DNA of 64,000 nt from Daejeonella sp. (GTDB taxonomy: Bacteria; Bacteroidota; Bacteroidia; Sphingobacteriales; Sphingobacteriaceae). The notes beneath the pieces were generated by a model that was not told the origin of the DNA, made no database searches, and saw only the letters and a list, made by a program, of their open reading frames with translations. The DNA is taken from contig NZ_JAUXXZ010000063.1 in assembly GCF_030684675.1 (NCBI RefSeq), positions 1 to 64,000 on the forward strand, written 5' to 3'. This document shows positions 1 through 64,000 of the stretch, in pieces; the first letter of the stretch is position 1, and each line of letters starts with the position of its first letter. Position numbers and translations under genes: made by a program.

Positions 1-685
1 GTTCAAACTCTAAGAGATAAAAGGAATGAGGCTATTTCTCTACGACAATATACTTCCTGAGTTATTTAGACGCTAATGTGCTCTCATTCCTTCTCACTTT
101 AATTTCATAAATTTAAAGCTTTGTAAACATAGGAGACGCTAAGACGCAAGAATTTAAGCTTAATCAGGATAATTTCATGTATTTCAAAAATAGCGTCTTT
201 GTGAGTAATAAAATTCAAGAAACTCTGAAAGAGAAATGACAGATGGTAACAAATAGAAGGATTTCGCTATATAGATCAAAGTTCGATCTAAGTTCACAAT
301 CAATCCGACGCCGTAGGGATATTAGCCATTATGATGCAATATTTTCATCCTATAGTGCTAAGTTCCCTCAGCAGCTGAAGGGCAGCTATCGGGATGACAG
401 TGCGCCTGGTACATTTTTCCAGCTGAGCAGCCTCCCAACCTGTCATCCTGATCCGCCCTGGGCGGAGAAGGAACTTCGCTGTTCTAACTCAAAATTATGG
501 CCTGAATTTTGAATTTTTAATAGCATTATGCTTAACGTATTAGAACATGTCATGGGTAGCTCCATATCAACTATTTCTTTTAGAAATCATAGCTTGCCAT
601 AAACCAACTACAATCAAAAAAAACAAAACCTGATTTTTTAGCAATAAATTCATCAAATTTATATCTCAGAAATTTATAAAATATC
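1..685. other. intergenic stretch without a convincing gene
   Basis: I see no supported gene here. An open frame at 243-512 has no recognisable domain and an unnatural composition, and it reads through the palindrome CCGCCCTGGGCGG (453-465). That palindrome recurs at 58533-58545 inside a shared 16-bp string, so it is a dispersed repeat rather than coding sequence. The last 100 bases before the next gene are AT-rich and probably hold its promoter, but no clear Bacteroidota -33/-7 pair could be fixed. Confidence 0.5.
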
Positions 686-1600
686 ATGGTATACTCCAGG
701 AAACAGTTTTTACAAAACTCAGCCATTCTATTTGCAGCAGCAATGAGTGGTTCTGCTTTTACAGCTCAAAAAAATAAACCGCTATTAGCATTTTCGACAT
801 TAGGCTGTCCTGACTGGCCCTTTCAGCAAATTGTTGATTTTGCGGCAACAAATGGCTATTCAGGCTTAGAAATCAGGGGCATAAAACGACAGATGGATCT
901 TACAAAATGTGATGAATTCAGCAGTCCGGAGCGGATAAAAGCAACTCTGAGTCTGATGAAGGAGAAAGGTTTAAAATTTATAAACCTGGGAGCTTCTGCA
1001 AATATGCACTTTCATGAAGGTCCTGAAAAGGAAAAAAGCATTACTGAAGCCAAATCTTTTATTGATCTGGCGCAAAAAATAAATTGCCCATATGTCAGAG
1101 TATTCCCGAACAAATTTCCAAAAGACAGGACAAAAGATCAAACAATCAGTACAGTTGCAGAAAACCTCTTAACCCTGGGCCAATATGCCAAAGAGCGAAA
1201 TGTTACCGTTTTATTGGAAACACATGGCGATTTCTCAGGCTCAGATGATATCCTGAAAGTAATGAAAGCTGCCTCGCATCCCAATATCGCTTTGGTTTGG
1301 GATATTTCAAACATGTGGACCATAACGAAAGAATCTCCTCAGGAAGTGTATAAAAAATTAAAGAAATACATTTTACACACGCATATTAAAGATGCAAAAT
1401 TAAATGGCGACAAATTACAATATAGCCTTCTCGGGCAAGGAGATATTCCAGTATTCGAAGCAATAGATATTCTTTATAAAGATGGATATAAAGGCTATTA
1501 CAGCTTTGAATGGGAAAAACTATGGCACCCTGAAATTGCAGAACCGGAAATCGCGATTTCGCATTATGCTAAAGCTATGAAGGAGCACTTTGGTAATTGA
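686..1600 (+). CDS. secreted sugar phosphate isomerase/epimerase-like TIM-barrel protein
   Basis: A 304-residue protein of the xylose-isomerase-like/AP-endonuclease-2 TIM-barrel superfamily. The N-terminus (SRKQFLQNS, then a hydrophobic stretch to about residue 27) resembles a Tat-type export signal with RK in place of RR, as is common in periplasmic members from this phylum. Family features include the early FSTLGCPDWPF strand, a central HGDF segment near 180, the WDISN metal-site strand near 205, HTHIKDAK near 232 and the late SFEWEKLW strand. These acidic and His residues form the divalent-metal site in the family. Members isomerise or epimerise sugars or inositols; the substrate cannot be told from sequence. 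It stands alone, with about 400 bp of repeat-bearing DNA downstream. Confidence 0.85.
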   Translation: MVYSRKQFLQNSAILFAAAMSGSAFTAQKNKPLLAFSTLGCPDWPFQQIVDFAATNGYSGLEIRGIKRQMDLTKCDEFSSPERIKATLSLMKEKGLKFINLGASANMHFHEGPEKEKSITEAKSFIDLAQKINCPYVRVFPNKFPKDRTKDQTISTVAENLLTLGQYAKERNVTVLLETHGDFSGSDDILKVMKAASHPNIALVWDISNMWTITKESPQEVYKKLKKYILHTHIKDAKLNGDKLQYSLLGQGDIPVFEAIDILYKDGYKGYYSFEWEKLWHPEIAEPEIAISHYAKAMKEHFGN

Positions 1601-1996
1601 GAGTGGAGAATTGAGAGTGGAGAATCACTGTTGTCCGGGGAAAGTTCTGGTTAAAAATTTAACCGGACAGCCGAATATAAAATCTGCTTCATATTTAGAT
1701 TTTTCAATTTGATTATCTTAAATATTGAAGCTACAAGAGGTCTAAAAGATAAAAACGCTCTTAAATGAGTGATTTTTACCGGACAGCCGAAAATGATAGT
1801 GATTTTTCGAGTTTGCTGAACAAGGGGGGCTTGCTTAAGAAAAGATCGTTAAAATCCTTGCTTACAAGCTTTAATAAGCGATTTTGCTTTAGTTTAAATT
1901 TTAACCGGACACTAGTGGTAGAGAATTGAAAACGGGGAAATTATCAAATGATTTCTGGGATTCAATTCCGTTTACATTATCAGCAGGAAGTGATTT
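1601..1996. repeat. repeat-bearing intergenic region with GTCCGG-type inverted ends
   Basis: No gene is supported here. The start carries a short tandem duplication of GAGAGTGGAGAATT-like sequence directly after the preceding stop. TGTCCGG at about 1633-1639 faces CCGGACA motifs at about 1663, 1779 and 1905, two of them in the longer shared context CCGGACAGCCGAA. This arrangement resembles the decayed ends of an insertion element, but no transposase fragment is readable and no target duplication could be fixed. Confidence 0.4.
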
Positions 1997-2230
1997 TTAA
2001 AATTGAAAAAAAGAACGGTATTCTTCCTTCAACTCAATCAGGCAGGCCGCACATAAACATCCCTCATAATGTTCACTTACATACTGAACCTCATTCAAAT
2101 TCAATTGTATAGTACTGCATTGACACTTGCTAAAGGCATTGGCCTTACATTCCATTCTTTTGCCGCAACGCTCGCAGGTGATGATTTCATGTTTAATCAT
2201 ATGTATCAGAATTTTATTTCTTAAATCCAC
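1997..2230 (-). CDS. small cysteine-rich CWC-type zinc-ribbon-like protein
   Basis: A 77-residue protein with eight cysteines in paired CxxC, CxC and CxCxxC motifs (CERCGKRMEC, CQC, CLCAAC). This is the pattern of the short cysteine-rich CWC family, which presumably binds zinc; its function is unknown. The frame opens with GTG at 2230, only three bases past the nrdA stop, so it is probably translationally coupled to the ribonucleotide reductase gene. An in-frame ATG ten codons later (MIKHEI) gives a protein that begins just before the first cysteine pair and is an equally good start. Confidence 0.7.
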   Translation of the reverse strand: MDLRNKILIHMIKHEIITCERCGKRMECKANAFSKCQCSTIQLNLNEVQYVSEHYEGCLCAACLIELKEEYRSFFQF

Positions 2231-2233
2231 AAC

Positions 2234-4630
2234 TTAAGAACCGCAACTGACGCAGCCATCCTCCATACTGCAGCTTGCGCCTCCCTCCGAAAACGATGGT
2301 TCAACTCCACCGAGGTCATTGTTCTGAACCGGGTCAAGCTTCGGAACTACCGGTTCCAATGTTTTTCCTCCCTGCTTTTCTATCGTAAACTGAACCGCCT
2401 TTGTTGCCGCCTGGGTACGCAGATAGTACATCCCGGTTTTCAGGCCCTTTTTCCAGGCATAAAAATGCATGGAGGTTAATTTTGCGGTATTAGGATTATC
2501 TACAAAAAGATTAAGTGATTGCGACTGACAGATAAAAGCACCCCGATCAGCAGCCATATCTATCAGATTACGCTGTTTAATTTCCCAAACCGTTTTGTAT
2601 AATTCCCTGACCTCTTTGGGTATTTCCTCAATATGCTGCACAGAACCATTGGCCCTGATGATATTATCTTTCATAGTGTTGTTCCATAATCCCAGATTAA
2701 TCAAATCTTTAAGCAAATGCTTGTTTACGATAATAAACTCTCCGCTTAGTACCCTTCGAGTATAAATATTAGATGTGTAGGGTTCAAAACATTCGTTATT
2801 CCCTAATACCTGCGAAGTTGATGCAGTGGGCATCGGAGCAACAAGCAAAGAATTCCGTACCCCAAATTGTTTTACCTCCTCTCTTAACTTTTCCCAGTCA
2901 TGCCTTTCCGAAGGCTTCATACCCCAAAGATCAAACTGAAACAAACCCTTTGATAATGGAGATCCTTCAAAAGTTTCATACGCTCCCTGTTCCTTCGCCA
3001 AATCTTTACTTGCCGTCATAGCTGCAAAATAGATCGTTTCAAATATATTTTTGTTCAGTAATGCAGCCAGTTCACTCTCAAATGGCAGACGCATCAGAAT
3101 AAAAACATCTGCAAGACCCTGTACTCCCAATCCGACTGGCCGATGACGCAGATTGGAGTTTCTTGCCTCCTCAACCGGGTAAAAGTTATTATCAATAATG
3201 CAATTCAGGTTTTTAGTAACCTGATAGGTAATCTCATACAGTTTCCCGAAATCAAACTGCCCCTCAGTAACAAAACGTGGCAGGGCAATAGATGCAAGAT
3301 TACATACCGCTACCTCATCCGGACTTGTATATTCCATAATTTCAGTGCAGAGGTTGCTGCATTTAATGGTACCCAAATTCTGCTGATTACTTTTGCTGTT
3401 TGCTGCATCTTTATATAGCAGATAAGGAGTGCCGGTTTCAATTTGTGCTTCCAGAATAGCAAACCATAATTCCTGTGCCTTTATCGTTTTTCGTGCCCTA
3501 CCCTCCGATTCATACTGATGATACAGCTCTTCAAACTCCTTCCCAAAACATTCGTGCAACCCCGGTGCCTCATGCGGACAGAAAAGGCTCCATTCACCAT
3601 TTGCTTCGACTCTTTTCATAAAAAGATCAGGCACCCAGAGTGCATAGAAAAGGTCTCTTGCACGCATTTCCTCTTTGCCATGATTCTTTCTCAAGTCCAG
3701 GAATTCAAATACATCGGCATGCCAGGGTTCAAGATAAATCGCAAAGGCACCTTTCCTCTTCCCACCGCCCTGATCTACATACCGTGCTGTATCGTTAAAC
3801 ACCTTCAGCATCGGAACAATTCCATTACTGGTACCATTCGTGCCACCAATATAAGTCCCGGTAGCCCTAACGTTATGAATTGCCAGACCTATCCCTCCGG
3901 CACTCTGAGAAATCCTGGCGGTCTGCTTCAGCGTATCGTAAATACCATCAATGCTATCATCTTTCATTGCTAAAAGAAAACAGGATGACATTTGAGGCTT
4001 GGGGGTTCCGGCATTAAAAAGCGTAGGTGTAGCATGTGTGAACCAACGCTCAGTCATCAGATTATAAGTATGAATAACACTTTCCAGGTCATTTTTGTGA
4101 ATCCCTATTGCAACACGCATGTACATATGCTGCGGGCGTTCAATAACTTTACCATCAATTCGGAGTAAATATGATTTTTCAAGCGTTTTAAAACCAAAAT
4201 AATCAAATCCGAAATCCCTGTCGTAAATAATGGAACTATCCAGCAGATCAGCATTTTTTTCAATTATTTCGATCACATCATCTGCTATCAATGGCATTTT
4301 ACGGCCGCTGTGTGCATCTGAATAATGATAAAGATTCAGCATGGTTTCGGAAAATGATTTGGTTGTATTCTTGTGTAAATTACTTACAGCAATACGGCTT
4401 GCCAGCAAGGCATAATCGGGATGCTTTGTAGTGAGCGAAGCAGATGTTTCTGCGGCCAGATTATCCAATTCGGTAGTACTTACCCCATCATAAAGTCCCT
4501 CAATTACTTTTTTGGCAACATCAATTGCATCTACCAGTGGACTTAGACCATAGGATAGTTTCTGTATGCGGGCAGTAATTTTATCGAACTTGACGCTCTC
4601 TTTTCTTCCATTTCTTTTGATTACAAACAT
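2234..4630 (-). CDS. nrdA: ribonucleoside-diphosphate reductase, class Ia large (alpha) subunit
   Basis: The 798-residue catalytic subunit of class I ribonucleotide reductase, which reduces NDPs to dNDPs in the cytoplasm. An ATP-cone occupies about residues 1-90 (allosteric activity site). The redox cysteine pair is Cys217 (in PQMSSCFLL) and Cys443 (in VCNLASIAL), and the thiyl-radical site is Cys428 in the NLCTE motif. The PMPTASTSQ loop and the GMYYLR tyrosine pair of the radical-transfer chain are present. The extreme C-terminus ends in CVSCGS, the CxxC shuttle that accepts electrons from thioredoxin or glutaredoxin. The gene follows nrdB on the same strand, with 168 bp holding a repeat between them, and shares the B12-riboswitch leader upstream of nrdB. 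Confidence 0.97.
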
Positions 4631-4689
4631 GGCTTGGGTGGGTTTTTAGTTATTGGAATGTGAGTTGTTCATTTGTGGACTGTGAGTTT

Positions 4690-4770
4690 GTCATTGCGAC
4701 GAAGGAAGCAATCTCATTTTGTTTTGAGAGCTTAGAATACCAGGGATTGCTTTGTACATCACAATGAAAT
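4690..4770. repeat. dispersed TCATTGCGA-type inverted repeat between nrdB and nrdA
   Basis: TGTCATTGCGACGAAGGAAG at the left is mirrored by an imperfect complement ending CACAATGAAATCG at the right, with inner arms AGCAATCTC and GGGATTGCT. It is the same repeat family as the better-preserved copy at 28158-28250. In the nrdB-nrdA message it would fold into a long hairpin and could change the ratio of the two subunits, but that is inference. Confidence 0.6.
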
Positions 4771-4798
4771 CGCACCCAAAAATATCTTGGTACTATAC

Positions 4799-5770
4799 TC
4801 AAAAATCCTCTTCCAGAGAGAAATTATTCGACTCCTTACTGCCAGAAAGCACTCCAGCTTTCTGATAGTCACCAACCCTCTTCTCAAAGAAATTAGTTTT
4901 CCCCTGAAGAGAAATCATTTCCATAAAGTCAAAAGGATTTGATGTATGATAAATTTTCGAATAGCCTAATTCATCAGCCCAACGGTCGGCTACAAATTCG
5001 ATGTATTGTTTCATTAGTTTGGCATTCATGCCAATGAGTTCTACCGGCAAGGCCTCGCTTATAAATTCCTTTTCAATCTCTACTGCATCCCGGATAATAC
5101 TCAGAACCTGTTCCTCTGAAAGTTTATTGGAAAGCATTCGGTAAAGCATACAAGCGAATTCGCAATGAAGTCCCTCATCACGACTGATCAGCTCATTGCT
5201 AAAAGTGAGGCCAGGCATCAAACCTCGCTTTTTTAACCAGAATATGGAGCAGAAACTGCCACTAAAAAAAATACCTTCAACTGCTGCAAAAGCAACAAGC
5301 CGTTCGGCAAAACCACCATTTTCTATCCAGCGAAGAGCCCATTCTGCCTTTTTCTTCACTGCCGGCACCGTATCAATAGCATGAAAGAGATGGTCCTTTT
5401 CTACAGGATTGCTGATATAAGTATCGATCAGAAGTGCATAAGTTTCAGAATGAATATTTTCCATCATGATCTGAAAACCATAAAAACATCTTGCTTCAGG
5501 AATCTGAACTTCCCTCATAAAGTTGACAGCCAGATTCTCATTCACGATACCATCACTGGCTGCAAAAAAAGCAAGGACATGGGATATAAAATGTTTTTCA
5601 CCAGAATTCAGATTTGCCCAATCCTTGAGATCACCAGATAAATCGATTTCTTCGGCTGTCCAGAAACTGGCTTCATGCTTTTTATACATCTCCCAGATTA
5701 CGGGATAATTAATGGGAAGGATCACGAAACGATCCTTGTTCTCTTTTAGTAGAATTTCTTCCTGTTGCAT
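4799..5770 (-). CDS. nrdB: ribonucleoside-diphosphate reductase, class Ia small (beta) subunit
   Basis: The 323-residue ferritin-like radical subunit that generates and stores the tyrosyl radical for NrdA. Diiron ligands and the radical tyrosine are visible with class Ia spacing: Asp73 in AASDG, then Glu104 and His107 followed by Tyr111 in ENIHSETY, and the second half-site in AVEGIFFSG and DEGLHCEF. The retained tyrosine argues for a conventional Fe-Tyr enzyme rather than a class Ic variant. It is the first gene of the nrdB-nrdA-CWC unit. The start is the ATG at 5770, and the roughly 80-230 bases upstream of it hold a cobalamin riboswitch. Confidence 0.97.
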
Positions 5771-5844
5771 ATACTTTTGTTTTTTGTGTTAACAAGAATT
5801 GACAAAAGGCAACGAACTCTGATTAAAGGAGAAAGAGCTTTCGC

Positions 5845-5990
5845 CAAAACTTTAGTCGTGAAAGTTTTGAACAAATTATCTTGGCAGGTGTCTGGCTTTC
5901 CATTTTATTGGATTACAGTTGCACGTCAGCCCGCGATTTACACACGGTTCCCTTTTAATCATCCGCCAGGGCGAATGAACCAGAATAGAT
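5845..5990 (-). promoter_or_regulatory. cobalamin (AdoCbl-type) riboswitch in the nrdBA leader
   Basis: Read on the minus strand, the leader contains the consensus core of the cobalamin RNA in order: AAAGGGAACCGTGTG, then AAATCGCGGGCTGACG, then TGCAACTGTAA, and after a variable arm GCCAGACACCTGCC. These are the junction and B12-box positions of the family. A 9-bp hairpin follows (CAAAACTTT/AAAGTTTTG, 5845-5869), close enough to the nrdB start to serve as the switching helix. The outer borders are approximate. With B12 present, this class normally lowers expression of the downstream genes. No other gene lies between it and nrdB. Confidence 0.88.
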
Positions 5991-6278
5991 ATGACAAAGA
6001 ACTAGAAAACGAAAGTAGATATTAAATCAGCGCTACAGATAATCTAGTTTTAAACAAGCTCTCAGTTTTCAACAGATTGGGTGAGAAGTTAGTTTGAGGA
6101 AGGAATCAGATAATATCCGACCATAAAAAAAACCTTAAAGAGGTTCATAGAAAACTATAAGAAACTGGTTGAATTCCTGCTAAGCAATTACGATATCCCA
6201 AAAATGAGGAATTCAAGGTTATATTGTATTGGCTTTAATCATTGCATAGACAGAACCATTAATTTTCAGAAAACTACA

Positions 6279-6416
6279 ATGAAAGCCAATGCAAGAAGTA
6301 CGCAAATCATTGAAACCTGGGGCAATGGGGTACATCCGGACAATACCGGCTATTACCAGATGGGAGATGCTTTATATTCTTTTATTAAGAGTTTAGTTTC
6401 TCAAGAAGATGGCATA
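6279..6416 (+). pseudogene. C-terminal remnant of an SGNH/GDSL hydrolase
   Basis: About 45 codons read as the end of an SGNH esterase, with block V (GNGVHPDNTGYYQMGDALY) carrying the catalytic Asp/His region. Nothing upstream shows the GDS nucleophile block or the other conserved blocks, and the frame has no natural stop; it runs into the neighbouring terminator and the antisense of the amidohydrolase gene. I read it as a decayed 3' fragment rather than a small gene. Confidence 0.65.
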
Positions 6417-6419
6417 AAA

Positions 6420-6446
6420 AAGGCGCCAAAATTCAGAAGGCGCCTT
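6420..6446 (-). terminator. intrinsic terminator of the amidohydrolase gene
   Basis: On the minus strand AAGGCGCC pairs with GGCGCCTT across an 11-base loop, and a run of T follows directly. It lies about 20 bases after the stop at 6468. Confidence 0.85.
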
Positions 6447-6467
6447 GTCAGAAATTATTATAAAATG

Positions 6468-7856
6468 TTATCTGCCTGCCGGACTTGGTCCTGCTGGCTG
6501 CGAAATTCCATCCAAATCATAAACAACATTTCCTGCCCTGATAGTCATTTCGGTTTGAAACCTTTCTTTTCCGGTAAATTTACCACCTCTTACTGGCCAT
6601 CCAAAATCACCTTCATTAATTCTGAAGATAGCGATATCAGCAACCGATCCCTGAGATAGGTTTCCAAGTTCTTCACGCTTTATTGCCTGTGCCGGATGCC
6701 AGGTACTTGCAGCAATTACTTCTTTCAGCGGCATTCCGGTGGCCATAAATAATCCCATGATGTTTTCCATGCTTTTCATCGGGCCATTCATACTTCCAGT
6801 ATGCAAATCTGTACTGATGGTGTTTGGATAAAATCCTGCCTTAACAGCCGGAACACCCTGATTATAAAGATAACTTGCTCCACCAAAGCCAACATCAAAG
6901 ATTACTCCCTTTTCCCTGGCTTTGTAAACAAACGGCTTTACTTTACCGTTCATATCTACAATAGATTCCCTTCCATTAGGGTCATTTGTTCCATTACCGC
7001 CGAAAGCATGTGTATAAATATCACCCTTTCGAAATTTCACATTAAATAGGGAATCCAATGGTAGAAAGGGGTCTGCAGAACCAAAATCAACCATAATTGG
7101 GATATTGGCAAGTCTGCCAGCTTCAAGTGCACGGTCGGTAGGCACCCAGGTACGTCCGGAGAAGTGGGCCAGTTTAACCCCAACAATATCATTTGGATAT
7201 TTCTTAGCCATCTCTGCTGTTTTCTGAGGATCCATCTCATCAATATTGTTTTCACCTGCTCCATCCATCCCTGTACCGACAATGTTTAACATTGCCAAAA
7301 CACGGGTTTGGGAAGCATCAATTGTACGCTTTTTATAGAGCTCAAAATCTCTCCAGCCGGTACAACCTGCATCCACAACAGTAGTCACCCCGGTACGGAA
7401 AGTAAATCCATCGGCTGGTAAAGCAGTAGGTGCATTTTTAAGATAACTTCCATCATGTCCCCAGAAAAAATGGACATGGATGTCAATTAAACCTGGTGTA
7501 ACATATAAACCTTTAGCGTCAATTATCTTGTCGGCAAGGTCGGGATTGATACTCTTCGCAATCAGTGCAATCTTTCCTTCAGAGGCAGGAACCGCCGGAC
7601 GTGCTGGTATTGCCGGACGTGCCGGGCGTCCATTCGCTGCAGGACGTTCGGGCATTGCAGGACGGGCTGCCATTCCTCTTCTTCCGGCAGTAAAGGCAAT
7701 ATCCATAACAGAATTGATATTATTCTTAGGGTCAATAACATGTCCGCCTTTAATAATATAGGCATAAGGTTTCCCTGATGATGTTCCGGCTGGTTGAGCA
7801 TTAGCCCTGATGCCGAAAATTACCAGGACAGTGAATAGAAGTAGTTTTGTTCTCAT
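6468..7856 (-). CDS. exported amidohydrolase/deacetylase-family metallohydrolase with an Ala-Pro-Arg-rich insert
   Basis: A 462-residue protein from the ATG at 7856, chosen because it starts a clean signal peptide (MRTKLLLFTV to RANAQ); the open frame extends 13 codons upstream. It belongs to the TIM-barrel amidohydrolase superfamily, dihydroorotase/deacetylase-like branch. LIDIHVHF gives the HxH metal pair, VGVKLAHFSG supplies the probable bridging lysine, THAFGG another His, and STDLHTG the catalytic Asp. Residues 58-92 are a low-complexity run of RPA/GRPAR units in a surface-loop position of the N-terminal beta-sandwich. The homologue at 18672-19994 lacks this run, and otherwise the two align nearly end to end. 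The substrate is unknown; a cyclic amide or acylated amino acid is likely. Confidence 0.85.
   Translation of the reverse strand: MRTKLLLFTVLVIFGIRANAQPAGTSSGKPYAYIIKGGHVIDPKNNINSVMDIAFTAGRRGMAARPAMPERPAANGRPARPAIPARPAVPASEGKIALIAKSINPDLADKIIDAKGLYVTPGLIDIHVHFFWGHDGSYLKNAPTALPADGFTFRTGVTTVVDAGCTGWRDFELYKKRTIDASQTRVLAMLNIVGTGMDGAGENNIDEMDPQKTAEMAKKYPNDIVGVKLAHFSGRTWVPTDRALEAGRLANIPIMVDFGSADPFLPLDSLFNVKFRKGDIYTHAFGGNGTNDPNGRESIVDMNGKVKPFVYKAREKGVIFDVGFGGASYLYNQGVPAVKAGFYPNTISTDLHTGSMNGPMKSMENIMGLFMATGMPLKEVIAASTWHPAQAIKREELGNLSQGSVADIAIFRINEGDFGWPVRGGKFTGKERFQTEMTIRAGNVVYDLDGISQPAGPSPAGR
7581..7685 (-). repeat. Arg-Pro-Ala repeat tract inside the amidohydrolase gene
   Basis: About 35 codons encode repeated RPA, RPAM, GRPAR and IPARPA units. 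At DNA level the tract is a degenerate run of GC-rich short units (CGGACGTGC, GCAGGACG, GCCGGGCG), visibly richer in GC than its surroundings. The position matches a short non-repetitive loop in the paralogue, so the tract looks like an in-frame microsatellite expansion. Confidence 0.75.
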
Positions 7857-8210
7857 TATGTGTTTGTTTAATTCTTGAAATATAGAAAAATACACTGACG
7901 ATCTTAGCCCTGCAATAGATTACTCTGCTTTCTATAATCAGGATTATCCTATTCTAAACTTGATCCTTGAGTATTGATAATTAAAATATGTGCCCCAATT
8001 AATTCCCAGGGACATTTGACCCTGATTTTATTACACGAATGGAGAAAATGCCTACCCTTAGAGGCAATTGTAACAATAACATTATCTCACTGAGGCGACT
8101 TGAATCACAGGTTAAAAACCTGTGATGGCAAAAAAAATTATTGCAAAAACAGAGATTGAGCGAAGCTGAAAGCAAGCTTGAATAATTATATTGCATCTAA
8201 ATCTTCAAGT

Positions 8211-8975
8211 ATGTCCGAGCTCAAAAACCGAATACTGGCACATAGCGACCTTATACAGCTCAAACGCTGGAATACCCCTACCATATATAATGGATGGGAG
8301 CAGATTACAAATCAGAATCCTGCTAAGGATGCATTCAATCTGGAAGAAACCCGCGACTTTATGCCTCAAATGGGCCCGATGGTAGGATATGCAGTTACTT
8401 TGATTATTGAACCCAGTAATCCACAGCATAAGATTTCAAATCCCAATGCCTACATGGAATACCTGCATTATGTCGCTAATACTCCCGGACCAAAAATTGT
8501 GGTAGTACAAGACTTAGATAAATCAAGTATTATTGGATCTTTCTGGGGTGAAGTAAATAGCAATGTTCATAAATCCCTTGCTTGTGTAGGTACTATTACT
8601 GATGGTGCTGTACGCGATCTGGATGAGATGACCAATGCCGGATTTAAAGCATTGGCCAAAAGGCTATGTGTAGGTCATGCCTATGTTAGCTGCGTCAGAT
8701 GGAACTGTGAGGTGGAAGTGTTCGGTCGAAAAGTTCAGCCGGGTGACTTAATTCATGCCGACAAACATGGTTTTATAGTGATTGCACCGGAAGAGCAAAG
8801 CAGATTACTGGAAGCAGCCCGTTTTATGGATGCCAATGAGTGCAACACAATAATTCCTGCAGCGCGCGATGCAGCAGGGCATACATCAGAAGAAATTTTA
8901 GAAAGCCTGAGACAAAATCTCCAACAGTTCAGCGAGAATGTAAAGGAAAAATTCAAACGAACAGGCGAATTTTAA
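8211..8975 (+). CDS. RraA-fold protein (HMG/CHA aldolase-like)
   Basis: A protein of about 254 residues in the RraA/dimethylmenaquinone-methyltransferase-like fold family, whose catalytic members are 4-hydroxy-4-methyl-2-oxoglutarate aldolases or oxaloacetate decarboxylases. The core motifs are GSFWGEVNS (about 105-115), GTITDGAVRDLDEM (about 125-140, containing the Arg-Asp metal/substrate pair) and PGDLIHADKHGFIVI near 185. It is longer at both ends than RraA itself. ATG 8211 is preferred; a TTG at 8178 extends the frame by 11 unconvincing residues. No signal peptide, so cytoplasmic. No operon partner is evident; both flanks are repeat-rich. Confidence 0.85.
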   Translation: MSELKNRILAHSDLIQLKRWNTPTIYNGWEQITNQNPAKDAFNLEETRDFMPQMGPMVGYAVTLIIEPSNPQHKISNPNAYMEYLHYVANTPGPKIVVVQDLDKSSIIGSFWGEVNSNVHKSLACVGTITDGAVRDLDEMTNAGFKALAKRLCVGHAYVSCVRWNCEVEVFGRKVQPGDLIHADKHGFIVIAPEEQSRLLEAARFMDANECNTIIPAARDAAGHTSEEILESLRQNLQQFSENVKEKFKRTGEF

Positions 8976-9129
8976 GCTTAAAGCCGAAAGCACCAAGCTG
9001 AAAGTTTAAAGCTGAAAGCCAAAAGCCGATAGCTATCCAAACCCACCCTTAGATCAATATTTCATATCTGGAGTGCATAGTTTAAAAGCTTGACTCTCAA
9101 TTATAATATATACCTGACACCTTAAGGCT

Positions 9130-9171
9130 CATACCTCAGACTTCATACCTCATACCTCAGACTTCATACCT
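9130..9171. repeat. two perfect tandem copies of a 21-bp unit
   Basis: The unit begins CATACCTCAGACTT and ends CATACCT; two identical copies lie head to tail, with partial copies on both sides. Just upstream (8976-9035) is a second degenerate repeat built from AAGCTGAAAG/AAAGCCGAAAG words. The complement of the CATACCT word reappears after the HAD gene near 14408-14430. Confidence 0.8.
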
Positions 9172-9185
9172 CATTCTCTCCAGCC

Positions 9186-12100
9186 CTAATTTACCCTAAT
9201 CACCCCTTTCATGATCCGCCAATGCCCGGGAAAAGTACAGATAAACGGATACTCCCCAGATTTAGCGGGTGCTTTAAAATCAAGTCTGAATGTTTCGCCG
9301 GTAGCAACCAGCGGGCTTGAATAGAGCACCTCGGGAATAGCCGGAACAAAATTCTTCGCATAAGCATCTTTCCGGCTTGCCATAGCATCAGCAGCTTTTC
9401 CAACAATCTCGCTTGAACCGGGTTTTATGATTACCACATTATGAGGCATCTCATCAGGGTTCTTAAAAATAAGGGAAACCAAACTACCTGGTTGAATGTT
9501 AATTACAAGCTTATCATAGGCCATTTTTCCGCTTAATGTTGATAATTGGATTACAGTTCTTCCCTTAATATCCTTTCCTTCTGACACTGTTGCATCAGCT
9601 TCTGTACTTAGTGTTTTCCTGAAATCAGATACAGCCTTCACATCTGCAAAATCATCATAAAATTTATCTGATAAGGGTTTTCTCGTATAAATGGCCGCAT
9701 CAGGATCCTTCTTAAAGTAGCCAGGCATCGTTAATACCTCAGCAGATGAAAGCGGCTGAAGCAATAATTTTGCCTTCTCAGGTTCGTTTGCAAGAAAATT
9801 TTTATCCTCCTTAAACTTAGCCATCCAGATTGGCTGCAGATGCTTAAAACTCTCCTTTAATGCATAAATGATATAATCATCTATGGGCATTTCTGAAGCT
9901 GTTAATAAAGCCATCAGGCTGGCCTCATTTTTGAAATGACTCAATGATACAATTGCCTCCAAACGCACTCTTGGAGAGGAATCTTTAGACATTGTTATTA
10001 GCCTTGCCTGGGAGTTCTTCAAATCATCCCTCCAGTAAAATAAAACCCTTGTCGCAGCAGCCCTGATATTTGCATCCCTGGCTTTCAATAAGTTATTTAA
10101 TAGAACTTCGTTGGTTTGATGTAATCGCTGGTACATCCATAAAGCTTCCAACTGAAATTGCTCATGGTTCTCATCCGACTTGTTTAGTTTTTGAAGCCAT
10201 TGCGGCAGGGCAGCCAGAACTTCCTGCTTAGGAAACTCTGTCAATTGAATTCTGGCCCGGTATCTTGTTCTGTCTTCGTATTCCTTTAATTGATCCAGTA
10301 ATTGATCGACCTTAAGACGGCTCATATCTACTGGCTTCAGTAACGCTTTACCGGTATAAGTTATCCGCCAGATCCGGCCATGGGTTTTATCCCGATCTGG
10401 ATCACGCAGTGCTCTTTCTCCATGATTGATTACCAGGTTGAACCAGTCTGCTAAATAGAGAGCACCGTCCGGACCAAATTGAAGATCTACAGGTCTGAAC
10501 TGAGGGTCTTTGGATTGCAGAATCGGTTCCTGCTCCTTACCAATCAGACCACTACCTTGTTCAGACAAAGAATGATTCGTGATTCCCTGAAATCCAAGAA
10601 ATGTATTAAAAAGCACATTGCCCTGATAATTATCAGGGAAGTTCCTGCTTGAGACAATTTCCATCCCGCAGGTTTTGGGTTTAATCTTCAGGGTTAGCAT
10701 ATCCTTCATTTCAACATGCTTTACAGGATAATCAGTCGCAACAGTGAGCGGAGGAGCAAAATAATTCATCCCTGTTGAGGTGTCTCCAATCAGATGTGTA
10801 CCATTCCATGTAAAGACATTTCCCCATGGGTTGGCATAAGGATATGAAACATATGGCTCCAGTTTCATCGTGATCGGATCGTATCTCCAGGTTTCACCAT
10901 AAGCAGATCGCTGAGGGCCATAGGGCGTTTCTACCTGTGTATGAAGAAAAGTGCCCATATGCATATAAAGTGCACCATCCTGACCCCAGGTAAGCGCAGA
11001 AATTGAATGATGTACATCTTCTGTACCAAACCCATGTAGAATGATCTCTTTTACATCAGCTTTTCCATCGCCATTGGTATCTTTTAAGAACATCAGGTTT
11101 GGGGGTTGAGAAACATACACTCCACCATTTCCTAATTCAAATCCCAGAGGCATATAGAGGCTGTCAGCAAAAACGGCATGCTTGTCCGCCTTTCCGTCGC
11201 TATTGGTATCCTCCAGAATGATAATTTTATCATTTGGCGGACTTCCCGGATAGTATTGTAAATACGATGGAAGAGTAGATACCCATAAACGCCCTTTTGG
11301 ATCGAAGGTAATTTTAACCGGTTTTTCAATTGGGAAGTCCTTTTCAGAAGCAAACAACTCAACTTTAAAGCCCTCTTTTAAAACAAATTGTTCTTCCAAT
11401 GGTGCATTCTGAGGCTTTGTAACGATTATCTCCTGCTTATCATTAATCAAATGCCTGACCTTCTTCGTATCGATACCGGAACTATTTTTAGTACCTGTCC
11501 AGATGATACTATCAAGGCTTAAAACCAACTGATCTAATTTCAATAATTCAGTTGGGAAAGAAATTGGACCACCTGCCGGTTGTACCCAGGGTTCCTTCCT
11601 GCTTCCATTGATATATTCTGCATTTACAGCTCTGAATTTGTAAAAGAATTGCTGATTTTTATGATCAATAACCCACTTTAATCCGGTATAATCAGGTTCA
11701 TCTTTCCATTCATCGAATTTGAAATTCAAGCTCTTAGCCATTAACTCACTAATAGCTTTATAGCCCTTATCATTCAGATGGATCCCATTAATTGTAATGG
11801 AATCAGCAGCATTTGCTAAATCACGGCTTGGCTTGTAAAGGTCAATAAATGGTATCTCCAATAGTTTTGCAACTTCGGCCATACCTTCTGTATATAACTC
11901 CAGATTGGCATTATGCACTTTAGGATCGGGTAAATTACCGCCCAGTTTTTCATGGGCAATTGGGGAAATGAGAATAATTTCGGGTGCTGAACTTGAATTG
12001 TATTTTTGCTGTTTGAGATGCAGAAGAAACCCTGAAAGACGGTGCTTAAAATTTGCAAGACTATCCGGTCCTTTAAAAGCCTCATTCAAGCCGAAACATG

Positions 12101-12419
12101 CAAAAATAATATCTGCCTTTTGGAGGGTAAGATGCTCATCCAGTGTACCAAAATTGTATGGCCTGGGCTGCAGACCGACTTCATCGGCACTCCAGCCCAT
12201 ATTTCGGACAGTCAGGTTTGAATCAGGAAAACTCTTGTATAAAAGTGCTTCGAAATAGTTAAAATTTTGCAAACGCTCGGCAAACGTATTCCCAATAATC
12301 ACAATCCGCTGACCTTTTTGGGGTTTAAAGTCGATGCTCTTATCGCTGCAAGCCGCAACAAAAATACTAGCTATTAAAGGTAAAATTGCAAATAGCAAGG
12401 TTCTGGAAGATTGTTTCAT
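9186..12419 (-). CDS. multidomain lipoprotein: SGNH-like, PVC-type dehydrogenase propeller, HEAT-like and azurin-like copper domains
   Basis: 1077 residues. The signal ends in the lipobox FVAAC, so it is a lipoprotein. About 35-235 is an SGNH/GDSL-type domain, but block I reads VIIGNTFAER, with Thr where the Ser nucleophile sits; block V (NGIHLNDKGY) is intact. About 335-700 is the PVC-type (GSDH/sorbosone-dehydrogenase-like) beta-propeller, starting EGFKVELFASE. About 705-905 is helical and HEAT-like. About 955-1077 is a cupredoxin: MPHNVV gives the first His, and CTFPGHWRIM gives Cys, His at +5 and Met at +9, the azurin type-1 copper spacing. No CxxCH haem motif was found, so the copper domain probably replaces the cytochrome seen in relatives. 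It lies 117 bp after the hydrolase gene on the same strand and may be co-transcribed. Confidence 0.88.
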   Translation of the reverse strand: MKQSSRTLLFAILPLIASIFVAACSDKSIDFKPQKGQRIVIIGNTFAERLQNFNYFEALLYKSFPDSNLTVRNMGWSADEVGLQPRPYNFGTLDEHLTLQKADIIFACFGLNEAFKGPDSLANFKHRLSGFLLHLKQQKYNSSSAPEIILISPIAHEKLGGNLPDPKVHNANLELYTEGMAEVAKLLEIPFIDLYKPSRDLANAADSITINGIHLNDKGYKAISELMAKSLNFKFDEWKDEPDYTGLKWVIDHKNQQFFYKFRAVNAEYINGSRKEPWVQPAGGPISFPTELLKLDQLVLSLDSIIWTGTKNSSGIDTKKVRHLINDKQEIIVTKPQNAPLEEQFVLKEGFKVELFASEKDFPIEKPVKITFDPKGRLWVSTLPSYLQYYPGSPPNDKIIILEDTNSDGKADKHAVFADSLYMPLGFELGNGGVYVSQPPNLMFLKDTNGDGKADVKEIILHGFGTEDVHHSISALTWGQDGALYMHMGTFLHTQVETPYGPQRSAYGETWRYDPITMKLEPYVSYPYANPWGNVFTWNGTHLIGDTSTGMNYFAPPLTVATDYPVKHVEMKDMLTLKIKPKTCGMEIVSSRNFPDNYQGNVLFNTFLGFQGITNHSLSEQGSGLIGKEQEPILQSKDPQFRPVDLQFGPDGALYLADWFNLVINHGERALRDPDRDKTHGRIWRITYTGKALLKPVDMSRLKVDQLLDQLKEYEDRTRYRARIQLTEFPKQEVLAALPQWLQKLNKSDENHEQFQLEALWMYQRLHQTNEVLLNNLLKARDANIRAAATRVLFYWRDDLKNSQARLITMSKDSSPRVRLEAIVSLSHFKNEASLMALLTASEMPIDDYIIYALKESFKHLQPIWMAKFKEDKNFLANEPEKAKLLLQPLSSAEVLTMPGYFKKDPDAAIYTRKPLSDKFYDDFADVKAVSDFRKTLSTEADATVSEGKDIKGRTVIQLSTLSGKMAYDKLVINIQPGSLVSLIFKNPDEMPHNVVIIKPGSSEIVGKAADAMASRKDAYAKNFVPAIPEVLYSSPLVATGETFRLDFKAPAKSGEYPFICTFPGHWRIMKGVIRVN

Positions 12420-12536
12420 GATTTATAAGCTTATCAAATATTTTTACTGTTTCCTGTTTTTAAATCCGAGCTGAATCAAGTGTTTATATACGCTTCAGGC
12501 ATTTTCAATTTTCGTATTATCTCAAAACGATAGAAA

Positions 12537-13454
12537 CTATTGAATCAAATTCCTATCCTTCATCCAGTTAACAGCCCTCCCGAACCATTCCTCAAAAACA
12601 GGCTTTTTCAGGAATCCATGTTCCCCTTCAGAATAAATATGAAGTTCTGCATTGACCTTATTCTTACGCAAAGCATGGTAGAACCTGAAACTATTTTCAG
12701 AAGAAACTACTGTATCATCCGCCGTATGCACCAGAAAAGTTTGCGGAGTAGATTGGTTAACATGAAGTTCATTTGAGAAAAAATTGATCTTTTCGGCTGA
12801 TGGTGTCTTTCCTAAGAGATTATTACGGCTACCGATATGACCAATTTCATCTGAAAAGCTGATAACAGGATTAACGAGTACCATGAAATCTGGTCGAAGA
12901 TCTGTGTTCTCAGGATTTTCAATAATGCGGGCATCATAATGAGTACCTGCACTCGAGGCAAGGTGCCCTCCGGCAGAGAATCCCATAATTCCTATTTTTT
13001 TTGCATCAATATTCCAATGAACTGCATTCTGACGCACCGTTTTTAAGGCCTGCAGGGCATCCTGTAAAGGTCCGATAGATTTATCTTCCATAATTTCATC
13101 ATCCGGAAGACGGTATTTAAGAACAAATGCGGTGACGCCCAGTTTTGTAAAGGCTCTGGCCACATCACTACCTTCGCGTTTAGTGAGTAATCCGCCATAG
13201 CCTCCTCCGGGACAAATAATGACAGCCGCGCCATTAGATTGATTCTTTAAAGGCAGAAAAATGGTCAAAGTCGGAACGGATACTTTTCTGGTAACGGAAT
13301 CTACTAAAGCATTTGCGGTTATCTGCTCCTCATTGGCACTTAATCTGGAGTTGGGGATTTTTTTGGGATAAAGAGGAAGGATTTGTTGGGCGTTGGAGAT
13401 CTGATATGATAACACCAGATTCAAGGTTAGTATTAACCAGTTCTTATAATTCAT
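12537..13454 (-). CDS. secreted alpha/beta hydrolase, acetyl-xylan-esterase/BD-FAE-like
   Basis: 305 residues with a signal peptide ending near residue 22 (SNAQ). Catalytic elements are an oxyanion segment CPGGGYGGL near 81-89, the nucleophile elbow GFSAGGH with Ser160, an acidic residue in HTADDTVV and the catalytic His in GEHGFLKKP near the end. This is the layout of bacterial feruloyl/acetyl-xylan esterases, which deacylate plant polysaccharides in the periplasm. It precedes the large SGNH-dehydrogenase lipoprotein gene on the same strand, hinting at a shared role in plant-material use; that link is inference. Confidence 0.85.
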   Translation of the reverse strand: MNYKNWLILTLNLVLSYQISNAQQILPLYPKKIPNSRLSANEEQITANALVDSVTRKVSVPTLTIFLPLKNQSNGAAVIICPGGGYGGLLTKREGSDVARAFTKLGVTAFVLKYRLPDDEIMEDKSIGPLQDALQALKTVRQNAVHWNIDAKKIGIMGFSAGGHLASSAGTHYDARIIENPENTDLRPDFMVLVNPVISFSDEIGHIGSRNNLLGKTPSAEKINFFSNELHVNQSTPQTFLVHTADDTVVSSENSFRFYHALRKNKVNAELHIYSEGEHGFLKKPVFEEWFGRAVNWMKDRNLIQ

Positions 13455-13630
13455 TATTGATCAATTAATTGCAGCTGTTGATCAATTTTAATCAAATACA
13501 TTTTACCAACAAAATATATTCTTTATTCAAGCTGATACATTTCAATATTTCAAAAAAACTAGCCCCAGTATTCATATTTTTCCACCTATTAAGAAATACT
13601 TTATGCAAATTTGAGTTAAAATCAATTCTT

Positions 13631-14410
13631 ATGAAACAGGGACTTTTAATAGATATGGACGGTGTAATTTACAGTGGTGAATTATTAATAGAGGGGGCCG
13701 ACAGATTTATAAATAATCTGATAAAGAAAGATATCCCGTTTACATTTATGACCAATAACAGCCAGCGTACACGTCTTGAGGTTGTGCGTAAGCTGAAGCA
13801 TCTTGGAATTGATGTGACCGTCGATCATGTTTATACCAGCGCCATGGCGACCGGAAAATTTCTTGGTGATCAGGGTTCTCATGGTACGGCCTATGTATTG
13901 GGTGAAGGAGGACTATTAACCAGTTTACATGAAAATGGAATTACGCTGGTAAACACCGATCCAGAATTTGTGGTATTGGGTGAAGGCCGGAATTTTACAC
14001 TGGAAATGGTGCAGCGTGCCGTAGATATGATCCTCGCCGGGGCAAAATTTATTACAACCAACCGGGATCCATCACCCAAAAAACCGGGATGGAATAATTT
14101 AGGAATCGCAGCTACCACGGCCATGATTGAAGAAGCAACTGGCAGGAAAGCTTTCGTTACCGGAAAACCAAGTCCGGTGATGATGCGTTCAGCCCGAAAA
14201 TATTTAGGCCTGGAAACAGGAGGAACAACTGTGATCGGTGATACAATGGAAACCGATATACAGGGAGGGGTTCAAATGGGATACAAAACAATTCTGGTGC
14301 TCTCAGGTATCGCCCAAAAGGAAGATTTATCCAACTATGCCTTCAAACCTGATTTAATAAGCAGCTCAATTGATAAGATTGAGCTGCCTTTGAGATGGTG
14401 GGAAGGATGA
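13631..14410 (+). CDS. HAD-superfamily phosphatase, NagD-like (class IIA)
   Basis: 259 residues from ATG 13631. A longer in-frame start at 13469 adds 54 residues with no homologous feature, and the DxD motif lies at the natural distance from the later start. Asp8/Asp10 in LLIDMDGVIYSG are the nucleophile and acid/base, TFMTNNSQRT is motif II, a conserved Lys lies in TGKPSP, and GDTMETDIQGG carries the Mg-binding acids. The large C2 cap between motifs II and III is typical of NagD/AraL/pyridoxal-phosphatase-type enzymes. It is cytoplasmic, acts on a small phosphorylated metabolite, and the substrate is not predictable here. Confidence 0.9.
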   Translation: MKQGLLIDMDGVIYSGELLIEGADRFINNLIKKDIPFTFMTNNSQRTRLEVVRKLKHLGIDVTVDHVYTSAMATGKFLGDQGSHGTAYVLGEGGLLTSLHENGITLVNTDPEFVVLGEGRNFTLEMVQRAVDMILAGAKFITTNRDPSPKKPGWNNLGIAATTAMIEEATGRKAFVTGKPSPVMMRSARKYLGLETGGTTVIGDTMETDIQGGVQMGYKTILVLSGIAQKEDLSNYAFKPDLISSSIDKIELPLRWWEG

Positions 14411-14475
14411 GGTATCAGGTTTCAGGTATGAGGAGGCGTGTTTTATGCCAAAATCAGGGCCTAATAAATCATGGG

Positions 14476-14823
14476 TCATAAAAGTGATTTGCCCTTATAA
14501 AAATCGAGAATTTTCTTTCTCAGAATAAAATCATATCGATTAGTTGCCAGATTCTGATTGGCCCGGTCATTTTATTTTTCGAAACCAGATAGTCTACTGA
14601 ATTTATAGCTCCAGCATTAAAACGAATCTCCATAGTTCTGAATGATTCAGCGAAAGCTTCCTTTTGTTCCTGCAAATTCTTATAACGCTCCCTGGAAGAT
14701 CCCATATTAAGGTAAGCCTGGCTTGTGAGCTGCTGAAGTTGAACGCGGATAACTCTGAGAAAGGCTAGTTCTCCTTCCTGATTGATATTATTCTTATTCT
14801 GCCTGAAATAGTCAATAGCCTAC
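14476..14823 (-). pseudogene. frameshifted C-terminal fragment of a TolC-family outer-membrane efflux protein
   Basis: The minus strand reads AIDYFRQNKNNINQEGEL, continues through a TolC-like helical segment (RFNAGAINSVDYLVSKNKM at its end), then loses the frame near 14558. One frame over it continues DRANQNLATNRYDFILR and KKILDFYKGKSLL to a stop at 14476-14478. Together these are the last about 110 residues of a TolC-type protein. A stop lies just upstream in frame, and no N-terminal part or RND pump gene is nearby. Loss by deletion plus a frameshift is the simplest reading. Confidence 0.75.
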
Positions 14824-14998
14824 CTCATTGCCGCAAGCTTCATCAATATTTTTGTGGCCTTTACAGAGATATCTTAAAACTACAAATTAAGAACCACGTG
14901 TTCTATTAAGCTCCCTCCCGGCTCACTAGCCCCAATAACTATCACATTTTCTACCCAAACTACCGCTCAGTAAAATAAATATTTTAATTAAATATATA

Positions 14999-15021
14999 AA
15001 GTCTATAGATTTAATAGAATT
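14999..15021 (+). promoter_or_regulatory. dyad upstream of the leader ORF and TonB receptor
   Basis: AAGTCTAT and ATAGAATT form an inverted repeat with 7 of 8 arm positions matching, separated by 7 bases, in a very AT-rich stretch 16 bp before the leader ATG at 15038. The position suits an operator overlapping the promoter. Confidence 0.4.
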
Positions 15022-15037
15022 TAATTATAATTGCACC

Positions 15038-15169
15038 ATGAAATCATGCCGCAGTTGCGGGATTAAGACAAATAAGAAACCGATGAAAAAAACAGTACAA
15101 ATTAGAAGAATCACCCATTCAATCATTCCTTCCTCATCAAGCATTCAGTTGAACCGATGTTGCTGCTGA
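15038..15169 (+). CDS. short leader peptide ORF ending Arg-Cys-Cys-Cys
   Basis: A 43-codon ORF from ATG 15038 (MKSCRSCGIK...), or 28 codons from ATG 15083 (MKKTVQIRRITHS), which may be the true start. It ends QLNRCCC and stop at 15167-15169, 60 bp before the TonB receptor start. A short basic, Ser-rich peptide ending in a run of cysteines directly before a regulated gene resembles cysteine-sensing leader peptides, where ribosomes stall at Cys codons when Cys-tRNA is scarce. No classical terminator stem was seen between the leader and the receptor, so control might act on translation or by Rho. Function is inferred from layout only. Confidence 0.5.
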   Translation: MKSCRSCGIKTNKKPMKKTVQIRRITHSIIPSSSSIQLNRCCC

Positions 15170-15229
15170 TCTAAAACATCTGCAAATTCTCCATTTAACC
15201 CTTTTTCAAATCTTATAAAACATCATAAA

Positions 15230-17800
15230 ATGAAATATTTATCGTATAAATTAAAATTTTTGCTTTTAGCTATCTTTCTTATTCAAAGTACATCCTCATC
15301 TGCCCAGCAGGTAATTATAGGTTCAGTTAAAGACACTCAAGGCCAGCCTTTGGCCGGAGCAACTATAGGCTTAAGAGGAACTACTATTTCCACAAAAGCC
15401 GATTCTATCGGTCAATTCAGGCTCAATGTAAAACAGGAAGCTCCATTCTTTATCAGAGCAACCTTTATTGGATTCAAACCCCAGGATTTTCAGATATTGA
15501 AAATCGACAATACACCCATCCAGCTCCAGCTTGTCGATGATGCATTACTTGAAGAAATTGTGGTGACCTCCAGACGCCGTTCAGAGGTCTTGCAAGATGT
15601 TCCAATTCCGATTTCGGTTTTGGGAAGGGCTCAGATTGAGGAATCAGGGTCATTCAACGTTACACGAGTGAAAGAATTAATTCCATCAGTTCAAATGTAT
15701 ACCTCCAATCCAAGAAATACAGGGGTCAATATCAGGGGAATCGGTTCACCATTCGGTCTTACCAATGACGGTCTTGACCCGGGTGTGGGTTATTATGTGG
15801 ATGGCGTATATTATGCACGTCCGGCAGCAGCCACTCTTGACTTTATTGATATTGATCGTATCGAAGTACTGCGCGGGCCACAAGGAACTTTATTCGGCAA
15901 GAATACCAGTGCTGGCGCATTTAATATTGTAACCCGTAAGGCGAGCTTCACACCTGACTATAGTTTCGAAACCAGTTTTGGTAATTATGGCTATATCCAG
16001 GCAAAAGCTTCTGTAACAGGCCCATTGAGTAAAAAATTTGCATCACGTCTCTCCTTTTCAGGCACGCAGCGTAATGGTGTTGTGGAGAACGTCCGTACAG
16101 GTAAATTCACAAATGATATCAACAACCTTGGTTTCCGGGGCCAGTTGTTGTTTAAACCAAATGACAACACCTTCATCACCTTAGCGGCAGATGCGTCCGA
16201 TCAGCAGCCGGATGGTTATGCCCAGGTGGTGGCAGGAGTGGTGACTACAAAACGTCCGGCTTACCGCCAGTTCGATGCAATCATAGCCGATCTTAACTAT
16301 ACCCTTCCAAGCAGAAATGCATTCGATCGTAAGATAGATCATGATACCCCCTGGAATTCCGGCAATGAACTGGGTGGTGTTTCATTGAATGCTGAGACAA
16401 AGCTTGGTCCCGGTACCCTGACTTCTACTAGCGCATGGCGCTACTGGAACTGGAACCCTTCAAATGACAGGGACTTTACCGGATTACAGGCATTAGCAAA
16501 ATCTCAAAACCCGGCAGAACATCATAACTGGTCGCAGGAAGTACGGTATGCTGGTCAGTTGAGCGAGAAATTAAGCGGGGTAGTAGGCTTATTTTATATC
16601 GATCAGGTAGTAGAAATCAATGGAACCGAAGAATCCGGGACGGCTCAATGGCGTTTTTCTCAAAGTTCAACAAGTGCCTTGTGGAGAACCCCGGGACTCC
16701 TCGAAGGCTATGGTATTTATACTAACTCTTCTATTAAATCCCAAAGTGCTGCTGCATTTGCAAGTATAGACTGGGAAATCGCAAACGGTTTTCACATTTT
16801 ACCGGGGGTTCGCTTTAATTACGACAATAAAGATATAGACTATAAAAGGGTCGCAAGAGGCGGCTTACAAACCAATGATGCCGCATTATTAGCGATTAAG
16901 ACCGGGGTGTATAGTGATCAGTCGTACCTTGCCAGTGCTGATGAGCGGAATTTCACCTATTCGCTTACCGCATCTTACAGACCAAACAGACGGCTTAATG
17001 CTTTTGCGACTTTTTCAACAAGTTTCAAACCTGTCGGGGTTAATGTGGCCGGTTTGCCAACTGTTAACGGAGCCGCTGCAACAGACCTTGCTGTTATTAA
17101 ACCAGAAGACACAAAACATTATGAACTTGGGATAAAAAGCACACCGGCTGATAATTTAACCTTGAATTTAAGCATCCATAGTTCAGATATTAAAGACTAC
17201 CAAACCAATGTTCAATCACCCCAATTAGGTGTTAATCGCGGTTACATAGCCAATGCAGAGAAAGTAAATGTAAAAGGTGCTGAGCTTGACCTAAATTTAA
17301 AAGCCAGCAATTATTTCTCATTTTATGGTGCGGCAGCCTATACTGAAGCAACTTATGTTCGCTTCACAAATTCACCTCTTCCACTTGAGGAAACGGGCCT
17401 TACGGTGAATGGTATTCAGGTAGCGTTTAAAGACATTTCCGGAGGCGATCTTCCGGGGATCTCCAAATGGGCAGGATCATTAGGTGGCGAGTATGCTAAA
17501 CCTGCGAAGTTTTTTAACAAAGAAGCGAAATTCTTTACCGCTTTAGATGCTTACTTCCGTTCATCTTTCTCATCAAGTCCATCCCCTTCTGCCTATCTCA
17601 ATATAGATGGCTATACACTTGTGAATGGAAGAATTGGATACAAAGCCACTAAGGGTTTCTCAGCTTATGTATGGGCTCGAAATGTGTTGGATAAGGATTA
17701 TTTCGAGCAATTATTGCCTGCTGGTGGTAATGCTGGTCATTATGCCGGTGTATTGGGCGACCCGAGAACATACGGACTTACGCTAAGATTCGCATTGTAA
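15230..17800 (+). CDS. TonB-dependent outer-membrane receptor with CarboxypepD-reg-like domain
   Basis: 856 residues: signal peptide (to SSSAQ, about 25), a CarboxypepD-reg-like beta-sandwich at about 27-105 (GSVKDTQGQPLAGATIG), the plug at about 110-235 (EEIVVTSRRRSEVLQDVP, RIEVLRGPQGTLFGKNTSAG), then a 22-strand-type barrel to the C-terminus. Unlike SusC proteins there is no SusD partner next to it, and the overall plug sequence resembles siderophore/vitamin-type TonB receptors more than glycan ones. A dyad and a Cys-ending leader ORF precede it and a terminator follows, so it forms a single-gene unit that may respond to sulfur or cysteine supply. The ligand is unknown. Confidence 0.92.
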   Translation: MKYLSYKLKFLLLAIFLIQSTSSSAQQVIIGSVKDTQGQPLAGATIGLRGTTISTKADSIGQFRLNVKQEAPFFIRATFIGFKPQDFQILKIDNTPIQLQLVDDALLEEIVVTSRRRSEVLQDVPIPISVLGRAQIEESGSFNVTRVKELIPSVQMYTSNPRNTGVNIRGIGSPFGLTNDGLDPGVGYYVDGVYYARPAAATLDFIDIDRIEVLRGPQGTLFGKNTSAGAFNIVTRKASFTPDYSFETSFGNYGYIQAKASVTGPLSKKFASRLSFSGTQRNGVVENVRTGKFTNDINNLGFRGQLLFKPNDNTFITLAADASDQQPDGYAQVVAGVVTTKRPAYRQFDAIIADLNYTLPSRNAFDRKIDHDTPWNSGNELGGVSLNAETKLGPGTLTSTSAWRYWNWNPSNDRDFTGLQALAKSQNPAEHHNWSQEVRYAGQLSEKLSGVVGLFYIDQVVEINGTEESGTAQWRFSQSSTSALWRTPGLLEGYGIYTNSSIKSQSAAAFASIDWEIANGFHILPGVRFNYDNKDIDYKRVARGGLQTNDAALLAIKTGVYSDQSYLASADERNFTYSLTASYRPNRRLNAFATFSTSFKPVGVNVAGLPTVNGAAATDLAVIKPEDTKHYELGIKSTPADNLTLNLSIHSSDIKDYQTNVQSPQLGVNRGYIANAEKVNVKGAELDLNLKASNYFSFYGAAAYTEATYVRFTNSPLPLEETGLTVNGIQVAFKDISGGDLPGISKWAGSLGGEYAKPAKFFNKEAKFFTALDAYFRSSFSSSPSPSAYLNIDGYTLVNGRIGYKATKGFSAYVWARNVLDKDYFEQLLPAGGNAGHYAGVLGDPRTYGLTLRFAL

Positions 17801-17822
17801 TAACTATTGAATATTTTAAAAG

Positions 17823-17848
17823 CTCCACATTTATTTGTGGGGTTTTTA
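17823..17848 (+). terminator. intrinsic terminator after the TonB receptor
   Basis: CTCCACA pairs with TGTGGGG (one G-T pair) and is followed by TTTTT. It lies 23 bp past the receptor stop. The complement is also followed by a T-rich run, so it may serve the convergent gene at 17872 as well. Confidence 0.8.
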
Positions 17849-17871
17849 AAATAATATCCAGGAAATTTTAT

Positions 17872-18282
17872 CTAGGATGATTGTATATTGGTCAGTCTAT
17901 TGTTGGTTTTCAAAAAGAACAAACCCATAATTGCGCCTGAAGTGATAGCCAGACCAAGCATTATAAAAAATATCCAGGCATGTCCTACCAAAAGAATTCC
18001 ATTGTCTGGATTAACAAAGGTGATGATATAGAAATACAGTATATAAGTCATTAACATGAATGTTAACACTAATGTCAAAAAAGCTTTCAAATAAGCAATT
18101 TTAAATCGCTTTTCAGCTTTTAATACAATCACTGTTACGATCATAACAATTGCATAAATAGGTATTGACCACCAGCCTTTATTTGACAGCATTGTACTGA
18201 GAATTAAAAGTGCGCCACCTGTCAATCCAAAGATTAAAACTGTTGGCATAATTTGTTTCAGATTGATCTGTTGTAAGTTCAT
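17872..18282 (-). CDS. small four-helix integral membrane protein, unrecognised
   Basis: 136 residues with four clear hydrophobic helices (about 12-32, 38-54, 63-85 and 98-122) and short charged loops. The tail after the last helix is polar. Size and topology resemble the DUF4199-type membrane proteins common in Bacteroidota, but no diagnostic motif allows a firm assignment. Convergent with the TonB receptor, which ends 71 bp away; no operon partner. Confidence 0.7.
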   Translation of the reverse strand: MNLQQINLKQIMPTVLIFGLTGGALLILSTMLSNKGWWSIPIYAIVMIVTVIVLKAEKRFKIAYLKAFLTLVLTFMLMTYILYFYIITFVNPDNGILLVGHAWIFFIMLGLAITSGAIMGLFFLKTNNRLTNIQSS

Positions 18283-18671
18283 TGGATTAAAGATTAAAAT
18301 TTAATGCCGGATTCAGTTAACTGAGCTTGCGTGTAGGCTTTCTCGAGAACCCATATCTATTTATTAATTCTTTCATCAAGCATCAAACATGAATATAAAT
18401 ATAAAAAGAATATCCTTAATTCCATCAGGGTGAATGCTTTACATAACCTTCAAACCAATATATCCCTTTTTCAAAAAAACTGGCATTCTGAAAACAGACA
18501 TCCCTGTTTCCTATTCTCTTTTTAAAGAAATTTTTCCTTTGGAGCTCCTTTTTTTTCATATGAATAAAACTTTAATATTCTTTTAACTGAAATAAGCTAT
18601 TTTTATGTGAAAAGAAACATAAGATGTATCTTCTACTGTCGCATTTGCTTCTAATTTTATAAAATATAAAA
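18283..18671. other. intergenic region between divergent genes
   Basis: AT-rich and without a supportable gene. It separates the minus-strand membrane protein from the plus-strand amidohydrolase, so it should hold both promoters; no element could be placed with confidence. Confidence 0.5.
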
Positions 18672-19994
18672 ATGAAAAGATCCTCATTACTTTTTATTGC
18701 ACTTTTTATACTGGGCAATAGTACAAAAGCTCAACAATCCCAAGCGGTACAACCAACAAAACCATACAGTATTATCATCAAGGGAGGTCATGTAATTGAC
18801 CCAAAAAACAATATCGATGAGATAATGGATATTGCAATTACCCCGGCTCAGGGAAATCAAACATCCAGAACAACCCTTCCTGTAACAGAAGGTAAAATTG
18901 CTCTGATAGCCAAGAGTATTGAAGCAAATCTAGGTTTAAAAGTAATTAATGCTAAAGGCATGTATGTAACTCCGGGCCTTATTGACCTTCACGTGCATGT
19001 ATTTTCCGGAACCAATTTAAAGCAGGAGTACATGAATGGCCCAAGTTCAGTTTGGCCTGATGGTTTCACATTCCGTTCCGGTGTTACAACGGTAGGAGAT
19101 GCTGGCAGTGCGGGATGGCGCACTTTTCCTGAATTTAAGAAGAATATTATTGACCGATCAAAAACAAGGATTCTTGCATTTCTGAATATTGTAGGTGATG
19201 GAATGGGTCAGTATCAGCAGAATGTTAATGATATGGATCCCAATATGGCAGCTGAAGTTGCAATAGCAAATAAAAAGGATGTAGTCGGTTTTAAATCTGC
19301 TCATTTTAGCGGGAATCCATTCATTCCTTTAGATAGTGCAGTGAAAGCTGGAAATATTGCTAATATGCCAGTGATGTTGGATTTAACTTATCCTTCCAAG
19401 CCGCCTATCAGTTCAGTCGAGGATCTGTTTATGAAACATCTTCGTCCAGGAGATATTTTTACACATATGTACCGCCTGACTTTCCCATTTTTCTATGATA
19501 ATGATAAAGTTTCCGCACTTGCAATTGCAGCACAAAAAAGAGGAATACTTTTCGATATAGGACATGGAGGAAACGGTTTTACATTTGCCCGTGCAATACC
19601 ATCAGTACAACAAGGATTTTTACCTTATTCGATAAGTACCGACCTGCATATTACAAGTATGAATGCAGGTATGAAGGATATGCCTAATATTATGTCCAAA
19701 TTTTTGAATATGGGAATGCCCCTCAAAGATGTTATTTTGAGGTCGACCTGGAATCCTGCTAAAGAAATTAAAAGAGAAGAACTTGGAAATCTGTCTGTAG
19801 GATCAGTAGCAGATATAGCAATATTTACCTTGAAAAAAGGAAATTTCGGATTTATTGATTCACATAATTATCTGCTGAAAGGAACAAAAAAACTGGAAGC
19901 TGAACTAACTATTCGTTCCGGAAAAATCGTTTGGGATCTGAATGGCATCGGAGCGAGAACTGACAAAGAAAGTACAGTGTTAACTATCAAGTGA
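18672..19994 (+). CDS. exported amidohydrolase/deacetylase-family metallohydrolase (paralogue of 6468-7856)
   Basis: 440 residues with a signal peptide ending near residue 20 (STKAQ). It shares the fold and motifs of the 6468-7856 protein: IIIKGGHVIDPKNNIDEIMD at the start, LIDLHVHVF (HxH), VVGFKSAHFSG (bridging Lys), FTHMYRL (His), STDLHITSM (Asp) and REELGNLSVGSVADIAIF in the C-terminal sandwich. It lacks the RPA tract, having a short TPAQGNQTSRTTLP loop instead. The two genes lie 11 kb apart on opposite strands. Periplasmic hydrolysis of an amide or cyclic amide is likely; the two may differ in substrate because residues after the metal motifs differ. Confidence 0.87.
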   Translation: MKRSSLLFIALFILGNSTKAQQSQAVQPTKPYSIIIKGGHVIDPKNNIDEIMDIAITPAQGNQTSRTTLPVTEGKIALIAKSIEANLGLKVINAKGMYVTPGLIDLHVHVFSGTNLKQEYMNGPSSVWPDGFTFRSGVTTVGDAGSAGWRTFPEFKKNIIDRSKTRILAFLNIVGDGMGQYQQNVNDMDPNMAAEVAIANKKDVVGFKSAHFSGNPFIPLDSAVKAGNIANMPVMLDLTYPSKPPISSVEDLFMKHLRPGDIFTHMYRLTFPFFYDNDKVSALAIAAQKRGILFDIGHGGNGFTFARAIPSVQQGFLPYSISTDLHITSMNAGMKDMPNIMSKFLNMGMPLKDVILRSTWNPAKEIKREELGNLSVGSVADIAIFTLKKGNFGFIDSHNYLLKGTKKLEAELTIRSGKIVWDLNGIGARTDKESTVLTIK

Positions 19995-20094
19995 GGGAGA
20001 ATGTTAAAAAGATTTTCTTATTCAGGAGCATAAACCCTTTTTAATTTCAGACTATACTCTTGATGAATTGATACTGATATAATCCATCAAGATC

Positions 20095-20283
20095 TTAATT
20101 GTCCTGAATGTTTGTCAGATTACGGTTTTTTAACAACCCGCTATCAACCAGTTTAGCAAAATACATTAAAGCCGGAACCTTTCTTAAATCGTCTAACTGC
20201 CCTGAATGGTGCAGGTCTGTCCCAATAAAATCATAGAGTTTGTCATCTATCAGTCTCTCAGCCAGAATCAACACCAATTATTT
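20095..20283 (-). pseudogene. C-terminal remnant of a CpsB/YwqE-like tyrosine phosphatase
   Basis: About 60 codons read ILAERLIDDKLYDFIGTDLH followed by HSGQLDDLRKV, the last metal-site segment (GTDLHH) and following helix of PHP-type polysaccharide tyrosine phosphatases. The tail SGLLKNRNL fits the family end. An in-frame stop lies immediately upstream and the N-terminal 180 residues with the other metal ligands are absent, so this is a 3' fragment. Confidence 0.55.
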
Positions 20284-20349
20284 AAATACCAACCTCAGTT
20301 ACGAAAACAATTTGCATTATAATTTGAATAAATAAATTACTTTTATCCC

Positions 20350-20712
20350 ATGAGGAAAAAAATGATGATCATTGAGCGGAATAATGAGATCCTGAGCATT
20401 TTAACGCAAATTTTTGAAGAAGAAGGATACCTTGTTACTCCCTTTTCCTCGGATAAGAAAATGCTTGAAAAGGTCATTTCTGAAAAACCCGATGTGATCG
20501 TTATTGATATTTTTGAAACTTCCGAAGAAAGCACAGGTTTATGCTGTGAAATCAGATCCATAGATGAACTTAAAGACATTCCAATTATTGCACTTTCAAC
20601 TCATGTAAAGGCTGAAAGAATTCAGGCCATTTGTGCTGATAAACTTATTGGAAAGCCCTTAGACCTGTATGAACTTATTGATGCTGTGGAAAGTGAATTA
20701 CCACCGGAATAG
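20350..20712 (+). CDS. stand-alone response-regulator receiver domain
   Basis: 120 residues forming a single CheY-like domain with no output domain. The phospho-acceptor Asp lies in VIVIDIFE (about residue 53), the switch Ser/Thr in IALST and the conserved Lys in IGKPLD. The N-terminal acidic pair is degenerate (IIERNN instead of the usual DD/ED), leaving one acidic residue for Mg binding, so phosphorylation may be weak. No kinase gene is adjacent, and single-domain regulators like this usually work with a hybrid kinase elsewhere. Confidence 0.85.
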   Translation: MRKKMMIIERNNEILSILTQIFEEEGYLVTPFSSDKKMLEKVISEKPDVIVIDIFETSEESTGLCCEIRSIDELKDIPIIALSTHVKAERIQAICADKLIGKPLDLYELIDAVESELPPE

Positions 20713-20793
20713 AACGAGCTAAACAGGGTTTAAAAGCGAGCTGCAAAAAATACAACCTGCAAATTAAACCACATAGAACACATAAAAATAAAA

Positions 20794-21357
20794 CTATTTT
20801 AAAACTATTCGATTTTTAACCAAATAGTCAAAAACCAGGGTTGCAAGATATTGATACCCATCTCGGTTGGGATGAACGCCATCACTTAAAGTCATTAAGT
20901 TAGCTTTCCCTTCAAAGGGCTTGGTCAGATCAAGAAATGATACCTGCTCAGATCTGGCAATTTTTTTTATTCTCTTCCTTAACTCCCAAATCCTTGGTCT
21001 CCTGCCACTGAGGTCTTCTTTCCTTTCAGAACTTAAAGCATCAGTCTGAATTACCCTATCTAAAGGACTGCAAATAACGATCCTGCAATCGGGATTTATC
21101 TTTCTGATCTGGGAAATATAATCTGAATAGTCCCTTTCGAACTCGTTGATATGTTCCCAGTTAAGACGTGGGCTACCAACAGTTTCATTTGTCCCGGCTT
21201 TAATGATCACGATATCAGGTCTATAATTCTGCAAAGAATCCAGGAGTGGCCAAAGATTCGGCGAACCAAATCTAAGCATGGTAGCACCTCCAATACCATG
21301 ATTTTTAATTTCATAATTGAGGTATTCCCCCTGTTTCAACATAGCAGATAATACTGC
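20794..21357 (-). pseudogene. 5'-truncated SGNH/GDSL hydrolase
   Basis: The reading frame carries block II (GIGGATM), block III (KAGTNET) and block V (DGVHPNRDGY with catalytic Asp/His), and ends in a normal C-terminus. Upstream of the ATG at 21342 the same frame still reads ESYPAVLS, the usual sequence just after block I, but a stop codon follows at once and the GDS nucleophile segment and signal peptide are missing. The product would lack the catalytic Ser. Truncation rather than a novel start is the best reading. Confidence 0.75.
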
Positions 21358-21653
21358 AGGGTAGGATTCTATTTTAGGCTATTTTAGGCTGTTTGAGCCT
21401 CGCTCCTGCTGTAATGCTGTTGCCAATGCAGGCAATCCTGCCTTTCTGAGCCTGAACTGCGTATGAACAAAAAAGCAAATTAAAACGAATACTGCACGTG
21501 ATAAAATCGATGAAATTTTCTGGCAGAGTAGGTTAGTATATGGGAAGGTAAATTTTTTCTTTCTCAATTTGATCAGGCCACTAAAATGTAATGAATGAAT
21601 TATGCAGTGGTGTTTGTTGCGGTGTCCTAAAATGGCATTATATTAATCATAGA

Positions 21654-23198
21654 CTATTGTATTACTTTCATTACTACACGTCTGTTTTTTGCTCTGCCTT
21701 CTACTGTAGTATTGCTGGCGACAGGTAATGACTGACCTAAGCCTATTCCGGAAAGCCTGGTGTATTCAATTCCGTTATTTATCAGGTGCTGAACAACACT
21801 ATTTGCACGGGCCTGGCTTAGTTTAGCGTTCAGTGTGAGGCTGCCCATATTATCGGTATGACCTTGTATTTCAAGTCTGGTATCAGGATTATCTTTAAGG
21901 AATTGGATCAATTTGTCGAGGTCAGAAGAAAAGGTAGTATTAAGATCAGCTTTCCCAACTTCAAAATAGATATTATTCAGCACAATACTTTGCCCGACTT
22001 TTGCTTCTTCAATCTCCAGTTCTAAGTTTACGTACAGTGTTGTGCTCCGGTTCAGGCCTTTGGTACTAACCTTCCCTATATTCGAAATATAACCGGATTT
22101 TTTGCCTGAAATAGTAAAATCGCCTGCAGCCTCCAGGGGTATGCTAAAGGTACCGTCATTCGATTGATTTTGCTGGTTAATGGTGCTATTTTGCGTTGTG
22201 TTAACAACACTTACGGTTACATTGCCTTCAGGAGTCTGGGTACTTTTATTTTTAACCCTCCCTACAAGGGTAAATCGCGGATCGTTATGGGAGATACTGA
22301 CGGGAACCTCCTGGCCAGGAACATAAAAGCTACTTATTGCAATTGTCTGAATGCTTGTCTCAATTCCATGAAGCACTCCGCTCACGGTATAGTCAGCAGC
22401 CTGAACAGAATTGAAAATAACCAGGCCATTGGCATCAGAGAGGCCAATGATTTTCCCATCCGGCCCATTGATCACTACTTCAACGGATGATAATGATAAA
22501 CCGGTTTGCTCATCGCTCACTTTTATCATTATATTTTTTACAGGCATTTTCACTTCTGCTGCTACTATAACCGGTTCAATTATCCTTACTGGTTCTGCCG
22601 GCGCTTTTGTCTTTTTCTTTTTGCCGATATTAGTGCCGACGCCAAGCGAGTAATAAAAATGATCGTTTATTGACGGACTTATCGCACGCCGGTATTGAAT
22701 ATTGGCAAGAACAAATGCCTCGTTAAATAAATTGAACTGCAAACCTCCACCAATAGGAATAAAGAAACCAGTTTTACCCTGATAAGTTGAAAGTCCGGCA
22801 CCACCCGTAAAGTATGGCACCAGCTTATGATTATCGGCAAACAGTTTTATATTAAGTGCGGCATTGACATCCAATAGAAATTTACTGCTCCCATTAGTGC
22901 TGCCGTTTTCAAAAAGATAATCAGTAGAACTGCCATCTAAAGTAGCCACCGCATCAATTTTCTTGCTAATCCCTTTCAGATAGTTGAAACCAATTCCCAT
23001 TTGCATTTCGCCAATTTTATTCCATTGACCATTGTTAAGCATATTCTTTAAAGACGTGGTTCTCATCAACTGGGCAGATTTGATATCGTTATAAAAAACA
23101 TGAAATACCAGGCTCGGCGGTTTTTTATCCTCACTCGTCTGGGCGAACAGCTGTGATACCAAACAGCCCAGTATGATTATAAAGATTATGCGTTTCAT
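21654..23198 (-). CDS. OmpA-family protein with N-terminal barrel-like domain
   Basis: 514 residues. Signal peptide to about 19 (SQLFAQ), an outer-membrane beta-rich domain to about 185, then one or two CarboxypepD-reg/Ig-like sandwiches (about 215-385), and an OmpA/MotB C-terminal domain (about 395-514) with IYFEVGKADL, IQGHTDNMG and LSQARANSVVQHL, which holds the Asp/Arg used for meso-DAP binding. It should tether an outer-membrane assembly to peptidoglycan. Its ATG overlaps the preceding stop (TGATG), so it is translationally coupled, and it ends the five-gene surface operon. Confidence 0.88.
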   Translation of the reverse strand: MKRIIFIIILGCLVSQLFAQTSEDKKPPSLVFHVFYNDIKSAQLMRTTSLKNMLNNGQWNKIGEMQMGIGFNYLKGISKKIDAVATLDGSSTDYLFENGSTNGSSKFLLDVNAALNIKLFADNHKLVPYFTGGAGLSTYQGKTGFFIPIGGGLQFNLFNEAFVLANIQYRRAISPSINDHFYYSLGVGTNIGKKKKTKAPAEPVRIIEPVIVAAEVKMPVKNIMIKVSDEQTGLSLSSVEVVINGPDGKIIGLSDANGLVIFNSVQAADYTVSGVLHGIETSIQTIAISSFYVPGQEVPVSISHNDPRFTLVGRVKNKSTQTPEGNVTVSVVNTTQNSTINQQNQSNDGTFSIPLEAAGDFTISGKKSGYISNIGKVSTKGLNRSTTLYVNLELEIEEAKVGQSIVLNNIYFEVGKADLNTTFSSDLDKLIQFLKDNPDTRLEIQGHTDNMGSLTLNAKLSQARANSVVQHLINNGIEYTRLSGIGLGQSLPVASNTTVEGRAKNRRVVMKVIQ

Positions 23199-24100
23199 CA
23201 GGGTTTTATTAAATCCTCATTCTTCCTGTTCTTATCCATTTCACCAATTTGGTTCACGATGCTGAATATTGCCGGTTCACTTCTTCCCTGGATGTTCATA
23301 TCCATTCCGGGGACAGGCAATCCCCTTGAATCAAGAGTTTGTACCGTCCAGATAAACTGTTTGTTCGCAGTGGAATCCAACATGGGAAGATTAGTTCTCC
23401 AGATGAATTGTGTACTTCCGCTCGTTGAGGTTTCGTCCAATAAAGGCCGGTTACCCCGGAATGCCTGCATCGGCGTCTGACCAGGCAGTATTTCAATCAC
23501 CTGTACCCGGTATTGGGGAAGATCCGGAGAACCAGGAATAAGACTAGTCCAGCGAAAAGTGATAATATTTTGAGCCAGGCGGGCATCGAGGCTACTTCCA
23601 TTGGCGGGCTGCATTAAAACAGGCAATTGATAGGAAGTAATAAAAAAAAGTCGGGTTTGTCTTGCCCTGACAATATCTCCACCGACATTCAGGACTTCAA
23701 CCATAAGTTGATACTGACCTGCGGCTATACGCCCGGTACGCTGAAGCAGGTTGTGTAAATTTCCCTGTAATGTTAAATTTTGGAGTTGAAGGGCATCTGC
23801 TATTGTGAACTGGTTTACGCCCGCTCTCAAAGTGTAGATCCTCGCAGAATTAATATTGGATGAACCGATTATGTTCCCTCTTTCATCAAGCAAGGAAGTT
23901 CTTAACTTTACGGAAGGGTCATTTAACACCGGTCCGGGCATATAAGAAATGATCATCTGGCCATTAACCGGATTTGCCCAATCAGCCAACCAGGGCTGAG
24001 GCCTGTTATTTAATGCAAGGTTAAGGGTAACCTGAGCTAATGTCACCTGAACAATCATGAGCATGAGAACAGTTAACAATAGATGATAAAATTTTATCAT
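23198..24100 (-). CDS. secreted two-domain beta-sandwich protein of the surface operon
   Basis: 300 residues with a signal peptide to about 22 (QVTLAQ). The first half (about 25-165) is beta-rich and ends in a GQYQLMVEVL strand. The second half (about 170-280) is FN3/Ig-like, with FRWTSLIPGSPDLPQYRVQV, ILPGQTPMQAF and FIWTVQTLDSRGLPV. The same two-module order, with matching phrases (FQWTPVIPAPNTPVKYRLKI, FIWTVQALNSDGNPI), opens the 1659-residue protein of the operon, so this looks like a free copy of that protein's head. No named family recognised. Its stop overlaps the OmpA gene start by TGATG. Confidence 0.75.
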   Translation of the reverse strand: MIKFYHLLLTVLMLMIVQVTLAQVTLNLALNNRPQPWLADWANPVNGQMIISYMPGPVLNDPSVKLRTSLLDERGNIIGSSNINSARIYTLRAGVNQFTIADALQLQNLTLQGNLHNLLQRTGRIAAGQYQLMVEVLNVGGDIVRARQTRLFFITSYQLPVLMQPANGSSLDARLAQNIITFRWTSLIPGSPDLPQYRVQVIEILPGQTPMQAFRGNRPLLDETSTSGSTQFIWRTNLPMLDSTANKQFIWTVQTLDSRGLPVPGMDMNIQGRSEPAIFSIVNQIGEMDKNRKNEDLIKP

Positions 24101-24172
24101 TAGACAAGATTGAATAAGAATATTTCTGTTAACATATTTTATTATTACCTCGGTTTTAGGCCGCTATGCTGT

Positions 24173-24188
24173 CCCCCGCTGGCGGGGG
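24173..24188. repeat. GC-rich palindrome in the operon spacer
   Basis: CCCCCGCTGGCGGGGG, in the context of a GTTAGGGGG tail, sits in the 111-bp spacer between two genes of the minus-strand operon. There is no T tract, so it is more likely a REP-like repeat than a terminator. Confidence 0.55.
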
Positions 24189-24211
24189 TTAGGGGGTGGA
24201 TTCCATCCCTT

Positions 24212-25957
24212 CTAAAATTTATATTGTAAACCCGTTCTCAATGTACTTTCTAAATATTCCGGACTGCCCGGATATGCCGGTGTGAATGAACTTCCAGGCA
24301 ATTCCGTTCCATAGTGATATAAATTAGCAGTCATAGAAAATTGCCAGGTTAACTTCTTATAAATATCCCAGTCAAAACCACTGGTTGCTAGAAGATTTCT
24401 ATTTGCTGTGAAAGGATCTACAGTGCTCAGACTATATTGTAACTGTCCTTTCAGACTAATCTTTGGAGCAGGCTTCCAGTTCACTCCGGTGGTTGCACTT
24501 ATCAGGTTTAGTTTAAGTGAAGGGGCCTTGTTCTGGAACCACATCAGGCTAAAATCAGGGCTAATCTTTTTGGTAAAAAATGTTGGAACGTAAAGAATGA
24601 GCACGGTCTGCGTGTTATTGTGAGTGGTTGAAGCCGGTACAATTGTGGTTTCATCATATTTGCTCCAGGTATATGTTCCACTTATCAGCTGACTCATTTT
24701 ACTGTTAATCCAGGTATACGCAGGATTGATACTTATCTCATCACTAACACTTCGATATCCGGCAAGGCCGGGGGAATTGAATCCAAAATTATTAAAGCTG
24801 GTATTCAGGCTGAATCGCTCATTAAACTGGGTAAAAACATTCACATTGGCAATTATTTGTTTGGTCAGGCTGGGGCCGGAAATACGGCTCAGGTTGCCAA
24901 AGCGCTCGCCAATACTGGCAACTACGTTCATCTTCTTTTTCCAGATATTAAAACGGGTATTAGCCAGGTATTCCATCCGGTCGTTGTTCATGAAAGGGTA
25001 GCCAGCCGTATAGTACCCTGCACCGTAATAATTGAATTTCGCTCCTGCTTCCCAGTCTTTCCCCTTTTTGATTATACCTGCTATCAGTGCATTATCTTTC
25101 CCGGTGGATGTGTGAGAATTAATAAAGGGTTTAAAGTCTTCAACCGGGCTGGCAGACAATGGGGTATTTAAATTCCGTGTATAAAAGCTTTGTCCAATCT
25201 CGATATGATAATCCCAGCCTTTTTCAGAACTGACTTTGGCTAAAAAGCTGACCACCATATTTTCCTGCGGATCCAGGGGAGATAAGGGAGCTGATGTAAC
25301 TGAATTACGCTTATCTATGGATTTTACAAAATTGAATCCCGCAAAATATTTTCCTTCCTTTTCAAGCCCCAACTGGGCCATCCACTGATTGCGCTGGTAG
25401 GCACCAATCACTCCGGAAAAAGGAGGCAAAATTGTAGGAGCCAGATAATTAATGGGCCTTTGGGATACCCCGTTAAATAGTTTAATCCGGAATTTTCCGG
25501 GTGCCAGATTCACACCATATCCAAATACACCCAGATCGCCGGTGCTCAGCTCACTGTACTGCTGATTTTGTGTTCCCAGAAGGAGTTCAGTACTGCCAAA
25601 TTTAGGACGGACACCAAAATTATTTACCGGATTGGTTAAGAATTGCCAAACACTTTGCGGCCCCCCTGTTGCAGCAGTAATGAAATTATTTTGCGCAGGA
25701 CTAAAGTTAAAATTGAAAGGAACCGTCCATTTTCCAACCGTAAGTGTGGGGTTAAACGAATATCTGAAGAGGTTCCATGGACGGCGGGCCTGGTAAAAAT
25801 CGGGTACTGCCGGACTGGGAGCTTTGTTAAGCCCATAACCTTCATACCACATACCCATCTCTCCGCCAATAGTGAACGGTTTCTTTTTTTCCTGGGCACT
25901 TGCTTGTGAGGACAGCACTAAAAGGATTATCAAAGCAATTTTGGCAAGGTGGTCCAT
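24212..25957 (-). CDS. outer-membrane beta-barrel protein of the surface operon
   Basis: 581 residues with a signal peptide to about 21 (SQASAQ). The rest is alternating amphipathic strands with frequent aromatic girdle residues, Asn/Gly-rich loops and a terminal strand TLRTGLQYKF ending in Phe, the usual outer-membrane barrel signature. No plug, TonB box or SusD-like part. Not assignable to a named family, but its size could suit a 20+-stranded barrel. It lies 16 bp after the FN3 gene stop and before the 300-residue sandwich protein, so it is a plausible pore or anchor for the secreted partners. Confidence 0.8.
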   Translation of the reverse strand: MDHLAKIALIILLVLSSQASAQEKKKPFTIGGEMGMWYEGYGLNKAPSPAVPDFYQARRPWNLFRYSFNPTLTVGKWTVPFNFNFSPAQNNFITAATGGPQSVWQFLTNPVNNFGVRPKFGSTELLLGTQNQQYSELSTGDLGVFGYGVNLAPGKFRIKLFNGVSQRPINYLAPTILPPFSGVIGAYQRNQWMAQLGLEKEGKYFAGFNFVKSIDKRNSVTSAPLSPLDPQENMVVSFLAKVSSEKGWDYHIEIGQSFYTRNLNTPLSASPVEDFKPFINSHTSTGKDNALIAGIIKKGKDWEAGAKFNYYGAGYYTAGYPFMNNDRMEYLANTRFNIWKKKMNVVASIGERFGNLSRISGPSLTKQIIANVNVFTQFNERFSLNTSFNNFGFNSPGLAGYRSVSDEISINPAYTWINSKMSQLISGTYTWSKYDETTIVPASTTHNNTQTVLILYVPTFFTKKISPDFSLMWFQNKAPSLKLNLISATTGVNWKPAPKISLKGQLQYSLSTVDPFTANRNLLATSGFDWDIYKKLTWQFSMTANLYHYGTELPGSSFTPAYPGSPEYLESTLRTGLQYKF

Positions 25958-25973
25958 GACTGTTATCTGATCA

Positions 25974-28115
25974 TTAATATTTCAATTGCAGTTCATTGCT
26001 AAAATTTGAAACGTTCTTATTTGCGTCCGTTAGTCGTATGGTATAGTTCATTCCCTTCTGCCCCTCTGCAGGCTCATCAACAAAAGTTTTTCCTTTTTCG
26101 AAATCAATAATTTTATAAGTCTTCCAAAGCGATTTTTCATCAGTTCTTTTATAGATTTCTACTTTTAACCGACGGTTTATCACTTTGTCATCAACGACAA
26201 ATGACAGGGATACTTTCTTTGCCTGGCCGTCATATGTGCCCTGAATGATCGGTGCCGGGAGCCTGTTATTCAATAAAGTTTTTATCTGGATACTTCTGGA
26301 GATTTTGGATGACAATCCGCCGTCATCCCTGGCAATCATGGCATATTCATACTGTCGTCCGCCAGTAATTTTTACATCAGTATATTTAGTGATGCTGGCA
26401 TTGGTATTAGAAAAGAGGGAGTCGAATTTCAATTGGCCGATCTCTCGTCTTAATAGGATATTACGTGCGGCATCCTCGCTGCTTGAGTTTACAAAGTTGA
26501 TCACTACAGAGGTGTCGCTAACAATGAAACCCGTAATTAATGGGCTTACCGGAGGTATGGTGTCTCTTTTTGTAAGCTCGATGATTTTGGATGGGACGGA
26601 TTGATTAAAATGAGTATCAAAGGCAACAACTTTATAGTAGATATTTTTCGTGAGTGTGTTTAAGGTTGTGGAATCGTTCAATGTGAAGGTAGTACGCCCC
26701 AGGCTGTCTTTAAACGTTTCTGTTACAACTGAAAACTCGTGGTCCTTAGAGTTTGCTTTAAGAACCTGGTATCCCATAAAGTCCCTTTCTGTGTTAGGTC
26801 TCACTTTAATGCTGATCTTACCAACAGAATCTATTATTGCAGAGGAAATGAATGGCATTGCCGGGGGAATACTATCAATTAAAGTAACATAAGCCTGAAA
26901 GGAGTGGCTGCTGTTTCCAGCAGTATCGACCGCTTCCACTACATAATAGTTGGAACCATCCGGGTCAAATGTTTCGTCGATGTAGTTCCGCGTACTAGCA
27001 GACAGTATTCCTTTTGAAATTAAACTGTATCTCCCGTTTTCCTGGGCACCTCGTTTAATAGTAAATCCTTTCAGATCGCCTGTATTTTTTGCAGTTAGTT
27101 CCCAAAGAAGTTCAACCTGTTTAGGTTTAATGTGAGTTGCAGTTTTCAAAAATGGAGCAGGAGGTGGTGTCTTGTCTTTCGGAATAGCAATAAATTCGGA
27201 CAATATCATTTCATCTGCAAATGGCGTAGAAACCCATATACGGTAACGGTATTTTTTGTAATTAGTTAAGCCGGTATCGCCGTATGCAAAGTCTGACTTT
27301 CCGGTAAATCCTGTCGGCTTTAGGTTTAGTTCAGGGGTTTTTATAATTTTTTTATATGTAGCTCCATTATCGTCAGATCGTTCAGCAGTAAATGCATAAT
27401 ATTCCAAAGATTCGGGAAAAGAAAATGCGATAGCTCCATCTCCTTCACTGAGTTTAACTGTCTTATTATTGCTTAGGTATTTTTCATTAAAATTCCCACA
27501 TGTTACTTTTACATAAGCTATTTCATTTGCGACATTTGAAATTGGCTGGTTGATGCGAACACGATAAACATAGGTTTGGCCCAGGCTAACCGTTGGGTCT
27601 GAAATTCGTACTGCCAGACCTTCAGCGGCTACCCTGCTTCTGTTTGCCGCTATTAATGCAAATCCAAAGCGCATATCGGCATTGTCTTTTTGATCTTTAA
27701 AGGACTTGAGTCCATCTTTCATTACATCCCCTCCCTGTGCAGTGGCATCAGGATCAGAAAATACCATTGCGAGGCCGGCTATTTTGGCAGCTGTACTATC
27801 TTTTAATTTTTCTTCAATTAATGCCCTTTCCCACTGCTCTTCGCTCCAGCGTTTAAACGGTGAACCGGCGATTGGTGCAAAGGTTAATTTGTCATTAGAC
27901 ACACCATTGATAAAATTTGCCCGTTCAACTATATAGCCGACCTTATTTGCCTGATTAAACAATATTGGATTGGCAGGAGCATAGCGCAAAACAATACGAT
28001 CTGCATAGCTCCGGGCACTAATTGCAAGTGTCACGTTATTCGGGATCCCGGACTGCTGCGCAAAACAGAGAGAGCTGATCATTGCCTGGAAAAGGATGCA
28101 ACATATTTTTTTCAT
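25974..28115 (-). CDS. secreted protein with tandem fibronectin type III domains
   Basis: 713 residues with a signal peptide to about 19 (SLCFAQ). After a unique N-terminal region (about 20-215) come about five FN3-like units of about 90 residues, marked by repeated PPxxPF, DTAGNSS, YYKVVAFD and TIPPVSPLI phrases (TPPPAPFLKTATHIKP, IPPAMPFISSAIIDS). No catalytic motif, cell-wall anchor or T9SS C-terminal sorting domain is visible. It probably acts as a spacer or scaffold outside the outer membrane. Next gene starts 16 bp downstream. Confidence 0.85.
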   Translation of the reverse strand: MKKICCILFQAMISSLCFAQQSGIPNNVTLAISARSYADRIVLRYAPANPILFNQANKVGYIVERANFINGVSNDKLTFAPIAGSPFKRWSEEQWERALIEEKLKDSTAAKIAGLAMVFSDPDATAQGGDVMKDGLKSFKDQKDNADMRFGFALIAANRSRVAAEGLAVRISDPTVSLGQTYVYRVRINQPISNVANEIAYVKVTCGNFNEKYLSNNKTVKLSEGDGAIAFSFPESLEYYAFTAERSDDNGATYKKIIKTPELNLKPTGFTGKSDFAYGDTGLTNYKKYRYRIWVSTPFADEMILSEFIAIPKDKTPPPAPFLKTATHIKPKQVELLWELTAKNTGDLKGFTIKRGAQENGRYSLISKGILSASTRNYIDETFDPDGSNYYVVEAVDTAGNSSHSFQAYVTLIDSIPPAMPFISSAIIDSVGKISIKVRPNTERDFMGYQVLKANSKDHEFSVVTETFKDSLGRTTFTLNDSTTLNTLTKNIYYKVVAFDTHFNQSVPSKIIELTKRDTIPPVSPLITGFIVSDTSVVINFVNSSSEDAARNILLRREIGQLKFDSLFSNTNASITKYTDVKITGGRQYEYAMIARDDGGLSSKISRSIQIKTLLNNRLPAPIIQGTYDGQAKKVSLSFVVDDKVINRRLKVEIYKRTDEKSLWKTYKIIDFEKGKTFVDEPAEGQKGMNYTIRLTDANKNVSNFSNELQLKY

Positions 28116-28157
28116 TTGATTATGATTTGATTGGTAGCGGCATTAAAGCATTCTTTT

Positions 28158-28250
28158 TGTCATTGCGAGCGTAGCGCGGCAATCTCTTTATCACAAGTCT
28201 GATGCTTTGACTGTTGAGATTGCCGCGGTCGTGCCTCCCTCGCAATGACA
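28158..28250. repeat. dispersed TCATTGCGAG inverted repeat in the surface operon
   Basis: TGTCATTGCGAG at the left end faces CTCGCAATGACA at the right end as a perfect 12-bp inverted repeat; inner arms GCGGCAATCTC and GAGATTGCCGC extend the stem. It is a complete copy of the repeat seen degenerate at 4690-4770. It lies in the only large spacer between the 1659- and 713-residue genes. Confidence 0.85.
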
Positions 28251-28268
28251 TATAATTGTGCCTTCTCA

Positions 28269-31200
28269 TTATTTGGCAGCACTCTTTGCTAGCTGTTTAA
28301 CCGCGCTTCCAGTCCCCACCGTTTCCGCATTCGTTTTAAAATAGATCTTCTTAGTCCTCACGATTGGTGCGTTAGTTGTGCTATGCTTAACCACCTGCCA
28401 GCTGTTATTGATTTTTTCTTCCAAACGGCCAACTACCTGGAACCTATAACTTGTATTTGCTTTAAGCGCATTGGTGGTTATGCCGGTTTTTGTAAGCTTG
28501 TACACCCTGGCTCCGAGAGCATCATAGCCTGAAGCAACTAGACCAACCGAATTGGAAACTGCAGAACTGGCCTTTTGAGGAGTTCCCAGCTGGCTGATTG
28601 CAGGCTTATTGTTGGCATTGCTATTCGCGAGGCCTCCTGCATTCGTTGCCGTCAGCTTAGTGCCAGCTACCTGGGTTTGGATTGGGTTACTGGTATTTAG
28701 TGCCATGGCACCTCCTCCGGTAGAATCCTGCGTTAAGGTTGGAGTATAAACAGCGCGGAAGGTTCTTACGTTGATCTGGCCGCTTGACTGCTGTTCCTGA
28801 ATAGCAAATTCCTGATTATCCGGGTAGTTTAATAATACCGAAAAAGATGCAGTTCGCGGCACTCCGGTAGCGCTTCCTGGCGTGACGATGCTATTGATTA
28901 ATGTATAATTTAAGCTCTCTTCTGCATCCTCCTGTGCATAAACTGCATCGGGAACATCAACACTGGTTCCTTCGCACTGTTCACCAGTTTTAAATTCGGC
29001 AGAAAAATTGAAATTTATCAGACCTAAAACCTGGGCATTGCCGCTAACAGATCCTTCGGCATAAAAAGGCTTTGGGAATTCTGCATAAGCATAAGCTCCA
29101 AAACCCAGAGATATCAGATTAACCTCATTATACTCTTGTATATATTTTCCCTGCCAATCATAATAAGCCTTGCCATCCATCTTTGCAAATAATGCGATAC
29201 CAGATTTGATGCGCCATCCATCTCCGAAACCAGGGCAATTCTCATACTGCATCAGGGAAGCATTGATCTCACTTCCAATATTAAAGGAGTATTTAATGCC
29301 TGCAGAATACTTGTTTCCGCTGCTGATTACTTTAGTGTTATTAGCACTTGCAAAAACACCTACGCCAAAAGCAAATCCCTTCGCTGTTTTCGATTCTGAA
29401 CTAACTGCAGTTTCAGAAAATGCAGGAAGTGCTTTTCCGATGCTTGCAAACCCGGCAATTGTAGGCTGCATAAACCCTGAAGGAACCTGGATCTTATTGC
29501 CAAACATTAAATACGAACTAACATTAACCTGGTCAAATAACCTTACCGTGTTCAACGTAGAAGGTAGCCCACAAGTAAATGCCCATTCATTCTTCATCCC
29601 ATCAATATAAAAATGCGCATTAACAGGGCCGGATGGGGTACTAATTGGGTCTTTATTAAAATTGATCAGCAGGTTGGTGCTGAATTTTTTAAGCGGAAAA
29701 TCGTACGCAATGTTTAATGCTCCATTGGCAAAAGCATTCGCTTCCTGCCCGATCTCCGCGCCACAACTAAAGAGCCCATCGATGCTGATGTTGTTCATTC
29801 CTCCGGAAGTATTAAACTGGGCGGCTAACGCTACGCTGCCATTAAACGTTTCTTCTTTAGGCGTGGTGGCTATGATTGCTTTTGCTTTGAACCCCATCTT
29901 CACCGAAATATCCGGCGTAAATACGGCCCCTGCAAACGTACTGGCATTGGCGGTTGCCGGATTAAAAACCGCGGGTACCGTCATGTTCATCCGGCTATAA
30001 ACCCCGGCGCCAAAACCCCTGAATGCCAGACCGGTCATGAATACAATGCCGGGAGGGGGCAAGTTAACCTGTGCTTCTACCTTCCAGTATTTGAAGCCAT
30101 TACCCACATTTCCAGGAATATATTTGGTATTGCCAAATATGGCACCGGCTTGTATAGAAGTATTCAGGGTAGTAAATTTTGCCTGCAGATCTCCTTTGAA
30201 GCCATTACCGTATGCCGGGTGCTGTTTATAAAATTCTACGCTGCCTTTAATAGTTAAAGCCGGCATTGTAGCATTGATATGAATGTTTTCTACTTTAACA
30301 CCCAGATATTTAGGCTTTAGCTGCGTCAAAAAACCGTAATCTGCTTTTACAGCGGCCGTTATGACCCCTGTATTAGCACTTGTTATTGCGGTCGTTGTTT
30401 GAAGCTGCGAAGTGAGCGTATTCAGATTGGCGACACTTGTATTGTTCCCTGATGCTGCAGGAGGTGTGTATTTTGAAGATTCAATGGCACCCGTTAAAGC
30501 AATTTTCGTATCCCCGCTAATTTGTACCGTTGAATTCTCACTTCCAATATTTATTTTGGCTACAAATTCAACTCCTCCTTTAAACAGGTATTGCTTTTCG
30601 CTGCCCGCACCAATAGGCTCTATCTTTGGCTTTACCTCGGTTATGGTGAAGGCAAATCCGGAGAGCTTCTTCTGCGGACTGGCGAAAGACCAGTTTCCGG
30701 TATTTAAGGTGAATGTTTCCTGGCTGTTTTTTGAATAGACCATGCCGAGGTGCTGAAAGTTGGCTGAAAGATCCAGATCGAGAGGAAGACTGCCACCCGG
30801 GTCAATTATTTTTCCTGTAGGATAATGAAGCTTGCCGTTCAAGTCAATTGCCAGATAAATTTCACGCTTGTTAGCAGCCGATTTTGTTAAGATAAGGTTC
30901 AGTGAAGATGTTTGATCGATCTGGACTTTTCCGTCTCCTAAAAATTTAGACGTAATATCCTGTCCGGGATGCAATGCAAAAGTGATGGAAGATTGTGGAT
31001 TTGTCTGGGTAGCTGTACCCGGTAAAAACAGGGCTGAATAATCAATTGCGTTACTGTTGTCGTCGGCGGTACTGAGCGGCAATGTGATCTTGCCTAACAT
31101 TTTAGCCTCGGTTAACACGCTATTATTTAAGCTTACTTTAACCGTATCAATGCTGGCGCCCAGATTACCAATATTAGCTTTGGGATAGGTTAATACATTG

Positions 31201-33248
31201 TTACCGAGAATTTTTCCAGTCACCCCATCCTTATCAATGATTAAATTTTGGGCAATAACCTGCACCTTGTTTGTGGTATCAGCATAGCTCCTTAGCTGAT
31301 CTGGCAGGGTAAGTTTAAAGTCCTTAAGATAAAAACCCGAGAACATAGTATTGGTATTACCTGTATAACCCGTTGGAAACACCATTCCCGTGGCATTGCT
31401 TATGGCCGAATGATCATAAGCGATTAAGCCCGATTCTATCCCTAAACCATTTGAATTTGCGATGGAGCAGGCAGGTAAATTTCCCTGAAGCACAAAGTCG
31501 TCCCAGTTTACAATCTCAAGCTGGAAATTCATATCGACGTTTGTTTTGGCTGGATCAACGGGCACAAGCCATTCTTTTGGTAAAGCTACATTTGCATCAA
31601 GATTGTATTTCCAGTACTCATTGTTGGCTGCACTGAACACAAGCCCGTTCCCAATATGTCCGGCACCCTCCTTATTAAAAGTCAGTTTTAAACTTTCGGT
31701 TCCGGAATTGGCGTATAAAAAGGTGATGGGCTCCAGTAATTTAATCGATCCACTTATCCCGCTAAGACCACTCTTGGTAAACTCAATACCTTTTCCCTGG
31801 AAAGCAATAACGTCTGTCCCGTTATTAAAAGCGTCATTAAAAATTCCCTTCGTAGTAAATGATGCAATTGCTTCAAATTCAGCGTGGTCTGGCTTAAAAA
31901 TCATTTCTGTGAATCCGATGGCCGTATTTTCATCGTTATCCTTGAAATAGCCCAGGGGCATGTTCAAGGGGACAACTGTGAGTAATGTATTAACCTGGTC
32001 GGAAACCGGAACCAAAGGCTTCAGGATTTTATTCCCCTGGATCCCGTCACTGATATTTTTTATTTTATTTACAGACCATGCACCAGCGCTTGTATTATTT
32101 AGCACATTTACCGCCCATTGTGTAGGGTACACCTGGCTGGCATCTGTTTGGGTGTATATCGCACCCGTACACAATTGATTATCTCCATTAACCTTGATAT
32201 CTTTAAATTTTACGTTCAGTACCCCCAGCCATTTTACATACACTGTTCCATTTCCGCTTAATGCATTATTCGTTCCGGTAGGAACCGTGCTGAGCTTCAT
32301 GATAAAATCATCGGATAAGCCAATCTCATCTCCTATGACAAAAGCCTTCGTTGATGTTGTGGTACAAGAAGTGGAGTTTGATGCTGTTACCGGAGGAGTT
32401 GGAGGTTCCGACTTAAAGGTTGTTGGTGCACTCGTTCCATTAGTTCCGCCTATCGGATTACCATCGCTGTTAAGCGCCTGAACAGTCCAGATAAACTCAC
32501 AGCGGTAAGGCGGTAAGCAGGGCGGGGATACCAGATTTGTGATTACAGTCTGGGTAACGGCATTAACATCTTTGGTGATCAGGGCTTGATTTGCGGTCAT
32601 AGCCTGTGTTCCGCTTTGCCCTGTGAGGAGTTGCCATATTTTCAAACGGTACTTAACTGGCGTATTCGGTGCAGGTATAACAGGTGTCCACTGGAATACA
32701 ATAGGTACAGATAAAGCGGCATCTGTAAATATTTTAGCATTAAAAGGAGCAATATTCTGAGGTGCCTGATAAACCGTTTGACCGGTTGAGGGAATAGAAA
32801 ATGCCTTTGTTTTTTCGTCACTAACCGGAATTATAGCCCCGTTTTTGGTTCCGAAGAACTGCACGCTGAGTTCATAATTACCTGGTAACAATGTGCACGA
32901 CTGGCCAAAGAATGAAACTGCCTGGTTACCGCTCCAGACTTTTGTTATTGTATTAAAATTAGCGGTCGCGGCGTTTGCGCTGGTGAAAGAACCGCAGACC
33001 TTTACGCCCCCTTTTTTGATGATCAGCAATAATTTACTGTCCTCTGCCGCAGCAACTACACGGCCATTATCCATTTTTGCCGTTGCGGTGATCGTTAATA
33101 ACGAAGTTCCGCCTCCCCAGTTAGCTGTATTGGGGCTCGGACTGGCAGGCAAAGAAATGTTTATACTGGTAATGGGATGTGTTTGAGCAAATGCCTGAAT
33201 TGTCAGCAGGGAAAATATAATTGTAAGGAATTTTACCATCTCTGTCAA
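28269..33248 (-). CDS. giant secreted surface protein (1659 aa), first gene of the surface operon
   Basis: 1659 residues with a signal peptide to about 21 (QAFAQ). The head (about 22-290) has two beta-sandwich modules homologous in layout to the 300-residue operon partner. A long beta-rich body (about 300-1300) has many short Gly/Asn-rich strands and resembles beta-helix or adhesin-like architecture. It is followed by a region rich in barrel-like aromatic strands (about 1150-1470) and a C-terminal sandwich (about 1500-1640). I find no catalytic motif, CHU_C or type A sorting tail. Cysteines are few (e.g. PPCLPPYRCEF). No known family recognised. It starts 150 bp after the kinase gene on the same strand, so the kinase-regulator pair probably controls it. 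Confidence 0.85.
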   Translation of the reverse strand: MTEMVKFLTIIFSLLTIQAFAQTHPITSINISLPASPSPNTANWGGGTSLLTITATAKMDNGRVVAAAEDSKLLLIIKKGGVKVCGSFTSANAATANFNTITKVWSGNQAVSFFGQSCTLLPGNYELSVQFFGTKNGAIIPVSDEKTKAFSIPSTGQTVYQAPQNIAPFNAKIFTDAALSVPIVFQWTPVIPAPNTPVKYRLKIWQLLTGQSGTQAMTANQALITKDVNAVTQTVITNLVSPPCLPPYRCEFIWTVQALNSDGNPIGGTNGTSAPTTFKSEPPTPPVTASNSTSCTTTSTKAFVIGDEIGLSDDFIMKLSTVPTGTNNALSGNGTVYVKWLGVLNVKFKDIKVNGDNQLCTGAIYTQTDASQVYPTQWAVNVLNNTSAGAWSVNKIKNISDGIQGNKILKPLVPVSDQVNTLLTVVPLNMPLGYFKDNDENTAIGFTEMIFKPDHAEFEAIASFTTKGIFNDAFNNGTDVIAFQGKGIEFTKSGLSGISGSIKLLEPITFLYANSGTESLKLTFNKEGAGHIGNGLVFSAANNEYWKYNLDANVALPKEWLVPVDPAKTNVDMNFQLEIVNWDDFVLQGNLPACSIANSNGLGIESGLIAYDHSAISNATGMVFPTGYTGNTNTMFSGFYLKDFKLTLPDQLRSYADTTNKVQVIAQNLIIDKDGVTGKILGNNVLTYPKANIGNLGASIDTVKVSLNNSVLTEAKMLGKITLPLSTADDNSNAIDYSALFLPGTATQTNPQSSITFALHPGQDITSKFLGDGKVQIDQTSSLNLILTKSAANKREIYLAIDLNGKLHYPTGKIIDPGGSLPLDLDLSANFQHLGMVYSKNSQETFTLNTGNWSFASPQKKLSGFAFTITEVKPKIEPIGAGSEKQYLFKGGVEFVAKINIGSENSTVQISGDTKIALTGAIESSKYTPPAASGNNTSVANLNTLTSQLQTTTAITSANTGVITAAVKADYGFLTQLKPKYLGVKVENIHINATMPALTIKGSVEFYKQHPAYGNGFKGDLQAKFTTLNTSIQAGAIFGNTKYIPGNVGNGFKYWKVEAQVNLPPPGIVFMTGLAFRGFGAGVYSRMNMTVPAVFNPATANASTFAGAVFTPDISVKMGFKAKAIIATTPKEETFNGSVALAAQFNTSGGMNNISIDGLFSCGAEIGQEANAFANGALNIAYDFPLKKFSTNLLINFNKDPISTPSGPVNAHFYIDGMKNEWAFTCGLPSTLNTVRLFDQVNVSSYLMFGNKIQVPSGFMQPTIAGFASIGKALPAFSETAVSSESKTAKGFAFGVGVFASANNTKVISSGNKYSAGIKYSFNIGSEINASLMQYENCPGFGDGWRIKSGIALFAKMDGKAYYDWQGKYIQEYNEVNLISLGFGAYAYAEFPKPFYAEGSVSGNAQVLGLINFNFSAEFKTGEQCEGTSVDVPDAVYAQEDAEESLNYTLINSIVTPGSATGVPRTASFSVLLNYPDNQEFAIQEQQSSGQINVRTFRAVYTPTLTQDSTGGGAMALNTSNPIQTQVAGTKLTATNAGGLANSNANNKPAISQLGTPQKASSAVSNSVGLVASGYDALGARVYKLTKTGITTNALKANTSYRFQVVGRLEEKINNSWQVVKHSTTNAPIVRTKKIYFKTNAETVGTGSAVKQLAKSAAK

Positions 33249-33397
33249 TCTAAATTAGAATTATATAGAAAGAGGATTAAAAGCCTTGAAGACCAAATCC
33301 CAGGTTAATTTAAATGCTATTAATCACCAGGGCAAGACTCATCGCCTGACAGGCATTAACCATTGTGTGTGTGACAGTTATGAATGAGTGAGCGGTA

Positions 33398-36376
33398 TTA
33401 TTTCTGCTGCGCCTTTAGCCAGGCCAGGTGCAGCCCGGCGGGAATAAAGAGGCAGATTTTATTTCCGGGATTTTTTTCACTGGCAAATGCAGGCGACATC
33501 GAAATGGTAATGGCTTGCGAGCCAAAGTGGCTGAGTGCCGCAATTCGCTTTTTGATCAGTTCCATGCCCCGGCTTCTATGCCCGCTATCTTCTTTCAGGG
33601 CCAGACTGTTGGCTAAGCCGATTCCGTTATCTATGATGATGATCAGTAAATTTCCATCCTGTTGCTTCAAATCAATAAGCAATTCTCCGTCTATTGCCGA
33701 AGGCATAAGTCCATGCAGTAATGCATTCTCTAAAAGAGGCTGCAGGATCATTGTCGGAATCATCCAATCTTCCGGTTCTAAGTTTTCATCAATCATTATC
33801 TGATATGAAAACCGGTCATTAAAACGCATTTGCTCTAAACGCAGGTATATTTTTATATTTTCTATTTCCTGTTCCAGCGGGATAAACGATTGCTGGGCTG
33901 CTTCAAAGTTCTTCCGGATGAGGGAAGCAAAATCACTGAGATAGCGGTTGGCATTTTGCCTATCTTGTACATTAATATAATGCTGAATACTGTTAAGGGC
34001 ATTGAACATAAAATGAGGATTCATTAAGGAGGTAAAAGCCTGTTGCTCCAGCGATGCGGTCTGTACCCCCGCAATTTCCTTCACCAATTTCGCTTCTTTC
34101 CTTCTTTTCTGGCGCCGGTTCACCAGGTAGAAAATTATTAATTGCATTACGGAAGCTATAATCAACCAAAACCATATTGCCTTCCAAAAGGGTGTGGCAA
34201 TGTCAAATTGTATGGTGAGTGTTCTGGGGCTGATGTTCCCGTTTACATCTAACGCTCTAACCTGGATAACATGAGCGCCATTGTTCAGCTGAACGGTCAG
34301 CGTATTTTCATCTAAATTCGTCCAGTTTTCATTTTTATCCAGGGTGTACTGCAGGTTCTTAAAGTGACCGCTTAACTCGATACCGGCAAACTGCATTTGT
34401 ATATTTTGCTGCTGATAGCCAAGTTTATATCGGGCAGACAGGATAGTATCCCGCTGATTAATAGTGATGCGAATCAATTTTACCGGTATATTAAATTTGG
34501 GAATAGAAATATTGGCGGGTATTACAGAAATACCCTTACCGGTAGCAGCGTAAATGGTATCCTTTTGATACAGCATTTCATTAATCGAATTATGGCTTAA
34601 TCCGTCATTAACAGAGAGATTCTGAATGGAATAACTGATATTTCTGCCTTGTAATTTATAAGTAATGACACTGATGCCCTGGTTGGTTCCAAGCCATATC
34701 TTTCCGGGTCCTGCCGCGCTTATACTCAGCAAAGAGTTACTGATGATACCATCCTTTGCTGTAATATTTAACAATACCTTATCGTTCTTAACGATAACTA
34801 AGCCATTACTGGAAGTGGCAACCCATACCAGCTTATCGCGTGTTGCGCAAAGTGCTGTAATTCTATGGCTAAGCAAGGAGTTGCTTTGAGTTAGAGATGA
34901 AGAAACGTTCCTGTCATAATCATGCTTATATAAGCCATCTGTAGAACCATAATAGATAATCCCATCTGTTGTTCTCGTAAATGCCACGATCCTTTTATAG
35001 ATACTACCCAGACGACTAACCTTTTCTGTCCGTGAGTTAAGCTGGTTTAAGCCCGAGGTCAACCCAAAAATGATGATGCTATCATTATAACTCATGGCTG
35101 TTTTTGCAGGATAACTTGATTGGTTTATTGGATTGACCAACTTCCTGGTATAATTCACATATATGCCTCCCTCAGAAAAAGTAAAGACTTTGTTTTGCGA
35201 AATCAATATTTTTTTTTGCCTGAAATCTTTGCTTTGCGAGGGTATGCGGTGGATTTTACTTGTCCTTCCGTCTGTTTCAACTACCTCACCGTAGGAATTC
35301 CCCGCCAGCAAGCTTCCATCCCGTTTGCGGGCAATACTTAAAAGAACTGTTCCCTGTAAATCAGGGGGCATTTCCATTGTTGTAAATTGGCTATTCTTAT
35401 ACAGAATTAATCCTTTATCAACGGTGCTTGCCCAAACGTTTCCCTTACTGTCGTTAAACATGGAGTTGGGCAAATAGTTGCCGCTTATAACTAGCAGCTG
35501 TTGCAGTGTTTTTTTATCAAAAACATAGATTTTACCAGAGTTTCCCAACAAATACACATAGGTTTGAGTAAATCCAGAGACGAAAAAACGTTCGGGAATC
35601 TTAAGTGAATCCATTTTAAAACGAAGAGGATTTACTTTAAAATCACTGTAAATCAAGCATTTGCTCAGAGATGGATAGAAAATATATAATTTTCCATCGT
35701 CAACGGAGGGTTTTATATTTCGGGCGGAAAGGTCGTTTCGGCTCGTAGTTGTTATCACGAGACTATCAATAAACGCTGTACCCTTTGTTTGGTAGATCTT
35801 TGTTTGAAACAAGTTTAACACAGGATCAAGCTTGTTTCCTGTCCATCTCAATAGGGTTCCATCCTTGTTTTCCTTAAAAAGAAAATTACCAATCTTTAAA
35901 GTAGGGTATTCAATTAGTTTATTGTTACGGAAAATAAAAGATCCCCGTTCATTCACATATAATACGCCGCCTTCCTTCAGCGGATAAGAATACATATTGC
36001 TTGTACCCTCGCTTACTTTTGCCAGGCTGCTGTTTTCCCTTGCGTTTATGAACCTGTTTTGCACCTCGTCAAAATACGCCGGACCCTGTTTAAAACAGTT
36101 CACCCAGATCCGTCCGCTATTTTCTTTCATAACTTCCAGCACATCGTTATCGGGCAAACCCTGCAGGGTAGTAAATACCTGGAAACGTTTCCCGTCAAAC
36201 CTTGCAATTCCGGCATCAGTGGCTACCCATAAAAATCCTGAGTTGTCTTCAATACATTTGTATACATTATTGCTCGGCAGGCCATCACTTACGGTAAAAG
36301 CAGTATATTTTGATTGCTGTGCATGACAGGTAAGGCTTATAAAAAAAATTAGCAAAAGAAAAGCCACAAAACGCAT
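33398..36376 (-). CDS. Reg_prop/Y_Y_Y sensor histidine kinase (LytS-type)
   Basis: 992 residues from ATG 36376, which begins the signal/anchor (MRFVAFLLLIFF to CHAQ). A periplasmic two-component-regulator beta-propeller (Reg_prop repeats such as DNSGFLWVATDAGIARFDG, about 25-640) leads to a Y_Y_Y domain (about 650-735), one membrane helix (about 740-762), then a LytS-type kinase. The phosphorylated His is in MNPHFMFNALNSIQHY, and the ATPase N and G boxes are LQPLLENALLHG and IIDNGIGL. It should signal a periplasmic ligand to the LytTR regulator encoded just upstream. The frame stays open a further 18 codons upstream, overlapping that regulator gene's end. Confidence 0.92.
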   Translation of the reverse strand: MRFVAFLLLIFFISLTCHAQQSKYTAFTVSDGLPSNNVYKCIEDNSGFLWVATDAGIARFDGKRFQVFTTLQGLPDNDVLEVMKENSGRIWVNCFKQGPAYFDEVQNRFINARENSSLAKVSEGTSNMYSYPLKEGGVLYVNERGSFIFRNNKLIEYPTLKIGNFLFKENKDGTLLRWTGNKLDPVLNLFQTKIYQTKGTAFIDSLVITTTSRNDLSARNIKPSVDDGKLYIFYPSLSKCLIYSDFKVNPLRFKMDSLKIPERFFVSGFTQTYVYLLGNSGKIYVFDKKTLQQLLVISGNYLPNSMFNDSKGNVWASTVDKGLILYKNSQFTTMEMPPDLQGTVLLSIARKRDGSLLAGNSYGEVVETDGRTSKIHRIPSQSKDFRQKKILISQNKVFTFSEGGIYVNYTRKLVNPINQSSYPAKTAMSYNDSIIIFGLTSGLNQLNSRTEKVSRLGSIYKRIVAFTRTTDGIIYYGSTDGLYKHDYDRNVSSSLTQSNSLLSHRITALCATRDKLVWVATSSNGLVIVKNDKVLLNITAKDGIISNSLLSISAAGPGKIWLGTNQGISVITYKLQGRNISYSIQNLSVNDGLSHNSINEMLYQKDTIYAATGKGISVIPANISIPKFNIPVKLIRITINQRDTILSARYKLGYQQQNIQMQFAGIELSGHFKNLQYTLDKNENWTNLDENTLTVQLNNGAHVIQVRALDVNGNISPRTLTIQFDIATPFWKAIWFWLIIASVMQLIIFYLVNRRQKRRKEAKLVKEIAGVQTASLEQQAFTSLMNPHFMFNALNSIQHYINVQDRQNANRYLSDFASLIRKNFEAAQQSFIPLEQEIENIKIYLRLEQMRFNDRFSYQIMIDENLEPEDWMIPTMILQPLLENALLHGLMPSAIDGELLIDLKQQDGNLLIIIIDNGIGLANSLALKEDSGHRSRGMELIKKRIAALSHFGSQAITISMSPAFASEKNPGNKICLFIPAGLHLAWLKAQQK

Positions 36377-36413
36377 ACAAACGATTATTATACAGAGAAT
36401 TGTATAGAAGGTA

Positions 36414-37196
36414 CTATTTATTTTTGCCAAACATCAAACTGGCCATTTTCATTTTGTCGAGAAAGATGTCCAACTGCCTCCGGCTGATGCTCCACTGGTT
36501 TCCATCGCTCATTTTGACAATGCCACCATCAATTGTGCTGTATTCCTTAATATACCTGAGATTGACAATATAAGATTTATGGATCCTTGCAAACTGCTTC
36601 GTATCCAGCAACTCTTCAAAATCTTTCAGTGTTTTACTGATCACCAGTTTCTGCATATCCTTCATATGAATAATGGTATAGTTGCTGTCAGCCTGAAGGG
36701 ATACCATATCATCAACCTCAATAAAGCTAATGCTTCCTAGTTGCGGCAATGCGATTTTTTGGGGTGGCATTTTTTTATTAACTGTTTCCAGAAGATGCTG
36801 AAGTAAAGCATGATTCTGTTCCAATGCAGCCGGGTTGTTTAGTGACCTTTTTACTTTTTCTACTGCTTTTTGAAGCTCATCAATATTAACAGGCTTTAAA
36901 ATATAATCAACAGCGCTGGCCTTAATAGCCTGCAGTGCATATTCATTGTGTGCGGTTACAAAAACTACTTTAAAATTTTGAAAGCTAAGGCTTTTTAGAA
37001 ATTGAAATCCATCCTCAACCGGCATATTAATATCCAGGAAGATCACATCTGCATGATAAGTCTGTAACCATTCCCGTGCCTCTCTGGCATTCTGTGCTTT
37101 ACCGGCAACTTCTATCCCCTCACAGTCATGATGCAAAAGGAATTCCAGGCTTGTCAGGTTATTCACTTCATCATCAACTAACAATGCTTTCATCAT
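36414..37196 (-). CDS. LytTR-family response regulator
   Basis: 260 residues: a receiver domain at 1-120 with acidic pair LLVDDEVN, acceptor Asp in DVIFLDINMP (about 55), Thr in FVTAHN and Lys in YILKPVN; a linker; and a LytTR DNA-binding domain (about 160-255) with SISFIEVDDMVSLQADSNYT, ARIHKSYIVNLRYIKEY and ISRRQLDIFLDKMK. It is the first gene of the regulator-kinase pair; the kinase start lies 37 bp beyond its stop. The five surface genes downstream on the same strand are its most likely targets. Confidence 0.93.
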   Translation of the reverse strand: MMKALLVDDEVNNLTSLEFLLHHDCEGIEVAGKAQNAREAREWLQTYHADVIFLDINMPVEDGFQFLKSLSFQNFKVVFVTAHNEYALQAIKASAVDYILKPVNIDELQKAVEKVKRSLNNPAALEQNHALLQHLLETVNKKMPPQKIALPQLGSISFIEVDDMVSLQADSNYTIIHMKDMQKLVISKTLKDFEELLDTKQFARIHKSYIVNLRYIKEYSTIDGGIVKMSDGNQWSISRRQLDIFLDKMKMASLMFGKNK

Positions 37197-37382
37197 GCCT
37201 GAGAAATTTAAATTTAAAGGTAATCATTGTACTGGCGATTTATTGAACCGTTGTGCAAGTGCAGATTGTGACTGAGTGTAAGATAAAATGATTGAGCGAA
37301 CGGTAAGAAGATCTAAGATAATGACAGCCACCAAAATGCCACTAACAGAATGGTTTTATTGAGATGATGCTATGTTCTTGTT

Positions 37383-37949
37383 CTTACTCATCCATCCATT
37401 GAACTCCTCTATTTGCTTGATTTTTCTGGGGACTATCTTACCTCACAGCTGCTTACAACACATCCTGAGCGGTTCCTTACGGTCACCCAGGGAGGATCAG
37501 CAGGTCGTTTCCGCTGGACTGCACACGATGAAGATAGTTATGAGCAGCAGGCCCTGGAAATAGAACGCTTAGGTTTTAGTCCATCGCTGGAACTCTTTCT
37601 TGCAGCACGCAATACACCGAAACTGACTGAAGAAGAAATCAAGATTCGATCGGAGAAGGCCCTGGCTAACCCTAATCAGGATCGCTTCGCCCGAGCCGTT
37701 ATGATACGCTCGTACCGCGAACAAACCATTACCCCCTGCACAGTTGCTGCGGTTGGAGTGCCCACTTTAGGCATTGTTGGAAGCGCCGATCCCCTCCTGT
37801 CAGAACTTCGGGACTTATAAAAGCTAAGGCCAGATATGAAGCTCGTAGTGATTAATGAAGCTACACATGAAAGTGCCATACTACGGCCCGAATTTATTGT
37901 AGCGATTCGTGAGTTCCTCGCTTCTAATCGCCAAACTCCTTTGCGATGA
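37383..37949 (+). pseudogene. decayed alpha/beta hydrolase with in-frame stop and lost N-terminus
   Basis: The frame resumes an alpha/beta-hydrolase fold at a degenerate nucleophile elbow (LLDFSGDYLTSQLL in place of GxSxGG) and continues through TTHPERFLTVTQGGSAGRF and GVPTLGIVGSADPLLSEL. A TAA at 37818-37820 interrupts it. In the same frame the true C-terminus follows, RPDMKLVVINEATHESA with the catalytic His, then EFIVAIREFLASNRQ and a stop at 37947-37949. The N-terminal about 100 residues and the elbow Ser context are gone. A related tail lies on the minus strand at 57146-57640. Confidence 0.8.
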
Positions 37950-37974
37950 ATTCAGATTGAAAATGAGAAAGAAA

Positions 37975-38006
37975 ACCATTGCCAAGCTGAAGTTTGAAGC
38001 AATGGT
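37975..38006 (+). terminator. terminator-like hairpin after the hydrolase pseudogene
   Basis: ACCATTGC pairs with GCAATGGT across a 16-base loop, with CTTATTTT following. The next 330 bp to 38335 hold no gene I can support. Confidence 0.55.
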
Positions 38007-38334
38007 CTTATTTTCCAATACAGAAAGTAAAAACTATTGGTTATCAAGCACTTAACCAATTAAGTAGAAAATTTCAAAAAATATTAGTCGGGCATCGAAC
38101 CGGATTAACCGCCTAAAACCGTTTAGAAATAGTACAAAGCCTGATTAAGCTAATACATCTTATACTCAACTTCGGCATTATATATCCTTAGTTATTATTC
38201 AAGTACTATTATATTTATGTTTAAGGAATTCTCATTCGTACATTGTAAGATAAATGATCTATTCTACATTCTCGATACTATATGTGAAATTATTATAGAC
38301 AAATAATGGTTAATAAAATTATTCTACTACTGTA

Positions 38335-39246
38335 GTGAAACAGATAAAGGTTTATTTTTTTGCAATATTCTTACCGCTCATTACCTTGAGTGCTGTATTT
38401 TCTCAGGAACAGCCTGCCCGTATAACGATTCTGTACGATGCATTTGGAAAGGCTTCTCCCTTAAAGAGAGGCTGGGGCTACTCCGCACTTGTCGAATATG
38501 CTGGTAAGCGGGTGCTTTTCGATACAGGAGGGGATAACGACAAGTTTGCATACAATGTGAAGGCACTGGGCCTTGATCTCAGCCGATTAGATCTGGTCGT
38601 CCTGAGCCATCGTCACGGAGATCATACGAGCGGCCTCAATTATGTCCTGAGCATCAATCCTGGTGTCAAAATATATACCCCTTCAGAAGGAGGCGCATTT
38701 GGCACTCCAATTAGTCCAGCTTTATTGAAGCTAATTCAAGTCAGGGTTGAAGCGGTTCCAGAGGACTTGCGTTATTTTGATGGTAACCCGCCAGAAAAAA
38801 TGTCGTTCGGTACTCCCTGGCCGGGCGCAAAATTCATTCAGATCAGGGAGCCAACGGAGGTTCTGCCAGGCTTCTTTTTATTCTCTACAACGTCTGATGT
38901 GTCCGGAACTAAGGAAATGAACGAAATTTCAATGGCAATACGCACGCCCAGGGGCATCGTTCTAATTTCCGGTTGTTCGCATCCTGGGATCGAAAAGATC
39001 ATTGAAACCGCTTCGAAAATTGATTCGCGGATCTACTCTATCCTGGGCGGGTTTCATCTAGTCGATGTTTCGGATTCAGGAGTCACAGGATTGGCCAGAT
39101 CATTTCGTGATAAATGGAAGATTGAACGTATGGCACCCAGTCACTGTACCGGCCAGCTTGCTTTTTCAGAATTCATTAGGGTATACGGTGATAAGTTTGA
39201 CCATGCTGGCCTGGGATCAATTATTAGCTTGCCGTCCGGCAATTAA
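38335..39246 (+). CDS. exported MBL-fold metallohydrolase, DHPP-synthase-like
   Basis: 303 residues from a GTG start, with a signal peptide to about 23 (VFSQ). Metallo-beta-lactamase fold: the zinc motif SHRHGDHTSG (HxHxDH) lies near residue 100, a further His in SGCSHPGIEK near 215 and a C-terminal His in GFHLVD/SHCTGQLAF. The subfamily is that annotated as 7,8-dihydropterin-6-methyl-4-(beta-D-ribofuranosyl)aminobenzene-phosphate synthase; in bacteria its real substrate is usually unknown, and export makes a pterin role doubtful. The nearest downstream feature is a MITE 51 bp away. Confidence 0.87.
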   Translation: MKQIKVYFFAIFLPLITLSAVFSQEQPARITILYDAFGKASPLKRGWGYSALVEYAGKRVLFDTGGDNDKFAYNVKALGLDLSRLDLVVLSHRHGDHTSGLNYVLSINPGVKIYTPSEGGAFGTPISPALLKLIQVRVEAVPEDLRYFDGNPPEKMSFGTPWPGAKFIQIREPTEVLPGFFLFSTTSDVSGTKEMNEISMAIRTPRGIVLISGCSHPGIEKIIETASKIDSRIYSILGGFHLVDVSDSGVTGLARSFRDKWKIERMAPSHCTGQLAFSEFIRVYGDKFDHAGLGSIISLPSGN

Positions 39247-39297
39247 ATTTTCGGCGATGTTTGGAACTCTTTACCCCTCCTTCCTGCCTGAAAGGAG

Positions 39298-39590
39298 CTA
39301 CCCTGTACACACAAATATTACGAGATTAAACGAGCAAAAGATTGATTTAAATTGAGTTGTATAACATCATAGAGGATATAAAGAATTGCAAAAGATATGT
39401 ATAGAAGGTTCCCGCTTTCGCGGACAAGGCGATGCGATATATTATAGGAATACGGCCTTCGCCGGAATCTAAATGTACGGTCGTTTCCACTCCGATCCCG
39501 GAAGGCCGGGATCTCCCAATTAACAACAAAACGTTGTCATTCCGGCGCAGGCCGAAACCTCCATATTAAAAAAATGTGTGTACAGGGTAG
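39298..39590. mobile_element. MITE with perfect 16-bp inverted ends and 10-bp target duplication
   Basis: CTACCCTGTACACACA at 39298-39313 is repeated exactly inverted at 39575-39590. The element is flanked by identical 10-mers CTGAAAGGAG at 39288-39297 and 39591-39600, a target-site duplication. The 293-bp interior has no transposase frame and contains two GC-rich dyads (for example GATCCCGGAAGGCCGGGATC). Ends starting CT with an inner TACACA and a 10-bp duplication suggest an IS4-like parent; that assignment is inference. Confidence 0.9.
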
Positions 39591-39827
39591 CTGAAAGGAG
39601 GCCTGACAGTCTACAGGCTTAATCAATATCTCCTTCAAGAGCTAAACTTCATAGTACTACTCAATTAAAAAAGATAACTAATAATTATGTATTTTTAATT
39701 TAGGATATTATAAGCTGGGGAGAAAACTGGGGTTGAACATAGCTAGCTGTAAAAACCGTCCTGGATTGGTGCTTTGTGTTATGAAGTAAGAAACTCCGCA
39801 CGAGGCTGTGGTAAATAATTTAACTCT

Positions 39828-41012
39828 ATGTTGAAGATAATCCTTTTGCTTCTCCTTACTTTCTGCTTCTCAACCAAGAGTTACGATCAAACTAGCGCTA
39901 AAGACAGTCTGAAAACCTTGCTTAAAAAAGAAAAGCGGGATACCGTTAGAGTAATTTTATTAGCCGACCTTTCTTATTATTACTCTAACAACCATCCGGA
40001 TACTGCCATACAACTAGCTTTAGATGCTTTGTCTCTCGCCAAAAGAATTGGGTTCATTAAATGCCAGGCCCTCAGCTTAAACAGAATCGGTACGGATGGT
40101 TTAGCGCACATTAACATTGCGAGAAGTTATTTATCCTTAAAAGAATATGCGTTGGCAAGAGCCTATTCTAACCAGGCCTACGAAATAGCAAACAAGAGGA
40201 ACAATCGTACTCGAATTGGAAATGCTTTATACGTGACTGGCGCAATCTATTCAGGAACAGGGCACAAAAACCTTGCGTTAGAATATTTCCGTCTAAGCAT
40301 ACCATATTCAAAAATGACGGAAAATCATGTGAATTTAGCTAACACTTATCTAGGCATGGCGCAGCTATTCAGAAAAGATCAGAGGATAGATTCAACTTTA
40401 TTTTATGTAAAGAAGGCCTTCACTATTACCCGAAAAGCCGGGTTTACAAAAGGAACTCTTGAATCAAGCACGTTCCTTTCTACCATTTATGAGGAAAAAG
40501 GAAATTCAGACAGTGCTTTCTTTTATCTAAAGGCGGCTAAACTTGCTAAAGACTCATTATTCAATCAGCAGAATATTAACCAGGTCCACAATCTCGGTTT
40601 TGAAGAAAAAATTCGACAGATAGAAATTGCTACTACAGAATTAAAAGACAAAGAAGAACGATCACATAACCTTCAATATGCTGCCATCGCGATTGTTTTG
40701 ATCACTTTCCTTATTTCATTCCTTATTCTGAGCCGCAGCATCATCGTAAAAACTAAGTTTATCGAATTTTTTGGTGTGCTTGGTTTACTGGCTGTGTTCG
40801 AATTCATCAACCTGTTTATTCATCCATACCTGGCTCATGCTTCAAATGATTCGCCAGTCCTGATGCTGCTGGTACTAATTGTTATCGGGGGAATGCTGGT
40901 ACCACTGCATCATAAACTGGAGCAATGGATTACTAAAATAATGGTGGAAAAGAATAAGAAAATTCGGCTGGATGCTGCGAAGAAAACCATAGCTACTCTA
41001 GAACCAAATTAA
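39828..41012 (+). CDS. TPR-membrane protein, array copy 1 (short form)
   Basis: 394 residues, the first of seven tandem paralogues. Signal peptide to about 19, then the array's N-terminal phrase (DSLKTLLKKEKRDTVRV), TPR helices, a short charged coiled-coil (about 265-285) and the common membrane module: helix 1 at about 288-306, the shared SRSIIVKTKFIEFFG, helix 2 to HPYLAH, helix 3 to PLHHKLE, and a cytoplasmic tail ending IRLDAAKKTIATLEPN. It is about 75 residues shorter than its neighbours: after RIGT (about 89) the sequence jumps to LAHINIARSYLSL, so about two TPRs are missing in frame. The next gene's ATG overlaps its stop (TAATG). Confidence 0.88.
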   Translation: MLKIILLLLLTFCFSTKSYDQTSAKDSLKTLLKKEKRDTVRVILLADLSYYYSNNHPDTAIQLALDALSLAKRIGFIKCQALSLNRIGTDGLAHINIARSYLSLKEYALARAYSNQAYEIANKRNNRTRIGNALYVTGAIYSGTGHKNLALEYFRLSIPYSKMTENHVNLANTYLGMAQLFRKDQRIDSTLFYVKKAFTITRKAGFTKGTLESSTFLSTIYEEKGNSDSAFFYLKAAKLAKDSLFNQQNINQVHNLGFEEKIRQIEIATTELKDKEERSHNLQYAAIAIVLITFLISFLILSRSIIVKTKFIEFFGVLGLLAVFEFINLFIHPYLAHASNDSPVLMLLVLIVIGGMLVPLHHKLEQWITKIMVEKNKKIRLDAAKKTIATLEPN

Positions 41013-42424
41013 TGGTTATGAAAAAAATAATTTTACTGCTGTTTGCTTATTCTTTGTGCCTGACAAACAGTAAGGCTCAATCAACACATCAGGCAAAGGT
41101 GAGAGATAGCCTGAAAATTTTATTAAAAAAGGAAAAGCAGGATACCAACAGGGTGATGTTACTAGTCCAACTCAGTAATGCGTACACTAGTGATAAACCA
41201 GATACTGTTATGCTTCTGGCATTAGAAGCTTTTTCTCTTTCAAAACGTCTTGCATTCATCAAAGGACAAGCTAATAGTTTGGGGAGAATCGGCGGCGTTT
41301 ACCGTGTTCTAGGCAATTTTCCTAAAGCAATGGAATTTTCGTTAAAGGCTTTGAAGCTGAATGAAAAAATTGATAATCTTGCTGGCATAGCAGGTAACCT
41401 CAGTAATATAGGACTTATATATCGTGATCAAGAACAATACCATCAGGCAATTGATTATTTTTTGAAAGCGAAAAAACTAAGAGAACAGCTAAACATTAGC
41501 GATAGAACTCAGTTAGTTACCATCACCAGTATTGGGAAAAGTTATTTGGGGTTAAAACAATATGATTCTGCGAGAGTCCATGCCCAGCAGGCATATGAAA
41601 TAGCAAGCAAGACAAATAGCACAATTAAAGGAATCCCATTATCTCTAATGGGGAGTATTTATTCGGAAACAGGACAAAAGAAACTTTCGTTGGAATATTA
41701 CCGTCTGAGCTTACCCTATTTAAAGCTGGCGAAGGACAATATAAACCTAAACATTACATTTCTTGGTATTGCTAAATTGTTTGAAGTTGAAGGGCAGATA
41801 GACTCAACCTTGTTTTATGCAAACCATGCATTCGAGACTAGTAGAGGTGCAGGACTTACTATTGGAATCCGTGATGCCAGTAGTTTCTTATCTTCCTTTT
41901 ACGAAAATAGAAGGAATGCTGATAAAGCCTTGTTTTACCATAAAGTAGCAAAAGCAGCTAACGATTCTTTATCTAGCATGGAAAAAATCAACCAATTTCA
42001 GAGCCTTAGTTTTGATGAAAAAATCAGACAAAGTGAAGTCACAGCAGCAGAATTAAAAGCAAAATTAGATAGAAAACACAATCTTCAGTATGCAGCTATT
42101 GCCACTGGTTTGATCGCCTTCATCATCCTATTCTTTGTCCTCAGCCGCAGCATTATTGTAAAAACTAAATTCATTGAGTTTTTTGGTGTGCTGGGTTTGT
42201 TAGCTGTATTTGAGTTCATCAACCTGTTTATTCATCCCTACCTGGCTCACCTTACAAATGATTCTCCGGTTTTAATGCTGGGGATATTAATTGCAATTGG
42301 AGCTTTACTCATCCCGTTTCATCATAAACTGGAGATGTGGATCACTAAAGTAATGGTTGAAAAGAATAAGAAAATACGGTTGGAAGCGGCGAAGAAAACC
42401 ATAGCGTCTTTAGAACCAAATTAA
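41012..42424 (+). CDS. TPR-membrane protein, array copy 2
   Basis: 470 residues. It opens at an ATG overlapping the previous stop, but an ATG six bases on (41018, MKKIILLLF) matches the spacing of the other copies and is the likelier start. Signal peptide to about 22 (NSKAQ), about seven to eight TPR units (for example GNFPKAMEFSLKALKLNEKI, EQYHQAIDYFLKAKKLREQL), coiled-coil linker and the three-helix module. Its third helix is of the LGILIAIGALLIPF type, shared with copies 4 and 7, and its tail ends LEPN as in copy 1. By topology the TPRs face the periplasm and the tail the cytoplasm. Function unknown. Confidence 0.88.
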   Translation: MVMKKIILLLFAYSLCLTNSKAQSTHQAKVRDSLKILLKKEKQDTNRVMLLVQLSNAYTSDKPDTVMLLALEAFSLSKRLAFIKGQANSLGRIGGVYRVLGNFPKAMEFSLKALKLNEKIDNLAGIAGNLSNIGLIYRDQEQYHQAIDYFLKAKKLREQLNISDRTQLVTITSIGKSYLGLKQYDSARVHAQQAYEIASKTNSTIKGIPLSLMGSIYSETGQKKLSLEYYRLSLPYLKLAKDNINLNITFLGIAKLFEVEGQIDSTLFYANHAFETSRGAGLTIGIRDASSFLSSFYENRRNADKALFYHKVAKAANDSLSSMEKINQFQSLSFDEKIRQSEVTAAELKAKLDRKHNLQYAAIATGLIAFIILFFVLSRSIIVKTKFIEFFGVLGLLAVFEFINLFIHPYLAHLTNDSPVLMLGILIAIGALLIPFHHKLEMWITKVMVEKNKKIRLEAAKKTIASLEPN

Positions 42425-42429
42425 CGCTT

Positions 42430-43857
42430 ATGAGAAAGATAATTCTACTAATAGCCGCTTTCGTTTGGCTGACTAATGTTGAAGCGCAGACGAAACATCA
42501 TATCGACAGCTTAAATAAGGTAGTTGCTACTACAAAACAGGATACGGAAAAAGTAATGACACTTTTGAGACTTAGTATCCTTAATAAAAATAATCCTGTA
42601 AGTAAATTTTCAATAGCAAATAAAGCATTAGTATTAGCAAGAAAAATAAAATTTGAAAAAGGTGAAGCAGATTGTTACTACGCCTTAGGTGATTATTTTA
42701 TCAATATCAGTGATTATCCCCAATCATTGGAATACAACCTAAAAGCTTTAAAATTAAGCGAGAAGCTTGATTATTCGCCTGGTATTGTTAGGTCATTAGG
42801 TGCTGTAGGCCATGTTTATAGTACTCTGCAAAACGATGAAGCAGCATTAGCTTATTACTTTAAACAGTCAGAGGTTTTAACGCAAAATATTATACCACTC
42901 CAATCGAGCTCATGGGCCTTATTATATACTAGAATTAGCAGAATTTATCTAAGACAAAACAAGCTTGATTCTGCTTTAATATACTCCATGAGAAGTAATG
43001 AGAAGGCTACCAAAGCAAAAACTAATTTAGGACTTGTATTAACAGATTTGGCAAATGTATACACAGCCATGGGTAACTCCGAACTGGCTTTTTTATATTA
43101 CCGGATGAGTATGGCACAAGCAAAACAAAATAACAACATGGCTGCTTTAGGCAGCTGCTACCTTGCTCTAGCCAAATTATTTATTAAAACTTCCACTAAA
43201 GATTCCGCTATTTATTACGCAAAGCAGGCACTTACCCTATCTGGCTCCAGACAAAATAAAGAGGGACTGATGAATTCTGCCAAACTACTAGCGCAACTTT
43301 ATGAAAACAAAGACAATACAGATGCGAAATATTACAAGATGGCAATGGAAGCACAAGAGAGTATTTCCAGCGGGGCTCAAATAGCACAAATTCAGAGCCT
43401 GTCTTTTACTGAACAAGAAAGGCAAAGAGAGGTCAACGAGTCCAAATTAAAAGAAGCGGAAGAAAGAAAACACAACCTCCAATTTGCCGCCATAGCAATC
43501 GGACTTATAACCTTTATCATCCTATTTTTTGCCCTCAGCCGCAGTATTATCGTCAAAACCAAATTCATTGAATTTTTTGGTGTGCTTCTACTGCTTGCTG
43601 TATTCGAATTTATCAATCTGTTTATTCATCCTTACCTGGCGCATGCTACAGATGACTCGCCAGTGCTGATGCTGCTTATACTCATTATTATAGGTGCAAT
43701 GCTGGTACCACTGCATCACAAGCTTGAGAAGTGGATCACTAAAATAATGGTGGAGAAAAATAAGAAGATACGTTTGGAAGCAGCGAGGAAAACTATTGAA
43801 AATCTGGAGCCAACCGTTGCCGAAGCATCTACAGGTAGAACTGAACAAACTATTTAG
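42430..43857 (+). CDS. TPR-membrane protein, array copy 3 (type B sensor)
   Basis: 475 residues, starting five bases after copy 2. Signal peptide to about 19 (NVEAQ). The TPR half is of a second type, shared only with copy 6: it opens IDSLNKVVATTKQDTEKVM, has FSIANKALVLARKIKFEKGE and YPQSLEYNLKALKLSEKLD, and differs from copies 1, 2, 4, 5 and 7 throughout. The membrane module is the shared one, with LLLLAVFEFINLF and LLILIIIGAMLVPL variants also found only in copy 6. The tail is extended (EPTVAEASTGRTEQTI). Confidence 0.88.
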   Translation: MRKIILLIAAFVWLTNVEAQTKHHIDSLNKVVATTKQDTEKVMTLLRLSILNKNNPVSKFSIANKALVLARKIKFEKGEADCYYALGDYFINISDYPQSLEYNLKALKLSEKLDYSPGIVRSLGAVGHVYSTLQNDEAALAYYFKQSEVLTQNIIPLQSSSWALLYTRISRIYLRQNKLDSALIYSMRSNEKATKAKTNLGLVLTDLANVYTAMGNSELAFLYYRMSMAQAKQNNNMAALGSCYLALAKLFIKTSTKDSAIYYAKQALTLSGSRQNKEGLMNSAKLLAQLYENKDNTDAKYYKMAMEAQESISSGAQIAQIQSLSFTEQERQREVNESKLKEAEERKHNLQFAAIAIGLITFIILFFALSRSIIVKTKFIEFFGVLLLLAVFEFINLFIHPYLAHATDDSPVLMLLILIIIGAMLVPLHHKLEKWITKIMVEKNKKIRLEAARKTIENLEPTVAEASTGRTEQTI

Positions 43858-43860
43858 ATT

Positions 43861-45246
43861 ATGAAAAGTATCATTCTTTTTTTGGCAGCTTTCTTTTGCA
43901 TCACAAGCTTGAACGCTCAAAACTTTAACGTAGGTAAGAATACAAAAGACAGCCTGAAAATTCTATTGCAAAAAGAAAAGCAGGACACCGGTAGGGTGAT
44001 GTTATTGACTGAACTTGCTTACGCGTTCAATACCAATAATCGAGATACTACCATAATACTGGCATTGGAAGCCTTGTCACTTTCACAGCGAATTGGATTC
44101 GTCAAGGGACAAGCAGCCAGTTTGATAAGAATAGGAAGCTATTATAATGCTTCAGGCAATAGGGCAAAAGCCATGGAAGTTTTTTTGAAGGCTCTGAAGC
44201 TCAGTGAAAAAATAAACTACATTAATGGTATATCAGGAAGCCTTAATAACATAGGACTTATTTATCACCTTCAAGGAGAATATCATCAGGCAATTGATTA
44301 TTATTTGAAAGCAAAAAAACTGAATGGACGAAATAACCGGGAGATTGCAACCAATCTTAGGCTTCTTGGCAGCAGCTATTTCCAGTTAAAACGTTATGAT
44401 TCTGCAAAAGTCTATACCCAGCAGATATACCAGGTTACAGGAAAAGAGCCGTTTGACTTACTTGGAAATATTTATTCAGGAATGGGGCAAAAGAAACTTG
44501 CCCTGGAATATTATCGTCTGCAAATGCCAATTACAAGAAAAAACGAAAGCAATATGGGATTGGGATCTTTGTCTCTTCAGATGGCTAGAATGTTTGAAAG
44601 TGAAGGACAGATGGATTCCACGCTGGTTTATGCAAACCAGGCATTCAAAATTTTAAAAGGGGCCGGGTTTACATCTGGCACTCTTAATGCCAGTAGTTTT
44701 CTGTCTTCTTTTTACGAACGCAAAGGAAATGCAGATAGCGCCTTCTTCTATCTCAAAATAGCGAAAGCTGCTAACGATTCTCTATTCGGTCGGGAAAGAG
44801 TTAATCAACTTCATGGTCTTGGTTTTGACGAAAAGCTAAGGCAAATTGAAATCACAGCCGTCGAACTAAAAGAAGCAGAAGATAGAAAACACAACCTTCA
44901 ATATGCCGCCATTGCTATCGGACTTATCACTTTTATCATATTATTTTTCGCTCTCAGCCGCAGCATTATCGTAAAAACTAAATTCATCGAGTTTTTTGGC
45001 ATTCTTGGGTTATTGGCCGTATTCGAATTCATCAATCTTTTTATACATCCCTACCTAGCTCATGTTACAAATGATTCACCAGTGTTAATGCTGGGTATAC
45101 TAATTGCCATTGGAGCTTTGCTCATCCCGTTTCATCATAAACTGGAGCAATGGATTACTAAAATAATGGTGGAGAAAAATAAGAAGATACGTTTGGAAGC
45201 AGCGAGGAAGACTATAGCAACATTGGAGGGATCACCAGTTACTTAA
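43861..45246 (+). CDS. TPR-membrane protein, array copy 4
   Basis: 461 residues, starting three bases after copy 3. Signal peptide to about 20 (SLNAQ), N-terminal phrase DSLKILLQKEKQDTGRVMLL, then TPRs including GNRAKAMEVFLKALKLSEKI and GEYHQAIDYYLKAKKL. One segment near 190 (ITGKEPFDLLGNIYSGMGQ) is shorter than in copy 2 by about ten residues. The third helix is of the copy-2/7 type (LGILIAIGALLIPF) and the tail ends LEGSPVT, matching copy 5 (LEGAPVT). This tail sharing between neighbours fits local gene conversion or stepwise tandem duplication. Confidence 0.88.
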   Translation: MKSIILFLAAFFCITSLNAQNFNVGKNTKDSLKILLQKEKQDTGRVMLLTELAYAFNTNNRDTTIILALEALSLSQRIGFVKGQAASLIRIGSYYNASGNRAKAMEVFLKALKLSEKINYINGISGSLNNIGLIYHLQGEYHQAIDYYLKAKKLNGRNNREIATNLRLLGSSYFQLKRYDSAKVYTQQIYQVTGKEPFDLLGNIYSGMGQKKLALEYYRLQMPITRKNESNMGLGSLSLQMARMFESEGQMDSTLVYANQAFKILKGAGFTSGTLNASSFLSSFYERKGNADSAFFYLKIAKAANDSLFGRERVNQLHGLGFDEKLRQIEITAVELKEAEDRKHNLQYAAIAIGLITFIILFFALSRSIIVKTKFIEFFGILGLLAVFEFINLFIHPYLAHVTNDSPVLMLGILIAIGALLIPFHHKLEQWITKIMVEKNKKIRLEAARKTIATLEGSPVT

Positions 45247-45251
45247 AGCTT

Positions 45252-46655
45252 ATGAAAAAAATACTACTATTACTCGTTGCTTTCTTCTGTCTTGCAAATA
45301 GTTATGGTCAAACAAACCTTCTAAAGGATAGCCTGACAACATTATTAAAGAAGGAAAGGCAAGACACCAGCAGGGCATTACTATTAGCCGCACTTAGCCG
45401 CACATACGCACTTAATAAACCAGATACGGCTATTACGCTCGCACTGGAAGCCTTGTCGCTGTCACAACGTATTGCATTTGCAAAAGGAGAAGTAGCCAGT
45501 TTGAGTGGAATTGGTAACGCTTATCGGGCAATCGGCAATTTACCTAAAGCAATGGGAGCTTATTTACAGGCGCTAAAGCTTAGCGAAAAAATTAGTCACT
45601 CTGGCGGTATAGGATTAAGTCTCCATGATATAGGAACAATTTATATCGCACAGGGTGAATACCATAAAGCAATCTACTATTTGTTGAAATCACAAAAGCT
45701 TCATAAAGAGATCAATAAATATCTTGTTACGAATGGCATGAGCGAAGTCAGACTTGGAAATAGCTATTTCGGGTTAAAGCAATATGATACAGCAAGAGTC
45801 TATACCCAACAAGCATATGAGAAAGCAAGAAAGCTTAATAATCCCTTTGCAACAGGAGTCGCTTTAACTTTAATGGGCGACATTTACACAGAAACAGGAC
45901 AAAGAAAACTTGCACTGGAATATTACAGACTGAGCATACCTTATAATAAGTTAGGAAATGAACTGAGCTTAACGGATACATTCCTTGGTATAGCCAAATT
46001 GTTTGCGAATGAAGGACAAATGGATTCAACTCTATTTTATGCAAATCAAGCTTTCGAAATTAGTAGAGGAGCAGGATTTACTTTGAAAATGCGAGATGTA
46101 AGTAGTTTGTTATCTTCCTTTTATGAGAACCGGGGAAACACAGATAGAGCCTTGTTTTACTTAAAAATAGCTTCAGCAGCGAAGGATTCTCTATCCAGCC
46201 AGCAAAGAATTAATCAACTTAAAAGCCTTGACTTTGATGAAAAACTCAGACAACAAGAAATTGCAATGACCGAATTAAAAACTGAAGAAGATAAACGACA
46301 CAATCTTCAATTCGCAGCTCTGGCCATTGGCCTGATCACTTTCATCATCTTATTTTTTGCACTTAGCCGCAGCATTATCGTCAAGACTAAGTTCATTGAA
46401 TTCTTTGGTATTCTCGGTTTGTTAGCTGTATTTGAGTTCATCAATCTTTTTATTCATCCCTACCTGGCTCATGCTACAAACGACTCGCCTGTGCTCATGT
46501 TGCTTGTACTTATTGTAATAGGTGGCCTGCTGGTACCGCTTCACCATAAACTGGAGAAATGGATCACTAAAATAATGGTAGAGAAGAATAAGAAAATACG
46601 GTTGGATGCGGCCAGGAAAACTATCGCAAATCTGGAAGGTGCTCCAGTTACTTAA
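45252..46655 (+). CDS. TPR-membrane protein, array copy 5
   Basis: 467 residues, starting five bases after copy 4. Signal peptide to about 19 (NSYGQ), DSLTTLLKKERQDTSRALLL, TPRs (GNLPKAMGAYLQALKLSEKI, GEYHKAIYYLLKSQKLHKEI), linker with RQQEIAMTELKTEEDKRHN, and the shared module. The third helix (LLVLIVIGGLLVPL) matches copy 1 rather than the adjacent copy 4, while the tail (LEGAPVT) matches copy 4, so the gene looks mosaic. No kinase, HTH or other output domain follows the module. Confidence 0.88.
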   Translation: MKKILLLLVAFFCLANSYGQTNLLKDSLTTLLKKERQDTSRALLLAALSRTYALNKPDTAITLALEALSLSQRIAFAKGEVASLSGIGNAYRAIGNLPKAMGAYLQALKLSEKISHSGGIGLSLHDIGTIYIAQGEYHKAIYYLLKSQKLHKEINKYLVTNGMSEVRLGNSYFGLKQYDTARVYTQQAYEKARKLNNPFATGVALTLMGDIYTETGQRKLALEYYRLSIPYNKLGNELSLTDTFLGIAKLFANEGQMDSTLFYANQAFEISRGAGFTLKMRDVSSLLSSFYENRGNTDRALFYLKIASAAKDSLSSQQRINQLKSLDFDEKLRQQEIAMTELKTEEDKRHNLQFAALAIGLITFIILFFALSRSIIVKTKFIEFFGILGLLAVFEFINLFIHPYLAHATNDSPVLMLLVLIVIGGLLVPLHHKLEKWITKIMVEKNKKIRLDAARKTIANLEGAPVT

Positions 46656-46660
46656 ATCTT

Positions 46661-48079
46661 ATGAAAAGACTAATATTTTTGATCACCTTGATCTTTATCT
46701 CAAAGAGCCTTTTTGCCCAGACGAAACAGCAGATCGATAGCTTAAAGAATGTTATCGCTACTACAACACAGGATACTGCGAAGGTTATGGCACTTTGCTT
46801 ACTTAGCCGATATGAGTTGGATAATGTAAGAAAATTTTCAATAGTAGCTAAAGCATTAGCATTAGCTAGAAAGATAAAGTTTGAAAAAGGTGAAGCACAA
46901 TGTTACAATCAATTGGGCAATTATTTTAGAATTACCAGTGATTATCCCCAATCATTGGAATACAACTTAAAAGCTTTAAAAATAAGAGAGAAGGATCCTT
47001 ATACCCAAGAGTATTTTAGTTCATTAAATGATATAGGCCTTGTATATTCAGACCAGCAAAACAATGAAGCAGCATTAGCTTATTATTTTAAAGCGGAAGA
47101 GATTTTGGGACGAACTAAAGTACCGTATAATGGGCTCTTTTTATTTACAAGAATTGGCGCCATTTATCTACGGCAAAATAAGCTGGACTCCGCTTTAATA
47201 TATTACACTAAAAGTTATGAAAAAGCCAGGAAAGCTTGGAAATCTCATTTAAGTGGTCCATTAATAGGTTTAGGGAATGTGCACAATGCAATGGGTAACA
47301 CAGAACTTGCTTTTTCATATTATCGGATGAGTATAGCTAGCATTGCAGATAACCGATTAGTCATGTTACCTCAAAGTTACATGGGGCTTGCCAGACTATT
47401 CATGAAGACAAGTAATAAAGATTCTGCATTCTATTATGCAAAACAGGCGATGGCTATGCACAATCAGAGACAAAGTAAAGCCGGTGTGATGAGTGCTGCC
47501 AAACTACTAGCGCAACTATATGAAAACAGGGACGGTAACGAAGCAGCCCGATATTATAAAATGGCATTGGAGGCAACTGACAGTGTTTTCAGTGGTTCTA
47601 GAACAGTTCAGATCCAAAACATGTCTTTTGCTGAAGCGGAAAGACAAAGAGAGATCAATGAGTCCAAGTTAAAAGATGCAGAAGACAGAAAACACAATCT
47701 CCAATTTGCAGCTATTGCCATTGGGCTGATCACATTTATCATTCTGTTTTTTGTCCTCAGCCGCAGCATTATTGTAAAGACTAAGTTCATTGAGTTTTTC
47801 GGTGTGCTTCTACTGCTTGCTGTATTCGAATTCATTAACTTGTTTATTCATCCCTACCTGGCGCATGCTACAGATGACTCGCCAGTGCTGATGCTGCTTA
47901 TACTCATTATTATCGGTGCAATGCTGGTACCACTGCATCACAAGCTTGAGAAATGGATCACTAAAATCATGGTGGAGAAGAATAAGAAAATTAGGTTAGA
48001 GGCTGCCAGAAAAACTATCGAAAGCCTGGAGCCCGTCCTCCCTATTAATGCGGTGGGTAAAACTGAACAGAATCTTTAA
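46661..48079 (+). CDS. TPR-membrane protein, array copy 6 (type B sensor)
   Basis: 472 residues, starting five bases after copy 5. Partner of copy 3: IDSLKNVIATTTQDTAKVM, FSIVAKALALARKIKFEKGE, YPQSLEYNLKALKIREKD, and the same LLLLAVFEF and LLILIIIGAMLVPL helices. Signal peptide to about 20 (SLFAQ). The first TPRs are the most similar to copy 3, while the middle (about 130-230) differs more, suggesting divergence in the part that would bind a ligand or partner. The tail is EPVLPINAVGKTEQNL, like copies 3 and 7 in the final TEQ. Confidence 0.88.
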   Translation: MKRLIFLITLIFISKSLFAQTKQQIDSLKNVIATTTQDTAKVMALCLLSRYELDNVRKFSIVAKALALARKIKFEKGEAQCYNQLGNYFRITSDYPQSLEYNLKALKIREKDPYTQEYFSSLNDIGLVYSDQQNNEAALAYYFKAEEILGRTKVPYNGLFLFTRIGAIYLRQNKLDSALIYYTKSYEKARKAWKSHLSGPLIGLGNVHNAMGNTELAFSYYRMSIASIADNRLVMLPQSYMGLARLFMKTSNKDSAFYYAKQAMAMHNQRQSKAGVMSAAKLLAQLYENRDGNEAARYYKMALEATDSVFSGSRTVQIQNMSFAEAERQREINESKLKDAEDRKHNLQFAAIAIGLITFIILFFVLSRSIIVKTKFIEFFGVLLLLAVFEFINLFIHPYLAHATDDSPVLMLLILIIIGAMLVPLHHKLEKWITKIMVEKNKKIRLEAARKTIESLEPVLPINAVGKTEQNL

Positions 48080-48084
48080 AGATT

Positions 48085-49497
48085 ATGAAAAAAATAATTT
48101 TTCTTTTATTAACTAATTTCTTTTCCCTGACAACAGTGCATGCTCAAACACATGTTAGGGATAGCCTGAAACTATTACTGCAAAAAGAAAAAACAGACAC
48201 CAGCCGTGTTTTACTTTTATCTGATCTTGCTTTCGAATACGTAGGATCAAAACCGGATACAATGATGGTGCTGGCTTTAGAAGGCTTATCACTGTCAAGC
48301 CGCATAGGTTTTCTAAAAGGAGAAGCAGTAAGTCTAAACAGGATTGGAGGTGCATTTTCTAATTTAGGTAATTATCCTCAGGCAATGGAATCCCTACTTC
48401 AGGCATTAAAGATCAATGAAAAGATGAAAAATCTTGATGGAATGGGAAGAAATCTTAACCAAATTGGAGGTATTTATTATGCACAAGGAGATTACAGGCT
48501 TGCTTTAGATTATTATGTGAAGGCAACTGCATTAGCAGAAAAAATGAATAATAAGATTTTACTCTCTATTTACCTCAATGGTGTTGGGAGGACTTATATG
48601 AATTTAAAAAAAATTGATTCTGCAAGACTTTTCGTACAACAAGCGTATAATGTAGCATATGAGGTTCATAATTCCAGGATAATTGGCAGTTCATTAACCT
48701 ATTTGGGAGACATCCATTCTGCAACACGACAAGACAGGCTGGCATTGGAATATTACCGGCTAAGTATTCCTTATTCAGAAAAAGCAGAAAATTATGCGGG
48801 TCTAAGCGGAACCTTTCTGGGCATGGCAAAATTATTTGAAAAAAGCGGACAGAATGATTCCAGTCTTATTTATGCAAAAAGGGCTTTTTTATTTGTTAAG
48901 GAAAAAGGATTTACAAAAGCAATTCTTGATGCCAGCAGCTTCTTATCCACTTTTTACAGGAACAGGCGGAATATGGATAGCTTACTCTTTTACCAGGACA
49001 TCTCTAAATCGGCTTACGATTCTTTATTCAGTCAGCAAAAAACCATGCAGCTTCAAAGTATTGGCTTTGATGAAAAACTCAGACAAATGGAAATTGCGGA
49101 AGATAGAAAGAACAATCTCCAATTTGCAGCTATGGCCATTGGACTGATCACCTTTATTATCCTGTTTTTCGCACTCAGCCGCAGCATTATCGTAAAAACT
49201 AAATTCATTGAATTCTTTGGAATTCTTGGCTTGCTTGCGGTGTTCGAATTCATCAATCTTTTTATACATCCATACCTCGCGCATCTGACCAATGATTCTC
49301 CGGTTTTGATGCTGGGAGTGCTAATTGCAATCGGGGCCTTGCTAATACCATTTCATCATAAATTGGAGAAATGGATCACTAAAATAATGGTGGAGAAGAA
49401 TAAGAAAATACGGCTGGAAGCGGCGAAGAAAACGATAGCAATCTTGGAACCCGCCTTCGTTGAAACTACTGCGGGTAAAACTGAACAAAGCGATTGA
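48085..49497 (+). CDS. TPR-membrane protein, array copy 7
   Basis: 470 residues, starting five bases after copy 6 and the last intact member. Signal peptide to about 20 (TVHAQ), DSLKLLLQKEKTDTSRVLLL, TPRs (GNYPQAMESLLQALKINEKM, GDYRLALDYYVKATALAEKM). The coiled-coil linker is shortened (RQMEIAEDRKNN; the usual MTELKxxEE part is missing). Helix 3 is of the copy-2/4 type (LGVLIAIGALLIPF), and the tail EPAFVETTAGKTEQSD resembles copies 3 and 6. The next array position is occupied by an ATPase gene and an eighth-copy stump. Confidence 0.88.
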   Translation: MKKIIFLLLTNFFSLTTVHAQTHVRDSLKLLLQKEKTDTSRVLLLSDLAFEYVGSKPDTMMVLALEGLSLSSRIGFLKGEAVSLNRIGGAFSNLGNYPQAMESLLQALKINEKMKNLDGMGRNLNQIGGIYYAQGDYRLALDYYVKATALAEKMNNKILLSIYLNGVGRTYMNLKKIDSARLFVQQAYNVAYEVHNSRIIGSSLTYLGDIHSATRQDRLALEYYRLSIPYSEKAENYAGLSGTFLGMAKLFEKSGQNDSSLIYAKRAFLFVKEKGFTKAILDASSFLSTFYRNRRNMDSLLFYQDISKSAYDSLFSQQKTMQLQSIGFDEKLRQMEIAEDRKNNLQFAAMAIGLITFIILFFALSRSIIVKTKFIEFFGILGLLAVFEFINLFIHPYLAHLTNDSPVLMLGVLIAIGALLIPFHHKLEKWITKIMVEKNKKIRLEAAKKTIAILEPAFVETTAGKTEQSD

Positions 49498-49525
49498 CAA
49501 ATCACAATTTTTCGGGATATAAACA

Positions 49526-49562
49526 TTGGACAAATCCGGAATTAAATTCCGGATTTGTCCAA
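49526..49562. promoter_or_regulatory. perfect 17-bp dyad before the ATPase gene
   Basis: TTGGACAAATCCGGAAT and its exact complement are separated by TAA, giving a 17-bp stem with a 3-base loop, 20 bp before the ATPase ATG. There is no T tract of terminator type, and its position over the promoter suggests an operator or a mobile-element end. It may also block read-through from the TPR operon. Confidence 0.75.
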
Positions 49563-49582
49563 AATAGTCGTATCTTTAACCT

Positions 49583-50743
49583 ATGATTCAGCGTACAGCA
49601 GCAATAAGGTTGATGAAACTTGCAAAAACATTCCGCAGCGTTGCAGTGGTAGGGCCCAGGCAAAGCGGCAAAACCACTCTTTGCAGAAATGTTTTTCCGC
49701 AAAAGCCTTATGTTTCATTAGAAAACCCCGACATATTGGAATTCGCCGATTCCGACCCAAGGGGTTTCCTTTCTCAATATAGAAACGGCGCTATACTAGA
49801 TGAAATACAACGAGCGCCTCACTTATTTTCTTATTTACAGCAGGTGCTGGATGAAACAAAAAAGAAAGGGTTGTTCGTACTAACTGGTTCCAACAATTTT
49901 TTATTGCAGGAAAATATTACACAAACTCTCTCAGGCAGAATTGCATATTTAACTTTGCTGCCATTATCGCTAAAGGAATTAAAAGACAGCAAAAAAATAA
50001 AAGCAGATTACGGCTGGCATATCCTGCATGGTGGGTATCCCGAAGTAATTGCAAAAAAAATAAATCCGGCAGACTGGTATACAAGCTATATAAATACTTA
50101 TGTTGAAAGAGATGTCAGGCAATTAAAAAATATCAGCAACCTTTCTCAGTTTACAAAATTACTCCGCTTATGTGCCGGACGAACAGGACAGTTACTCAAC
50201 CTGACTTCTCTTTCCAACGATTGTGGCATTGACCAGAAAACTGTATCTGCCTGGTTAAGTATTTTGCAAAGCAGTTATATCATTTATTTATTAAAACCTT
50301 ATCACGGTAATTTTAATAAGCGGATCATAAAAACATCCAAACTTTATTTTTACGATACAGGTGTTGCCTCTTCTTTGCTTGGCATTACTAATGCAAAGCA
50401 AATAGCTACCCATGCTGCCAAAGGAGCTTTATTTGAAAACATGATAGTTTCTGATCTTTTGAAAGAAAGATTCAATAAAGGTGCTGCCGATAACCTTTAT
50501 TTCTGGCGTGATAAAACAGGAAATGAAGTAGATATATTATTAGATACAGCAGGTAAATTAACAGCATTAGAATTGAAAGCCGGGGAAACAATATCAACCG
50601 ACTTCTTTAAAGGCCTGGAATATTTTTCTTCATTAAAATCCAATACTGTTCAAAAAACAGTAATCTATGGTGGGAAGCAAGAACAGACAAGGAGCAACGA
50701 TATTATAGTAAAACCATGGGATAAATATCCCTCTACATCATAA
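49583..50743 (+). CDS. AAA-type ATPase with DUF4143 C-terminal domain
   Basis: 386 residues, cytoplasmic. AAA_14 domain at about 18-150 with Walker A GPRQSGKTTL and Walker B GAILDEIQRAP, sensor LTGSNNFLLQ; a winged-helix part near 185-225; and the DUF4143 domain (about 190-345) ending in a PD-(D/E)xK-like signature EVDILL and ALELKAG. The family is common and frequently horizontally moved; its role is unknown. The gene sits inside the TPR array: its last codons (KYPSTS) and stop are out-of-frame sequence of an eighth TPR copy, so its 3' end lies at an insertion/deletion junction near 50730. A perfect dyad precedes the start. Confidence 0.9.
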   Translation: MIQRTAAIRLMKLAKTFRSVAVVGPRQSGKTTLCRNVFPQKPYVSLENPDILEFADSDPRGFLSQYRNGAILDEIQRAPHLFSYLQQVLDETKKKGLFVLTGSNNFLLQENITQTLSGRIAYLTLLPLSLKELKDSKKIKADYGWHILHGGYPEVIAKKINPADWYTSYINTYVERDVRQLKNISNLSQFTKLLRLCAGRTGQLLNLTSLSNDCGIDQKTVSAWLSILQSSYIIYLLKPYHGNFNKRIIKTSKLYFYDTGVASSLLGITNAKQIATHAAKGALFENMIVSDLLKERFNKGAADNLYFWRDKTGNEVDILLDTAGKLTALELKAGETISTDFFKGLEYFSSLKSNTVQKTVIYGGKQEQTRSNDIIVKPWDKYPSTS

Positions 50744-50837
50744 ACTTGAGAAATGAATAACCAAAAAAATGGTGGAGAAAAATAATAAGATAAGGTTAGA
50801 AGCAGCAAAGAAAACGATTGAGCAATTGGGAGGCTAA
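50730..50837 (+). pseudogene. 3' stump of an eighth TPR-membrane copy
   Basis: 36 codons read PLHHKLEK, then TGA where the other copies have TGG (Trp), then ITKKMVEKNNKIRLEAAKK and TIEQLGG with a normal stop at 50835-50837. This is the invariable cytoplasmic tail of the array proteins. The rest of the copy is missing, replaced by the ATPase gene, with which the stump overlaps by 14 bases. Confidence 0.9.
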
Positions 50838-50910
50838 ATTAATTTGTACACAAGGGTAACACTATTTCATCGATTCCATTTTTGCATATTTTTGCAAAAA
50901 TGGAATTATC

Positions 50911-51016
50911 CGCTGTTCGCCATGTTCTGCAAGGCATGTCGAATTTTAGATGATGCGGGTTTTAAACCCGCTTTTATTAAGAGTACGGGATGCGCAGGCT
51001 AACATCCCGAACAGCG
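50911..51016. repeat. 106-bp structured dispersed repeat, copy 1
   Basis: Bounded by CGCTGTTCG and its complement CGAACAGCG. Inside are two hairpins: GCGGGTT/AACCCGC followed by TTTT, and CGGGATG/CATCCCG. A clearly related copy lies at 59826-59931, about 9 kb away. The remainder to 51177 is AT-rich and probably promoter sequence for the next gene. Confidence 0.8.
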
Positions 51017-51177
51017 AAATCCGGAATAATTTGCCTGATTTAACTAGAAGCAATAATTATCAATAACCCCGACTTAATAAAATTTAACTCACTGATTTTC
51101 TTACAAATACAGAAATAATATAATTATATTTAATATTAGTTAAATTTTTATTTTTTTACACCTAACCAATTAACAAA

Positions 51178-51936
51178 ATGAAAAAATTATTATTTCTAAT
51201 TATGATTATGCCTCTTGCAGGTGTATTCAGCCAGACTAAAAATTTGTATTCAGTAGGTTTAATGCAGCCTAAGATTGGACAAACTCAGGCATTTGAGTCG
51301 GCCTGGAAGACTCATTTAACAAAATACCATAATGGTGAAAGTAAACGGCAGGTTTTTGAAATTGTCAGCGGCGATTATGCAGGCTTTTATCAATTGGCAG
51401 AGGGTCCTCTCGGGTATGCAGATATGGATATCGATATGCCTGACTCAAAAGCCCATGATCTCGACATCTCCTCAACTATTTCAGCGAAAATTGCGGTAGA
51501 GAAATTAGGAAATACCTACAGATGGCTTGATACATTAAGTTATAATTACAAAGATGTGACTGCCTCAAAATATATTCAAACAAATTATTATGTGAAACCG
51601 GGAAAGATGCCTGAATTCATGAATGAAGTGCGTAGAAGCGTTATTATAAACGAAGAAATAAAAAATCCTTCAAGTAATAGAGCATACGTATTAACCTACG
51701 CCGGTTCAAAACCGGTATTTGTTATACGAACAGCTTTAAAAGATGGGTTTAAGCAATTGGAACCAGATTATTCCCCCTCAACTACCGCTGCATTTAAAGC
51801 GGCTTATATTAATAAATTTGGCCAGTCTGAATGGGATAAAATGAGGGGTTCAACTACCACCATCTACAATTTGATTAATGAAATGGAGACCATGCTGGTA
51901 AAACACAGACCAGATTTAAGTTCTGTTATTAAGTAA
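51178..51936 (+). CDS. secreted protein of unknown function, two-part alpha+beta
   Basis: 252 residues with a signal peptide to about 19 (GVFSQ). The body appears to have two related halves (about 22-125 and 130-250), each opening with a strand of similar type (NLYSVGLMQPKIGQTQAFES; YIQTNYYVKPGKMPEFMNEV) followed by a helix, which recalls tandem ferredoxin-like (dimeric alpha/beta barrel) domains. No catalytic or metal motif. Not recognised as a named family. It has its own terminator downstream; the next gene is 170 bp away. Confidence 0.75.
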   Translation: MKKLLFLIMIMPLAGVFSQTKNLYSVGLMQPKIGQTQAFESAWKTHLTKYHNGESKRQVFEIVSGDYAGFYQLAEGPLGYADMDIDMPDSKAHDLDISSTISAKIAVEKLGNTYRWLDTLSYNYKDVTASKYIQTNYYVKPGKMPEFMNEVRRSVIINEEIKNPSSNRAYVLTYAGSKPVFVIRTALKDGFKQLEPDYSPSTTAAFKAAYINKFGQSEWDKMRGSTTTIYNLINEMETMLVKHRPDLSSVIK

Positions 51937-51960
51937 ACACAAAAAATCATGTTCTTATTA

Positions 51961-51995
51961 CAATCCCCTGGGTTAATTTCAGGGGATTGTTTTTT
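51961..51995 (+). terminator. strong intrinsic terminator
   Basis: CAATCCCCTG pairs perfectly with CAGGGGATTG across a 9-base loop and is followed by six T. It lies 24 bp after the stop of the secreted unknown gene. Confidence 0.93.
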
Positions 51996-52105
51996 AGAGA
52001 AAAAAACTTATCATAAAAAACCCGGCAGAATAAATAATATTGTAAACAAGCAAGGCTTTCTCGAGTGCATAGTATGCAACTAAACCAGTTTAATCTCTCT
52101 CTATA

Positions 52106-53536
52106 ATGCAAAGAATTTTCTTAACTCTTATTGCTTTCTGTGTAACGTGTACCTGTTTTTCCCAAACTCAGAAGAACAAGTACTCGCTGGTGTTGGAGAA
52201 TGCCAGTATTGTAAACGTAACAACCGGGAAAATTACTTATAAACGTTTGCTTGCTATTTCTGGCGACACGATTAAAGTGATTGCTGATACAAAAAAAGTG
52301 AGGCAGTATAAGGCCGACCGCTACATAGACCTAGCCAACAAATATGTGCTTCCTGGTTTTTGGGATATGCATGTGCATTTCCGTGGCGGGGATGGCCTGA
52401 TACAGGCAAACAAAGATTTATTACCCTTATTCCTTTCTTATGGGATCACAACAGTGCGGGAGTGCGGGGGTGACATGACGCCTTCAGTTATGAACTGGAG
52501 CAAACAAATAACAGAGGGCACGTTAGCAGGACCGAGAATTTTTACCTCAGGGCCGAAGATTGACGGGCCAAAAAGTACCTGGGCGGGTTCGCTGGAAGTG
52601 GAAACACCTGAGCAGGTTACTAAAGCACTTGATTCCCTTCAAAAGATTGATGCTGATTTCGTGAAAATCTATGAAAGCAAGATTTCAAGGGAGGCTTTCC
52701 TGGAAACCATTACACAGGCAGAGAAAAGAGGCATGAAAACATCAGGACATATGCCTTATACTGTTAAGCTAAAGGAAGCAGTTGACCGTGGCCTGGATGC
52801 ATCCGAACACTTATTTTACATCTTCAAAGCCTGCTCCGCCAAAGAAGACAGCATTACCAATGCAGTTATCCAAAGCGAGCATACAGCAAAGCCAATAGGC
52901 TTATTTGCCGCACTTCCTTCCTTATACGACACATATGATGCAAAAACTGCGGATCGGTTGTTTAAGTACCTTGGGAGAAAAAGGTTTTCAATTGTACCGA
53001 CACTGTTTATCTCGAAGACATTAGGTGAGATCAAGGAAAGAGATCATTCGACCGATAAACTAATACCGTACATAGAACCTAAGATACAGACTACCTATGC
53101 AGGACGAGTAAATAGCGCAAAGAGGCAATCGAATGAGTTTACAGCCTTTTCTAAGAAATATGCTCTCAAAGCAAATTCGTTGATTCCACAAATGCATCTG
53201 AGGGGTATTAACATTATGGCGGGTTCTGACTGCGGTGCCTACAACCCATATGTATATCCCGGCGAGTCTTTGCATGAAGAAGTGAAACTATTGGTGGCTA
53301 CTGGTCTCACACCTTTACAAGCTTTACAATCAGCAACGATAAATGGTGCAAAGTTTATGGGAGTTAATGATTTTTATGGCAGCCTGGGTAAGGAAAAATC
53401 TTCTGATTTGATTGTACTCGATACCAACCCTCTAAACAATATACAGGCCATAGATCAAATCAACATGGTAGTTTCTAATGGAAGAGCGTATTCCAGAACT
53501 GAGCTGGATAAATTATTAAATTCAATTAAACATTAA
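52106..53536 (+). CDS. exported amidohydrolase, imidazolonepropionase/prolidase-like
   Basis: 476 residues with a signal peptide to about 20 (TCFSQ). Amidohydrolase TIM barrel with N-terminal composite sandwich: YVLPGFWDMHVHFRGGDG gives the HxH pair, VKIYESK the lysine region (about 195), TSGHMPY a His, ASEHLFY a further His and IMAGSDCGAYN the catalytic Asp. The C-terminal GSLGKEKSSDLIVLDTNPL closes the sandwich. This is the branch that includes secreted imidazolonepropionase-like and Xaa-Pro/Xaa-Arg dipeptidases. It precedes an M20 hydrolase and a DUF885 gene on the same strand, suggesting a peptide or amide scavenging set. Confidence 0.87.
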   Translation: MQRIFLTLIAFCVTCTCFSQTQKNKYSLVLENASIVNVTTGKITYKRLLAISGDTIKVIADTKKVRQYKADRYIDLANKYVLPGFWDMHVHFRGGDGLIQANKDLLPLFLSYGITTVRECGGDMTPSVMNWSKQITEGTLAGPRIFTSGPKIDGPKSTWAGSLEVETPEQVTKALDSLQKIDADFVKIYESKISREAFLETITQAEKRGMKTSGHMPYTVKLKEAVDRGLDASEHLFYIFKACSAKEDSITNAVIQSEHTAKPIGLFAALPSLYDTYDAKTADRLFKYLGRKRFSIVPTLFISKTLGEIKERDHSTDKLIPYIEPKIQTTYAGRVNSAKRQSNEFTAFSKKYALKANSLIPQMHLRGINIMAGSDCGAYNPYVYPGESLHEEVKLLVATGLTPLQALQSATINGAKFMGVNDFYGSLGKEKSSDLIVLDTNPLNNIQAIDQINMVVSNGRAYSRTELDKLLNSIKH

Positions 53537-53681
53537 TAAAGTACAAACACAGGGTGGCAGTATTAAAAAATAAGGGTAGAAAGTATTTACCTTGTGATAT
53601 AATAAAGTATCTGTGATAGGTAAATTCATTTAGCACAAAACCATTACCCATTTTTTAACAAAACGGGATTAAACCAAGATT

Positions 53682-55298
53682 ATGATACATACAAGAGTAC
53701 TTCTATCCCTTCTTTTCCTGGCATTTTCCATTCATGCCGGGGCACAGACTAAATCAACACTTAATCCAAAAGTTGAAAACTGGAAAAAAGAGGTGATGAA
53801 CAACCTTGATGGTAAATATAAAACCGCCCAGGAAATGGTGGATATGGTTTTCAGCTTCTCTGAACTCGGATTTCAGGAAACGGAAACATCTGCCTATCTC
53901 ACTGATATTCTGGTAAAAAACGGGTTTACTATAGAAAAAGGAATTGGGGGGATCCCCACGGCATGGATGGCCAAATGGGGCAATGGCAAACCATTCATTG
54001 CTCTTGGAAGTGACATAGACGGAATTCCTAAAGCTTCTCAAAAGCCGGGAGTCGCTTATAAGGAGCCTATTGTAGAAGGTGCACCCGGTCATGGAGAGGG
54101 ACATAACTCTGGCTTACCTTTAGTAATTTTATCAGCTATCGAAGTAAAAAAAATAATGGAACGTGAAAAGATGCCCGGAACACTGATGATCTGGCCGGGT
54201 GTGGCTGAAGAACTATTGGCCACCAAAGCATGGTACATTCGGGATGGTTACTTCAAGGACGTTGATGCATGCATATTCACGCACGTGGGCAGTAATATGG
54301 GTGTGTCCTGGGGTGACGCGGGCAATAACGGATTAGTATCCGTTGAATTTAAATTTGAAGGGAGCTCAGCACATTCTGCTGCTGCACCATGGCGTGGTAA
54401 AAGCGCCCTGGATGCTGTTGAACTCATGAACATTGCCTGGAATTTTAAGAGAGAGCATATGAAACCTAGTCAACGTTCTCATTATGTGATCACGGATGGC
54501 GGTGATCAGCCTAACGTTGTACCCTCAAAAGCCTCTGTATGGTATTATCTCAGGGAAAGGACCTATGAGGATATCAGGGATATGTATGATCAGGCCATTC
54601 TCTATGCAAAATCAGTAGCTGCTATGACAGGCACTAAAGTTTCTTATCAGTTATTGGGCACTGCATGGCCCGGGCATTTCAATAAACCCATAGCCGAAGC
54701 TGTATATAGAAACATAAAAACAGTTGGATTGCCTGTTTGGGATTCATCCGACCAGCAATTGGCAAGGGCTGTCCAGAAACTCGTGAATGCACCCCCAAAA
54801 ACACCAATGGGCGAACCTATTGACGGGCTATCGACGAAGCCCGATACATTAATGGGCCCGGTACAATTTTCCTGGGGAGCAGGCAGCGATGATATCGCGG
54901 ATATTGCCTGGAATGTGCCAACTGTGGTATTCAATTATCCGGCAAATATTGCCGGCACACCCGGGCATAATTGGGCGAATGCCATTGCCATGGCTACACC
55001 CATCGCGCATAAAGGTGTAGTGGCCGGAAGTAAAGTAGTGGCCTCTACACTATTGGATATGCTGACAGATCCGGGGATCATTGCAAATGCCTGGGATTAT
55101 CATAAAAATGTTCAAACAAAAGAGGTTAAATATATTCCATTTGTAGAATCCACTACCCTTCCTGCCATTCATCTCAATAAAAAGATAATGGATGAATTCC
55201 GGCCTCAGCTAAAAAAATATTATTACGATCCTTCAAAATACAAGACCTATCTCGAACAGCTGGGTATTCAATATCCGCAATTGGAGAAAAAATTATGA
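53682..55298 (+). CDS. exported M20 amidohydrolase, AbgB-like
   Basis: 538 residues with a signal peptide to about 21 (HAGAQ). M20 metallopeptidase fold: ALGSDIDGIP (about 107-116) supplies the first metal ligand region, GHGEGHNSGLP the second, and PGVAEELLA the catalytic Glu pair; the dimerisation domain follows (about 220-340, GSSAHSAAAPWRGKSALDA). Length and motifs match the AbgB branch (aminobenzoyl-glutamate/indole-acetyl-amino-acid hydrolases). Reaction: removal of an acyl group from an N-acyl amino acid. Transcribed with the DUF885 gene, which starts 32 bp after its stop. Confidence 0.9.
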   Translation: MIHTRVLLSLLFLAFSIHAGAQTKSTLNPKVENWKKEVMNNLDGKYKTAQEMVDMVFSFSELGFQETETSAYLTDILVKNGFTIEKGIGGIPTAWMAKWGNGKPFIALGSDIDGIPKASQKPGVAYKEPIVEGAPGHGEGHNSGLPLVILSAIEVKKIMEREKMPGTLMIWPGVAEELLATKAWYIRDGYFKDVDACIFTHVGSNMGVSWGDAGNNGLVSVEFKFEGSSAHSAAAPWRGKSALDAVELMNIAWNFKREHMKPSQRSHYVITDGGDQPNVVPSKASVWYYLRERTYEDIRDMYDQAILYAKSVAAMTGTKVSYQLLGTAWPGHFNKPIAEAVYRNIKTVGLPVWDSSDQQLARAVQKLVNAPPKTPMGEPIDGLSTKPDTLMGPVQFSWGAGSDDIADIAWNVPTVVFNYPANIAGTPGHNWANAIAMATPIAHKGVVAGSKVVASTLLDMLTDPGIIANAWDYHKNVQTKEVKYIPFVESTTLPAIHLNKKIMDEFRPQLKKYYYDPSKYKTYLEQLGIQYPQLEKKL

Positions 55299-55330
55299 AA
55301 TAATCGCTTTTAATCATTAAGCCCGAAAAA

Positions 55331-57085
55331 ATGAAAACGCTCAGCATCTTCACCATCCTTTGTCTTGTAGTGCTGCCTGACAAACTTTTTTCCCAGAAGG
55401 TATCGCTTCACAAATTATTTGACAACTATTATGAAGAACGTTTGAAACTTTTTCCGCTGGAGGCTACGAATAATGGAGACTTGCGATACAATGACCTTCT
55501 GCCAGATGAAGGGTCAGAGCATATCAGTAAAGTCAAAAGTTTTTATGATAACTATTTAACCGCTCTTAAACAGTATAAGAGACAAGATTTAAATATCACT
55601 GACCGTACCTCCTACGATCTATTGGAGTACGTATTGAAAATGGGTAATGAAGCCATTACTTATCATCCGGAATATATACCGGCAAATCAAATGCGTTCTA
55701 CTGCTTTAACAATTGGAATATTGGGAGCAGGAAATAGCCAACAGCCTTTTAGATCCATAAAGGATTATGAAGACTGGTTAAAACGTATTAATGCATTTAC
55801 CATTTGGGTTGATACAGCGATCGCAAATTTTAATAAAGGTGTCTCAGCCGGCGTGGTTTTGCCGAGCGTATTGGTCCTTAAAATGATCCCCCAAATGGAA
55901 AAACTTGCAGAACCTGACACAAGCAAAAATATCTTTTATGGACCGGTAAGAAATTTTCCATCTGACTTTACAAAGGCAGAAAAAGAGAAGCTCAGGGAAG
56001 CTTATGACAAAGCTATCAGCCAGCAACTAACGCCCGCTTATGTAAGGTTAGCGTCATATCTTAAAAACGAATACCTGCCCAAGGCACGTAAAACATCGGG
56101 CTATAACGCATTGCCGGATGGAATGGCCAGGTACGCTTTCCTGATTCGATCTTTTACAACAACAAATAAAACATCGGCAGAAATTTATCAGGTTGGTCTA
56201 AATGAAGTCGATGCTATTCATCAGGAAATGGAAAAAATCAAATCCGAAACAGGTTTTAAAGGATCACTTCCGGAATTTTATAAAGTTCTTACTACCGATT
56301 CGCAATTTCTGCCTTTTAAAAATGCATCAGAGGTGCTGGCCGCATATAACAGCATCCAGCAAAAGATTGATCCGAACCTCCACAAGCTTTTTAGTATAAA
56401 ACCAAAAAGTCCTTTTGAGATCAGGCAAACAGAAGCTTTCCGGGCAGCAACAGCGTCTGCGCAATATTCTCGCGGAACTCCTGACGGAAAACGCCCTGGT
56501 ATCTTTTACGTTCCAATTGTAGATGCGACAAAATATCCTTCATTCAGCATGGAAACTCTTTTTTTGCATGAAGCTATACCTGGCCATCACTACCAATTGT
56601 CTTTATAACAGGAAAATATCAGTCTACCCAAACTTCGTCTTTTTTCTATAATCCCAGCTTTTAGTGAAGGATGGGGTTTATATTCTGAGACCCTTGGCAA
56701 AGATTTGGGTGTATACACTGATCCATATCAATACATGGGTACTTTGATGGGACAGATCCACCGCGCCATACGGTTAGTGGTGGATGTAGGCATTCACACC
56801 GGCAAAATGACAAGGGAAGATGCTATTAAATATATGTTGGATAATATGCCGATCACGGAGCAGTTTGCAACTTCTGAGGTAGAACGCTACATGGCATATC
56901 CCGGGCAGGCATTAAGCTATAAAATAGGCCAGTTGAAAATTGAAGAGCTGAGAGAAAAGTATAGAAAACAATTAGGGTCAAAATTTAACCTTAGATACTT
57001 CCATGATGCGGTTCTAAAAGGAGGTAGTCTACCGCTGACGGTCTTTGAAAGTTCTATGGATGATTGGGCAATAACACAAAAATGA
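55331..57085 (+). pseudogene. DUF885-family metallopeptidase interrupted by one in-frame stop
   Basis: Signal peptide (to about 21, LFSQ) and a DUF885 domain. The zinc motif HEAIPGHH lies at about 414-421, followed by HYQLSL and TAA at 56606-56608, then in the same frame QENISLPKLR, the second ligand region FSEGWGLYSE and a full C-terminus to 57085. Family members usually have Gln where the TAA lies, so one CAA-to-TAA change explains it. Read through, the protein would be about 584 residues, the usual family length, with no other lesion. As it stands only the N-terminal 425 residues would be made, without the downstream Glu ligand. A downstream reinitiation at 56705 is conceivable but would not restore the site. 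Confidence 0.87.
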
Positions 57086-57145
57086 TCTTTATACAGAGGC
57101 ACTTATAGTTGCAGCATCCCAAAGTTTTCAATGGAGTTATTGAAA

Positions 57146-57640
57146 TCATCGCAAAAGCATCTGACGATTAGAAGCGGGGAATTCACGAATAGCTGCAATA
57201 AATCCGGGCCGCTGACGGGTGCCCCGCTCGCCTAATGTCATTATTTAAGCCATTCAAGATTTCTGTTTGGCATCGTTTTGCATTTGCCCTGTAGAGGCCA
57301 TATGTCATAATAGATTAGCCGACTCCGAAGGGGTCGCATGTTTATAGAAAATCATGCAATCCTGTTTCCCGACCCCGAAGGTGGTCGCATGTGTACCGTT
57401 ACCACATACGACCACCTTCAGGGTCGGGATTTCCTCGCTAACATGGTTCTATAAACATGTGACCCATTCAGGGTCATCTATAAATATGCGGCCGTCTTCG
57501 GGGTCGCCAGAAAAATTTCGACCTCGAAAGAGCAATCAGCAGGATTGAACTCAACTCTTAAATAATGACATTGCCCGCTCGCCACCGTAAGTGGCGCCAT
57601 CGATTATTACGAGCTTCATAGCGGGTCTTAACTGCTGGGA
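57146..57640 (-). pseudogene. C-terminal tail of an alpha/beta hydrolase, split by a MITE
   Basis: With the MITE and one target copy removed, the minus strand reads RPAMKLVIIDGATYGGERG, then TRQRPGFIAAIREFPASNRQ, MLLR and a stop at 57146-57148. This is the end of the same hydrolase family as the pseudogene at 37383-37949 (RPDMKLVVINEATHESA, EFIVAIREFLASNRQ). The catalytic His is Tyr here. No upstream hydrolase sequence survives past about 57640. Confidence 0.75.
57233..57573. mobile_element. 341-bp MITE with 16-bp inverted ends and 10-bp target duplication
   Basis: AATGTCATTATTTAAG at 57234-57249 is exactly inverted at 57557-57572, with one mismatched outer base on each side. The direct repeat CCCGCTCGCC flanks it (57223-57232 and 57574-57583). 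The interior is made of inverted and direct copies of GACCCCGAAGGTGGTCGCAT-like sequence and has no coding frame. It interrupts the hydrolase tail described above. Different ends from the MITE at 39298, but the same duplication length. Confidence 0.88.
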
Positions 57641-57651
57641 TAAGCCACCAA

Positions 57652-57679
57652 AGAAGCCGGAAAATCAAACCCGGCTTCT
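57652..57679 (-). terminator. terminator-like hairpin after the small TM protein gene
   Basis: AGAAGCCGG pairs with CCGGCTTCT across 10 bases, and TTTGGTGG follows on the minus strand. It sits seven bases after the stop at 57686. Confidence 0.6.
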
Positions 57680-57685
57680 GCCATA

Positions 57686-58075
57686 TCACCTGAACCTCTG
57701 TGTTAAATGACGTCTTAACCACAAGCAGCCGACTACAATAAGCACCCCCGACATAATTATTATCATTAGTGGCGGCCAGCGTTTTTTTTCTAAAACCCGG
57801 GCGTTTGATATCTCCGATTTTTTGCTTTCTTGCTGTTCTACATAACGCATAGCCGTTTGCTTTTCTGCACTGAGCACAGAACTGTCCGACAGGCTTATTA
57901 TCCGCTGCTTAAGTCCGGAGACTTCAATTTTAGAAGCCTTACCTATGAATCCATTTTGAGCTGAAAAGCTAAAGGTGTCGGCCGGAAATATACTGACTCT
58001 ATATTGCTCATTGGCCGAGTCGGTCAACAGAATCTTCCATTTACCGTCAAGCTTATCATTCTTCAAGTCCTGCAT
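57686..58075 (-). CDS. small protein with C-terminal membrane helix, probably a remnant
   Basis: 129 residues with no recognised family: a beta-rich part (about 10-80, GKWKILLTDSANEQYRVSIF), a polar helix and one C-terminal membrane helix (about 102-122) ending in basic residues. The frame stays open upstream of the ATG (AYRSISVNFSQNSASEQSK) until a TGA near 58137. One frame over, the preceding sequence reads KPNIDVSLFPILTG, so a longer protein broken by a frameshift near 58135 is likely. Expression as the short form cannot be excluded. A hairpin terminator follows. Confidence 0.4.
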   Translation of the reverse strand: MQDLKNDKLDGKWKILLTDSANEQYRVSIFPADTFSFSAQNGFIGKASKIEVSGLKQRIISLSDSSVLSAEKQTAMRYVEQQESKKSEISNARVLEKKRWPPLMIIIMSGVLIVVGCLWLRRHLTQRFR

Positions 58076-58238
58076 CCGGATTTTCGATTGCTCTGAGGCC
58101 GAATTTTGACTGAAATTGACCGATATTGACCGGTACGCCGGTCAAAATGGGAAACAGTGATACATCAATATTGGGTTTTCTCCTTGACTTCTTCGTGAAT
58201 TCATCGTAAAACATCTCTTTTTTGTGTCCTGTGAGCAA

Positions 58239-58880
58239 TGTTTCAAGTAGAAGTCACGATGATGTCAGGTACTTGGTATGTTGATGGTATGAGGTATTTT
58301 GACAATTACTTTGTTAAGAGTTTAATAGCGAATATTAGAGCTATTCCCGCTCATAGCCGCGGAGGCCTAGTCCTTTTTCTTCAGGAAAAAAGGACCAAGC
58401 CGAGGAGGAACCGAGACCATGAGTACCTTAAAAAACTATAGATAAATAACGAATAAACCCCGCCGCTGTCCCGAAGGTTCGGGACTGCTTCGAAAGTTAG
58501 TATGAAGGCTCGGCTTTTATCTACCGCACCATCCGCCCTGGGCGGAGGAAAAAAGGTGAACGGAGAGATAGTACTCAGGCCAAATTACAATCCAATACCC
58601 AATGAATTTGTTTTGATAATCAATATTTTTAGAAAACGCCTGCTAAATTTTGACTTAACTATAAAATTTCAAATGAACCGTGATTTTGTGCGGCGGGCTG
58701 AAAAAACTGAGCTTGCCCCGTATTAGATACGGGGGGTGTTTTGCCTGTGGGGGAAGCTTCGTTTTTTCTTGATTTTACTCAGTATTTTTTATTATTTTTT
58801 ATCGGCCTTCGTGGTCTCACCGCAAAATAGCGGTTCGGCATTGGGTATGAATCACAACACAAAAATGACCAATACCACGC
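58239..58880. other. intergenic stretch with hairpins, no supported gene
   Basis: Two plus-strand open frames here (58238-58441 and 58502-58726) have no recognisable domain and read through palindromes, so I leave them out. Visible structures are GTCCCGAA/TTCGGGAC (near 58467), the CCGCCCTGGGCGG repeat (58533-58545, also at 453-465) and CCCCGTAT-TAG-ATACGGGG (58716-58734). Confidence 0.5.
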
Positions 58881-58887
58881 TAAAATG

Positions 58888-59079
58888 TTATTCACAGTAT
58901 GAATAAGTTATTCAAACCGATGAATAAGTTATTCATGGGTAAAAATTGCCTTTTAAAAACCTGCGGAAATCCGCTTAGAAAAACAGGGTAAATTTTGATT
59001 TCAAATCAGACCTTTTCATCTTTTTGACCATGAAAAATCAGGTCGTGAATAAATTATTCATGCATGAATAACTTATTCA
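58888..59079. promoter_or_regulatory. cluster of four TGAATAA-N-TTATTCA palindromes
   Basis: Perfect 15-bp palindromes TGAATAAGTTATTCA at 58900-58914 and 58921-58935, TGAATAAATTATTCA at 59046-59060 and TGAATAACTTATTCA at 59065-59079, plus a half-site TTATTCA at 58888-58894. Start-to-start spacing within the pairs is 21 and 19 bp, about two helical turns. They lie 175 bp before the XRE regulator gene, suggesting autoregulatory operators. The half-site reads TTATTCACA, which also fits the loose DnaA-box pattern TTATNCACA, so an origin-like or iteron role is the alternative. Confidence 0.75.
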
Positions 59080-59254
59080 CGAGCGACATAAAACTGCATT
59101 TGGAGGCTAAAAAGAAAGTATTTATACGATTTGATCGTAAATCACTATTTATGAGGGTATTGACAGGGGATATTTGAATGATTAAATTCATATAAAACAA
59201 ACGCTCTATGTAAAAGAAATCAATTCATTAACCAGCTACCTAAATGTCCCCAAC

Positions 59255-59731
59255 ATGAAAAATTTCAACTTTGGCGAGAATCTGCGAATGATTCGGAGCT
59301 ACAAAAACGTTTGCCAGGAAGGTATGGCCACAAGCCTTAACATCTCACAGGCCTCCTATTCAAGAATCGAAGCAAGCCCGGATTTTCCGGAGCTTCAGGT
59401 AATCAACAAACTCGCCGATACACTGGGTGTCAGGCCAAAAGATTTAATATCAGCGAATTGGTATGCCAAAGCGGTGAATGGCAGTTCCGAAAAAAACAAG
59501 CGTACGGTAGCCACGATCAACCACACCGGCCAGGTTACTTATGGGATTCTGCTGGCTATTGCCGCCTGGGACTCCACTTCAGGAACCTCATCGGGTGCAC
59601 AAACGGAATCCATAAATGCCATACTTTTAATAGGTTGTTGCCTAGGATTGGGAGCATTCTTTCTTTACCATTTCACTGTAAAGCATGTGGAACTGATTGT
59701 TGAGGATGATACATTGATTGATGTTAAATGA
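59255..59731 (+). CDS. XRE-family HTH regulator with C-terminal membrane segment
   Basis: 158 residues. An XRE/Cro HTH at about 5-66 (NLRMIRSYKNVCQEGMATSL, SQASYSRIEASPDFPELQVI, NKLADTLGV) is followed by a linker, a weak hydrophobic stretch (about 93-105) and a strong one (about 123-145, ILLIGCCLGLGAFFLYHF). A membrane-tethered transcription regulator is likely. No partner gene is adjacent. Four matching palindromes lie upstream and are its best candidate targets. Confidence 0.85.
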   Translation: MKNFNFGENLRMIRSYKNVCQEGMATSLNISQASYSRIEASPDFPELQVINKLADTLGVRPKDLISANWYAKAVNGSSEKNKRTVATINHTGQVTYGILLAIAAWDSTSGTSSGAQTESINAILLIGCCLGLGAFFLYHFTVKHVELIVEDDTLIDVK

Positions 59732-59825
59732 AGGGGTAGGGATTTGGTTCACTCGTTTTACGTACGGCAAATCGCTCAGGCTTCTGCTTGTCACAATTAT
59801 TGAATAACCCTATGCTCAGCTATTC

Positions 59826-59931
59826 AACAGTTCGACATGTTCTGCAAGGCATTTCGAATTTTAGATGAAACGGGTTTTAAACACGCTTTTATTAAGAGTT
59901 CGGGATGCGCAGGCTAACATCCCGAACAGCG
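59826..59931. repeat. 106-bp structured dispersed repeat, copy 2
   Basis: Aligns along its length with 50911-51016. The right end CGAACAGCG and the CGGGATG/CATCCCG hairpin are intact; the left end and the central GCGGGTT hairpin have mutated (AACAGTTCG; ACGGGTTTTAAACACG). The rest of the spacer to 60208 shows no gene. Confidence 0.8.
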
Positions 59932-60208
59932 GAGTTGTACACAGACCATCAAAAACAGGCATTAACCTACCAAAAGCAAATATCTCATTTCCCAATACAG
60001 AAAGTAATCAACGCTTACAGTCAGACACTTAAAAAAATGAATTAAAAAAAGTCAGAAATATTTGTCCAACATTGACCGGTCTTAAATCTCTATCTAATAG
60101 CTTCTCTTGTTTACAACGATTTAATCAGCAAAAGAAAGTACCAGCAATGCGTCTATCCCTTTATTTTGTCCGATGTTAAGAATTTGTGTAAACTGGAATG
60201 GAAATTTA

Positions 60209-61096
60209 CTATTGAAATAATCTTAATTTCATACTTACTTCGAAGTTATCATTTGAATATCTGCTTAAAGCTGATGTGGCTGTACTGTACATCCCACTAA
60301 AGCCAATATTCAGATAGTTTAGTCCCACGCCGAATGTTGAACTCTTTGAACTGTGATACATACCGAATAAATTAATCCGGTTATTAGCATAACTTATATT
60401 GGCTCCAACGTCAATCAAATTATCCATGCCTTTTACTCCCCGGTAAGCAATTTTTGGTTCTATACCAAAACCTCCTGCACCATCTATCTGAAATTTATAA
60501 CTGATTGCAGAAAAGAAAGTGCCACGACCAACGGCGTCTATATTTATATCCTTTTTTAGAAAACTTTTCATGTTAGGGAGTGCTGCCTGAATATTGAAAT
60601 TATTGCTGGTGTAGGCCATACCAAAATCACCGTCAACGTAAGTATCACGCTGGTTGTAAGCCCCAACATTGGAGTCGCCCTGATTTCCTCTAATATCTTC
60701 TGTAGTAATACGATCATTCACAAAGCCCAGCGACAGACCAAAGGAAAGGTGCTGGTCAACCTCGCTCAAGGGCAAATGGTAGGCATATGTGGCCACCGTC
60801 CGGGTCCGTTTAAACAAGCCTGATTGATCATTATAAACATTCAAACCAAGCCCTGCTTTATCATTCAATGCGTAAGACGCTGTAAAAGTCTGCATCTGCG
60901 GACTCCCCGGAAAAAGGCTCCACTGCTGGCGAATACCCAGGTTAAAGTCCAATCCTGATTCTGTACCAGCGAGAGCTGGATTACCCAAATATTGGTTTTG
61001 GAAGTACATAGCTCCCATTGGATTTAATTGTGCTGTCGCTATATTGCTGCTGAAGACGATGGCAAAGAATAATGCGGTATTAATTATTTTTTTCAT
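60209..61096 (-). CDS. PorP/SprF family type IX secretion-associated outer-membrane protein
   Basis: 295 residues from ATG 61096, chosen because it begins a clean signal peptide (MKKIINTALFF to ATAQ); the frame stays open 16 codons further up. The family opening LNPMGAMYFQNQYLGNPALAG, the central SFGLSLGFVND strand and KAGLGLNVYND-type barrel strands are those of PorP/SprF, which attach one particular T9SS cargo (often SprB-like) to the cell surface. The large adhesin gene ending 33 bp before its extended frame is the expected cargo, and both are on the same strand. Confidence 0.92.
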   Translation of the reverse strand: MKKIINTALFFAIVFSSNIATAQLNPMGAMYFQNQYLGNPALAGTESGLDFNLGIRQQWSLFPGSPQMQTFTASYALNDKAGLGLNVYNDQSGLFKRTRTVATYAYHLPLSEVDQHLSFGLSLGFVNDRITTEDIRGNQGDSNVGAYNQRDTYVDGDFGMAYTSNNFNIQAALPNMKSFLKKDINIDAVGRGTFFSAISYKFQIDGAGGFGIEPKIAYRGVKGMDNLIDVGANISYANNRINLFGMYHSSKSSTFGVGLNYLNIGFSGMYSTATSALSRYSNDNFEVSMKLRLFQ

Positions 61097-61177
61097 TTTT
61101 TTTTGACTGTTAAGTTCAACGTTCTTGTCATGTATCAGGTTCAAAATTGCCAGTTCGCAATTGCTGCGTTTATTATC

Positions 61178-64000
61178 CTATCGCTGGTTTACAATACTTA
61201 CGAATCCTCTGATAATTTTTTTACCCGTCCCAAAATCGACCAAATAGTAATATGTACCTTCTGTTAAAGGAGAACCCTGAAAACTTCCGTCCCAATCATT
61301 TGTATAGTTTTGTTTAGAATAAAGCATCCTGCCTGTTACGTCAAATATCTTAACCGTATTATTCGGATACATATCCAGGTTTTTAATTACAAGAGCATCG
61401 TTAAGTCCATCCCCATTAGGTGACACCAGATTGTTGATGTCTAATGCTAAGTAATCTTCCAGCACATTTATAGTTATACTTTGGCTACTAACACAGCCAT
61501 TTGCATTGGTTATTGTGACAGTATATGTAGTGGCTACGGCCGGGCGAATGGTAATTGTTGCTGTATTCTGGCCGCTGATGATTCCCGATGAATTTGCCCA
61601 AGAGTAGGAAGATCCTCCTGCTGCCGTGATGTTCATGCTTAGTCCCTTACTTACCTCATTCGTTCCTAGACTATTAGAGATTTGTATTGTGGGCAATGCG
61701 TTAACTGTAATAGTGAATGTTCTGGAAAAGGTATTAATACCACCTCCTTCCGTACCGCCATTATCTGTGGCAGTTACTTTGACAGTAGTACTACCACCTG
61801 CGGCGTTCAGCGGAGTATAAGTGATCACACCTGTTGTACTGTTTATAGCTAAGCCAGTTAATAAACCTGGGTTGCTAGATGAAGTACTAAGTGTCACAGT
61901 TTGTCCGCTTTCAGGTCCAGCGGTAATACCAGTAACAGTTACAGATTGAGGTGCTGTAGTGAAACAAAGTGTTTGGTTAGCAATTGCAGCCATTGTTGGT
62001 GCTTGGTTTGGCAATGGAACTACAGTCAATCCGAAATTCTGTGTCCGTGTAATCCTACCTTTCTTGACTGTTGCAGTCATCGTTACAGCAGGAGCAGGGG
62101 AACCTTGTACAGGACGGGTGATTGTTTGACCGTTATTTGAAACAATAGCCGGATTGCTTGACGTCCAGGTGATTGCTGATCCACCAGCTGCTGTTGCCGG
62201 TAATGGATTAACCAGTGAGGTGGTTATATTATCCAGCGCACTATTAGCACCCTTTATATCATTAACAGAAATCGAAGCAGCGTCAGATGAAACTATTGCG
62301 ACATTCAGGTCGGTGGTCTGAGTGAACGTTATAAATTGTGAAAACACTTTAGTCCAGATCACTAAATCCGCTCCTACATTGATTTTAAAAGCTCCATCGG
62401 TCGGTAAAGCATCTCCTGCCGCTTGAGTATCAGAAGGACCTTCCAAAGTAATTTCCCTGTAAACGCCATTGTGTATAAGTGCAGCACGCATGCCTGCTTG
62501 TGCTGGCAATGATAACCTTACCGCCTTACTTAAAGAGAACGAAATAGTAGGGTGACCAAGTTCAATAACCAGACCGGGAGATGTTATAGTCTCATCGTCA
62601 GTAGCAGGTGGCGTCCAAATGTCAATTTTTGGCGCATGGATCACCCCATCCCAGGCCGGATTAGACGCAGTAAACACGGTCGAAGCAGGAATATCAACTT
62701 TTGAAATGTCTGAATTAATGGTGGTCTTCGGAACAGTTGCTTTACCCGGAGCATTTATAAGGGTGCTGTAATCCACAGTTGCGTTGGTTGTTCCTGCTGG
62801 AACTGTTACGGTTACCGGCTGGGTTGCAGAAGTTACTTTAACTTCTGGTTTGGCCGTCGTTACCGTCACGTTTCCGTTAGTATCCGGAGCAACTTCATTG
62901 GTCGCAAGGTTTACAGCTGCACGGGTAATTACAATGGTATAAGTTTTTGTAGTCGTTTGATCCTGGGCTGTTACCACCACTTTTATACTATTTGCGCCCA
63001 CCGCCAACTGAACAGTGCCAGAAGAACCGCTAACGACATCTATATCATTGATCTTAATCGTTGCGTTTACCTGAGCTAGAATAGGAACCATACTTACCGA
63101 AGTTACTGTGTTGGCAACTGAAGCAGTATAACTGGTTGTTGCAGCGTCAAATAGAGGGCTCAATGTGTAATTAGAAGATGTAAGCGATGCTAATGCTGCA
63201 TTATCAGATACTGCAGCAACTCCTGTACCGCTAAGAGCCACGGTCTTTGTCACTCCGTCAACAGTGGTTATTGTAAGATTACTGGCTGCTACCGCCCCCA
63301 CAACAGTTGGCTTAATCCTGACATATACTTTCTGTGACGAGGTATTTGTTGGAAAGCTGGACGCAGTAAAAGTCTGCGTTAAAGCCCAGCCGGTTAAACC
63401 ATCTTTAGAAACCTCATAAGGCGCAACGACTGTTGCTATGGTATTGCCTGATATTTGACTTCCAGTAATAGTCACGAACGTTGAAGTTGTTGAAGCAGTA
63501 TTCACAATTGAACTCAGACTCAGAGTTGCCGGATCAACAGACAAAGTCGGCACACCTTTCCGATGAACTTTTATTGTATAAGTCTTGGTAGTAGTCCCAT
63601 CCTGTGCCGTAACAACGGTTGTAATAACAGTCTCTCCGACTGTGAGAGCGATTGGTGCGGAGGTTGCTCTGCTGGCTACTGTAGCGCCATTAACTTTTAT
63701 GGTAGCATTTGCTTGGGCTGCTGTCGGTCTAATACCGTAATCAGTTACGGAATTAACTACAGTATCGGTATATGCAATAGTCGACGAATTAAAATCGGGT
63801 CGTAGAAAGCCATTAAAAGTTATAGTAGGAGCCTGGTGAATAACTTCATAAGCTGACAAGTCGGCTATAGCGGAAAGTAAGCGTGTTAGGGTAATCTGGT
63901 AAGTTTTGGTGGTACTGCCATCCTGCGCAGTTACCTTCACATCAATCGTATTGATGCCCACATTCAGTGCCAGTGCTTTCGAAGCAGTTCCGCTGCCTAG
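61178..64000 (-). CDS. large gliding-type surface adhesin with type B T9SS sorting domain (5' end outside window)
   Basis: At least 940 residues; the frame is open to the window edge, so the N-terminus is missing. Visible order: three or more cadherin-like beta-sandwich repeats (each about 90 residues, closing VVTAQDGTTTKTYTIKV), an interspersed choice-of-anchor/HYR-like unit, a ZU5-like region (PKIDIWTPPATDD), a bacterial Ig-like unit (ITWTSSNPAIVSNNGQTI), a putative-Ig/cadherin unit (TPLNAAGGSTTVKVTATD), a PKD-like unit, and the CHU_C tail (NNLVSPNGDGLNDALVIKNL, GTYYYLVDFGTGKKIIRGFV). It should be exported by T9SS and displayed through the adjacent PorP/SprF protein; adhesion or gliding is the likely role. 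Confidence 0.92.
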   Translation of the reverse strand, partial: LGSGTASKALALNVGINTIDVKVTAQDGSTTKTYQITLTRLLSAIADLSAYEVIHQAPTITFNGFLRPDFNSSTIAYTDTVVNSVTDYGIRPTAAQANATIKVNGATVASRATSAPIALTVGETVITTVVTAQDGTTTKTYTIKVHRKGVPTLSVDPATLSLSSIVNTASTTSTFVTITGSQISGNTIATVVAPYEVSKDGLTGWALTQTFTASSFPTNTSSQKVYVRIKPTVVGAVAASNLTITTVDGVTKTVALSGTGVAAVSDNAALASLTSSNYTLSPLFDAATTSYTASVANTVTSVSMVPILAQVNATIKINDIDVVSGSSGTVQLAVGANSIKVVVTAQDQTTTKTYTIVITRAAVNLATNEVAPDTNGNVTVTTAKPEVKVTSATQPVTVTVPAGTTNATVDYSTLINAPGKATVPKTTINSDISKVDIPASTVFTASNPAWDGVIHAPKIDIWTPPATDDETITSPGLVIELGHPTISFSLSKAVRLSLPAQAGMRAALIHNGVYREITLEGPSDTQAAGDALPTDGAFKINVGADLVIWTKVFSQFITFTQTTDLNVAIVSSDAASISVNDIKGANSALDNITTSLVNPLPATAAGGSAITWTSSNPAIVSNNGQTITRPVQGSPAPAVTMTATVKKGRITRTQNFGLTVVPLPNQAPTMAAIANQTLCFTTAPQSVTVTGITAGPESGQTVTLSTSSSNPGLLTGLAINSTTGVITYTPLNAAGGSTTVKVTATDNGGTEGGGINTFSRTFTITVNALPTIQISNSLGTNEVSKGLSMNITAAGGSSYSWANSSGIISGQNTATITIRPAVATTYTVTITNANGCVSSQSITINVLEDYLALDINNLVSPNGDGLNDALVIKNLDMYPNNTVKIFDVTGRMLYSKQNYTNDWDGSFQGSPLTEGTYYYLVDFGTGKKIIRGFVSIVNQR

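Follow-up and report, generated by a model that had tools for sequence, protein, structure and literature searches.

Overall organization of the array

A 64,000-nucleotide stretch of the Daejeonella sp. contig NZ_JAUXXZ010000063.1 (the window) carries a run of neighbouring genes in which differing TPR halves are joined to one nearly constant membrane part, raising the questions of what such proteins do and how the two halves come to be kept so unequally. The run is composed of seven plus-strand open reading frames (39828–49497), as the initial annotation had proposed. W1 and W2 overlap by 1 bp and the other neighbours lie 3–5 bp apart, an arrangement suggestive of an operon. All seven products share one layout, with a signal peptide followed by TPRs, a coil, three predicted transmembrane (TM) helices and a basic tail. 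Sequence and structure models served to assign signal peptide and topology. The signal peptide and a positive-inside reading would place the TPR half in the periplasm.

W1 (39828–41012, 394 aa; module at 40641–41006) has a TPR region about 76 aa shorter than that of the 470-aa W2 (41012–42424; module at 42056–42418), which overlaps the W1 stop by 1 bp. W3 (42430–43857, 475 aa; module at 43447–43812) and W6 (46661–48079, 472 aa; module at 47669–48031) carry TPR halves of a second lineage, which pair with a bootstrap of 100. W4 (43861–45246, 461 aa; module at 44866–45243) contains within its module a 53-bp tract identical to W3, and W5 (45252–46655, 467 aa; module at 46275–46652) is the basis of the structure models. 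The TPR half of W7 (48085–49497, 470 aa; module at 49093–49452) groups with that of a locus from another genome, L042 (bootstrap 74–92); bootstrap support was computed as splits throughout. The longest exact DNA identity between any two copies is 59 bp, which makes a repeat-driven assembly artefact unlikely. A ninth module copy of the same genome is located on contig C14, flanked by histidine kinase genes.

The shared membrane module

In the alignment, SRSIIVKTKFIEFFG, AVFEFINLFIHPYLAH and the tail core VEKNKKIRL are identical in all seven copies, as the initial annotation had read them, and mean identity over the 21 pairs is 0.43 in the TPR half versus 0.84 in the module. The module comprises three predicted C-terminal helices with the signature R...NLQ...FEF...P...P...PxH...E, which is present in all seven proteins, and profile A4 matches each of them with an E value of at most 1e-32. 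The module is not covered by any Pfam, NCBIfam or PDB model, and no description of it or of the array was found among the titles and abstract openings of the top-ranked papers. The three-TM module appears to represent an undescribed family.

TPR models score above cut-off in all seven proteins and no other model does, the Reg_prop propeller and Y_Y_Y being absent at that level. No kinase domain (HisKA/His_kinase or HATPase_c) was detected in the seven at E up to 1, and the domain searches recognized no output domain in them. A PADLOC scan of W3 and W5 (two of the seven copies) for anti-phage defence proteins returned TPR-protein models only.

The structure models of W5 (mean pLDDT 90.3 and 89.8) predict a single helix extending from the coil through TM1. 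A known fold for the module was not accepted, as Foldseek gave nothing with E below 1e-3 and VIA-align reached Z values up to 7.0, a level usual for helical bundles; SdhD rows were likewise not accepted as evidence for heme. The solved folds scoring highest against the model are TPR domains of the LGN scaffold, with Rap receptors ranking lower. This ranking, the generic protein-binding character of TPRs and the missing output domain would all suit a structural scaffold, in which module-anchored TPR proteins assemble an envelope machine or bind varied clients and no signalling takes place. The presence of the same module on propeller-type sensors and the kinase-like relatives of the TPR half, both described below, argue against such a scaffold, which we consider unlikely, though deserving of some weight.

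Relationship to known sensors

Bacteroidota are known to have TPR sensors, of which FimS of P. gingivalis has been studied: this kinase senses through periplasmic TPRs, and its signal is unknown (PMC11053733). The array proteins resemble FimS in having an N-terminal hydrophobic segment, a TPR sensor of putative periplasmic location and a coil leading into a TM helix. The FimS HMM (NCBIfam NF053520), run against two copies, yields 4e-18 for W5 (65 bits) and 3.8e-9 for W3 (35 bits), neither reaching the curated cut-off of 600. In W5 the likeness spans residues 239–373, covering the last TPRs, the coil and TM1. Unlike FimS, the array proteins end in a short tail preceded by two more TM helices, without HisKA/HATPase. 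In addition, five of the six TPR homologues outside the family in this genome look like kinases or kinase-like proteins, one of them by a Pfam check; the sixth is a short frame with stops. The TPR halves of module-bearing proteins and of kinases intermingle in a single tree, with support never above 86.

The genome's kinases with related TPR halves, together with a tail devoid of a catalytic domain, would also be compatible with output-less decoys or co-receptors that sequester the ligands of sister TPR kinases. The most conserved segment, however, is the membrane part, which a decoy would not need, and we find this explanation quite improbable.

The module type is not confined to TPR proteins. 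Five Reg_prop/Y_Y_Y sensors of Bacteroidota (L094, L095, L096, L097 and L101) end in it and, unlike the array proteins, carry a propeller-type ectodomain instead of TPRs. Aligning the module with their C-terminus by hhalign gives a probability of 98.5 (E 3.9e-15), with 60 locally shuffled controls reaching at most 52.9 (E 1.4e-4) and the reversal 1.7. These modules are far diverged, showing single-profile E values of 2e-10 to 3e-4. As judged from the sequences, the module stands on these sensors where a kinase would sit. Its occurrence there, and the FimS-like character of the TPR half, agree with the earlier proposal of a variable sensor half attached to a constant membrane half.

Two further systems share features with the array. 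The TPR-SpoIIE phosphatase receptor of L151 has a TPR region and one apparent TM segment, with a catalytic SpoIIE output; its gene lies 335 bp upstream of a fused TPR-module-TPR-module frame. The RRNPP/Rap receptors have the TPR superhelix in common, with Foldseek matches from E 7.9e-7 that reflect fold likeness only. Rap proteins are cytoplasmic and have a different N-terminal domain.

Conserved residues of the module

A conserved set of histidines in or next to the membrane had been noted before. In the 68-sequence alignment of the wider family, which excludes partial modules and L081, the PxH His is near-universal (65/68), but conservation does not extend to the whole set: the HP His occurs in 44 of the 68 sequences (D in 15, E in 5) and HPYLAH keeps its second His in 16. 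The FEF Glu is found in 65/68 and the Pro adjoining PxH in 68/68. Such near-invariance is what ion or proton channel subunits would show if they were gated by the TPRs and relied on FEF Glu and PxH His within the predicted helices, and the E that occupies the His position in four of the five propeller-type members fits as well. On the other hand, the FEF Glu is replaced by Q in two of these five, no channel fold was matched above the middling Z usual for helical bundles, and three short helices would require an oligomer. A channel is thereby rendered very improbable in our judgement.

Constraint on the two halves

The TPR half and the module differ in pN (0.375 versus 0.098), with pS of 0.73 and 0.66 and synonymous sites near saturation in both. 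Since the module protein is 84–87% identical at near-saturated synonymous sites, selection maintains it, and its constancy appears to reside mostly at the protein level.

Two sets of homologues, mostly single-copy, give TPR/module distance ratios of about 2.3 and about 2.7, and the three nearest homologues (three pairs) give 5.0; the two halves are thus not equally conserved in homologues either. Distant TPR alignments may be misregistered in part. Within the array the ratio is 8.2, and its excess over the nearest homologues arises from comparisons of the main clade with W3/W6 (10.6), as the main clade alone gives 4.4, no higher than the 5.0 of the nearest homologues. The claim of a variable outer part on a constant membrane part is borne out in this form, "variable" meaning weaker constraint and separate origins rather than proven diversifying selection. 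When dN/dS was calculated by halves, no nonsynonymous excess emerged in the TPR half (about 0.36 for W3–W6, the other pairs being near saturation). Among the array copies, most pairs of which are near saturation, dN/dS does not reveal positive selection acting on the TPRs.

Separate histories and gene conversion

The AU test rejects a clade of the seven TPR halves (p<1e-40), and grouping L044b and L043b by TPR type is rejected by the modules (p<0.001), the constraints having been picked after the trees had been seen. The seven array modules form a clade in FastTree (0.84) and no clade in the IQ-TREE module trees. Forcing the TPR clade on the window modules gives p=0.227 by the protein AU test, p=0.010 by the DNA AU test and p=0.113 by the DNA SH test. 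As these trees indicate, the histories of TPR half and module are partly separate, both in related arrays and in the case of the window's TPR halves, while a history of the window modules apart from their own TPRs is moderately supported.

W3 and W4 share a run of 17 identical codons in the module (permutation p=0.0002), a long run that shows gene conversion, and pS between L043b and L043c is 0.40 in the module versus 0.82 in the TPR half. Conversion between neighbouring copies helps in part to keep the module uniform. Recent conversion as the sole cause was rejected, because most pairs show about equal synonymous divergence in both halves.

Conversion tracts in the module, the W1 deletion, TPR dN/dS below 1, a main-clade ratio not above that of the nearest homologues, and remnant or frameshifted copies in the window, L042, L046 and L047 are also what a neutral or selfish tandem expansion without division of labour could leave behind, the contrast between the halves then stemming mainly from conversion and weak TPR constraint. 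Against this stand the selection holding the module protein despite near-saturated synonymous sites, the seven open frames and the retention of both TPR lineages; we regard such an expansion as rather unlikely.

Occurrence and neighbours in other genomes

The module is patchily distributed in Bacteroidota and was found in 52 of 395 class genomes sampled, in nine of which every match has an E above 1e-6. With 12 or 15 candidates scored per genome, copy numbers across the class are minimum values, and L098 and L099, weak profile matches in short or stop-ridden frames, were left out. Three of 19 other genomes of the same genus carry the module, one of them as a fragment, and this patchy presence speaks against the core machine that a scaffold might build. 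Related bacteria had been thought to hold single copies; tandem sets of two to four module genes nevertheless occur elsewhere, and other genomes contain fused TPR-module-TPR-module frames and overlapping tandem module genes. Such fused doubles, like the close or overlapping genes, offer no more than indirect support for the hetero-oligomer or channel suggested earlier.

Tabulation of neighbours, clustered for 15 regions of one set and four of the seven of a second, revealed no partner gene conserved across genera. Six genomes of g14 have neighbours in common, including a divergent upstream gene of one cluster (6/6), for which Pfam finds a caspase domain in the two members checked. Outside g14 two sharings were seen, neither adjacent to the module gene: a gene of L052 that falls in a g14 cluster, and a cluster common to L111 and L113. 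Separately, a WD40-caspase gene lies immediately upstream of the frameshifted module copy in L047.

The 3′ end of the array

The end of the array, formerly set at 50837, is corrected to 49497. A palindrome with 17-bp arms follows at 49526–49562; its inner 33 bp has a single occurrence in the genome, allowing up to three mismatches, and it is possibly an end-of-operon hairpin. A plus-strand gene for a DUF4143/AAA_14 ATPase (49583–50743), unrelated to the array, sits between W7 and the decayed 3′ end of an eighth copy (about 50721–50837, plus strand), which contains an in-frame stop. Other genes also lie between a copy and a 3′ remnant in L042, and an integrase-like gene follows the module copy in L041. 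The remnant boundaries are unlike in the window, L042 and L046, so that a fixed recombination site, as in an integron or other cassette array, is not suggested; an attachment site at the 3′ end was accordingly set aside, insertion-driven decay being simpler. A DUF433 antitoxin in L042 was also discarded, there being no open frame in the frame read. The small gene in L046, which had looked RelE/ParE-like, has no Pfam match.

Proposed mechanism and implications

We propose that the array proteins are FimS-like periplasmic receptors in which the kinase has been replaced by a shared membrane output module, a reading to which we assign a probability of about 0.52. The array would then constitute a set of inner-membrane receptors, probably co-translated, each carrying in the periplasm a TPR superhelix like that of FimS-like sensor kinases. 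From the last TPR a long helix would continue unbroken into TM1, and the three-helix module with its short basic cytoplasmic helix would take the place of the kinase. A ligand or protein bound by the TPRs may move or twist this helix and alter the state of the module, from which a common membrane or cytoplasmic partner would receive the signal. Strong purifying selection and, partly, gene conversion would keep the module alike, with TPR halves of different origins standing side by side.

A more far-reaching version is put forward tentatively and is, as a whole, unlikely. In it, periplasmic sensors of Bacteroidota would have one more type of output in addition to kinases and fused regulators: the transferable three-helix module relays the signal within the membrane to the common partner, perhaps via the Glu and PxH residues. 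Selection and conversion would keep a single interface across the diverse sensors of an array, and mixed oligomers would let the cell integrate many inputs in one complex.

If the FimS-like receptor reading is true, a module that replaces the kinase in two different sensor types would amount to a new output class open to testing, and the tandem copies with exchanged halves would provide natural chimeras for separating sensor from output.

Organization of the array

The array consists of seven successive open reading frames on the plus strand (W1-W7, 39828-49497 in the ORF listing), in agreement with the initial annotation. W1 and W2 overlap by 1 bp, and the other intergenic gaps are 3-5 bp. 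Above the cut-off, a domain model scan assigns TPR models and no other domain to each of the seven proteins, and the three strings previously named as constant are invariant in the alignment of all seven. The TPR region of W1 is shorter by ~76 residues, and the longest exact DNA match between any two copies is 59 bp. The array end proposed earlier, 50837, has to be revised: domain models identify a DUF4143/AAA_14 ATPase gene at 49583-50743, between W7 and the remnant of a further, decayed copy (50715-50834, with an in-frame TGA), which explains that coordinate. The remnant shares 77-83% DNA identity with the 3′ ends of the W copies. One module searched against the own genome (84 contigs, 4,254,550 bases, 98.97% complete) matches at nine places: W1-W7, this remnant and one intact copy on contig C14 (58% identity).

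The ATPase matches the PADLOC candidate defence family PDC-S01 (E 1.2e-105). A palindrome with 17-bp arms (49526-49562) separates the array from the ATPase gene; allowing up to three mismatches, its inner 33 bp have no second match in the genome. On the other side, a MITE-like element of ~300 bp (39285-39605) with perfect 18-bp terminal inverted repeats (39296-39313 and 39575-39592) separates the array from a metallo-beta-lactamase-fold gene; contigs C55 and C28 carry 95-96% identical copies, that on C28 being split in two. At homologous locus L042, a full copy and a 3′ remnant flank a DUF5615 (PIN-like) gene (9303-9844), and at L041 a phage-integrase-like gene (11661-13166) is located downstream of the copy. 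Array ends may act as collectors of mobile cargo.

Predicted structure of the membrane module

The AF2 model of the C-terminal module (68 homologues; mean pLDDT 90.3, pTM 0.61) is composed of three helices, spanning residues 2-76 (coil into TM1), 82-111 and 116-165. The full-length model (40 rows; mean pLDDT 89.8, pTM 0.77) shows helical hairpins and a helix (317-373) that continues into the membrane. Basic residues are found in the loop joining TM1 to TM2 and in the tail, suggesting that both are cytoplasmic. In the numbering of the 170-residue module model, the best conserved positions among the 68 aligned sequences are P132 (68), F97 (67), P106 (66), L94, E98 and H134 (65 each), P116 (64), Q56 (63) and R51 (61).

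No Pfam family matches more than 3 of 24 scanned module members (E up to 1), and the strongest match, 0.00058, comes from a single member. A PDB sequence search with the module gave one match only (E 0.097), and Foldseek none below 1e-3. For both copies scanned against NCBIfam (W3 and W5), the best model is the FimS kinase. In W5 the match extends to residue 373, through TM1; nothing in NCBIfam covers TM2 and TM3 of the two copies. FimS is described as having a periplasmic TPR sensor whose signal is unknown (PMC11053733). The module is not described in the libraries searched or in the literature found.

Divergence and selection in the two halves

Over the 21 W pairs, the periplasmic TPR halves share a mean protein identity of 0.43, against 0.84 for the module with its tail (0.87 without the tail end). 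According to our own Nei-Gojobori script, pS is 0.73 in the TPR half and 0.66 in the module, while pN is 0.375 and 0.098, respectively. The low module pN at similar pS in both halves argues that the module is maintained mainly by protein-level selection. Analyzed by half, as proposed in the initial annotation, dN/dS in W3-W6, the least saturated pair, is 0.08 in the module and ~0.36 in the TPR half, which is therefore also under purifying selection. No evidence of positive selection was found.

The median ratio of TPR to module Kimura distance is 8.16 for the whole array (21 pairs), 4.41 inside the main clade W1, 2, 4, 5, 7 (10 pairs) and 10.57 between this clade and W3/W6 (10 pairs). It is 4.58 between the main clade and its nearest homologues L040, L041 and L042 (15 pairs), 5.00 among these three (3 pairs), 2.32 in genus g14 and 2.70 in g15 (15 pairs each). 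These ratios indicate that the contrast between the halves is a trait of the close family and not of the array alone, the peculiarity of the array being two TPR lineages joined to nearly the same module.

Separate histories and gene conversion

In the TPR trees, W1, 2, 4, 5, 7 form a clade with L040-L042 from other genomes (bootstrap 100), leaving the W3/W6 pair (bootstrap 100) outside; the TPR alignment rejects a seven-copy clade (AU p 6e-98 for protein, 1e-48 for DNA). In other arrays, copy L044b groups by its TPR half with the C14 copy and L014 (bootstrap 100), and L043b with L012 (84-94), whereas module trees split C14, L014 and L012 from L044b and all array-type modules (bootstrap 100). 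Module trees constrained to the TPR grouping of either L044b or L043b are rejected (AU p 0.0002-0.0009), as are TPR trees constrained to the module split (p about 0.001).

Evidence that the window's own modules have a history apart from their TPR halves is weaker. W1-W7 modules form a clade in FastTree (support 0.84) and none in the IQ-TREE module trees, and when the TPR clade is imposed on them the AU p values are 0.227 for protein and 0.010 for DNA (SH 0.113 for DNA). Conversion tracts provide more direct evidence. W3 and W4 share a run of 17 identical codons, matched in 1 of 5000 permutations, which survives correction for 21 pairs; the runs in W1-W4 (0.0038) and W3-W6 (0.0056) fail it. Between L043b and L043c, third-position agreement is 0.57-0.97 in the module and 0.2-0.5 in the TPR half, pS is 0.40 and 0.82, respectively, and the identical-codon run test gives p 0.011.

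Distribution and gene neighbourhood

The one-module query matches 14 of 150 genomes, own included; among the 19 other genomes of the same genus it finds the module in 3 (in one of them as a contig-end fragment), and in genome G116 it matches at 29 places. Profile searches, again counting the own genome, match 23/301 genomes at family, 16/296 at phylum and 52/395 at class level. Nine of these 52 have weak matches only; one place is listed in 36 and more than one in 16 (the own genome among them), class-wide copy numbers being at least those given.

The initial annotation mentions single copies in related bacteria; tandem sets of two to four module genes are also read elsewhere. L147 contains four genes with a module match and one adjoining TPR gene without; L148 and L150 contain three, and L149, L154 and L155 two each, with start-stop overlap between several genes of this set. 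L043 has at least three copies and L044 at least two, both arrays running off the contig, and G183 has two tandem pairs, one with a small ORF in between. Two TPR-module units within one frame are seen in G126 (L018), G114 (L151) and G116 (L152, of which L038 is part, and L153). With seven genes and a remnant, the window array is the longest among the regions read in this non-exhaustive survey. The tight spacing of the genes, the fusion of neighbours elsewhere and the near-identity of the modules would fit a shared interface or mixed oligomers.

No neighbour gene conserved across genera points to a partner of the module. The C14 copy has a 1367-aa histidine kinase upstream, and an aminotransferase gene followed by a TPR kinase downstream. 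In 6/6 matching genomes of g14 (L102-L107), the neighbour divergent from the single-copy module gene belongs to one and the same cluster; both of two such neighbours checked contain a caspase domain (Peptidase_C14). At L151, a TPR-SpoIIE phosphatase gene (2826-4916) lies 335 bp upstream of the TPR-module-TPR-module frame.

Relationship to sensor kinases

The module also forms the C-terminus of Reg_prop and/or Y_Y_Y proteins, five of which were found via weak profile matches. Pfam detects Y_Y_Y in all three scanned, and Reg_prop clearly in one and just at the cut-off in another. Aligned by hhalign, the five C-termini match the module with probability 98.5 (E 3.9e-15); 60 local column shuffles reach at most 52.9 (best E 1.4e-4), and reversal 1.7. 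Reg_prop/Y_Y_Y sensors normally carry a kinase at the position of the module. One Reg_prop kinase is encoded in the window (33398-36430), and no Reg_prop/Y_Y_Y protein ending in the module was found in the own genome.

Apart from the array and the C14 copy, the W5 TPR half matches six frames in the own genome. Those on C77, C13, C14 and C51 are read as histidine kinases (the C14 one Pfam-confirmed), that on C7 is kinase-like with no visible ATPase part, and that on C26 is short and contains stops. A 34-sequence TPR tree joins kinases C51 and C7 to C14-type module proteins (support 86) and places kinases C77, C13 and C14 on the opposite side among module proteins, where support is low.

This anatomy is consistent with a receptor whose kinase was swapped for a membrane module. 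In the model, the unbroken helix would transmit a conformational change from the TPR half into the membrane. Candidate switch residues are E98 and H134, the ionisable residues with the highest conservation within predicted TM2 and TM3; of the five propeller-type proteins, three have E and two have Q at position 98, and four have E at position 134. We regard the array proteins as a variant form of periplasmic-TPR receptor.
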